A DNA stretch of 43,870 bases from an uncultured Saprospiraceae bacterium. GTDB lineage: Bacteria > Bacteroidota > Bacteroidia > Chitinophagales > Saprospiraceae. Positions 1 through 43,870 of this stretch are shown in pieces. The first letter of the stretch is position 1. Every line of letters starts with the position of its first letter. The stretch covers positions 1-43,870 of the forward strand of contig CALDSS010000153.1 in the NCBI GenBank assembly GCA_937924495.1, read 5' to 3'. The notes beneath the pieces are model-generated. The model searched no databases. It was not told the DNA's origin and saw only the letters and a list, made by a program, of their open reading frames with translations. The position numbers and the translations under genes are program-made.

Positions 1-3000
1 TTTTCTGCAATCTTCTTTTGTATTGTATTTTCGACTATCACTTTTTTTATTTTTGTTGGTATCGTTTTTTTCTGAATTTTTGGTTTCTCTAACACCGCTA
101 TTCCAGGCATATTTGGTTCACCAGAAAAAGAAGAATATGAAACCTCTTCAGCGTTCAAGCTGTTCAGTTCCCCCTTCAGCGGGTCAGGGGGCAGGCAATC
201 AAATATCCGCTTTCCACCTGGTCTTATTTTTTTGAAAAAACTTCGTTTCTTCTTTTTATCTACTTCCTTTTTTGGAAAGAGAAAAGAAACGTCCAAATCG
301 ACCCCATGACTTACTAATTGAGAAATCAATTCAAAAAGATTTTGTCTGTTTGACTTCCCCTTTCTATCTACTGGAACGACATGAAATTCCTTTCCATCCA
401 AAATGGAATTTATCCAACCAGAACAAGTTGCAGCGGCTCCTACTTCAATAAAAATACGAACACCTCTATCATGAACAGCTTTCACTGTTTTCGGAAAATC
501 TACCGTTTGACAACAAACTTTTGTTGAATTTTCCGCCAATACTTTTTCATCCAATTCCATGGTATCGAGTGTCATGGAAGAAAAGAATGGATACTTCGGT
601 TTTTCTAAAATTTTGAAAGAATGCATATCCAACAACCCATTCAATTCCTTTTTACAGAAATCATGATGAATTACATTTTGGAAAGGAATTTCGACACTTG
701 GCACACCGAGTGTTTCAGCAATTTGATAACAGATAGTTCTATCTCCAGAGATAACTACCTCATTCTCTGTATTGACAAAAGTGAGGTAAACTTGCTCCTG
801 ATTTTCGATAAGTTTTTCTACTTTTTCGCGAGGCGCTATCAAAACTAAACCCACCCATTTTTCTCTGGCTTCTTCAGAAGTGATTCCCCAATGTTCGGCC
901 AATAATTCTAATTTACCGGCAAACCTATTGGTAAAAATTGGAGAATTTTGGAAAACCAAAGTATTGTCAGGATGCCACACTTTGGCACCATAAATCATAC
1001 TGCTGCACTCGCCCATGCTATAGCCAAAAGCGAGATCAGGTTGGATTTTTAAATAGTTATCCAAGACATAAGTCCAAACTTTTGAACAAAACACCCCCGA
1101 ACTCATGAGCGCCAACACATCCTCATGGATAGCTGGGTCTGGGTCGTCTGCTTTTATCTTTTTTGGAAAAGCATAATCAGGAAAAACGAATCGATAAAAA
1201 TCTTTTACGGACTCGCTGTTCTCTGCATAAATTTGAGGGAAGAGTTGAAAAACTTCTTTATTGAGGCCGCTATATGAAGTCGCAGAACCTGGATATACAA
1301 AAGCAATTTCGCCCACCTCCGCCAGCGGGTTTGGTGTAAAATAACTTCCACCCGGAGTTTTTAAAGGCTTTAAATTTATGAACGATTTTGGTATCGAATT
1401 TTTGAAAAATCTGATTTCTCTTAATAAGTCAGATTGAGTGGTAGCTGAGATTACCAAGCAATAAGTCAGTTGATTTTCTTGATAATCTTGGTAAAAGTAA
1501 TTGGATAAATCCTTCAGTTTTTCTCCACTTAAAATTCTACTTTCAAGTGACTCAATTTTTCCAATCAACTCGTCTTCGCCCTCTCCTTTTATGAAAAATA
1601 AAGAAGGCGTATTTGTTAATAAGAAGGTTTGTTCCGACTTATTTTCAAAAGAATAAATCGACTCAGACAAACGAAGACTCATGCCTTCTGCACCATTTAC
1701 CATGGCCTGCCTACAGCCCTTCCCTTGATTCAAAATCCAGGGATGAGAATAGATTGGGAAGTAATAATTTTTGTCATAAAATGCATCGGTAGATGGTTCT
1801 TTCCAATTGGGCACTGTTGGTAAAAAACTGTAGTGCAAACAAATCGCAGTTTTGATCAAACTGGCCAAACCTGAAGCCGCACGGGTATTTCCAAAGTTTG
1901 ATTTTACACTTCCAATGGCAATTTTTTGATTCGGATTATTTTGGGTTAAATACTGAATTTCTTTTTCGTCTTCTGCCTTATTGCCCGATCCATTTATTTC
2001 CAAATAATCAATTCCATCAAAATTTAAACCTTCTCCTATTTCATCGATGATGGCATAGGTTTTCTCCGTTTTTGATTCTGACCTTTTCAAAACCACCGCG
2101 CCAGCTCCTTCTCCTATAAGTTGACCTGCATCGCTTTTATTGAAGGCAATACTTGGTTGCTCATTAGTATTGGTACCCGATTGTAAATTTCGATATAAAA
2201 CAGATTCCAAGCCTCCTGCGAAGTCAACAGCTCCGACCACCACTGCATCTACCTCGCCTTTTGAAAGCAAGTTTTGCGCAATTTCTAAAGCCTTAAATGC
2301 TGAATTATCACCTGCCGAAACTGTAAATGCTGGGCCAGAAAAATCCCATAATTGAGCAATACGACTTGCCATAATGTTCCCAACAAAACTGGTATGCTGA
2401 CTTGGCGTCTGTGCCCCATCTCGATAATAAACTGCGTTTCTCAGATTCGAACTTAACTTATCATTATTCAAGCCATTGAGTGCATCTGCTAATTGCCATT
2501 CCAAATCCCATCGCGCCAAATAATGATGAATGGTTGGTTCACTTTCCATTGCAATTAGGACTGCAACGTTTTGACCTTCTTCCAAACCTGCATCTTGAAT
2601 GGCATTGTCAGCAACTTTCAAAATTAACGCTTGCTGCGGCTCTAAAGTCTCGGCCTCAGCGGGTTGAATTTTATACCTTAATAGGTCGATTTCAAAATCT
2701 TCGATGTAACTCCCTTTTGGTGCTTTTCCATCCTTCAACCCAAACTTGGTTAGCAGTTCTTTATTCTCATCAAAACCTTTCCACCGCTCTTTTGGCAATT
2801 CTCGGAAATGTTGTTTTCCATAAAAAATAGAACTGTAGAAATCATCAATATTATCACAATCCCCAAAATGAATATCCATACCGATTATGGACATCGGTAG
2901 GAGTTCTATTCTACTCTCTGGGTTAAGTTTACTAAACCGTTGAGGTTTAGTAAACTTGGAATCATCAGCTCCTTTCACATAATTCTGAACCACCATGTGC

Positions 3001-4316
3001 GCATTAGTTCCTCCAAAGCCAAAGGAATTGATGGCCGCTTGAACATTGGCTCCATTCCATTTCGTTGGTGAAGAAATCATCTGACTTTCACCTATCCAAT
3101 CGTTGTCGGCATTTAAGCCTTTTTGTAAATTTATATTTGGTGGAATGATGCCCTTTTGCATCGACAAAATCACCTTATGCAAACCAGACATTGCAGCAGC
3201 GGTGAGCAAATGCCCCATGTTTGATTTTACAGATCCGAGGAGCGGTTTTGCATCATGCTGCTTAAAAAAATCTGCAATCGAATTCAGCTCTGTGGTATCC
3301 CCTAAAGGAGTCCCTGTGGCATGACATTCGAGATAAGAAGTATCTGATGGAGAAATATTATTTTCTGAATATGCTCTTTCAAAAGCTAATTTTTGACCCT
3401 CAGGATTGGGACTCAATAAAAATTTTCCTCGTCCATCATTCGATAAACCCGTTCCACAAATGACTGCTAAGATGTTATCGCCATCTCGCTCAGCATCAGC
3501 CAATCTTTTCAAAACCACCATACCTGCACCCTCTGAGGAAACCAATCCGCCTGAGTCTTTGTCTAGAGGAACAAACTTCGAATTTCCATCCGCATAGGCA
3601 TGAAAAATTGAAAAACCCATGTGGATGAATAATTGGTCAGAGCCACAAACGGCGCCGGCCAACATCATATCTGATTTACCAGTCGCCAATTCATCACAAG
3701 CCAACTTGATCGCATACAGTGAAGTGGCACATGCTGCGTCCAACGAATAATGAGTGGTTCCTAAACCCAACGCCTTTTTTACAATTTTGGAAGGCGCTTC
3801 ATCAAGGGTATTTGGATTATGGTATGGAAAATTTGAAGGTTTGATTTGAATCGAAGAATCGCCCAAATGATTTTGCAAAACTTTTTGAGCTGTTTCGGAA
3901 TAAATTTCCGACATCATTTTATGCGAAGTAGCTGTTGGAAAAGATAGCGTTCCTAAAATTACGCCACATTTTTCAAGGGCTGCCTCCTTATTTAAATAGC
4001 CGCTTTCGCGCAAAGATTCTTTCGCTACATGAAGACTCCACTGATATAATTTATCTTTCTGAGAAAGTTGGTTGGCTGGAATTTTAAATCCACTGGCATC
4101 AAACTGAAAATCGCGAATGTACCCTCCTCGCAAGGAATAACATTTGTCAACTACACCTTTAGATGGGTCATAAAAAAGATTCGGGTCTGCTCCAAAATCT
4201 TCTGCGTTGGAAAGGCTGGTGAGGTCTTTCCCTTCCATTAAATTTTTCCAAAATTCCTCTGAAGTAGAAGAACCTGGAAACAACCCAGATATGCCTATGA
4301 TTGCGTATTTGCTCAT
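1..4316 (-). CDS. PUFA-synthase-like polyketide synthase subunit, KS-CLF-AT (PfaC N-terminal/PfaB-like; partial, runs off left edge)
   Basis: Own reverse-strand translation from ATG at 4316 (MSKYAIIGISGLFPGSSTSEEFWKNL...); no in-frame stop found to position 3. KS motif DAACATS (~3721-3741), second KS-like domain with FTVSAGDNSAF replacing the active Cys (CLF, ~2295-2336), AT motif GYSMGECSS (~1000-1030). Absent from ORF track because no stop lies in the window. Confidence 0.9.
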   Translation of the reverse strand, partial: MSKYAIIGISGLFPGSSTSEEFWKNLMEGKDLTSLSNAEDFGADPNLFYDPSKGVVDKCYSLRGGYIRDFQFDASGFKIPANQLSQKDKLYQWSLHVAKESLRESGYLNKEAALEKCGVILGTLSFPTATSHKMMSEIYSETAQKVLQNHLGDSSIQIKPSNFPYHNPNTLDEAPSKIVKKALGLGTTHYSLDAACATSLYAIKLACDELATGKSDMMLAGAVCGSDQLFIHMGFSIFHAYADGNSKFVPLDKDSGGLVSSEGAGMVVLKRLADAERDGDNILAVICGTGLSNDGRGKFLLSPNPEGQKLAFERAYSENNISPSDTSYLECHATGTPLGDTTELNSIADFFKQHDAKPLLGSVKSNMGHLLTAAAMSGLHKVILSMQKGIIPPNINLQKGLNADNDWIGESQMISSPTKWNGANVQAAINSFGFGGTNAHMVVQNYVKGADDSKFTKPQRFSKLNPESRIELLPMSIIGMDIHFGDCDNIDDFYSSIFYGKQHFRELPKERWKGFDENKELLTKFGLKDGKAPKGSYIEDFEIDLLRYKIQPAEAETLEPQQALILKVADNAIQDAGLEEGQNVAVLIAMESEPTIHHYLARWDLEWQLADALNGLNNDKLSSNLRNAVYYRDGAQTPSQHTSFVGNIMASRIAQLWDFSGPAFTVSAGDNSAFKALEIAQNLLSKGEVDAVVVGAVDFAGGLESVLYRNLQSGTNTNEQPSIAFNKSDAGQLIGEGAGAVVLKRSESKTEKTYAIIDEIGEGLNFDGIDYLEINGSGNKAEDEKEIQYLTQNNPNQKIAIGSVKSNFGNTRAASGLASLIKTAICLHYSFLPTVPNWKEPSTDAFYDKNYYFPIYSHPWILNQGKGCRQAMVNGAEGMSLRLSESIYSFENKSEQTFLLTNTPSLFFIKGEGEDELIGKIESLESRILSGEKLKDLSNYFYQDYQENQLTYCLVISATTQSDLLREIRFFKNSIPKSFINLKPLKTPGGSYFTPNPLAEVGEIAFVYPGSATSYSGLNKEVFQLFPQIYAENSESVKDFYRFVFPDYAFPKKIKADDPDPAIHEDVLALMSSGVFCSKVWTYVLDNYLKIQPDLAFGYSMGECSSMIYGAKVWHPDNTLVFQNSPIFTNRFAGKLELLAEHWGITSEEAREKWVGLVLIAPREKVEKLIENQEQVYLTFVNTENEVVISGDRTICYQIAETLGVPSVEIPFQNVIHHDFCKKELNGLLDMHSFKILEKPKYPFFSSMTLDTMELDEKVLAENSTKVCCQTVDFPKTVKAVHDRGVRIFIEVGAAATCSGWINSILDGKEFHVVPVDRKGKSNRQNLFELISQLVSHGVDLDVSFLFPKKEVDKKKKRSFFKKIRPGGKRIFDCLPPDPLKGELNSLNAEEVSYSSFSGEPNMPGIAVLEKPKIQKKTIPTKIKKVIVENTIQKKIAE
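2925..2957. repeat. 14-bp perfect inverted repeat inside the KS-CLF linker coding region
   Basis: AAGTTTACTAAACC-GTTGA-GGTTTAGTAAACTT. Confidence 0.95.
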
Positions 4317-4392
4317 TCGTAAAACGAACCGTCAGTCCGTGAAATTTTGTGTTTTTAGTGTTGTTTTTTTCGGACTGGTAGTCCGAAATACG

Positions 4393-6876
4393 TTACCATT
4401 GAAGATCTTTAGAAATTGTCAAGGTCGCTCCTTCTGTTTGCATGAAGAGATTATTATCCTCATCAAAAACTCGACAGGTAGCTACCATTTTATAGTCATC
4501 TGCCTCCTCAACTTCTATGGTACAAAACAGTCTTTTTTCAAAAGGAATATTTTCGTAAAGTGTCACCGAACGGGTAGAGACTGGAAGTCCTTTGGCTCCG
4601 TCTTTAAACATTTTCACCCAAACCACTATTCCTTGATAGTGAATATCGCTATAGAATGGATTGACTTTTCTTGCACTAAATTGGCCTTGATCCTTATCGG
4701 GAACCACAGGCGAATTGCATTGCATAATCAATTGTTTCTCTGAGGCATCGAGTAGTTTTTCAATGCCTTGAAAATACTTGCCGTGAAACAAAGTTCCGTC
4801 TTGATATAGAATCGAACCATCGGTTGGTTCATATTTTCCACTATTGGTTGGATGAAATTTAGGTTTTGGAGGAATATTGTTTTTGTGTCGTATTGTTACC
4901 TTGGATTTGTAATGATAAGTCGGCAGTTTTCTCCCTTCGTCCTGACTTGAAACCACCACATTGAAGGTAATCTCATCTTCCGTTTTTTCCAACTCTTCTA
5001 CTTCCGAAAGGTAAATCTCTTTTTCATTACCATCAAAAACCAACCCTTTGAAAAGTTTGGTTTCAAAAACCCTGAAAATCTTATAATCTGGATAAAGGTT
5101 ATGACAAGTTTGTGCAGTCCAACTGATGGCATTGACCACAGGCATCACAGGTTTTCCTTGAATCACATGATGATGTAAAAAAGGGTTTTCTTCCAGTTTT
5201 ACTGTTCTAATTACTCGGTGATTTCTTTTCTCACCAATATAGCTACGAGCAGCAGGTAAAGTACCTCCAATGATGCATTGCGGTTCTTCAAAGTACTCCT
5301 GTCTCAATTCATTTACCAACAATGCTGGCCCTCCTTCACTATTGACCAACTCTACCCCATGCGCTTCGAACTGAGCTTTCAATTCGCCCGTCACCATACC
5401 GCTGTCCCATGCACCCCAATTGATGGCAGTTACATGTGTATTCGGATGATTGGTTTTGAAAAGGTGAGCAGCTTGGCTCAAAATTTCATTGGCAATAGCA
5501 TAATCTGATTGACCAATATTTCCATAAAAACCAGCAACAGATGAGAACAAAATCAGATGATCCAAATTATGAATATCAACTGATTGAAAGAGAGAGAGCA
5601 GTCCATCTAATTTTACAGAAAGTACGTTCTCAAAATCCGCTTCTGATTTATCTTGAATGTATTTATCAGCCAATCGCCCTGCGCCATGCATGGCTCCAGT
5701 GATTTTCCCAAGTTGTTTTTCTGCTGCTTTTAATTGAGTTGAAAAACTGGCAGCATTCGTTACATCACCTTTTATATAAATGGCTTGAGCGCCATGACTT
5801 TTCACTTTATTTAAAGTGTCTTCAATTTCTTTTTTGGCCGTGATATTTTTGAAAATTCGTCTGACTTCTTTCAAGTTTGGTTTCTCGCCACGAGCTTTCA
5901 TGTCTTCCATGATCAGACGTTTCAAATCACCCTCTGAAGAGAAATTTTCCGCGAAAGCGGGCACCTGATAATCGAAGTCTGAACGGCCGAGCAAAATGAA
6001 TTTGCATTGGAAACAACGCGCCATTTCTACCACACATTTGGCAGTTACTCCTTTTGCACCACCACTCACTAAAAACACCGAATCTGAAGAAACAGTGGTT
6101 TTAATTTGCTCATTATCAGTCAGTTGTACTTTTTTAGCAGTCGTCGTTTTTCGTCCTTCTTCCGAAAATGCAGTCTCAACATAAGTCAAATCAGCATCGT
6201 GAAATTCAGCAATCACTTGATCCGCAATCACTTCAACAGCTAACTCTGGTTGGATATCAACTGCTCGACAATAAACTGGCGACCATTCCAAATTCAAGCA
6301 TTTGATCAATCCTTTTAAACCACCACCAATGACAGAAATATTGCCTCTTTTGCCTTGCCCCAATTTACCATCGAGACGGGTGACCGACATAAATCCAACT
6401 CGTTGTTTTTCACCTAGTTCATTCAGTGAAAGTTTTAGGTGTTTTGCCAAAAAGAAAACTGCTTTTACAATTTCCCTTTCAGTCTTAAAATGTTGGACGA
6501 ATCGGCCACCCTGAAATTCGAAATGTGGATGGAGATGAATAAAACTACCAATCGCACCATGCTCTTTAGCAATTTCCTGTAAAGCTTCTCCAATTGCGAA
6601 ATCCGAAATTTCAGGTAAATCAAATGCGTTTACCTTGATTGGGTTGGGTACATTTGGCAAATTTAAAACAGCCACTTTTTGGTTATTGGCAGCAAGTTTT
6701 GAAAACACTTTTTGTGTTAATTTTGAACCATCATTGGTCAATAAAATACAATGTGTGAGCGGTATCTGAAATTCGTAAAAATCTGGTCGAGGAAGGTACT
6801 GCAAGGTCACTCTACTACGAGTAACACCATGGAAATCTCCAATTGGAACAGTTGTGTTCTGTTTTGGAGTTTCCAT
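4393..6876 (-). CDS. PUFA-synthase-like KR-DH protein (C-terminal half of a PfaA-type synthase as a separate polypeptide)
   Basis: PfaA-type KR motif VFLVSGGAKGVTAKCVVEMARCFQCKFILLGRSDF; YAIANE; C-terminal hot-dog/DH-like segment NPFLHHHVIQGKPVMPVVNAISW. Confidence 0.88.
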   Translation of the reverse strand: METPKQNTTVPIGDFHGVTRSRVTLQYLPRPDFYEFQIPLTHCILLTNDGSKLTQKVFSKLAANNQKVAVLNLPNVPNPIKVNAFDLPEISDFAIGEALQEIAKEHGAIGSFIHLHPHFEFQGGRFVQHFKTEREIVKAVFFLAKHLKLSLNELGEKQRVGFMSVTRLDGKLGQGKRGNISVIGGGLKGLIKCLNLEWSPVYCRAVDIQPELAVEVIADQVIAEFHDADLTYVETAFSEEGRKTTTAKKVQLTDNEQIKTTVSSDSVFLVSGGAKGVTAKCVVEMARCFQCKFILLGRSDFDYQVPAFAENFSSEGDLKRLIMEDMKARGEKPNLKEVRRIFKNITAKKEIEDTLNKVKSHGAQAIYIKGDVTNAASFSTQLKAAEKQLGKITGAMHGAGRLADKYIQDKSEADFENVLSVKLDGLLSLFQSVDIHNLDHLILFSSVAGFYGNIGQSDYAIANEILSQAAHLFKTNHPNTHVTAINWGAWDSGMVTGELKAQFEAHGVELVNSEGGPALLVNELRQEYFEEPQCIIGGTLPAARSYIGEKRNHRVIRTVKLEENPFLHHHVIQGKPVMPVVNAISWTAQTCHNLYPDYKIFRVFETKLFKGLVFDGNEKEIYLSEVEELEKTEDEITFNVVVSSQDEGRKLPTYHYKSKVTIRHKNNIPPKPKFHPTNSGKYEPTDGSILYQDGTLFHGKYFQGIEKLLDASEKQLIMQCNSPVVPDKDQGQFSARKVNPFYSDIHYQGIVVWVKMFKDGAKGLPVSTRSVTLYENIPFEKRLFCTIEVEEADDYKMVATCRVFDEDNNLFMQTEGATLTISKDLQW

Positions 6877-6926
6877 TGTAAACCTCTCTTCCTTCCGCGC
6901 AACAACCTGAGGTTCAGAAGCTACGC

Positions 6927-9900
6927 TTACCCCTTTTTTGAGCTAACGAAAGTTACAATTTCTCCCAAAGTTCTAAGCTCCGTCAGGTCATTTGGATTGA
7001 TGTCTGACATGGCTGGATATTGGCTAGTCAATGCTCCAAAAATTTCTACTCTTTTTATTGAATCAATTCCCAAATCCGCTTCCATATCCATTTCCAACTC
7101 AAGCATCTCGGCTGGGTAACCTGTCTTTTCTGATACTACTTCTAAAAGTGCCTTTTCCATCTCTGCTTGAGAAACGCCTCCTGAAGATGGTGCCGTTGCA
7201 GCTCCATTGGAAACAGCAGCAACTGGTTGACTCACAACAGGTTGTGGAGTTGAAACTGGTGCAGCGGCAACAGGTGCTGAACCCGCTTTTCCAGTTACAA
7301 AAGTTACAATTTCACCTAAGGTTCTTAACTCCGTCAAGTCATTAGGATTGATGTTAGACATCTCTGGATATTGTGCCGTTAGCGCTCCAAAGATTTCTAC
7401 TCTTTTAATGGAATCAATTCCTAAATCTGCTTCCATATCCATTTCCAACTCAAGCATCTCGGCTGGATAACCTGTCTTTTCTGATACTACCTCTAAAAGG
7501 ATTCCAGAAATTTTTCCAGCGTTCAATCCACCACCATTTGGAGCTGGAGTTGATACAACTGGAGGTGCAACTGGAGCCACTACTTTTTGCACCACTGGCG
7601 TGGCAACCGTCGAATGTCCATTGCTGTGGCCGTTTCCATTTCCATTGGAATGAATGATTGGCTGAATCACCTTTGGGGTGGTCACTACAGGAGTGGCAGC
7701 AACAGCAGCAGTTGCCATAACTGGAGCTGATTTTCCAGCCTCAATTTGGCCTGCAACAAGGTTGATTAATTGTTGTGCTTGAGCATTTTGCTCACTCATG
7801 AATCGTTCAAAAATCTCTAAGGATTTGTTTTGGTTTGCTTGGAACGACTGGAGCGTTTGTTGTAAAACTTGGAGTGCCTCTTTTGTCATTTCTTCTGAAT
7901 TTTGTTCTTGATTTTGAATTGGTACTTCTATAATTTTCTCCACGATTTTCTCTACTTCCACTATTTTTTCAACGGGTACGTTAACTATTTTTTCTACTAC
8001 TTGTGTTGCTGATTGCGATACTTTGAAACCATTGTTCAATACATCATCATAGGCTTTTAGCGTTTTCGGAGAAACGTAGTTACTGCCATTCAACTCAACA
8101 GTTAATTTTGTTTTTGGTGCTGGCAATGGTTGGATAGCCTTGTACGGATCAACATTTTTTAACGGAACACCCAAAACTTGCAATTGAACCACCGCTTGTC
8201 TGAACTGCAAATCACTATTCTTTTTTGCATTCGGATTTAGTGCAACTGCAACATAATCTTTTCCACTCAAAACGGATTTTACCAAATTAGTAAGCACCCC
8301 CTTTGGTCCAAACTCTACAAAGATGCGACCTCCATTTGCATGAATATTTTCTATCTGTTGTTTGAAAAAGACAGGTTTTAAAATCTGTTCTTTCAATAGA
8401 GATTTCACTTCATTTAAATTGGAAGGATATGGTTGTGCTGTACTATTTGCGTAAACTGGAATTTGTGGTTTATTAAATTTCAAACCATGAACAAAACTTG
8501 CAAATGGTTTTTGAGCATGTGCCACAAACTCGGTATGAAAAGCTGCTGAAACAGGTAACGGAATCACAGTCAAACCTGCTGCAACTAATTGATTTTGAGC
8601 ATTTTGTATCGCATCTGTTCCTCCTGCAATAATAATTTGTCTATCAGAATTTACGTTTGCAATTTTAACTCCTGCAATAGATTTGATTGCCGCTTGCACT
8701 TCATCAAAAGATGCTTTGACAGCAGCCATCGTTCCGGCATCACCGCCTGCTTCTTGTGCCATGGCATTACCACGCGTCTTTGCCAATTCGAGAAAAGTTG
8801 CATCGTCATAAACTCCTGCCGCCCAAAGCGCAGTTAGCTCTCCAAAACTGTGGCCAGCTACAAAATTTGGATTAAAGCCAGCTGATTTCAAAGTTTTGAA
8901 AAGCCCCATACTCATGGCTCCAATCGAAGGCTGAGCATTTTGGGTCTTGGTGAGTTCGACTTGCTGTTGTGCTCTTTCTTCTTTTGAAAAAACAGGGACT
9001 GGAAAAATCGTTTTTGTCAAATCTCCTGTTTTCGCGAAAGCGTCATAAATCGCTGGAAAAGTGTTGGCCAATGCCCCACCCATTCCAACATATTGTGAAC
9101 CTTGTCCCGAAAACAAGGCCACCAAATTGGTAGAACTATCGATGCTGCTTGCACGAAAATAGATTCCTTTTGGATGTTCCCATCCTGCTTGATTGGCTGC
9201 CAATTGTTGGGCTGCAATTTGGAAGTATTCAATTGCCTCTTCTTTCGTTTTTACAACAAACCCCAATCTTGGTTGACTGGTATTCAAATCAAGACTTCTT
9301 GAATTTTCAACTAATTTACCAAATTCCAAATCTCCGTTCTCACCAGAAAGCGTAGTCGGAATGGATTGACATTGTTTAATTAAAGTTGCAACCGATTCCT
9401 CTTGAAGCAAAACTGTTTTGTAGGGTTCGTGCAAGCGATAATTGCCTGATTTTTCACTACCATACTCTTCCATCGCAATGTGGATATTGATTCCACCAAA
9501 GCCAAAAGCACTTAAACTTGCTCTTCTTGGATACTCTGTTTTAAACCAAGGACGCGTTTCTGTATTAAGATAAAAAGGTGTGTTTTTAATATCAAACTTT
9601 GGATTTGGCGCTGCCACATTCAAGGTGGGTGGCAATACTTTGTGATGCAATGCCAAAGCAGCTTTTATCATCCCAGCCGCACCTGCAGCTGATTTAGTAT
9701 GACCAATCTGTGATTTTACAGAACCCAAAGCAATATGCTGATTTTCACCAGAGAAAACCATATTCATGGAGGTAAACTCGGTTGGGTCACCTGCTCCAGT
9801 GCCTGTTCCGTGCGCTTCAACAAGCCCAACGGTTGATGCTGGATAACCTGCATCTTCATAAGTGCGTCCCATCGCCAACGCTTGACCGCTTGGGCGTGGT

Positions 9901-10859
9901 GCGTAAACAGATTTGTATCGACCATCAGAAGATGCACCAATACCTTTTACGACTGCATATATTTTATCACCATCTCTTTCTGCATCTTCCAGACGCTTCA
10001 TCAATAACATTCCAACTCCTTCACCAATCAACATCCCATCACCTGCCTCACTAAAAGGGCTGATTTTTCCAGATGGTGAGAATGCTGGCGTTTTTGAGAA
10101 AGACATGTACATGAAAATGGAATTGTCGGTATCTACTCCACCGGTTAACATCATATCTGACCGACCTTCGACCAATTCACTCAAGGCCATTTTCACGGCA
10201 GAAAGTGAAGCGGCACAAGCTGCATCCACAACGGAATTGATTCCACCTAAATCAAATCGATTGGTAATTCGACCTGAGATCACATTCCCGAGCATTCCAG
10301 GGAATGAATTTTCATTCCAACCGATAAATGCTTTGTTTATCTTTTCAATGATAGGTGGAATGTCTGCTTCAGAGATTCCGCTTGAACGAAGTGCTTTTTC
10401 CCAAACTGGTCTTTGCAATCTGGTCATTAATGGCCCAATCAATTTTTGACCACCACCGACGCCCAAAATTACGCCGGTCTTTTCACGCAATTCTTTGGTA
10501 AATTTCTCTGAGCCTTTTCCATAACCTCCATCTTGAAAAGCGTCACGAGCAGCCACTAAAGCCAACAGTTGACTCACATCTGTCACTTCCAAAATATTTG
10601 GCGGCAAGCCAAATTCCATTGGATTGAAATCAATTTTTGGTAGGAAGCCACCAACCTTGCAATAAGTCCGGTCTTCGGCAAATGGATCTGGATTATAATA
10701 ATCATCAATTTTCCATCTATCTTCTGGAACTTCGACAATGCTATCACGTGCTTCGACAATATTATTCCAGTATTCCTCCAAGTTTTTGGCATCTGCAAAA
10801 AAAGCAGAAAGACCAACAATGGCCACAGGAGTTTTACTAAGTGAGGAGTTTAAATTCAT
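6927..10859 (-). CDS. PUFA-synthase-like KS-AT-ACP-ACP protein (PfaA N-terminal-like)
   Basis: KS motif [36 protein letters not shown] motif GHSFGE; two ACP motifs [15 protein letters not shown]. Confidence 0.93.
   Translation of the reverse strand: [1310 protein letters not shown]
6942..7500 (-). repeat. Tandem ACP domain repeat (two copies, 351-bp offset)
   Basis: Near-identical DNA at ~7061-7148 and ~7412-7499, and at 6951 vs 7302; offset 351 bp (117 codons); both encode [39 protein letters not shown]. Confidence 0.92.
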
Positions 10860-10986
10860 GTAATTTTCAAATGATGAATTTTTTGATAAAATTTAATTTA
10901 AAATCTATAATTATCTAAAATTCAGTTTTTTATAAAATACAAAAGTTCATATTAAATTTTTATTACTAAAAATAGACCAATTTCAG

Positions 10987-11601
10987 TTAAATGGAAACCC
11001 TGAAAAGTTCTTCTTGCTTTTTTAGTAATTCTAATCCTTTTGAGGTGCATAAACCTCGCATGTATGGCACCAATGTTCCGAAGGTTAATCGCTCTCTTGA
11101 GAATCTTTCCATCGGAAATTTTTGATGGTCTTTGAATAATTTCAAAAGGCACAAAACTGTCGTTCCTACAACCTCAATATCCAAGTCATCTACAAAAATG
11201 CCATCGTCGATTCCCCAATTGGCGAGGTACAACATTTCTTCTTTGGCATAAAGCCCTGCTTTTTCAATTTCGGATTCAAGGTTGGGATGAAACCGAAAAA
11301 TATCTGGATAAAAGTTGGGATTGATGGTATAAGCTCTTTCAAGGATTTTTTGATGCAAAAGCCCCATTGCCGCAATGGCATTTGGAGCATTGTGTATTAT
11401 CTCCTCATTTTCATTCCTTACCTTTTTGTGGTATTCCCAAATACAATCGGTTAGCAATTCGTCCTTGTCTTTGAAAAATTTATAGATAGTTCTTTTGGAA
11501 GTTCGAAGCTCTGAAACAATCCGATCAATGGTCACTACCTTTACCCCGTGTTTAAGGAAAAGTTCGGAAGCGATTTCAGTAATTTTTTGTTGTGTTACCA
11601 T
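10987..11601 (-). CDS. TetR/AcrR family transcriptional regulator
   Basis: N-terminal HTH: QKITEIASELFLKHGVKVVTIDRIVSELRTSKRTIYKFFKDKDEL. Confidence 0.88.
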   Translation of the reverse strand: MVTQQKITEIASELFLKHGVKVVTIDRIVSELRTSKRTIYKFFKDKDELLTDCIWEYHKKVRNENEEIIHNAPNAIAAMGLLHQKILERAYTINPNFYPDIFRFHPNLESEIEKAGLYAKEEMLYLANWGIDDGIFVDDLDIEVVGTTVLCLLKLFKDHQKFPMERFSRERLTFGTLVPYMRGLCTSKGLELLKKQEELFRVSI

Positions 11602-11722
11602 CTATTTGAACCAGCGGTAATTATTTTGTCTCACCAGTACCGCACAAATGAACGAAAGATTTTTGTGAAGAAAGAATGATAATTAAAATAAAAATTAGTT
11701 TTGCCAAAAATCGTCATCAATC

Positions 11723-12364
11723 ATGAAGATTTATTGGGCAAACTCAGGAGAAATACCGCAAAGCATAACGCTTCAAGCGTTTGTTTCTGATTTACCAAAA
11801 AACATGATTGAAAAATCACTTAGATATAAATCAGAGGAGGCCGCTTTCAATTATACAACTGGAAGAAAGCTTCTTAGATTGGGTCTCAAAAATCATGGAC
11901 TGGAAAATGAATTCAATAAGATAAAAATCAATAAGAATGGAAAACCTTTCGTAGCCGGTGTTTTTTTCAATATTTCACATTCTAATGATCTGGTTGTTTG
12001 TGCCTTTGATTCAAATGAAATAGGAATTGATATTGAGAAAATAAAACCAGTTGATTTATCAAATTTCCACCATGTTTTCACTGACCGTGAATTGACATTT
12101 ATTGAAGAAAATGAAAATCCAACTTTGGCTTTTTATAAACTATGGGTAAGGAAAGAAAGTTTTATAAAATCTATTGGTTCAACGATAAAAGAAATGAGAG
12201 AATTGGAAAATAGATTACCCTCCAAAACACTGGTTACCAATACTTTAGAAAACAAAATAGTTGATTTCAAATTGGAAGAAAATTACGTTGGAGCAGCTTG
12301 TGGCATATCATCAATTAAAATAAATTCGATACAAAAAATAGATCTATTAAAATTCAAAACCTAA
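11723..12364 (+). CDS. 4'-phosphopantetheinyl transferase, Sfp/PfaE type
   Basis: Sfp motifs GIDIEKI and FYKLWVRKESFIKSIG; NISHSND; located next to ACP-bearing synthase. Confidence 0.88.
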   Translation: MKIYWANSGEIPQSITLQAFVSDLPKNMIEKSLRYKSEEAAFNYTTGRKLLRLGLKNHGLENEFNKIKINKNGKPFVAGVFFNISHSNDLVVCAFDSNEIGIDIEKIKPVDLSNFHHVFTDRELTFIEENENPTLAFYKLWVRKESFIKSIGSTIKEMRELENRLPSKTLVTNTLENKIVDFKLEENYVGAACGISSIKINSIQKIDLLKFKT

Positions 12365-12455
12365 ATTCTTAATCACGTTTTTCAACGCTCTCAAAACATT
12401 TAAAAACAAAATAACGTTTGATTGAGGCAATTTTAAATAACCTATTCCTATCCTT

Positions 12456-13553
12456 TTGAAAAAATTAATTTTAATACTCTTTTTCTTTGCTTCGATTTCC
12501 AATCTTTTTTCACAGAAATCTGATTCAACAAAGTTGATAAGAGATTCCAAATTCTTTGGACTTCCTTTATTGTTCTTCACCCCAGAGACGGGTTGGGGAG
12601 CTGGCGTTGCTGGTGGTTTTTCTTTTTTGATGCACAAGGAAAAATTAAACGGCCGACGATCTCAGGTTCAATTAGACTTCGCCTACACCACTCGCGAACA
12701 ATTATTGCTGTTTTTTCCATTTCAACTATATTGGAATGAATCGATCAATCAAGCTTACGGAGAAATTGGATTTTTTGATTTTACAGATAGGTTTTATCCA
12801 ATTGGCAATCAGTTTAAAGAAAAAGAGCAAGCCCAATTTGAAGAGTCTTACCGCTTTAATTACCCTCGAATTCGATTGAATTATTTAAGAAGAGTTGATA
12901 AAAAAAACTACCTCGGCATTCGATATTGGTTTGACAATTCCAAAATAACTCGAACAGAGGCAAATGGAGCATTAGCGCGTGGCAATATCCTTGGCAGCCG
13001 TGGAGGAATTATAACGGGTTCTGGTTTAATTTATCAATATGATACCCGAGATCATGTCAATTATTCGAGTAATGGTGCTTTTTTTGAAGGAGTCCTTTAT
13101 GCAAGCGAAAAATGGATGGGTTCTGATTTCAGACATCAAAGAATCTATTTAGATTATCGAAAATTTTTCACTTTACGTCCAAACCACATTCTGGCACTCA
13201 ATGCCTACGGAAGAATGAATTTTGGAAACACCCCCTTTGATGATTTAGCATTGTTTGGAGGTTCTAAACGGATGAGAGGGTATTTTGAAGGATTCTACCG
13301 AGACAATCACATGGCCGTACTTCAGGCGGAATATCGTTTTCCTATTTTTTGGAGATTTAGTGGTGTCGGATTTACAAGTTTTGGAACCGTTACAGATAAA
13401 TTTTCTAACCTCCAAACCCAATATATTCGCCCATCAGGAGGCGTTGGCCTCAGATTTACGTTAGTGCCAAAGGACAAATTAAATTTAAGGATTGACTATG
13501 GTATTGGAAGGAATACAAGTGGATTTTACCTAACTGTAAATGAAGCGTTTTAG
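12456..13553 (+). CDS. BamA/surface-antigen-like outer-membrane beta-barrel protein (TTG start in the track)
   Basis: Signal peptide then PLLFFTPETGWGAGVAGG, LFGGSKRMRGYFEGFYRDNH, GGVGLRFTL: Omp85 barrel-type motifs. Confidence 0.75.
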   Translation: MKKLILILFFFASISNLFSQKSDSTKLIRDSKFFGLPLLFFTPETGWGAGVAGGFSFLMHKEKLNGRRSQVQLDFAYTTREQLLLFFPFQLYWNESINQAYGEIGFFDFTDRFYPIGNQFKEKEQAQFEESYRFNYPRIRLNYLRRVDKKNYLGIRYWFDNSKITRTEANGALARGNILGSRGGIITGSGLIYQYDTRDHVNYSSNGAFFEGVLYASEKWMGSDFRHQRIYLDYRKFFTLRPNHILALNAYGRMNFGNTPFDDLALFGGSKRMRGYFEGFYRDNHMAVLQAEYRFPIFWRFSGVGFTSFGTVTDKFSNLQTQYIRPSGGVGLRFTLVPKDKLNLRIDYGIGRNTSGFYLTVNEAF

Positions 13554-14410
13554 GATTCAAATAGAATTTTTTGATCCAGAACCGTTACTTCTTCATTTGG
13601 AATTTGTGAAACTTCTTCCTCAGGTTTTAGTGGCAAATTTCTTTTTACTAATCTGAGTTTGTGCGAGTATTTTTTTGTTTGCTCATCAAAAATGCCATAG
13701 TGGTCGAGCCTATCAATTCGTACCCTTCCGAAAGAATGAATTATTTGCTCACCACTCAAAATCATGCCTACATGAGTGACTTTTCCTTTTCGATTTTGAA
13801 AATATGCTAAATCACCTTCCTGAACTTGCTCCACAAAATCAACGTTTTTGCCAAATTCGATTTGGAGGTCAGCAGTCCTAGGCAGATTAACACCAATAAA
13901 TCCAAATATGTGTTGAATCAGAGCAGAAGTGTCTAGTCCGAAAGGAGTTCTTCCCCCCTTCATTTCAGGAATATTCAAAAACTTTCTGGCTATTTTAGGA
14001 AGCAATTCAAATACATTACGCTTCAATTCTTGAGGAGAAACCGCTTGTCCACTGTATTCATAATTTTGACCAAACAAAGAGAAACGAAGGCCATCAAACT
14101 GAGGCAGTCGAGCACCAATAGGAATTTGAAAATGGTGATTATTTCCACGAATAGATTGTGAAAGATCTAAAGCAAAGGCAAAATCAGTGGTTAGTTTTTT
14201 AGAACTTTTTTCATCGATTTCCTGTAATTGATTGGATTGAATCCATCCGAAATGGTTATCCATCAAGCCACGCACCTTCAACCATTGTTTCCCTTTTGTA
14301 TCTACTACTTCCACCATTTCTCCAAAAAGCAATTGCGAAAGCAACTCGCTTTGATGATTAGCTTGTGACCTTACCGGAATAACACTTAGAGGGCAAATGC
14401 CAAATCTCAT
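13550..14410 (-). CDS. NlpC/P60-like protein with N-terminal SH3b domain(s); catalytic Cys position is Thr
   Basis: SH3-like PLSVIPVRSQANHQSELLSQLLFGE; NlpC/P60-like FGLDTSALIQHIFGFIGVNLPRTADLQ...GDLAYFQNRKGKVTHVGMIL. Confidence 0.82.
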   Translation of the reverse strand: MRFGICPLSVIPVRSQANHQSELLSQLLFGEMVEVVDTKGKQWLKVRGLMDNHFGWIQSNQLQEIDEKSSKKLTTDFAFALDLSQSIRGNNHHFQIPIGARLPQFDGLRFSLFGQNYEYSGQAVSPQELKRNVFELLPKIARKFLNIPEMKGGRTPFGLDTSALIQHIFGFIGVNLPRTADLQIEFGKNVDFVEQVQEGDLAYFQNRKGKVTHVGMILSGEQIIHSFGRVRIDRLDHYGIFDEQTKKYSHKLRLVKRNLPLKPEEEVSQIPNEEVTVLDQKILFES

Positions 14411-14544
14411 AAACAGATTTGTTAAAAAAGGAATAGGTTAATTAAAAATAATAAAACTGCGTTTCTTAGATTTTAGAAAAAACGGCAAATTCTTTGCCTT
14501 TTAAAACGAGTTCTATGAATTGCCAAAGTTAATTAAAATCAAAT

Positions 14545-14552
14545 TACCTTTG
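14545..14552 (+). promoter_or_regulatory. Bacteroidota-type -7 element TACCTTTG upstream of porP/sprF-like gene
   Basis: Exact match to TAnnTTTG; TTG at 14520-14522, spacer 22 nt. Confidence 0.45.
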
Positions 14553-14676
14553 CGAATCAAAAAGGTGCGTTTTTAAAATTCAGTTTAAAGTTTCTTAATG
14601 AATTTCTGGAACCTGAATTTGCATAAACATTGAACACGCACCAAGATTTGAGGCTCATTCACTTAAAAGATTAATA

Positions 14677-15726
14677 ATGAAAAGTTTTTTTACCGGACTT
14701 TTAGTTTTGGTATTTTGTATATCGTTGAAGGCCCAAGATCAGCACTTCACACAAGTTTATAATGCTCCTCTTGCTCTCAACCCTGCCTTAACGGGTTCTT
14801 ATGCAGGGACTTATCGTTTTTCAGGAATCTATCGTGATCAATGGAGACAAACGTTAGATGATCCGTATGTTACGTTTGCTGGAATGTTGGATGTAAGGTT
14901 TCCGTTAGAAGTTTATAATGGAAAATATAATGATGCGGTCGCAATCGGTTTGATGTTTTATAATGATAAAGTTCCTGGTGTTGATTTTAATACCAATCAA
15001 ATAGCTTTATCTGCTGCCTACCACAAAGCTTTGGATTTGAATAATACACAATACATTTCTTTAGGCATCCAAGGAGGAATCAATCAGCGGAATATCAATT
15101 ACGAAGATTTAACCTTTGATGATGAGTACAATGGAACTACTGGTTTCTTTAATCCAACAAGAGAAATTTTACCCAGTAACAACTTCTCTTTTGATGACTG
15201 GGCTATTGGGCTGAACTATGCCTTTATTCCAGGAAGAAGAACTTCCTTTTACGCAGGAGTATCACTGCACCATATATTCGAACCCCAGGTTTCTTTTTTC
15301 CCAATAGATACAGATATCATGTATGAAGGGAATACTTTATTTAGAAAGTTTGGTGCACAAGTTAGTGCCAGCATCCCGCTTTCTGACAAATATTCTATTC
15401 AACCACGATTAGTTGGAAGCTTGCAAGGTCCTCATTTTCAGGCAGTTACAGGTTCTAATGTTAGAATTGCACTTTCAGAATACGATTACTCCGCACTTCA
15501 TATTGGAGGATGGGTAAGACCAGTCAGAAATTTTGATGATTCGTTCTCGCTTGATGCAGCCATCATAATGTTAGGAATCGAGTACCGAAATATCCTGTTT
15601 GGATTAAGTTATGATGCTACTTTAGTTGATTTGCAAACAACTCGTCGAGGTCAAGGAGCTTTTGAATTTTCTGTTTCCTACTCCAGTAATACCCAAAATG
15701 AAAGTTTACTTTGTCCTAAATTTTAA
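14677..15726 (+). CDS. PorP/SprF family type IX secretion-associated outer membrane protein
   Basis: QDQHFTQVYNAPLALNPALTGSYAGTYRFSGIYRDQWRQ is the classic PorP/SprF N-terminus. Confidence 0.93.
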   Translation: MKSFFTGLLVLVFCISLKAQDQHFTQVYNAPLALNPALTGSYAGTYRFSGIYRDQWRQTLDDPYVTFAGMLDVRFPLEVYNGKYNDAVAIGLMFYNDKVPGVDFNTNQIALSAAYHKALDLNNTQYISLGIQGGINQRNINYEDLTFDDEYNGTTGFFNPTREILPSNNFSFDDWAIGLNYAFIPGRRTSFYAGVSLHHIFEPQVSFFPIDTDIMYEGNTLFRKFGAQVSASIPLSDKYSIQPRLVGSLQGPHFQAVTGSNVRIALSEYDYSALHIGGWVRPVRNFDDSFSLDAAIIMLGIEYRNILFGLSYDATLVDLQTTRRGQGAFEFSVSYSSNTQNESLLCPKF

Positions 15727-16394
15727 ACCGATTGGTTGAAAAGGTGCTGCAAACCCATTGCAAATTTTGAATATTTGGTCAATCTGAAGGGCAATCGTTG
15801 CGCTATCTGATTAGCTTTCCCTTGTGCCTCCTTAGAATATTTCATTTCTAAAATGATTGAAGGAGACTCTGTCCAAATTCTTGAGTAGAAACTTTTCAAT
15901 TCTTCTACAGAGGTTGACAAACCTTTATTGAATAGTGGAAAAAATTTAAGATTTTTATCTATCGTAATTCGGACGGTCTTGTCAGAATTCACAAAATAGC
16001 TTCTGTGATACTGATTTATAACAACAGGGTAAACTTTGGCATCCGATTTTCTTGATGCGGTTTTCACTCTCTCCGTAAGCTCGTTAAGGTTTTTTATTTG
16101 AGAAAGATTTATTTTAAACTGTTCTTTAGTCCCTAAGTCATTTTTTTTACCCTTTATTTCGAGCGTAATTTCATCAGTTAAATTCTCACCATACCATCTT
16201 ACTCTTAGCTTATTTCTTACTGCAATTCCATCTCTATTTTCCCTCAATTTTACATAACCTGGCTCATCAAAATAGATGTTATTCACTACTCTATCATCAT
16301 AAGCTTTTCTAAATCCATGAGGCAAAATTTTCACAGTTTGCTTCACCTGAGAAAAGGGCATTTCATCAATTCGGTATTTTCTTTCGTATCTCAC
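15723..16394 (-). CDS. VTC-domain (polyphosphate polymerase-like) protein
   Basis: MRYERKYRI...VNNIYFDEPGYVKLRENRDGIAVRNKLRVRWYG...EIKGK...YHRSYFV...TIDKNLKFF: VTC/TTM-fold pattern. Confidence 0.85.
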   Translation of the reverse strand: MRYERKYRIDEMPFSQVKQTVKILPHGFRKAYDDRVVNNIYFDEPGYVKLRENRDGIAVRNKLRVRWYGENLTDEITLEIKGKKNDLGTKEQFKINLSQIKNLNELTERVKTASRKSDAKVYPVVINQYHRSYFVNSDKTVRITIDKNLKFFPLFNKGLSTSVEELKSFYSRIWTESPSIILEMKYSKEAQGKANQIAQRLPFRLTKYSKFAMGLQHLFNQSV

Positions 16395-16450
16395 GGCATA
16401 AAAGTAAAAAAAATTAACCTACCCATGTTTCTTTGCGTCCTAAATATATG

Positions 16451-16458
16451 TATCTTTG
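16451..16458 (+). promoter_or_regulatory. Bacteroidota-type -7 element TATCTTTG upstream of rpsU
   Basis: Exact TAnnTTTG match about 45 bp upstream of the start codon. Confidence 0.5.
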
Positions 16459-16503
16459 CGCTCCAAAATTTTAGAACGCGTATTATTAAATTAAATTCAA
16501 TAC

Positions 16504-16689
16504 ATGCTAATCATTAATGTAAAAGAAGGAGAGTCTATTGACAGAGCTCTCAAGCGTTACAAAAACAAGCACCGTAAAGTAGGTGTAATCAAGCAACTTA
16601 GAAATAGAAAGCATTTCACAAAACCTTCTGTTGAACGTAGAGCTGAGGTTTTGAAAGCAAAATATATTCAGGAAAAATACGGTGAGTAA
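16504..16689 (+). CDS. rpsU: 30S ribosomal protein bS21
   Basis: MLIINVKEGESIDRALKRYKNKHRKVGVIKQLRNRKHFTKPSVERR: characteristic S21 sequence. Confidence 0.95.
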   Translation: MLIINVKEGESIDRALKRYKNKHRKVGVIKQLRNRKHFTKPSVERRAEVLKAKYIQEKYGE

Positions 16690-16737
16690 TTTTCCTATTA
16701 TCCAAAATCGGCAAGACGATTTTGGTAAAAAACATAA

Positions 16738-18192
16738 ATGAGCAAATTTCAAAGGCTGGGGTTATCCCAGCCTACCTTAAAGGCAGTTGAGGCATTAGGA
16801 TTTGAAGAACCCACTCTTATTCAGGAAAAAGCGATACCGCTACTTCTCGAAAATTCAAAAGATTTTATCGGCTTAGCACAAACTGGAACAGGCAAGACAG
16901 CTGCCTTCGGTTTGCCGTTAATGGATTTGGTTGACCCAAAGTCAGTCAATCCTCAAGCCCTAATTTTAGCTCCAACGCGTGAGCTCTGTGTTCAAATCAC
17001 GAACCAGTTGATGGAATTCTCCAAGTTTGATAAAGGTGTCCGAATTGTGGCCGTTTACGGCGGAGCTGATATTCGAAGGCAAATCACTACTATCAAAAAA
17101 GGAGTCCAAATTATCGCAGCCACTCCTGGGCGATTGCGAGACCTGATCAGACGAAAAGCGGTTAACTTAGCACAAATTCAGTTTTTAGTTTTGGATGAAG
17201 CAGACGAAATGCTCAACATGGGTTTTCGGGAAGAGATTGACGAAATCTTAAAATCTGCTCCTTCTGAAAAAAGAGTCTGGTTGTTTTCCGCAACCATGAG
17301 TAAGGATGTTAAGCGCATCACCAAACATTATATGGATTCCCCTGAGGAAGTAGTGGTTGGTCAACAAAATGCAGCGAATAATGATATTACTCATATTTAC
17401 ACATTAGTACGACCAAAAGAAAAATATATCGCTTTAAAACGATTCATCTTTTCTTCAAATGCTGATGAGGTATATGGAATAATTTTCTGTCGTACTCGTC
17501 GAGATACTGTCACGCTTGCCAACCAGCTGGTTTTTGATGGATTCAGATCAGATGCCTTAAATGGTGATTTGAGTCAAGCGGCACGTGATAAGGTGATGCA
17601 GAAATTCAAAAAGAAAAAAATCAATCTTTTGGTGGCAACTGATGTTGCGGCAAGAGGAATTGATGTTGATAGTATTACCCACGTTTTTCATTATAATATT
17701 CCTGAAGACATAAACTTCTACACACATAGAAGCGGCAGAACGGGCAGAGCTGGGAACAAGGGTCATTCTATTATTTTGGCTCATCCGAAGGACAAACGTC
17801 AATTGACTGCAGTTGAAAGAAAAATTGGGTCGAAAATAAAGTTCGTCAAAATACCAACAAGGAAAGTTATTTATGATAGAAAACTTTCCATCCTTATTGA
17901 GGATTTGAAAAAGGCGAAAGCAATTCCAGAAGTTGATGGATTATTGGAAGAGGCGAATAAGAAATTAAGTAATTTGACCAAAGAGGACTTGCTGAGGCAA
18001 ATTGCTTACATGACTTTAGGCAAAGGTGAAGAAGTAGAAGAAATCAGAACCTACGATCCTTCCAAATCTTCTGAATCCAAGCCAAAGTCTCGAGCAAGAT
18101 CATCTTCTAAGAATGGAAATCCTTTTCATAAAAAGAAGGCTCGAAAAAAATTCGAACGCAGCAAAAAGAAATTTAAGAAAAAGAAGAAATAA
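16738..18192 (+). CDS. DEAD-box ATP-dependent RNA helicase
   Basis: AQTGTGKTAA, PTRELC, TPGRL, DEAD, SAT, ARGID, HRSGRTGRAG; Lys/Arg-rich C-terminal tail. Confidence 0.96.
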   Translation: MSKFQRLGLSQPTLKAVEALGFEEPTLIQEKAIPLLLENSKDFIGLAQTGTGKTAAFGLPLMDLVDPKSVNPQALILAPTRELCVQITNQLMEFSKFDKGVRIVAVYGGADIRRQITTIKKGVQIIAATPGRLRDLIRRKAVNLAQIQFLVLDEADEMLNMGFREEIDEILKSAPSEKRVWLFSATMSKDVKRITKHYMDSPEEVVVGQQNAANNDITHIYTLVRPKEKYIALKRFIFSSNADEVYGIIFCRTRRDTVTLANQLVFDGFRSDALNGDLSQAARDKVMQKFKKKKINLLVATDVAARGIDVDSITHVFHYNIPEDINFYTHRSGRTGRAGNKGHSIILAHPKDKRQLTAVERKIGSKIKFVKIPTRKVIYDRKLSILIEDLKKAKAIPEVDGLLEEANKKLSNLTKEDLLRQIAYMTLGKGEEVEEIRTYDPSKSSESKPKSRARSSSKNGNPFHKKKARKKFERSKKKFKKKKK

Positions 18193-18194
18193 AA

Positions 18195-18230
18195 AAGAGG
18201 CGCTCAAAAATTTGAGCGCCTCTTGGTTTT
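18195..18230. terminator. Perfect-stem intrinsic terminator, potentially bidirectional
   Basis: AAGAGGCGCTC-aaaaattt-GAGCGCCTCTT flanked by A-tract (left) and TTGGTTTT (right), between convergent genes. Confidence 0.88.
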
Positions 18231-18267
18231 CATGGTTATGAGGGAAAATTGACAATCTTAAATTTCT

Positions 18268-18780
18268 TTATTGGTTCTTTAACTCCTCTAAATGTTCTGC
18301 ACCTTTTATATCTAGTGCTTTAGCGAGTTTTGAAACTTTTCTGAGGTTAATATCTCCTTCCATACTCAACATTACGAATTCTTCTCCTCCAATCACCAAT
18401 AGCAATTCTTCTGTTTTCTTGTCTGCATTTCTTACAAAGAAATTTACATTTTCTCCGTTTGCACTCTTCATATTCATCAGAGATTTTAAATCCGAACTCC
18501 CTAAGGTCGAAACTGCATTTTTATAAAACTCCCCAGGAGTCTTTGCGGTAGTAAGTATTCTAAGTCCTGACAAATTTTCAAGTGCCTCTTTTACATCTTT
18601 ATCAGTATTCTCATCAGTTTCTGCAATCATATCCATCATCTGCGGACTAATGTAGATAACATTGAAATCTGAGTTGTTTACGTAGCTGGCGAAGTGCTTG
18701 CTAATTGCATCAGTTTGTGCAGAAAGGGCAACAGATATTGCCACGAAGCATAGAATGAATAAATTTTTTATCGATTTCAT
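18268..18780 (-). CDS. DUF4252-like secreted protein
   Basis: Signal peptide plus segments ASYVNNSDFNVIYISPQMMDM, LSGLRIL, VRNADKKTEELLLVIGGEEFVMLSMEGDINLRKVSKLAK; downstream of sigma/anti-sigma pair. Confidence 0.75.
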   Translation of the reverse strand: MKSIKNLFILCFVAISVALSAQTDAISKHFASYVNNSDFNVIYISPQMMDMIAETDENTDKDVKEALENLSGLRILTTAKTPGEFYKNAVSTLGSSDLKSLMNMKSANGENVNFFVRNADKKTEELLLVIGGEEFVMLSMEGDINLRKVSKLAKALDIKGAEHLEELKNQ

Positions 18781-18813
18781 TTTGGACTATTATTTTTCTT
18801 AATCAGTAAGTTT

Positions 18814-19731
18814 TTAATTAATACCTATTGCTTGGTTAGCCGATTTCATCTTTCTAAAACCTTTTAAAGTTTGCTCTTCTCCTTCTTTCATCTTTCTCGA
18901 AACCAAAGCAAGTGCAGCTTTTGTTTTTTCAAGTGCCTCTTCTGCATTTTTTGGCTCGTATTGAGTCCAATCAATTGTAGATGCTGATGCAACTGGCATA
19001 TCAGTTCCAGATTTAGGTAAATCCAACATCCACAAGGCTCCAACTGCTAAAGCAATCATTGCTGCCGCTCTCCAGAGCGTTGGTGTTATTCGACGAATTT
19101 TCCCTTTTTCTTCGGCAGGTTTCATCTCAATCACCTTTCCACCAGAAAGTTTTTCTTCAAGATTTTGATTGAAATCTGTACTAAGCTGGGGTTTTCTTTC
19201 CTCAACAAATAAACCAAACAGGTCTTTATACTTTAAGTGCTGACTCGAAACTTCACCCTGAAAATATTGGTGAAGCATTTTTTCATCTTCCAAAGATGTT
19301 TCTCCTTCAAAATAATCTTCGATTAAAGAATCCATCAATTTCGATTGAAAATCGGTATTGAAATCAGCACTTAGTTTTGGGATAGCCTCCTGAGTTGTGT
19401 AGGTAAAATAAGGAACGAATTCCTTGTGTTTTTCTTCAATGTTGCCTGCAAAGTATTCTTTCAGGACTTTTTCATCTTCTAAACTGGATTCTCCTTCAAA
19501 AAAACTGGCCATTAAATCATCAATAATGGCAGATTTTAAATTTGAATTGAATTCAGAAGAAAGTGTTTGTTTGGAGTCTGTTGTTTGAAATCTGAAAATT
19601 GGAGTGTACAAGGTTAGCTCATCATGGATTTCTTCTCCTGAGAAATACGTTCGAAGTAATTGCTCCTGCTCAACAGAAGTGTCTCCTTCAAAGTACTGCT
19701 CAATTAGATTTTTAATTTGATTAAATTCCAT
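18814..19731 (-). CDS. Anti-sigma-factor-like membrane protein with three tandem N-terminal repeats
   Basis: Three copies of ...YFEGxTSLEDEKxLxxYFxG...LSxDFNxxL..., one TM-like segment LWRAAAMIALAVGALWML, 11-bp overlap with sigma factor. Confidence 0.78.
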   Translation of the reverse strand: MEFNQIKNLIEQYFEGDTSVEQEQLLRTYFSGEEIHDELTLYTPIFRFQTTDSKQTLSSEFNSNLKSAIIDDLMASFFEGESSLEDEKVLKEYFAGNIEEKHKEFVPYFTYTTQEAIPKLSADFNTDFQSKLMDSLIEDYFEGETSLEDEKMLHQYFQGEVSSQHLKYKDLFGLFVEERKPQLSTDFNQNLEEKLSGGKVIEMKPAEEKGKIRRITPTLWRAAAMIALAVGALWMLDLPKSGTDMPVASASTIDWTQYEPKNAEEALEKTKAALALVSRKMKEGEEQTLKGFRKMKSANQAIGIN

Positions 19732-20230
19732 AAGAGTCTGAGTCTAATAATTTTTTACGAATTGTTTTTCGAGCACGATGCAGATTCACTTTTACCAGTT
19801 CCATACTGATTTCGAGTGCTGCTGCAATCTCTTTGTAACTAAATTGCTCTATGTCCCTTAGTTGGATTACGTTTCGTTGTGCTTCTGGTAATTCTTCAAT
19901 CCATTTCTTCACATTAGCCATCGTTTCATTCAATTCGGATTGTCTTTGAGGGCTTGCGCCTGTATCTTTCCAATCCATCCCTTCAGGCATCTGTTTCAAT
20001 CTGTTGTGGGCGGCTCTCAATTTGTCAATTGACAAGTTTCGAGTGACTCGCATACACCATGCTTCAATGTTCTTAATCTGATCAAATTGATCTCGATTCT
20101 TCCATAGCTTGATGAATACTTCTTGAACCACATCTTCTGCCTCCATCGGATTCTTTACATATCGCAAAGCGAATCGGTAAAGTTTATCTTTGATAGGGTT
20201 AATTGTATCGTTAAACAATTGTAAATCCAT
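19721..20230 (-). CDS. RNA polymerase sigma-70 factor, ECF subfamily
   Basis: LYRFALRYVKNPMEAEDVVQEVFIKLWKN and LPEAQRNVIQLRDIEQFSYKEIAAALEISMELVKVNLHRARKTIRKKL (regions 2 and 4). Confidence 0.94.
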   Translation of the reverse strand: MDLQLFNDTINPIKDKLYRFALRYVKNPMEAEDVVQEVFIKLWKNRDQFDQIKNIEAWCMRVTRNLSIDKLRAAHNRLKQMPEGMDWKDTGASPQRQSELNETMANVKKWIEELPEAQRNVIQLRDIEQFSYKEIAAALEISMELVKVNLHRARKTIRKKLLDSDSYGI

Positions 20231-20267
20231 ATCGCTGTCTCGACGTTTTTGTAAGAAAAAAAGTTAA

Positions 20268-21524
20268 CTACTTAGTAGATTTTTTTTGAAATAAATTCTG
20301 TAACTGAAAATTGAAGTTCATTTTCTTATCCTTTCGCTTAACGCGAATATTCAATCTTCGACCTTCCTTTCTACTTAAAATCCTGTTTATTCGTTTCATA
20401 GAAAGAAAGTAATAAGGAATTCGATTAATACTTAGGATTTTGTCTCCAGCGAGCATTCCTGCCACTGCTGCGGGTGATTTATTAAGAACATCTTGAACAA
20501 TATATTTATTCAAATTATCACCTGATGCAATTATCGAAAGTCCGCTTTTATTTATCCTAAATCCTTTCTTGAACCTCCTATTAGGCTGCAAGTATAATTT
20601 ATCTCTATGATAATCAATAATTAGATTGAATCTATCCAGAATTTGATTGCCCACCAAACCATCCCGATTATTATCATTCACCTCAATTGTATCACTTTCA
20701 ATTTGCTGAAAATTTGTAGGTATATTTTGTAAATCATAGGAACCAAAATTTAATTTATCAGTCATTCCCAAGTACCCAATCAGGTCTCCTCCTAAGCCTC
20801 CGCCAATATTTCCTGGAATCGCTATTTCAGGAATTTTTATTTTATTATTAGATTCAATATCTAATAATAAGGCCACCCCTGCCCCACTATCTAATAACAA
20901 TTTTGAATTAATTGGAGCATCCATATTTTGTAAGAAAAGGTCTGAATTGATATAGGGTTTATGTGATTCTATAACAATTGGATGAATCTCGTATTTGGGA
21001 TTTTTCTTTTTGAAATAGGTTGGGTTATGAAAAATCAATTTCTCTCTGAAATAATTAATCTCAACCACAAATCTTCTTAAAAAATCACCACCAATTATGC
21101 CATGAATTTCCTCACCCGTCAATTCATCAAACAAGTAGTAATCCTCATCTAAAACCAAAACTGGCAAATTTTCCACCAACAGATCCCCAAGTTCAATATT
21201 TACGCCGTTAGCAAGTCTTGCGATTAGTTCTCTTTTCATATCAGCCCCAACAATTCTAAACTCCCTGACGTATTCCAATCCTAATAAAAAGGCTATTCTT
21301 TTATCAGTAATCAGGGTATGTTGTGCACCCGTGTCAACTAAAAATTTCATTCGTAGAAAATTGTCTAATCTTACTTCTACAATCAAAAAATTGTTGATAT
21401 AATCGAATGGAACCACCACTTTCCTCTTGTCAGGAAATGGAGTTAAAAAGGGGTTTTGGCTGAGGCAAACAAAGTTTGGAATCAGAAATAGGAAAAAAAG
21501 CAATTTTAGCCGGAATGAGGACAA
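20268..21524 (-). CDS. Retropepsin-like aspartyl protease with C-terminal PDZ domain
   Basis: FLVDTGAQHTLI and LLLDSGAGVALL active-site motifs; PDZ-like VLNKSPAAVAGMLAGDKILSINRIPYYFLS. Confidence 0.85.
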   Translation of the reverse strand: MSSFRLKLLFFLFLIPNFVCLSQNPFLTPFPDKRKVVVPFDYINNFLIVEVRLDNFLRMKFLVDTGAQHTLITDKRIAFLLGLEYVREFRIVGADMKRELIARLANGVNIELGDLLVENLPVLVLDEDYYLFDELTGEEIHGIIGGDFLRRFVVEINYFREKLIFHNPTYFKKKNPKYEIHPIVIESHKPYINSDLFLQNMDAPINSKLLLDSGAGVALLLDIESNNKIKIPEIAIPGNIGGGLGGDLIGYLGMTDKLNFGSYDLQNIPTNFQQIESDTIEVNDNNRDGLVGNQILDRFNLIIDYHRDKLYLQPNRRFKKGFRINKSGLSIIASGDNLNKYIVQDVLNKSPAAVAGMLAGDKILSINRIPYYFLSMKRINRILSRKEGRRLNIRVKRKDKKMNFNFQLQNLFQKKSTK

Positions 21525-21566
21525 GGTTTTATTCTTAAGTTAAGCCTTCTTTTTTTTATAAACAAT

Positions 21567-22568
21567 CTAAATTGAATCAAGCTCCACCAATTTGGTTGAT
21601 AAAACTAAACCCTTTTTTGAACTGGAAGTTTTGTTAGCTATTAAATCAAGCAAAAACGAGCAAGCACTTTTCCCCATTTTGTTTCCAGAATCTTTGACAT
21701 GACTAATTTTTGGAAAGGTCAAATAAGGATAAACCCCATCACTAATCGTGATTACGGAAACATCTGAAGGTATGGACAAACCAGCGCTATTGATGTGAAA
21801 TAAACACTTTGCAAGTAACTCATCTGTCATTGTAAAAATGGCATTTATTTTCTTATTAAAATTAAAAACTGTTGGAAGAATAAAATCAAGATCCTGACTC
21901 TTATCAACCGTAATAATATTTTCCTCCAAAATTGGAATATTATTTTCGCTCAAAGCCCTTTTATATCCAATCAATCTTTCTTGCGTTATTTTTAAGTTAG
22001 AATTAGCAAAAATTCCCAAAATATTTTTTCGACCTCCTGCAATTAATCTTGAAATAGCTTTATAACTCGCCTCAGCACTATCAATTGTAACTGAAGGAAA
22101 AAATTCATCTGCTTTGATTCTATCAATCAAAACGCATTTAATGTCTGCCTTTTTTATGGGTTCTAAATGCGAAAGATCATAAGTATCTTTTGATAAAGAA
22201 ATTAGAATGCCTTCTACAGCCCAACTCATACATTGTTTTATTATTTCTTTTTCCTTTTTATAGCTATCGTTCGAAATAAAAGTAATCAACGAATAATTTG
22301 AGGCACCAATGGTTTTATTTATTCCCTTTATTAAATTAGGGGTAAAAAACATATTCAGCTCAGGTAAAATCAAAGCTATCAATCGAGAATGCTGACTCCT
22401 AAAAAACCGAGCATGAATATTCGTAGTATAATTAAACTCATCAGCTATTTCTTTTACACGATTTTTTGTCTTTGCACTAATATCAGGGTGGTCTGACAAA
22501 GCCCTTGAAACCGTAGAAGTTGATAGGTTCAGCATTTTTGCCAAATCCTTTATTGTTATTCTTTTCAT
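21567..22568 (-). CDS. LacI family transcriptional regulator (start proposed at internal Met, 22568; track start 22619)
   Basis: MKRITIKDLAKMLNLSTSTVSRALSDHPDISAKTKNRV is the LacI HTH; periplasmic-binding-like C-terminal domain. Confidence 0.92.
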   Translation of the reverse strand: MKRITIKDLAKMLNLSTSTVSRALSDHPDISAKTKNRVKEIADEFNYTTNIHARFFRSQHSRLIALILPELNMFFTPNLIKGINKTIGASNYSLITFISNDSYKKEKEIIKQCMSWAVEGILISLSKDTYDLSHLEPIKKADIKCVLIDRIKADEFFPSVTIDSAEASYKAISRLIAGGRKNILGIFANSNLKITQERLIGYKRALSENNIPILEENIITVDKSQDLDFILPTVFNFNKKINAIFTMTDELLAKCLFHINSAGLSIPSDVSVITISDGVYPYLTFPKISHVKDSGNKMGKSACSFLLDLIANKTSSSKKGLVLSTKLVELDSI

Positions 22569-22615
22569 TACAAAATTGTGATATTTTTCAATACTTACCA
22601 ACATCAAACTTTCCC

Positions 22616-22627
22616 GCAATCGGTTGC
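22616..22627. promoter_or_regulatory. Candidate LacI-family operator GCAATCGGTTGC
   Basis: Imperfect palindrome (10 of 12 positions symmetric) with central CG, 48 bp upstream of the proposed lacI-type start. Confidence 0.45.
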
Positions 22628-23024
22628 ATAAGCATACAATTTTTTCAAAAGAGCAAAATAAATTAAAATTACATGTTGATTTATCAAAAATAGATTAAAC
22701 TTTTGGTAGGAAATTTAAGGTGCAAGAATTGCGTAGAAATGAAAGGTGAAATCTCAATCATGCCCTAAGTTTTTAATAGAAAATTTGCTAAATGACTACA
22801 TTGGCAAAAGATTAATAATCTTATTGAATACTTTTGGTTAATTCATTCTTAATATAGACTTTTACGTTCCTTAGTGTCTATCACGCACGATTCCTTAATT
22901 TTCGATTCCTACCAAATTCAAAGCTTAATTTTTCTCAATCCTAACTTGAGAATCAATTTTACTAGATTTTATTATTTACTTAATAATAGCAAGTACATTA
23001 ATTTATTAACTAAACTCTCAATGT

Positions 23025-26018
23025 ATGAAATTTAAGTTCGACTATTTCAGACGTGGGCTATTAATGCTTACGCTGGTAGCAATGGCTAGTTTTGCTTGGG
23101 CACAACGTACCGTTGTAGGTACAGTAAACGATGGCGATACTGGTGAACCACTTATTGGTGCAAGCATTTTCGCACCTGGAACCGATGCGGGTACTGTCAC
23201 AGATTTTGACGGTAAGTACTCTATCGATGTTCCATCAGGAGTTAATACTCTTGAATTTTCTTACACAGGATATGCCACTCAGACAGTTCAATTGGGTGCT
23301 TCGAATGTTGTTAATGTAAAATTAGCAGCAGGAGCAGTGCTTGATGAAGTTGTTGTAATTGGATATGGCTCTGTGAAGAAAAGTGATTTGACAGGGGCAG
23401 TAGCCTCTATTGGTGAAAAAGACTTCAATAATGGATTGATGGTTACTTCCGATCAATTGATTCAAGGTCAAACACCAGGGGTACAAATCACAGCAAACTC
23501 AGGTCAACCTGGAGGAGCAACAACAGTCAGAATTAGAGGTAATTCTTCTTTTAGAGCTGGAAATGACCCGCTTTACGTGGTCGATGGAGTTCAATTAGGT
23601 GGAGCATCTTCTAAGCCAGACTTTAATATCGGTAGCGATATTGGTAACTCACCTGCTGCCAACCCTCTCAATTTCCTTAACCCTAATGAAATTGAATCAA
23701 TCTCTATTCTAAAGGATGCATCCGCAACTGCCATTTATGGTTCAAGAGGAGCAAATGGAGTTATTATTATTTCAACTAAAAAAGGAAAGAAAGGAGAGCC
23801 AACCGCTCAATTCAACACTTCTGTAGGGGTAAGCAACATCCAGAGAAAGTATGATGTTTTATCTGGAGATGAATATAGAGATGCCCTTGCAAGATACCCT
23901 GAAGTCACTGGTGGTGATTTTGGAAGTGATGTGGATGCTTTTGATGAAATTTTGAGAACAGGAATAATTCAGAACCATGGAGTCTCAATAGGAGGTGGTT
24001 CTGACAATGGTAACTACAGAATTGGTCTAGGTTATTTGGATCAAGAAGGTATCATAAAAAATAATGGTCTCAATAGGCTTTCTGCCAATATTGGCGGTGG
24101 ATACAAATTTCTTGAAAACAATAATGTGGGTCTTGACTTTAACATGATTGCAGCAAGAACTAACGAAAACGGCGTTCCGATTGGAACAAGTTCTGGTGCA
24201 AGAGGTAGTTTGATATCTAACGCACTTCAATGGAACCCTACCCACCCATTATACGATGGAGACGGTAATCCAATAATTGACCCAGATTTTGGTGATTTTG
24301 TAAATCCTGTAGCACTTCTTGATAATTATAAATCAAGAACGAATACCACAGATCTTTTGGCTAGTATTAGTCCGTGGGTAAAATTCACAGACAATCTAAC
24401 CTATAGATTTAACTACGGAGTTACTGCTGGAACAGGTCAACAAAGAGGTCAGCTTAGTCCTGTTATCAATGTACAAGACGTAAGAGACAGAGGACTTGCA
24501 TGGATATCAAATGGTAGCAATACAAATCAGATTTTAACGCATACCTTAAATTGGACACAAGACTTAAGCTCGAATTTAGGTCTCAACTTAATTGGGGGTT
24601 ACGAGTATCAAAAATTTGATGAACGAGCGTCAGGAATTAGTGGTAGAGACTTTTTGAATTCTGATTTAGTAAATGATCTTGATTTTACAGGATTCTTGAA
24701 CGCTTCCTCTCGTGGTTCGAGAGAAATATTTGCACAAAATAATCCGAGTGCAGAGTTGCAATCGTTTTTTGCACGAGGAATCTTCGACTTCAATAATCGG
24801 TTCTTAGTAACTGCAACGGTAAGATCTGACGCATCCAGTAGATTTGGTGCGGATAACCGTACTGGTATTTTTCCTTCTGTTGCTTTCGGATGGAACCTCC
24901 ACAACGAAAGTTTCCTTGAAGGATCTACTTTCAATGAGTTGAAATTCAGAGCCAGTTGGGGTCAAACAGGTAACTCTTCAATTCCAACAGGAAGAGCCCA
25001 AACGCAATACAGATTTGATAATGACGGTGGTTTATTTAGTGCAATTAATCAAAATCCAAACTTGACTTGGGAGACGTCAACAACTTTCAATATTGGGCTT
25101 GATTATGCATTGATGGATTATAGATTGACAGGTTCTCTTGAATATTTTAATAGAAACAACAGCAACTTCCTATTTAGTACGGAGCCAGCCTTCCCTGGAC
25201 CTCCATCCCTAAAATGGATTAACTTTGAAGAAGGTAATATTGTTAATCAAGGTGTTGAACTTGGCTTGAATGCAGATATCGTTCGAGGCAAAAATTTCAA
25301 CTGGGACTTAGGTCTTTTCTTATCTTTCTTGGATAATCAAGTTAAAAACTATACTGGTCCTAACTTCTTCTATCAAGGATTGTTTGGTCAGGGTAGTTCA
25401 GGTGCTACAGTAGGTCGTATTGATAGTGACGTTGCAATTCACTCATTTTATGTGAGAGAATTTAATGGCTTGGACGACAAAGGTGTTTCTCAAATTGGTA
25501 AACTGGAAGACGGTCGAGATAAATTTATCTATTTTGGAGACCCTAATCCAGATATGTTGCTTGGTTTGAGAACAAATTTATCATTTGGTGATTTATCATT
25601 AGGAATAAATATGAATGGTGCTTTTGGCCACCAGTTGTATAACAATACACTAATGAGTGTAACCAACATTGGTAACTTAGGATCAAGAAACATTTCAGGT
25701 AGCCTTTTAGAAGGTGATGTTTTAGAAGCAAAGAGTAATGCAATCCAATCTTCTTCAAGATATGTAGAAGATGCAGATTATTTGAAAATAGCAAATGTAA
25801 CATTAGCATACAATTTGGGTAATATCGGTAATTCAGTAAAAGGTCTAAATGTTTTCATTACTGGACAAAATTTAGCAACTTTTACAAGTTATTCAGGATT
25901 CGATCCTGAAGTCAACACCGTAAACGTGGCGGCCAACGGTATCCCATCATTTGGTGTAGATTATATTGGGTATCCAACAGCAAGGAACTTCCTAGTGGGT
26001 GCTAATTTTTCATTTTAA
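23025..26018 (+). CDS. SusC/RagA family TonB-linked outer membrane protein
   Basis: Carboxypeptidase-regulatory-like N-domain (TVNDGDTGEPLIGASIFAPGTDAGTVTDFDGKYSI), DEVVVIGYGSVKKSDLTGAV, plug and barrel motifs. Confidence 0.96.
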   Translation: MKFKFDYFRRGLLMLTLVAMASFAWAQRTVVGTVNDGDTGEPLIGASIFAPGTDAGTVTDFDGKYSIDVPSGVNTLEFSYTGYATQTVQLGASNVVNVKLAAGAVLDEVVVIGYGSVKKSDLTGAVASIGEKDFNNGLMVTSDQLIQGQTPGVQITANSGQPGGATTVRIRGNSSFRAGNDPLYVVDGVQLGGASSKPDFNIGSDIGNSPAANPLNFLNPNEIESISILKDASATAIYGSRGANGVIIISTKKGKKGEPTAQFNTSVGVSNIQRKYDVLSGDEYRDALARYPEVTGGDFGSDVDAFDEILRTGIIQNHGVSIGGGSDNGNYRIGLGYLDQEGIIKNNGLNRLSANIGGGYKFLENNNVGLDFNMIAARTNENGVPIGTSSGARGSLISNALQWNPTHPLYDGDGNPIIDPDFGDFVNPVALLDNYKSRTNTTDLLASISPWVKFTDNLTYRFNYGVTAGTGQQRGQLSPVINVQDVRDRGLAWISNGSNTNQILTHTLNWTQDLSSNLGLNLIGGYEYQKFDERASGISGRDFLNSDLVNDLDFTGFLNASSRGSREIFAQNNPSAELQSFFARGIFDFNNRFLVTATVRSDASSRFGADNRTGIFPSVAFGWNLHNESFLEGSTFNELKFRASWGQTGNSSIPTGRAQTQYRFDNDGGLFSAINQNPNLTWETSTTFNIGLDYALMDYRLTGSLEYFNRNNSNFLFSTEPAFPGPPSLKWINFEEGNIVNQGVELGLNADIVRGKNFNWDLGLFLSFLDNQVKNYTGPNFFYQGLFGQGSSGATVGRIDSDVAIHSFYVREFNGLDDKGVSQIGKLEDGRDKFIYFGDPNPDMLLGLRTNLSFGDLSLGINMNGAFGHQLYNNTLMSVTNIGNLGSRNISGSLLEGDVLEAKSNAIQSSSRYVEDADYLKIANVTLAYNLGNIGNSVKGLNVFITGQNLATFTSYSGFDPEVNTVNVAANGIPSFGVDYIGYPTARNFLVGANFSF

Positions 26019-26035
26019 TTTAAATTTTTTTAATT

Positions 26036-27541
26036 ATGAAAATACATAAATTATTATTTTTCTGCGCAGCAGTGTCTTTGGGTCTTTTTAGTTGCTCTGA
26101 CTTAGACGAGGAATTAAAAGATGCAATTTCCCAAGATATATCTGACAGTAATGTTGATACAGGCCCATTACTTGCGGGCGCTTACAACTCATTGAGATTA
26201 CCGTTTCAAGACCAATCTCGCTTTTGGGCTGCTCAGCAGCACACTTCTGATGAAACCTTAGGGCCAACCAGAGGACCAGACTGGGATGACAACGGTATTT
26301 GGCGTGTACTACATCAACACACTTGGGATGCAGACCACGCATTCCTCAATAGTACGTTCCAAGAATTATTACAATCAGCTTTTTCAGCTGGAAATATTTT
26401 GACTTTCAATCCTGATCCGCAAACAGCTGCAGAGGCAAGATTTATTCGTGCTTTCACAATGTTTTGTGTTGCAGACGGATGGGGACAAGTACCATTCAGA
26501 GAGCCAGGTTCTTCTTTAGATGACGACCCACAGGTTTTTTCAGCAACTCAAACAGCAGATTTTGTCATTGATGAATTGAACGCTATTATCGCTGACCTTC
26601 CTGATGGCCCAACGAATAGAGCAAACAAAGACGCTGCAAGAGTATTGTTGATGAAAACACACCTCAACAAGGGAGTTTGGGCAAATCGTGAAGCACCTTC
26701 ATTTGATCAAGCTGATATGAATGAAGTAATTGCTCAATCAGAAGCAATGGGAGGTACTTATTCTTTGGCGACCAACTTCTTCGATAACTTTGCACCAAAT
26801 AATGATGCAATTTCAACTGAAAACATTTGGACTGGCGAAAATGTAGGAGGTTCAAGTTCTGGGAATGTTCGTTCTCGATGGTATTGTACCATGCATTATG
26901 CGCAAAACCCATCTGGTTGGAATGGATTCACAACCTTGAGTGATTTTTATGACAAATTTGAAGCAGATGATGCAAGAATTGGAACAGACTACCCTGGCGT
27001 AACTGACGTTGGTGGAGTTAGAGCGGGCTTCTTGGTTGGACAACAGTTTGACGGAGACGGAAACGCACTCGAAGATAGACTTGGAAATCCACTTGCATTT
27101 ACACCAGAAGTAGCTCCTACTGAATCTGGAGGAAATCTGGAAGTAACAGGAATACGAGTTGTTAAGTATCCTATCGATTATAATGGTGGTGATAACGCCG
27201 ACAATGATTATGTTTTCTTCAGATATGCTGATGTTCTTTTGATGAGAGCTGAAGCTATGCTTAGAAGTGGTCGGGACGCAGAAGCATTATCGATAGTGAA
27301 TGAAATAAGAACAGCAAGGAATGCCTCTACATTGAGCTCTTTGTCACTTGATGAGCTTTTGGATGAAAGAGGACGCGAGTTATATTGGGAAGGATGGAGA
27401 AGACAAGACCTTATCCGTTTCGGTAAATTCTTAGAGCCATGGCAAGGTAAAAGCGCTTCTGGTTCAGAGCGTTTGTTATTCGCCATTCCAGCAGCTCAGG
27501 TTGCTGTTAATCCAAACTTGGAACAAAATCCTGGATACTAA
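26036..27541 (+). CDS. RagB/SusD family nutrient uptake lipoprotein
   Basis: Lipobox LFSCSDL; FIRAF..., LLMRAEAMLRSG, LLDERGRELYWEGWRRQDLIRFGKF. Confidence 0.95.
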   Translation: MKIHKLLFFCAAVSLGLFSCSDLDEELKDAISQDISDSNVDTGPLLAGAYNSLRLPFQDQSRFWAAQQHTSDETLGPTRGPDWDDNGIWRVLHQHTWDADHAFLNSTFQELLQSAFSAGNILTFNPDPQTAAEARFIRAFTMFCVADGWGQVPFREPGSSLDDDPQVFSATQTADFVIDELNAIIADLPDGPTNRANKDAARVLLMKTHLNKGVWANREAPSFDQADMNEVIAQSEAMGGTYSLATNFFDNFAPNNDAISTENIWTGENVGGSSSGNVRSRWYCTMHYAQNPSGWNGFTTLSDFYDKFEADDARIGTDYPGVTDVGGVRAGFLVGQQFDGDGNALEDRLGNPLAFTPEVAPTESGGNLEVTGIRVVKYPIDYNGGDNADNDYVFFRYADVLLMRAEAMLRSGRDAEALSIVNEIRTARNASTLSSLSLDELLDERGRELYWEGWRRQDLIRFGKFLEPWQGKSASGSERLLFAIPAAQVAVNPNLEQNPGY

Positions 27542-27566
27542 TCAATATTAGTTTCTTGAAAATATT

Positions 27567-27602
27567 TAGGTCGCTCTTTCATTAGAGCGACCTATTTTTT
27601 TG
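27567..27602 (+). terminator. Intrinsic terminator downstream of susD-like gene
   Basis: TAGGTCGCTCT-ttcatt-AGAGCGACCTA followed by T-tract. Confidence 0.92.
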
Positions 27603-27610
27603 GAAAATAA

Positions 27611-27618
27611 TATCTTTG
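27611..27618 (+). promoter_or_regulatory. Bacteroidota-type -7 element TATCTTTG
   Basis: Exact TAnnTTTG 26 bp upstream of the FG-GAP/ASPIC gene start, after the terminator. Confidence 0.42.
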
Positions 27619-27643
27619 ATGAACAAAAATTGGACAAAAATTC

Positions 27644-30600
27644 TTGATGAGAAAATTACTTGCATTTTGCTTTTTGACGGTTTGGGGATGTTCATCAGAA
27701 CCAACTCAAATAAAACTATTTGAAAAAATGAGCCCTGAAGTAACGGGTGTCAGTTTTCAAAATAATATCGAACATTCCGAACGATTCAATATTTTTAGTT
27801 ATCGAAATTTCTACAACGGTGGCGGTGTTTCTATCGGAGATATCAATAATGATGGATTAGCAGATATTTACTTTACGGCCAATATGGGCAACAACAAGTT
27901 GTTTCTGAATAAAGGGAATTTAAAATTTGAAGACATCACAAAATCAGCAAATGTTGGAGGAAAAAGAGGTTGGAGCACCGGTGTAGTGATGGCCGATATA
28001 AACGCAGATGGCTGGTTAGATATTTACGTTTGCAATGCTGGATACATTGAAGGAGATGATCCGCAAAATGAATTATTCATAAATAACCGCGATGGCACAT
28101 TTAGTGAAAAAGCTGCGGATTACAATTTAAATGAAAACGGATATACCACGCACACTGCGTTTTTTGATTACGATTTGGACGGAGATTTAGATGCTTACGT
28201 TTTAAATAACAGTTTCATTCCAGTAAATACTTTAAACTATGAAAACAAAAGAAATTTACAAGCAAAGGATTGGCCAGTCAAAGATTTCCTGAAAGGCGGA
28301 GGAGATAAATTGCTAAGAAACGATGGTGGGAAATTTACAGATGTTACACTTGATGCAGGCATTTATTCTTCTTTGGTCGGCTTTGGATTAGGGATCACAG
28401 TAGGCGATATCAATGGAGATCGGCTTCCGGACATGTATGTATCCAATGACTTTTTTGAACGTGACTATTTATACATCAATCAAGGAGACGGCACTTTTTC
28501 AGAAGAAATAAAAGATTGGATAAGTCACCTAAGTCATTCCTCAATGGGAGCAGATATGGCGGATATCAATAATGATGGTTACCCTGAAATTTTCGTCACA
28601 GAAATGCTTCCTGATGATGAATATCGATTGAAGACCACTACCCTTTTTGAGGACATTAAAGTTCACGATTTGAAAGTGGATAGAGATTTTCATCATCAAT
28701 TTATGCAAAACACTTTGCAATTAAATAATCAAAATCAAACCTTTTCTGAAATTGGATTTTACGGTGGTGTCGCGGCATCAGATTGGAGTTGGGGAGCGTT
28801 GATGTTTGATGCGGACAATGATGGATATCGTGATATCTATGTCTGTAATGGCGTTTATCAAGACGTAGTGGATCAAGATTTTATCGACTTTTTTGCCAAT
28901 GACATTATTCAAAAAATGGTAATGACAGGTAAGAAGGAGGAGATGACCGAAATCATCGAAAAAATGCCTTCCAATCCGCAAATCAATAAATTTTTTCATA
29001 ATCAGAAAGACCTAACGTTTGCAGACGCAAGTATTGATTTTGGCTTTGATGAGCCTACCTTCTCTAATGGTGCCGCCTATGGCGATTTAGATAATGATGG
29101 CGATTTAGATTTGGTAATAAATAACTTGAATTCTGAATCAATCATCTACCAAAACAAGACAAACGAAAAAACTGATAATCACTTTCTGAAAATTCAATTG
29201 AAAGGAAGTGCACAAAACACTTTCGCCATTGGCTCTACGATTTTTGCATTTGCTGGAGATGAAATTTTGAGTCAACAAGTTATCACAGCAAGAGGTTTTC
29301 AATCATCAGTGGATGATAAATTTATTATCGGAATGGGCGCCAATACAAAGGTCGATTCTTTGGTTGTGATTTGGCCTCAAAACGAGCATACCATTTTAAA
29401 AAATATTCCTACCGATGCGCTATACACTATTGATTACAATTCAGTTGAAAAAATAAAGAAACCATTTATTTTTAATCAAAAAGAAAAGACTAAAAGCCTC
29501 TTTGAAAAAGTAGCAATGCCTTTTGATAAACATGAGGAAGATGATTTCAATGACTTTTTTGAGGAAGGTTTAATCATCAAAAAACTTTCAAATGAAGGAC
29601 CAAAAGGAGTTTCTGCTGATCTCAACGGAGATGGTTTTGATGACCTGATTATTGGTGGGGCTCGAAACCAGTCTGCTGCAATTTACTTTTCTGATGGTGA
29701 GAATTTTTCAAAAAAAGAAATTCCTGCTTTTGAAAAACATAAAGACTTTGAAGATACCGCTGTAGCCCTTTTTGACAAAGATGGTGATGGGGATTTGGAT
29801 CTTTATTTAGGTTCTGGAGGAAATCACTCCCAACCGATTACTCGACCAATGCAGGATCGACTTTACGAAAATGATGGTGCAGGAAACTTCGAAAAAGCAG
29901 CGCGTTCACTTCCAGCGATTGGTTTCAATACGAGCGTTGTTTTGCCTTTTGATTTGGATGACGATAATGATTTAGATTTATTTGTGGGTTCGCGAAGTAT
30001 GCCAGGCAATTATGGTTTACCAGCCAAAAGTTATTTGTTACAAAATGATGGAAAAGGAAAATTTAAAGATGTGACACGAGCAGTATTTCCACAATTTCAA
30101 AAATCAAAATTGGTTACCGATGCGCATTTGGTTGATGTTGATGGGGACAAAAAACCGGAGTTAGTCGTCACGGGGGAATGGACATATCCTCAAATTTATA
30201 AAATAAAAAATGGAAAATTTTCGGAACTAAAAACAGGTCTTGAGAATGCTCATGGCTGGTGGTACACGATAAATGCAGCCGACATTGATAATGACGGAGA
30301 CTTAGATCTAATTCTGGGAAATAGAGGTGAAAATTTTTATTTCAAGGGGAGCGAGGAAGAACCTGTAAAATTATGGTTAGGAGATTTTGACAAAAATGGA
30401 ACAGTTGAAAAAATCATTACTCAAACCATTGATGGAAAAGACAGAACCGTTGCCCTCAAAAAGGAATTGACCGAACAATTAGTTTTCTTAAAAAAACAAA
30501 ATCTCAAGCATACGGACTTTGCTAAAAAATCCGTTCAAGAACTAATCCCACTTGACCTTCTTAAAAAAGCAATTGTTAGAAAAGGCAATTATTTCAAATC

Positions 30601-30952
30601 ATCAGTAGCCATAAATGATGGTAAAGGACATTTCACCCTAATGCCTTTACCAGCAGAAACTCAATTAAGTTGCGTCTGCGCAATTGATTGTCGCGATTTA
30701 AATGACGATGGTAAAATTGATTTAATTTTAGCCGGGAATGATTTTGGGTTCAAGCCACAATTTTCAAGACTGGATGCATCCAATGGGCACGTATTGATCA
30801 ATAAAGGTGAAGGAAATTTTGAACCAATTAAATCTGACTTCATGGTCAATGGACAAGTTCGCGATTTTGTAAATTACAAAAATCTCAATGGAGAATTTTT
30901 GATTTCGTTAATCAATAATAAGAAACCTGTCGTTCATAAAATTAAAAAATGA
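27644..30952 (+). CDS. FG-GAP/VCBS repeat, ASPIC/UnbV domain lipoprotein (CRTAC-like)
   Basis: Many Ca-binding-like DINNDGLADIYF / DYDLDGDLDAYV repeats; UnbV/ASPIC-like QQVITARGFQSSVDDKFIIGMG; lipobox VWGCSSE. Confidence 0.92.
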   Translation: MMRKLLAFCFLTVWGCSSEPTQIKLFEKMSPEVTGVSFQNNIEHSERFNIFSYRNFYNGGGVSIGDINNDGLADIYFTANMGNNKLFLNKGNLKFEDITKSANVGGKRGWSTGVVMADINADGWLDIYVCNAGYIEGDDPQNELFINNRDGTFSEKAADYNLNENGYTTHTAFFDYDLDGDLDAYVLNNSFIPVNTLNYENKRNLQAKDWPVKDFLKGGGDKLLRNDGGKFTDVTLDAGIYSSLVGFGLGITVGDINGDRLPDMYVSNDFFERDYLYINQGDGTFSEEIKDWISHLSHSSMGADMADINNDGYPEIFVTEMLPDDEYRLKTTTLFEDIKVHDLKVDRDFHHQFMQNTLQLNNQNQTFSEIGFYGGVAASDWSWGALMFDADNDGYRDIYVCNGVYQDVVDQDFIDFFANDIIQKMVMTGKKEEMTEIIEKMPSNPQINKFFHNQKDLTFADASIDFGFDEPTFSNGAAYGDLDNDGDLDLVINNLNSESIIYQNKTNEKTDNHFLKIQLKGSAQNTFAIGSTIFAFAGDEILSQQVITARGFQSSVDDKFIIGMGANTKVDSLVVIWPQNEHTILKNIPTDALYTIDYNSVEKIKKPFIFNQKEKTKSLFEKVAMPFDKHEEDDFNDFFEEGLIIKKLSNEGPKGVSADLNGDGFDDLIIGGARNQSAAIYFSDGENFSKKEIPAFEKHKDFEDTAVALFDKDGDGDLDLYLGSGGNHSQPITRPMQDRLYENDGAGNFEKAARSLPAIGFNTSVVLPFDLDDDNDLDLFVGSRSMPGNYGLPAKSYLLQNDGKGKFKDVTRAVFPQFQKSKLVTDAHLVDVDGDKKPELVVTGEWTYPQIYKIKNGKFSELKTGLENAHGWWYTINAADIDNDGDLDLILGNRGENFYFKGSEEEPVKLWLGDFDKNGTVEKIITQTIDGKDRTVALKKELTEQLVFLKKQNLKHTDFAKKSVQELIPLDLLKKAIVRKGNYFKSSVAINDGKGHFTLMPLPAETQLSCVCAIDCRDLNDDGKIDLILAGNDFGFKPQFSRLDASNGHVLINKGEGNFEPIKSDFMVNGQVRDFVNYKNLNGEFLISLINNKKPVVHKIKK

Positions 30953-33900
30953 GGAAACAGAAGATGAGATATATTTTAAACTTTGGTTTTCATAAAATAC
31001 TAAGAAGTTTGGGCCAACTCGCGTTGTCCTTTTTATTTCTAATATCAATAAATTTTACAGCTTGCACTTATGAGACTAATTCAGATTTCCCACCAAACAC
31101 ATCTCCAGTTTTTGAATTGTTAAAATCTAATCAAACTGGTTTAAATTTCGATAATAAATTGACTCAATCCAAAGAGTTTAATGTATTCAAATACATGTAT
31201 TTTTTTAATGGTGGAGGCATCGCTGCTGGCGACTTCAACAGAGATGGAATGGTAGATTTATATTTCACCGCCAACATGGAAGACAATAAATTATTCCTAA
31301 ATGAAGGTGAAATGAATTTCAAAGAGGTCACTGAAATTGCTGGCATAAAAGGCATGGAAGGCTGGACAAGTGGTGCCTCAGTGGTAGATATTAATCAAGA
31401 TGGATTGCTCGATATTTATGTCAACCAATTGGGCAATATGGACAGCATCATTTTAGGTAAAAACCAATTGTTCGTTTGTAAAGAAATTGATAAAAATGGA
31501 ATTCCAATTTTCGAAGAAAAAGCGGCTGAGTATGGATTAGACTTGGTTTGTCTTTCTACTCAATCTTTGTTTTTTGATTATGATTTGGATGGCGATTTAG
31601 ATTTCTTTCAGATGAACCATTCGCTCCATGCCAATGGAACCTTTGGACAGAAAAAAACTTTTGAAGGAACTAAGCACCCTCTCTCAGGAGATAGATTGTA
31701 CGAAAACAGAAATGGCAACTTTGTTGAAGTTACGGAAAAAGCAGGAATTAAATCTACCGTAATTGGGTATGGTTTGGGTGTCGTGGCAGGAGATGTAAAT
31801 TTGGATGGATATCCAGATTTATATGTTGCAAATGATTTTCATGAAAATGATTATCTATATATCAATCAAGGTGATGGCACTTTCAAGGAGGATTTAACAA
31901 ATCAAATGCAGCACACCAGCCGTTTCTCAATGGGTGTGGATATGGGCGACATCAATAACGATGGATGGCAGGACATTATCACAATGGACATGCTTCCAGA
32001 TGACCCCTATATTTTAAAAACTTCTTTAGCAGAAGATGGATATGATGTTTTCAATTTCAAATTAAGGTACGGATACAATCATCAGTTTGCACGCAATAAT
32101 CTTCATTTAAATAACGGCAATTCAACTTTTTCGGAGATTGGATTATTTGCTAATACTTATGCGACGGATTGGTCCTGGGCGCCTCTGTTTTTTGATTTTG
32201 ATCAAGATGGATACAAAGACATGTTTATAACAAATGGTATTCCGCGACGGATGAATGATATTGATTACATCAACTTTAGAAAAAGTGATCCGGATGTTGC
32301 TTTCAAAACAAATGTAAACCACATGGAAAGTGAAGAGGACTTACTTATCATTGAAAAAATGCCACAAATCAAATTGCCCAATCCATTGCTCAAAAACCAA
32401 GGTGACTTGACATTTCAAAAAATGAATGCGTTGATAAAAAATGACCTCCCCTCTTACTCCAACGGTTCAGTTTATGCGGATTTGGATAATGATGGTGATT
32501 TAGATATCGTCACCAACAATATCGAAAATCAACCTTTCATTTATAAAAACATTTATGCGTCAAAAGGTAATTTTCTTTCTTTTGATTTGGAAGGAAGCGA
32601 AAAAAACAAACAGGCCATTGGTGCAAAAATCATTATCATAAAAAAAGATGGCAGTCAGATTTCTCATGAAAATTATCCAGTGAGGGGTTATCAATCAAGT
32701 GCGCAAATTCCTATTCATATTGGAGTTGGAAAAGCCTCTGATATTGAAAAGGTATATCTCTTTTGGCCAGACCGAACTTATGAAATTTTAGAAAATTTAG
32801 AACCTAATAAAACTCAAAGTATTAAATGGAAAAGCGGTCTTCCTATTTTTGAATATGAATTAATTAACAATAAAAAATCTTCTTCAATTGCGTTTGAGGA
32901 AATTACAAATGAAACGGGAATAAACTATACCCACAAAGAAAACGCTTACATCGATTTCAATCGGGAAGGATTAATTCCGCAGATGGTTTCAACGGAAGGA
33001 CCTGCACTTGCAGTTGGAGATGTAAATGGAGATGGTCGTAAAGACCTATTTTTTGGTTCTTCAAAAAGAAAAAGGTCAGCACTTTTGATTCAGAATGCAA
33101 ACGGAAAATTTTTAAATCATACCCCAGATTTAATCATTCAAGATAGCACCTTTGAAGATGTAGATGCGGTGTTTGAAGATATTGAAAATGATGGAGATTT
33201 GGATTTAATAATTGCTTCAGGTGGAAATGAATATCGAGGGAGCAGCGAATATTTAAAGCAACGCATTTTTATAAATGATGGTAGTGGAAACTTTACCCAA
33301 AAACAATTTTTTGATGGAGCAAGTATTACGGCTTCTTGTGTCTTACCAACTGATTTTAACGGCGATGGATTAGTCGATTTTTTCTTTGGCGGAAGATCTG
33401 TTCCATGGAAATATGGGGAAGTTCCTAATTCTTATTTATTTGAAAATCTGGGTAATGGTAAGTTTAAAGACGTAATATCCAACAATATACAAACAATTGG
33501 ATTGGTAAAAGATGGAACATGGAAAGATATCGATCAAGATGGAGATACTGATTTAATTTTAGCAAGAGAATGGGCCTCTGTAGTTATCCTAAAAAACGAA
33601 GGATCGAGCTGGACACCCATTGAAGTTTCGAGCCAAAAAGGTTGGTGGAATAGTGTTGCAGCTGATGATTTTGACGGTGATGGTGACATTGATATTCTGG
33701 CCGGAAACCTCGGTCAAAATTCTAAACTAAAACCAACAAAAGAAGAGCCTATAAAAATGTACGTCAATGATTTTGATAACAACAAACAAGTTGAACAAAT
33801 TTTGACTCATTACAAAGAAGGTAAGGAAATTCCATTTGCCACTTATGCAGAATTGACAAAGCAATTAGTGAGTTTGAAAAAGAAATATTTATTTTCAAAG

Positions 33901-34347
33901 GACTTGGCAAAGGCAAGTCTAAACGAGCTTTTCGGCTCAAAAAAATTAAAGGAAGCCACACTTCATGAGGCCAATGAATTCAGAAGTTTCTATTTTGAAA
34001 ATAAAGGAAATTCAACATTTGAGCCTCGACCATTACCAACCGAATTGCAACTTGCCCCTATTGAAGCTTTCTCCATTCATTCAAAAGGAGCAGAAGGAAG
34101 TTCGATTATTGTTGGCGGTAATTTTTATGAACCCAATATTGAAATGGGAAGATATGATGCGAGTTTTGGAAACGTTCTTTCTATTAATAAAGAAGGAAAT
34201 ATGTCTGTTTCTGATTTTGGTGAAACTCCAATTAAAGGACAAATCAGAAGAATTGAAGAAGCAACTATTAATGGAGAGCGCACTTTTATTTTAGCAAGAA
34301 ATGGAGACTCACCAATCATTATTAAAGAATCGAAAAAGATTCAATGA
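30949..34347 (+). CDS. FG-GAP/VCBS repeat, ASPIC/UnbV domain lipoprotein (paralogue of preceding gene)
   Basis: Same domain order and motifs (DFNRDGMVDLYFTANMEDNKLFLNEG; HENYPVRGYQSSAQIPIHIGVG); 4-bp ATGA overlap with preceding CDS. Confidence 0.92.
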   Translation: MRKQKMRYILNFGFHKILRSLGQLALSFLFLISINFTACTYETNSDFPPNTSPVFELLKSNQTGLNFDNKLTQSKEFNVFKYMYFFNGGGIAAGDFNRDGMVDLYFTANMEDNKLFLNEGEMNFKEVTEIAGIKGMEGWTSGASVVDINQDGLLDIYVNQLGNMDSIILGKNQLFVCKEIDKNGIPIFEEKAAEYGLDLVCLSTQSLFFDYDLDGDLDFFQMNHSLHANGTFGQKKTFEGTKHPLSGDRLYENRNGNFVEVTEKAGIKSTVIGYGLGVVAGDVNLDGYPDLYVANDFHENDYLYINQGDGTFKEDLTNQMQHTSRFSMGVDMGDINNDGWQDIITMDMLPDDPYILKTSLAEDGYDVFNFKLRYGYNHQFARNNLHLNNGNSTFSEIGLFANTYATDWSWAPLFFDFDQDGYKDMFITNGIPRRMNDIDYINFRKSDPDVAFKTNVNHMESEEDLLIIEKMPQIKLPNPLLKNQGDLTFQKMNALIKNDLPSYSNGSVYADLDNDGDLDIVTNNIENQPFIYKNIYASKGNFLSFDLEGSEKNKQAIGAKIIIIKKDGSQISHENYPVRGYQSSAQIPIHIGVGKASDIEKVYLFWPDRTYEILENLEPNKTQSIKWKSGLPIFEYELINNKKSSSIAFEEITNETGINYTHKENAYIDFNREGLIPQMVSTEGPALAVGDVNGDGRKDLFFGSSKRKRSALLIQNANGKFLNHTPDLIIQDSTFEDVDAVFEDIENDGDLDLIIASGGNEYRGSSEYLKQRIFINDGSGNFTQKQFFDGASITASCVLPTDFNGDGLVDFFFGGRSVPWKYGEVPNSYLFENLGNGKFKDVISNNIQTIGLVKDGTWKDIDQDGDTDLILAREWASVVILKNEGSSWTPIEVSSQKGWWNSVAADDFDGDGDIDILAGNLGQNSKLKPTKEEPIKMYVNDFDNNKQVEQILTHYKEGKEIPFATYAELTKQLVSLKKKYLFSKDLAKASLNELFGSKKLKEATLHEANEFRSFYFENKGNSTFEPRPLPTELQLAPIEAFSIHSKGAEGSSIIVGGNFYEPNIEMGRYDASFGNVLSINKEGNMSVSDFGETPIKGQIRRIEEATINGERTFILARNGDSPIIIKESKKIQ

Positions 34348-35600
34348 ACCAATACCTGCAAACAAGAACGATTTTTACCAAACAAATTCACAGCCGAGTT
34401 TCTGAGAATTTGGGCATGGCAGTAGTGATACCTGCATTTGACGAACCGTTTTTGTTATTGAGTTTAATGTCATTGAAAAAATGTGATTTGCCCACTTGTG
34501 ATGTAGAAGTCATCGTTATCATAAATGATTCTGAAAAGACTTCTCCAAAAATCAAATCTCAAAATTTTGAAACTTATAAATTGGCAAAAGAATGGGCAGA
34601 GAAAAATTCTAAACCTCGTTTAAAATTTCACATTTTATATTTTCCTGACCTTAATCCAAAATTTGCTGGCGTTGGGTTTGCTCGAAAAATTGGGATGGAT
34701 GAAGCGTGTTGGCGTTTTGGGAAATTGCGAAATAGAAATGGCCTCATTTTGTGTTTTGACGCAGATAGCAAATGTGAGCTGAATTACTTTGTAGCGATTG
34801 AAAATCATTTTAAAAACCATCCAAAATCACCTGCCTGCAGCATCAATTTTGAGCATCCAACACATGGAGCAGATTTTGACGAAGAAACTTATAAAGCCGT
34901 AATTGATTACGAATTACATCTTCGATATTTTGTGGAGGCACAGCGATGGGCAGGTTTTCCGTTTGCCTTTCAAACGATTGGCTCTTCCATGGCCGTTCGT
35001 GTACATGAGTATCAAAAACAAGGTGGGATGAATCGCCGTCAGGCAGGAGAAGATTTCTATTTTTTACAAAAATTTATTGAACTTGGAAAGTTTACGGAAT
35101 GTAATGAAACCACAGTCATTCCCTCCCCTCGCCCATCTCATCGGGTTCCATTTGGAACCGGAAAAGCAGTAGGCGACATCATCAATTCAAATGGAGTTTA
35201 TGAAACTTATGCTCCCGAAAGTTTTAAAGACTTAAAGATGTTTTTTGAAAAAGTGGATGGACTTTTTCAAATAGATAAAACAGAAATAGAAGACCTTTTA
35301 AAATCACTTCCTGAATCTATCAGCAGTTATCTCCAATCCATTTCTTTTGAAGATAGAGTTATTGAAATTCAAGGAAATGTTTCTAACCAGAAAGCTTTTA
35401 GCAATCGATTATTCAGATGGTTCAACGCTTTTAAGTTGATGAAATTCGTGCATTATTCAAGAGAAAATTTTTATAAGAACGTAACGATTGGAAAAGCCTC
35501 TACCTGGATTTTTGAGGAAAGAGGATGGGATATTCAAAACTCAAATTTGGAATTCCTTAAAGCAATTCGCCAAAAACAAAAAAAAACTTCCGGACAATGA
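34344..35600 (+). CDS. Glycosyltransferase family 2-like protein
   Basis: MAVVIPAFDEPFLLLSLMSLKKC...VEVIVIINDSE...LILCFDADSKCELNYF; ATGA overlap with upstream CDS. Confidence 0.78.
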   Translation: MNQYLQTRTIFTKQIHSRVSENLGMAVVIPAFDEPFLLLSLMSLKKCDLPTCDVEVIVIINDSEKTSPKIKSQNFETYKLAKEWAEKNSKPRLKFHILYFPDLNPKFAGVGFARKIGMDEACWRFGKLRNRNGLILCFDADSKCELNYFVAIENHFKNHPKSPACSINFEHPTHGADFDEETYKAVIDYELHLRYFVEAQRWAGFPFAFQTIGSSMAVRVHEYQKQGGMNRRQAGEDFYFLQKFIELGKFTECNETTVIPSPRPSHRVPFGTGKAVGDIINSNGVYETYAPESFKDLKMFFEKVDGLFQIDKTEIEDLLKSLPESISSYLQSISFEDRVIEIQGNVSNQKAFSNRLFRWFNAFKLMKFVHYSRENFYKNVTIGKASTWIFEERGWDIQNSNLEFLKAIRQKQKKTSGQ

Positions 35601-35613
35601 AGCCGAAAGTTTT
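35581..35613 (+). terminator. Terminator-like hairpin overlapping the end of the glycosyltransferase gene
   Basis: AAAAACTTcCGG ... CCGaAAGTTTTT with T-tract; one mismatch. Confidence 0.7.
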
Positions 35614-35693
35614 TCGAATGTAGTTTGTGGTTTAAATGTGGTGAGTTACACCATTTTTCCTGAATAGGGTTTAGGATTAGGTGAAAACTATAT

Positions 35694-36254
35694 TTATAAA
35701 GTCTGTAGTTGCGGTAGTTGCTGCTTTACTAATTCATACCCTCCAAACAATACTCCACAGTAAAATAAATCTCCAGCAATCGTATTTAAAAAATAAGGAA
35801 GTCCAGCGGCATAACAGGCAAGCAAGCCAGAAAAATCAGCTGCATACAATCCAGTGATATCCATTTGCCATGCTCCAAAATTCGTAACTAAAAAGAACAA
35901 AGCAGATGCAAGTAAACTGGTTCCAACTACATTTTTAAGATTCACTTTTTTCAGCAATCCAGTGCCTAAAAGCGTAATTAGAATAAGGCTTACAAAAACC
36001 CATGGTTGACTAAAAAATTGGAATCCATCGTAATATTGAGCATAAACGACATTATCCAAAATCATACTACTAAACCAAAGAGCAACAAAAGGAATAATAA
36101 ATGCCCAATATTTTTTGGCAAAATAAGCTGCTCCGAAAAGAGCCATGCCAGTAATTGGAGTAAAATTAGGTGGATGTGGTAAAAAACGACTTGCTGCTGC
36201 TAAAGCAATCATGCCAGCCACGATCCCAAATTTCATTGTAATTTTTTTATTCAT
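35694..36254 (-). CDS. DUF6580-like integral membrane protein
   Basis: Multi-TM; SRFLPHPPNFTPITGMALFGAAYFAKKYWAFIIP pattern. Confidence 0.75.
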   Translation of the reverse strand: MNKKITMKFGIVAGMIALAAASRFLPHPPNFTPITGMALFGAAYFAKKYWAFIIPFVALWFSSMILDNVVYAQYYDGFQFFSQPWVFVSLILITLLGTGLLKKVNLKNVVGTSLLASALFFLVTNFGAWQMDITGLYAADFSGLLACYAAGLPYFLNTIAGDLFYCGVLFGGYELVKQQLPQLQTL

Positions 36255-36279
36255 CTCAATTATCAGATTTTTCTAAACA

Positions 36280-36287
36280 CAAAAATA
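36280..36287 (-). promoter_or_regulatory. Bacteroidota-type -7 element TATTTTTG (minus strand)
   Basis: Plus strand CAAAAATA; exact TAnnTTTG upstream of the DUF6580-like gene. Confidence 0.38.
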
Positions 36288-36483
36288 GACTTTACCTGTC
36301 ACTTTTGCTATAAATTTGAGGAGTCATTTTAAATATATTTTATAGCTAATTATTACAAAAAAATAAATATAAATCCTAAGTCTTTCATTATCAGAAAGTT
36401 GTGATTCTTCTGAGTTTATGAAGGGCAAATTTTGGTGTACAAAGTGAGTGTTTTCATTACCTTCGCCCACCAATTTTGAAAAA

Positions 36484-37023
36484 ATGGATCTACTGACAAA
36501 CAGAATTGTGAAAGCGACCGTTTCGGATTTGCCATTGGTGATGGAAACCTTCATGGCCTGTACTGCCGAACTAAAAAAGCAAGGCATCAATCAATGGAAC
36601 TACCAATACCCTGAACCAACGGAAGTACTTAAAGACATTAAGGATGGAACTGTTTTTATTATAAAAAACACCAAAAGAGTCATTGCTTGCATTACGCTCA
36701 ACCAAAAGCAAGATGTTCAGTACCAAAATGTAGATTGGCAACAAAAAGATGCGAAGGTTTTGGTCATGCATCGGTTGGCGGTTCATCCTATTTCGCAAGG
36801 AGAAGGTTTTGCAAAAAAAATGTGCAAATTTGCTGAAAAACATGCCCTCAAGCTTGGTTTGAATTCAATCAGATTGGATGCCTTCAGCGACAATCCGGCT
36901 TCTAATAATTTATACCTTTCCTTGGGTTATGAAGTTGCAGCTGGCATCTGTTATTATCACGATGTGAAGAAGCCTTTTTATTGCTATGAAAAGGATTTGA
37001 CGGTAAAGACTTCTAACCTTTAA
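36484..37023 (+). CDS. GNAT family N-acetyltransferase (start proposed at 36484; track start 36448)
   Basis: VLVMHRLAVHPISQGEGFAKKMCKFAEKHALKLGLNSIRLDAFSDNPASNNLYLSLGYE. Confidence 0.88.
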   Translation: MDLLTNRIVKATVSDLPLVMETFMACTAELKKQGINQWNYQYPEPTEVLKDIKDGTVFIIKNTKRVIACITLNQKQDVQYQNVDWQQKDAKVLVMHRLAVHPISQGEGFAKKMCKFAEKHALKLGLNSIRLDAFSDNPASNNLYLSLGYEVAAGICYYHDVKKPFYCYEKDLTVKTSNL

Positions 37024-37036
37024 GCGTTTCAGAATA

Positions 37037-37119
37037 GGACACGGATTTAACGGATCAAAAAAGGATTTAAACTGATTTTTATCCGTTCATATCCGTCACA
37101 ATCCGTTAAATCCGTGTCC
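37037..37119. repeat. 19-bp perfect inverted repeat with internal ATCCGT repeats
   Basis: GGACACGGATTTAACGGAT (37037-37055) and ATCCGTTAAATCCGTGTCC (37101-37119), between convergent genes. Confidence 0.93.
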
Positions 37120-37121
37120 CA

Positions 37122-38222
37122 TCAAACTACCGCTTTCAAACCCTCAATAAAAGCCTCATTCGCCTCCTGCGTTCCAATCGTAACTCTAATATGACCAGGA
37201 GCACCAAAGGCAGCAACTGGACGGGTCATAATGCCTTGAGTATGCATTTTAGCTTCAAAATCAGCCTCCCCCATTTCTGGTTTTAGCAAAATAAAATTGG
37301 CCTGACTCTTCCAATATTTTATACCGATTTTATCCAATTCAGGATAGAGATATGTTTTTCCTTTATTGACCAAATCAACAGTGCGGTTGATAAATTCAGT
37401 ATCTTTCAAAGCAGCCATAGCAGCTTCCATAGAAAGCGTATTTATGAAAAATGGACGACGCCATTGACTTACATATCGAGCAATTTCTTTTGTTGAATAA
37501 GCATATCCAACTCGCAATCCTGCCAATCCATAGGCTTTTGAAAAACTATTAACTGCAATCACTTTTTTGCCTTGATGAACATACTCCGTTCCTCTTACAA
37601 AATCAGAAGCCGTTGCATATTGAAAATAAACTTCATCATAAACCACTACCACATGATCAGGCACTCTTGCAATGAGTTCATCCATTTTATGTTTAGGAAT
37701 GTGGCTACCCGTTGGGTTGTTTGGAGAGCAAGTCCAAATCAAACGAGTTTTATCTGTTATTTTTGAAATAATGCCATCGACATCCAGTTCCCAATTATCT
37801 CCTTTGAGTGGTACATCAATTGTTTTGGCACCCATTTTTTCAGGAAAAGCTCTATAAGGAACAAAACCTGGATTTGAAAAAATACATTCCAATCCTTCTC
37901 CCAAAATTGTAGAAGTAATCAGTTGCAAAATCCCTACTCCACTATTATCCGTAATAAATTGATCTGGTGATAGTTCTCCACCATAAAACTCACTCAATGC
38001 CTTTCGAAATCTCAAATCATTATTATCAGGATATTCATTCAAGCCTCCCAAATGTTTTTGCAAAGCTTCCATCGCCAAAGGAGAGGAGCCCAACATGTTT
38101 TCGTTTGAAGACAACTTGTATATTGGCTTATCCGATACAATCTCATCCCGAGATTTTCCACCTTTATATTGAGGCCCTTTTGGCGTTAAGTAGTCTTTGA
38201 AAATGGAAATTTCTTTAATCAT
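37122..38222 (-). CDS. Histidinol-phosphate aminotransferase-like class I/II aminotransferase
   Basis: KLSSNENMLGSSPLAMEAL, TCSPNNPTGSHI, VVYDEVYFQY, SFSKAYGLAGLRVGY (PLP Lys). Confidence 0.9.
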   Translation of the reverse strand: MIKEISIFKDYLTPKGPQYKGGKSRDEIVSDKPIYKLSSNENMLGSSPLAMEALQKHLGGLNEYPDNNDLRFRKALSEFYGGELSPDQFITDNSGVGILQLITSTILGEGLECIFSNPGFVPYRAFPEKMGAKTIDVPLKGDNWELDVDGIISKITDKTRLIWTCSPNNPTGSHIPKHKMDELIARVPDHVVVVYDEVYFQYATASDFVRGTEYVHQGKKVIAVNSFSKAYGLAGLRVGYAYSTKEIARYVSQWRRPFFINTLSMEAAMAALKDTEFINRTVDLVNKGKTYLYPELDKIGIKYWKSQANFILLKPEMGEADFEAKMHTQGIMTRPVAAFGAPGHIRVTIGTQEANEAFIEGLKAVV

Positions 38223-38336
38223 AAAAATTTATTTTACGAGAGCGATTTGCAAATATTGTTATACAGCGAACCATTTGACTGGGATATGGCATTAATAAAT
38301 ATATGTTCAGTCATCTTATTTTTCAGAAATAAAAAA

Positions 38337-38344
38337 TAAATTTG
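38337..38344 (+). promoter_or_regulatory. Bacteroidota-type -7 element TAAATTTG upstream of tRNA-Arg
   Basis: Exact TAnnTTTG ending 10 bp before the tRNA start. Confidence 0.5.
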
Positions 38345-38353
38345 CACCTCAAA

Positions 38354-38427
38354 GGCCCGGTAGTTCAACTGGATAGAATTTCGGATTTCGGCTCCGAAGG
38401 TTGCAGGTTCGAACCCTGCCCGGGTCA
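38354..38427 (+). tRNA. tRNA-Arg (anticodon TCG)
   Basis: GGCCCGG/CCGGGTC acceptor stem, anticodon stem TCGGA-TTTCGGC-TCCGA, T-loop GGTTCGAACCC. Confidence 0.93.
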
Positions 38428-38434
38428 CTTAAAA

Positions 38435-38476
38435 AAGGGCTTAACTTATTACAAGTTGAGCCCTTTTCTTTTATTC
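38435..38476 (+). terminator. Intrinsic terminator downstream of tRNA-Arg
   Basis: AAGGGCTTAACTT ... AAGTTGAGCCCTT (one G-U) followed by TTCTTTT. Confidence 0.85.
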
Positions 38477-40867
38477 TTTTACCAATTTGAAAATGGCTTC
38501 AAAAATATCTTCCGAGTTAGGTTTGGAGAAATAATCTCCGTCCGAACCATACGGCGGCCGATGTGCTTTTGCACTGAGCGTCAATGGTTTAGCATCTAAC
38601 CAGTGATAGCCATTTTGCTCCTCCAAAACCTTTTGCATCATGTAGGCCGTTCCGCCTCCAGGCACATCTTCATCCACAAAAACGATACGATTTGTTTTCT
38701 TCAAGGATTCTACAATTTGTCCTTCCAGATCAAAAGGAAGCAATGTCTGCACATCAATCAATTCTACCGAAATTCCAGCTTCCGCCAACATTTCAATTGC
38801 TTTTTGAGCAATGCGAATACAGGAGCCGTAGGTCACTAAAGTTACATCAGTACCTTCTTGTAGCGTTTCTACCATTCCTAATGGCACAGTGAATTCACCT
38901 ATATTTTCAGGCATTTTTTCGCGTAAGCGATAGCCATTTAAACATTCAACAACAATTGCAGGGTCATCACTTCGCATCAAAGTATTGTACATCCCAGCTG
39001 CCTGCGTCATATTTCTTGGTACGCAAAGATACATTCCTCGTAAAGAGCCCAACATCATTTGCATCGGCGAACCAGCATGCCAGATTCCTTCCAACCGATG
39101 ACCTCTTGTTCTGATAATGGCAGGGGATTGTTGCAATCCTCCAGAGCGCCATCTCAAAGTGGCCAAATCATCTGTCAGCGGAGCGAGCCCATAAATCAAA
39201 TAGTCCAAATATTGAATTTCGGCAATTGGACGAAGACCTCTCATCCCCATTCCGATTGCTTGACCCATAATCGTCCATTCCCTGATTCCAGCATCGAAAA
39301 CACGATTTTTGCCGTACTTCTTCTGCATGCCCATAAGCCCTTGATTCACGTCGCCGATATTTCCGACATCTTCCCCAAAAGCATGTAAGCCTGGATATTT
39401 TGAAAGTAGATGGTCAAAATTAGAGTTCAAAATCTGATACCCTGGTTTCATGTCAGCTTCCGCTGAAAATTGAGGCGGAATGATAGGAACTTTCAGAGCC
39501 GATTTATCAGAATTACTGTAAAGGTGAGCCTCGTATTTCTGATTGCCTTCTGATATCTGAGAATCAATCCACGCTTTCAATTCCTCGGCAGATGAGTTGG
39601 AATTATTCATCAATTTGAAATACAATCGACGAGCATGCTCTAAAATCTCAGCAACAGTAGGGTTTATCAGTTTTTCTATTTTCTGAATCTCTTTTTTGAT
39701 GCTTTCATCTCCTGCAAACTCAACCGCAACCTTTTCGAGAATTGGTTTTAATCTATCGTATTCTTCATTGATGGTAGTTAAATAATTATCCCAAGCTCGT
39801 TTTTTAGAGTCGCGCGCAAATTGAATTGCACTTTTGTTGATAGTTTCTAACTCCTTTTTACTCGCAATTTTTTGAGAGACAATCCAATCACCAAATTTAG
39901 TAATACAATCAAAGTCTTTTTCCCACTGTAATCTTTCAGCGTTTTTGTAGCGCTCGTGAGAACCTGAGGTCGAATGCCCTTGAGGCTGAGTTACCTCATC
40001 CACGTGAATTAAACAAGGAACGTGCGTTTTTCTGGCTTTTGAAATGGCCTCTTTATAAGTGGCACGTAACCCCATGTAATCCCAAGCTTTTACTTTATAA
40101 ATGTCAATCCCATTGGTTCCTTTCTCAATCCTAAAACCTTCTAAAAGTGTTGAGATACTTCCTTTTGTAGTTTGATATTCTTTTGGAACAGAAATTCCAT
40201 ATCCATCATCCCAAACACAAACCACTAACGGAACTTGTTGAACAGCAGCGGCATTCATGGTTTCCCAGAAAGCACCTTCAGATGTACTTGCGTCACCGAT
40301 AGTAACAAAACAAACCTCATTTCCTTTTTCAGAAAAATTAGAGTTTTTAGCCAGATTTGCGTCATTTCGATAAATTTTGGATGCCAAAGCCAAACCAAGC
40401 CCACGAGCCATTTGACCTGCTGTAGAGGAAATATCCGAACTTACATTGTAGATTTCGTTATGGTTGGTCCACTCCCCATTCTCATCAACCGTTGGCGTTG
40501 CAAAGTGAGCGTTCATTTGCCTTCCTTTTGAAAAAGGGTCATTTTTCGCATCTGCGTATAATTGAGCAAAGAAATCTTCAATTTTGGAAACACCCAAGGC
40601 AAACATCAAAGTCTGATCCCGATAATAACCGGAGCGCCAATCTCCTTTTTGGTAATAATGAGCCAAGGCAGCTTGCGCTAATTCTTTACCATCCCCGAGA
40701 ATCCCAAATTTTGCTTTTCCAGTCAGAACCTCCTTTCTACCCATCAAACTCACCTCTCTGCTATAACAACAGATTCTATAATCTTCTAAAATTTCTTTCT
40801 TCAGTTTAGGGCTAATTTTTTTAGAGGGCGATTTCTTAGCAGTTTTCAAAGAAGAGGATTCAATCAT
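38471..40867 (-). CDS. 2-oxoacid dehydrogenase E1, fused alpha-beta (2-oxoisovalerate-type); start proposed at ATG 40867, track uses TTG 40894
   Basis: TPP motif GDASTSEGAFWETMNAAAVQQVPLVVCVWDDGYGIS; beta part FGEDVGNIGDVNQGLMGMQKKYGKNRVFDAGIREWTIMGQAIGMGMRGLRPIAEIQY; VTYGSCIRIAQKA. Confidence 0.93.
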   Translation of the reverse strand: MIESSSLKTAKKSPSKKISPKLKKEILEDYRICCYSREVSLMGRKEVLTGKAKFGILGDGKELAQAALAHYYQKGDWRSGYYRDQTLMFALGVSKIEDFFAQLYADAKNDPFSKGRQMNAHFATPTVDENGEWTNHNEIYNVSSDISSTAGQMARGLGLALASKIYRNDANLAKNSNFSEKGNEVCFVTIGDASTSEGAFWETMNAAAVQQVPLVVCVWDDGYGISVPKEYQTTKGSISTLLEGFRIEKGTNGIDIYKVKAWDYMGLRATYKEAISKARKTHVPCLIHVDEVTQPQGHSTSGSHERYKNAERLQWEKDFDCITKFGDWIVSQKIASKKELETINKSAIQFARDSKKRAWDNYLTTINEEYDRLKPILEKVAVEFAGDESIKKEIQKIEKLINPTVAEILEHARRLYFKLMNNSNSSAEELKAWIDSQISEGNQKYEAHLYSNSDKSALKVPIIPPQFSAEADMKPGYQILNSNFDHLLSKYPGLHAFGEDVGNIGDVNQGLMGMQKKYGKNRVFDAGIREWTIMGQAIGMGMRGLRPIAEIQYLDYLIYGLAPLTDDLATLRWRSGGLQQSPAIIRTRGHRLEGIWHAGSPMQMMLGSLRGMYLCVPRNMTQAAGMYNTLMRSDDPAIVVECLNGYRLREKMPENIGEFTVPLGMVETLQEGTDVTLVTYGSCIRIAQKAIEMLAEAGISVELIDVQTLLPFDLEGQIVESLKKTNRIVFVDEDVPGGGTAYMMQKVLEEQNGYHWLDAKPLTLSAKAHRPPYGSDGDYFSKPNSEDIFEAIFKLVKE

Positions 40868-40887
40868 AATTTTAGATTTTATTGGTA

Positions 40888-40908
40888 TTTCCAAAGTTTA
40901 TTTGGAAA
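40888..40908. promoter_or_regulatory. Candidate operator/5'UTR hairpin TTTCCAAA-gttta-TTTGGAAA
   Basis: 8-bp perfect inverted repeat, 5-nt spacer, just upstream of the proposed E1 ATG. Confidence 0.4.
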
Positions 40909-41046
40909 GGTTTTCTCATTCAGAATAATAATTCAAAATCGCATTTCCGTTCCCGTAAATTTACAAAATCTACCTGCTTGAAGGCAAAACTTGAGTGGAT
41001 TATTATTCAAATATTAAATTTAATCATGTATCCTTGACCAAAAATT

Positions 41047-41700
41047 TTGAGAATGAAAAAGCTGGTATTTTTAATAACAATTTTATTGGGTTTAGTTCAA
41101 TGCAGTCCCAAATTAATCCCTGTCCACAAAGAGCCTTTTCACCAACCCGTTTTCAAATCAAAAAATGCACGCATCTTGGACATCAGATTTCCGCCAGGAG
41201 ACACCTGCCTTTTCCATGAACATGTCAACAATTATTGTTATGTCATGCTTAAAGGTGGAAAATTAGCTACGCAAAGTCCAGGCAAAAAATTCAACTCATT
41301 TACGCTTCCAGATGCCTACACTGGTGGGGAATTTGAATTGCCTCATCAACCCAACGTGCATCGCATCGCCAACCTTGATTCTGACACTTTAAAATTTATG
41401 GCAATTGAAAATCTACGTCCAACAACTCACCCAATTTATAAATATCATGGTCATGAGTATCAGACTTTGATTGAAAACAATAAGGTTTTTAGGGTTGTAA
41501 AAATTGAATTGCCCGAAAATAGTCGGCATGATTTGAATTTCAACACGCCCACTCTACTAATCAATCGACATCAAAGACCTTTTATTTTAAATAATTCTCA
41601 AGTAAAAAAAGTTTGGGATTGGTGGGAAAATGGTGGTGAAATTTCAATTCAAAATTTACAAAAGGAGACCTTAGAAATACATGCGATTAGTTTAAAATAA
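41047..41700 (+). CDS. Cupin-like secreted lipoprotein
   Basis: Lipobox GLVQCSPK; RFPPGDTCLFHEHVNNYCYVMLKGG cupin-like motif. Confidence 0.6.
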   Translation: MRMKKLVFLITILLGLVQCSPKLIPVHKEPFHQPVFKSKNARILDIRFPPGDTCLFHEHVNNYCYVMLKGGKLATQSPGKKFNSFTLPDAYTGGEFELPHQPNVHRIANLDSDTLKFMAIENLRPTTHPIYKYHGHEYQTLIENNKVFRVVKIELPENSRHDLNFNTPTLLINRHQRPFILNNSQVKKVWDWWENGGEISIQNLQKETLEIHAISLK

Positions 41701-41713
41701 ACTGTTCTGATAA

Positions 41714-42790
41714 ATGAAAAAATTATTCAAAAACCTGAAGGTTGTAGAATTGGCAAGTGTACTTGCTGGCCCAGCAGTCGGGCTATTCTTCCGAGAGTTA
41801 GGAGCCAAAGTCATCAAAATTGAAAATAAAAAAACAGGAGGTGATGTCACTCGAATTTGGAAACTACCCTCCGAAAAAGCAGATAATCAATCCGCCTACT
41901 ATTCCAATGTCAATTGGAAAAAGAAGACACTCTTGTTGGATTTGAATGACAAAAAAGATTTCAAAAAAGCCTTAAAAAAAATTAAAACTGCGGATATCGT
42001 TATTTCTAATTTCAGAACTGAAAGCACCAAAAAATTAAACCTCGACTATAAATCAATCAAAAAAATAAACCCAAAAATCATCTATGGTTTAATCACAGGT
42101 TTTGGAGAGAACTCAACTCGACCTGCCTTTGACGTCGTTTTGCAAGCTGAAACTGGTTTTCTTTTCATGAATGGAAAACCTAAAGAATCTCCAGTCAAAA
42201 TGCCCGTTGCTTTGATAGATTTAATGGCTGCACATCAATTAAAAGAAGGGATTTTAGTAGCACTTTTAAAGAGAGAAAAAACTGGAAAGGGAAGCAAAGT
42301 TTCTGCGTCTCTTTATAAATCGGCCATCGCCTCGTTGGCCAATCAGGCTACCAACTGGTTGATGGTCAACCATATTCCTCAACCAATGGGAACCCAACAC
42401 CCCAATATTGCCCCGTATGGAGATATGTTTGAAACAAAAGACGGGAAACGAATTGTCTTGGCCATTGGGAATGAAAAGCAGTTCAACTCACTCTGCAATA
42501 CTTTGAAAATGAATACGTTAGCTGGGAATTCAAAATTTTCAACCAACAAGTCTCGTGTAAAAAACAGAGCCCAATTGAATGAGTTTTTAGCTAAAAAAAT
42601 AAGTGGACTTTCTTCCAAAAAATTGAGTACTCTCTTTTTGAATAATGACATTCCGTTTGGACAAGTCAAAAACATGCAAGAAGTTTTTGAAAATCCGATA
42701 GTTCAAGAAATGATTCTGGAGGAGCAACTTCCTACAGGTCAAATTACAAAAAGAGTCCGCTCTGCCGTTTTTAAAATTGAAGATGATTAG
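41714..42790 (+). CDS. CaiB/BaiF (class III) CoA-transferase
   Basis: LKVVELASVLAGPAVGLFFRELGAKVIKIENKKTGGDVTRIW; VALIDLMAAHQLKEGILVALLKREKTGKG. Confidence 0.92.
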   Translation: MKKLFKNLKVVELASVLAGPAVGLFFRELGAKVIKIENKKTGGDVTRIWKLPSEKADNQSAYYSNVNWKKKTLLLDLNDKKDFKKALKKIKTADIVISNFRTESTKKLNLDYKSIKKINPKIIYGLITGFGENSTRPAFDVVLQAETGFLFMNGKPKESPVKMPVALIDLMAAHQLKEGILVALLKREKTGKGSKVSASLYKSAIASLANQATNWLMVNHIPQPMGTQHPNIAPYGDMFETKDGKRIVLAIGNEKQFNSLCNTLKMNTLAGNSKFSTNKSRVKNRAQLNEFLAKKISGLSSKKLSTLFLNNDIPFGQVKNMQEVFENPIVQEMILEEQLPTGQITKRVRSAVFKIEDD

Positions 42791-42885
42791 AAGTGACATT
42801 TTTTAATTTAATTGCCAAGAAATCATCGAATGAGTAAATTAAAACAAATATCAATGAAAAGATTTTATTTTTAAATTAAAAGGAA

Positions 42886-42893
42886 TAACTTTG
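42886..42893 (+). promoter_or_regulatory. Bacteroidota-type -7 element TAACTTTG
   Basis: Exact TAnnTTTG 33 bp upstream of the 243-aa ORF. Confidence 0.42.
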
Positions 42894-42926
42894 TAAGCAG
42901 TTGAATAACAGTATTTTAAAATTGAA

Positions 42927-43658
42927 TTGATGAAAAAACAGGCCGTACAACGTAAACACAATTTTCCTGATGCAGATCTCTATATGATTTGCCTTGATAG
43001 TATTCGTTTGGCTTTGGAAGACCTAAAACAATTTCAAACTTATGGGTATGATGCCCTTCGTTTGAAAACATTCAAATCGAAGTGTGACCAGTTTAAGGAA
43101 TTGCCTGATGATGACGAGTTGTTGGGAGATCAAATGATTCTCACCGAGAAGAAAGCAGAGCGAGGAGAAGGATTAAAGGCTGCCATTAGAAGTTTAATGC
43201 TACGTGTAGGCACGAAGTATGGCAATCGCTCCGGTCGCTATCGAAAATTTGGTGCTTCAAAATTGGGTGATATGACGGATGCTCAATTAGTTTTCTGTGG
43301 GCGAAGAGTTGTTCGAGTAGCACGTCAGCAAATTGATTTTTTAGAAGATGTGGGTGTCAATGAAAATGTCCTGAGTCGTATTTCAACTGCTACTCAAGAA
43401 TTCGAAGCTTCAGTCAATCGTAAGTTAGATCGAGTATCTGACCGAGATATTGGTGTAGAGTTGCGTGTAATAAAAGGAAATGATATTTATGAAGAATTGG
43501 TGATTCTCTGTAATATTGGCAAAGATATATGGAGAGAGACTGATAAAAATCGGTACGAAAAGTATTGTTTGTACGAAAGTAACAATGACCAAAAATTGGC
43601 CAGAAAGACTGGTAAAACTTTGAAGAAAAAAGTAGTCAGAAAGAATAAACAAATGTAA
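42927..43658 (+). CDS. Hypothetical protein, 243 aa, no recognised family
   Basis: Long ORF with upstream promoter-like element and downstream terminator; basic C-terminal tail TGKTLKKKVVRKNKQM. Confidence 0.8.
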   Translation: MMKKQAVQRKHNFPDADLYMICLDSIRLALEDLKQFQTYGYDALRLKTFKSKCDQFKELPDDDELLGDQMILTEKKAERGEGLKAAIRSLMLRVGTKYGNRSGRYRKFGASKLGDMTDAQLVFCGRRVVRVARQQIDFLEDVGVNENVLSRISTATQEFEASVNRKLDRVSDRDIGVELRVIKGNDIYEELVILCNIGKDIWRETDKNRYEKYCLYESNNDQKLARKTGKTLKKKVVRKNKQM

Positions 43659-43669
43659 AAGGTAAAACC

Positions 43670-43739
43670 GGGTGGCAGTGGCATAAGGTTAATTGGCTAG
43701 GAATAAAAACCCTGAAGCCGTAGGCTGTCACCCTTTTTT
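43670..43739 (+). terminator. Elaborate terminator / candidate structured 3' RNA
   Basis: Outer stem GGGTGGCAG (43670-43678)/CTGTCACCC (43725-43733) then T6; inner stem GGCTAGG (43695-43701)/CCT-ga-AGCC (43711-43719). Confidence 0.7.
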
Positions 43740-43870
43740 GAGTTAATTGAGTTAATTGAGTTAATTGAGTTAATTGAGTTAATTGAGTTAATTGAGTTAA
43801 TTGAGTTAATTGAGTTAATTGAGTTAATTGAGTTAATTGAGTTAATTGAGTTAATTGAGTTAATTGAGTT
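43740..43870. repeat. 9-bp tandem repeat (GAGTTAATT), ~14.6 uninterrupted copies to the window end
   Basis: Directly read; every unit identical from 43740 to 43870. Confidence 0.98.

Follow-up and report, generated by a model that had tools for sequence, protein, structure and literature searches.

Evidence for a Type D PUFA synthase operon, broken by assembly, in a Saprospiraceae bacterium and for a candidate operator of its TetR-family regulator

The DNA analyzed here, a stretch of 43,870 nucleotides (the window), almost certainly carries a Type D operon for a PUFA synthase (Pfa), broken by assembly, from a Saprospiraceae bacterium. The architecture is already known, and the locus is a further member of its type, cut at the end of a contig. 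A conserved dyad upstream of the TetR gene of the operon is a modest new detail of the locus, and is a candidate for the site through which PUFA synthesis could be controlled.

Results

The window comprises contig C153 in full, part of a draft genome of 3.26 Mb in 211 contigs that is 86% complete. Read from right to left on the minus strand, it contains a TetR gene, pfaA1, pfaA2 and the initial 1438 codons of pfaBC. Gaps of 50-76 bp separate the three synthase genes from one another, and tetR lies 127 bp from pfaA1, spacing of the kind expected if all four belong to one transcription unit. The gene for the TetR-family regulator (10987-11601, minus strand; Pfam TetR_N) stands at the head of this putative pfa unit, and its position adjoining pfaA1 is kept across Saprospiraceae loci. 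On the other side of a 121 bp gap, and divergent from tetR, is a gene for an Sfp-type PPTase (PfaE role; 11723-12364, plus strand; Pfam ACPS, E=4e-14) whose position and orientation recur in many Type D loci of Saprospiraceae. The original prediction had named KS, AT, two ACPs, KR, DH, a CLF lacking its Cys, TetR and PPTase in this region, and motifs together with Pfam and TIGRFAM matches place every one of them at the predicted coordinates.

Beside the pfa locus, positions 13550-16394 hold genes for an NlpC/P60 hydrolase, a PorP/SprF protein (type IX secretion-associated) and a VTC-domain protein, all ordinary Bacteroidota genes. Positions 23025-35600 encode a SusC/SusD-like pair followed by two large proteins, one having FG-GAP and ASPIC/UnbV domains and the next similar to it by eye, and a glycosyltransferase-like protein that matches no Pfam family.

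pfaA1 (6927-10859, minus strand) encodes a protein of 1310 aa with the order KS-MAT-ACP-ACP. It matches the PfaA family TIGR02813 with 1567 bits (cut-off 1010) and has Pfam matches to KS, AT and two PP-binding stretches. Its KS-A domain (9449-10832, minus strand) has the Cys in DAACAAS (10206-10226, aa 212) and His at 9795-9812 and 9699-9716. The MAT domain (8178-9116, minus strand; Pfam Acyl_transf_1, E=1e-36) contains GHSFGE (8838-8855, aa 669); GHSxG is a malonyl-type motif (PMC12895367). The phosphopantetheine sites of ACP1 (7401-7427, aa 1145) and ACP2 (7050-7076, aa 1262), both on the minus strand, read DLGIDSIKR. Counted by motif, the number of ACPs ranges from 2 to 6 across the loci of relatives, and the two in the window are at the low end.

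pfaA2 (4393-6876, minus strand) encodes 827 aa with a KR and a PKS-type DH (Pfam KR and PS-DH), and carries the motifs YAIAN and HVIQGKPVMP. Its product aligns to positions 1758-2577 of TIGR02813 (506 bits) and, by this match, is the C-terminal half of PfaA, split off from the KS-MAT-ACP-ACP half as had been proposed. The split varies within the group, because in BB22 (L050, a PfaA1-type ORF of 2618 aa) and in Flammeovirga pacifica (L074, 2248 aa) the two PfaA halves form one chain even though pfaBC shows the Type D fusion. In Spirosoma telluris (L081), the pfa genes lie in several shorter frames, with PfaA1 and PfaBC each in three pieces, a pattern suggestive of decay or of errors in sequencing.

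The 5' two thirds of pfaBC (3-4316, minus strand; 1438 aa) run off the contig. The encoded KS-C domain (2937-4313; DAACATS at 3720-3740) is followed by a CLF domain (1617-2900) in which the catalytic Cys is gone (FTVSAGDNS, 2301-2327) and the His of KSNxGH has become Asn (KSNFGN, 1887-1904), and then by a PfaB-type AT domain (279-1508; GYSMGE at 1008-1025), all on the minus strand. The placement of these domains and motifs agrees with the order KS-CLF-AT predicted for the third synthase protein. The KS-CLF part matches structure 6riw (entry name ORF10), which we take to be the KS-CLF of Moritella PfaC, with 691 bits, and the next best match has 301. The PfaB family TIGR02816 matches aa 937-1346 with 129 bits, which is below the cut-off of 144; GYSMG is the active-site motif of bacterial PfaB (PMC12895367).

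Because the window is an entire contig, pfaBC is cut by assembly, and because C153 ends at position 1, the DH-DH and ER parts are absent from the window. Six genomes of the same family have a full pfaBC (about 2250-2320 aa), followed in each case by pfaD (~540 aa). In two relatives, G008 and G014, Pfam places two FabA-type domains at the C-terminus of PfaBC, giving KS-CLF-AT-DH-DH, and the PfaD of G008 has PfaD_N/NMO domains (Pfam) and scores 660 bits against TIGR02814 (cut-off 449). The C-terminus of the bacterium's own pfaD product (187 aa, with 87% identity to the full-length PfaD of G008) is encoded at the end of contig C154, with the strand and edge expected if C154 joins C153, facing the break. 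These complete operons and the pfaD end on C154 support the proposal that DH-DH and ER belong to the left of the window.

A search of the bacterium's own assembly, which is 86% complete, did not find the DH-DH stretch, and a search of the genus found only the C-terminal end of pfaBC, in G003. In that genome the front of pfaBC (KS-CLF-AT) is on C593 and the last 99 aa are on C43 (C-terminus 87% identical). Since the two ends are on separate contigs, the gap in G003 pfaBC is also an assembly break. The expectation that DH and ER partners would be found in flanking sequence was therefore borne out for relatives, which have both, and for part of the ER gene in the bacterium itself, and not for its own DH-DH. 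Loss of DH and ER is unsupported, given that the edge of the window is a contig end and that pfaD is present on C154. We infer that the DH-DH part is present in the genome.

A scan of genome contigs identified 75 relatives, mostly Saprospiraceae and including Aureispira sp. CCB-QB1. The order TetR-pfaA1-pfaA2-pfaBC-pfaD recurs across these relatives, often with a divergent PPTase gene, and TetR-pfaA1-pfaA2-pfaBC-pfaD is also the order in the cultured Aureispira sp. CCB-QB1. Aureispira marina and Psychroflexus torquis were absent from the matches of the contig scan, and their places were taken by Aureispira sp. CCB-QB1 and Flammeovirga pacifica. A strong match to pfaBC was found in 45 of 298 sampled Saprospiraceae genomes (about 15%), representing 23 of 111 genera. 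A search of a plasmid collection returned only homologues from Persicobacter and Streptomyces.

In a maximum-likelihood tree of 54 KS domains (P. torquis is not among the rows), KS-A and KS-C form separate groups. The window KS-A falls in a Saprospiraceae-type clade of 14 rows (99/99) and the window KS-C in one of 13 rows (100/100); each clade includes Aureispira, and in each the window sequence is sister to G008. Motilimonas, which has an unsplit PfaA and a stand-alone PfaB, is outside both clades. Both KSs thus group with Pfa KSs and not with unrelated PKS clades, as anticipated, and the tree together with the PfaA and PfaC matches rejects an unrelated PKS or FabF origin. The tree, the TIGR02813 match and the PfaC structure match likewise confirm that this is a PUFA synthase locus.

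A dyad, GGTA-N18-TACC (GGTAATTATTTTGTCTCACCAGTACC, 11616-11641), is located 14 nt before the TetR start codon and is a candidate operator. The dyad is present in all 20 divergent tetR/PPTase gaps examined (19 distinct, L024 and L053 being one locus), always with a spacer of 18 nt; over 500 dinucleotide shuffles the mean was 0.33 and the highest count 3 of 20. It is also upstream of tetR in 31 of 31 loci that have tetR (28 distinct), including loci with no adjoining PPTase gene, and so is tied to tetR and not to the PPTase gene. Three loci (L029, L067 and L103) have the core dyad and lack the longer consensus. The 26 dyad columns carry 1.45 bits each, compared to 0.36 and 0.44 in the flanks, with the four core bases on each side fixed by site selection. 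A DNA site is preferred over an RNA hairpin because support from covariation is absent: the positions immediately flanking the arms can pair in only 18/28 and 14/28 sequences, and the core pairs are invariant. The RNA hairpin was therefore rejected.

The strict 26-nt pattern occurs exactly at 34 places in 33 of the 298 family genomes. Thirty of these genomes are among the 45 that are positive for pfaBC and three belong to the remaining 253 (Fisher p about 1e-26, uncorrected for relatedness). We counted 33 of the 34 places as pfa loci, with inspection covering part of the sites on contigs other than that of pfaBC. Twenty strict sites share a contig with pfaBC and lie 7.3-8.2 kb from its start, and the three sites in pfaBC-negative genomes are also upstream of tetR-pfaA1, on cut contigs. 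One genome with a pfa locus, G263, has a second exact copy of the motif (L112:2288-2313, G263:C3) away from recognizable pfa genes.

Discussion

The gene arrangement in the window was originally read as an unusual mix of a split PfaA and a thraustochytrid-B-like subunit. As far as it is visible, it is instead exactly that of the Type D cluster described in marine Bacteroidetes, with pfaA1 (KS-AT-ACP5), pfaA2 (KR) and pfaBC (KS-CLF-AT-DH2) (Shulse & Allen 2011, PMC3098273). In the window, pfaA is split into pfaA1 (KS-AT-ACPn) and pfaA2 (KR). Of the pfaB-pfaC fusion (KS-CLF-AT-DH-DH), KS-CLF-AT is visible and the DH-DH stretch falls in the assembly gap, although the homologous genes of G008 and G014 have it. 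The ER is encoded by a separate gene, pfaD, the C-terminal part of which is on C154, and a PPTase with PfaE function is encoded at 11723-12364. Both KSs group with Bacteroidota Type D, in the Saprospiraceae clades with Aureispira. The founding clusters have five tandem ACPs, a number that we take as descriptive, and the window has two. This difference is no bar to Type D, since counts of 2-6 occur in one clade and A. marina has four and yet was placed in Type D. The one-chain PfaA and stand-alone PfaB of marine Type A are not found in the window locus.

The marine gammaproteobacterial Type A/B systems (Shewanella, Moritella) have an equal enzyme set, and the window KS-CLF is close to 6riw, presumably the Moritella PfaC structure. 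However, their PfaA is unsplit, their PfaB stands alone, their PfaC is KS-CLF-DH-DH, and their KSs form separate clades (with Motilimonas as proxy). Thraustochytrid subunit B (KS-CLF-AT-ER) shares the order KS-CLF-AT, but has the ER after the AT (PMC9702510), whereas relatives of the window locus have DH-DH there and the ER as a separate gene. An OrfB-type subunit was rejected, as the full genes of relatives end in two FabA-type DHs and the ER is separate. By description, the Type D clusters of P. torquis and Ulvibacter (PMC3098273) have the same organization of pfaA1, pfaA2 and, as far as it is visible in the window, pfaBC, although they have five ACPs and belong to another lineage of Bacteroidota. 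The A. marina cluster is from the same family, Saprospiraceae. Like the window locus, it has a split PfaA with the KR part separate, an AT between CLF and DH-DH (the latter predicted for the window locus), and its own ER and PPTase genes; it differs in having four ACPs compared to two (PMC5067506). Aureispira sp. CCB-QB1, the stand-in for A. marina, has three by motif count.

By analogy to studied Pfa synthases (PMC9702510, PMC12895367), the PPTase would arm the two ACPs and the MAT of PfaA1 would load malonyl units. KS-A and KS-C/CLF would carry out condensation and the KR of PfaA2 the reduction step. The PKS-type DH of PfaA2 and the two FabA-type DHs of PfaBC would dehydrate the chain and set the cis double bonds, PfaD would reduce enoyl groups, and the PfaB-type AT of PfaBC would offload the finished chain. 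Arachidonic acid would then be placed in membrane phospholipid.

The product is most likely arachidonic acid (ARA, 20:4 n-6), since ARA is what the tested Saprospiraceae synthase and other Bacteroidota of the same PfaD lineage mainly make. The A. marina Type D cluster directs ARA synthesis in E. coli (PMC4882568; PMC5067506); this ARA synthase (pfaABCDE, AB980240) is that of Ujihara 2014, as those two papers relate it. ARA is also the main product in Bacteroidetes with the PfaD lineage of the window (PMC13311796). The assignment draws on relatives that are ~60-63% identical in PfaBC. We suspect that the PUFA yield may be low, since there are only two ACPs and the number of ACPs sets productivity and yield while leaving the product profile unchanged (PMC5067506).

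It is possible, although unlikely, that a synthase of this same family makes EPA, DHA or another long chain instead of ARA. P. torquis, with a Type D cluster, makes both ARA and EPA (PMC3098273), and product choice is governed by the KS-C/CLF, DH and AT domains (PMC9702510; PMC12895367), of which the DH pair is missing from the window. However, the window KS-A and KS-C group with Aureispira, apart from the gammaproteobacterial rows, and ARA is the product of the Saprospiraceae member that has been tested experimentally. We would be very surprised if the locus encoded a secondary-lipid or hybrid polyketide synthase with its chain destined for some other metabolite, as in Pfa-like glycolipid or polyamine pathways. 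Non-PUFA or unknown products are common among Pfa-like clusters (PMC3098273), and Pfa enzymes are known from hybrid pathways (PMC13291983). Yet within the window we recognized no gene cluster of PKS, NRPS or tailoring type beside the operon, and the hybrid-type Xenorhabdus rows branch far from the window KSs. Less credible still is a decayed or incomplete remnant that lacks DH-DH and does not work: DH-DH was not found in the assembly, but the reading frames are intact and the catalytic motifs retained, the break coincides with the end of a contig, pfaD is still present on C154, and pfaBC of the same-genus G003 is likewise split over two contigs.

For the Type D operon, the simplest reading of the conserved dyad is that it is the operator of the neighboring TetR protein. 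TetR probably represses the tetR-pfaA1-A2-BC-D unit via GGTA-N18-TACC, and perhaps the PPTase gene too. We favor, with some reserve, the view that the Saprospiraceae PUFA synthase is under a dedicated TetR-type repressor acting through this single, pathway-specific operator, and that a long-chain acyl group may serve as the ligand, allowing feedback by the product. Such control would be unlike that in gammaproteobacterial pfa clusters, which are regulated by PfaR, a predicted inactive transposase-like protein (PMC4744452). In the open-licence papers searched, we came across no TetR operator described for Type D clusters.

Because the synthase belongs to a published type, its architecture by itself teaches little. 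The dyad, on the other hand, is a concrete target for learning how PUFA synthesis is turned on and off in Bacteroidota, and the 2-6 ACPs found within one clade offer a natural series in which to follow the known dependence of yield on ACP number. Type D synthases occur commonly in Saprospiraceae, and many of the hosts are uncultured. Thus, C20 PUFA may have a wide bacterial source in this family.
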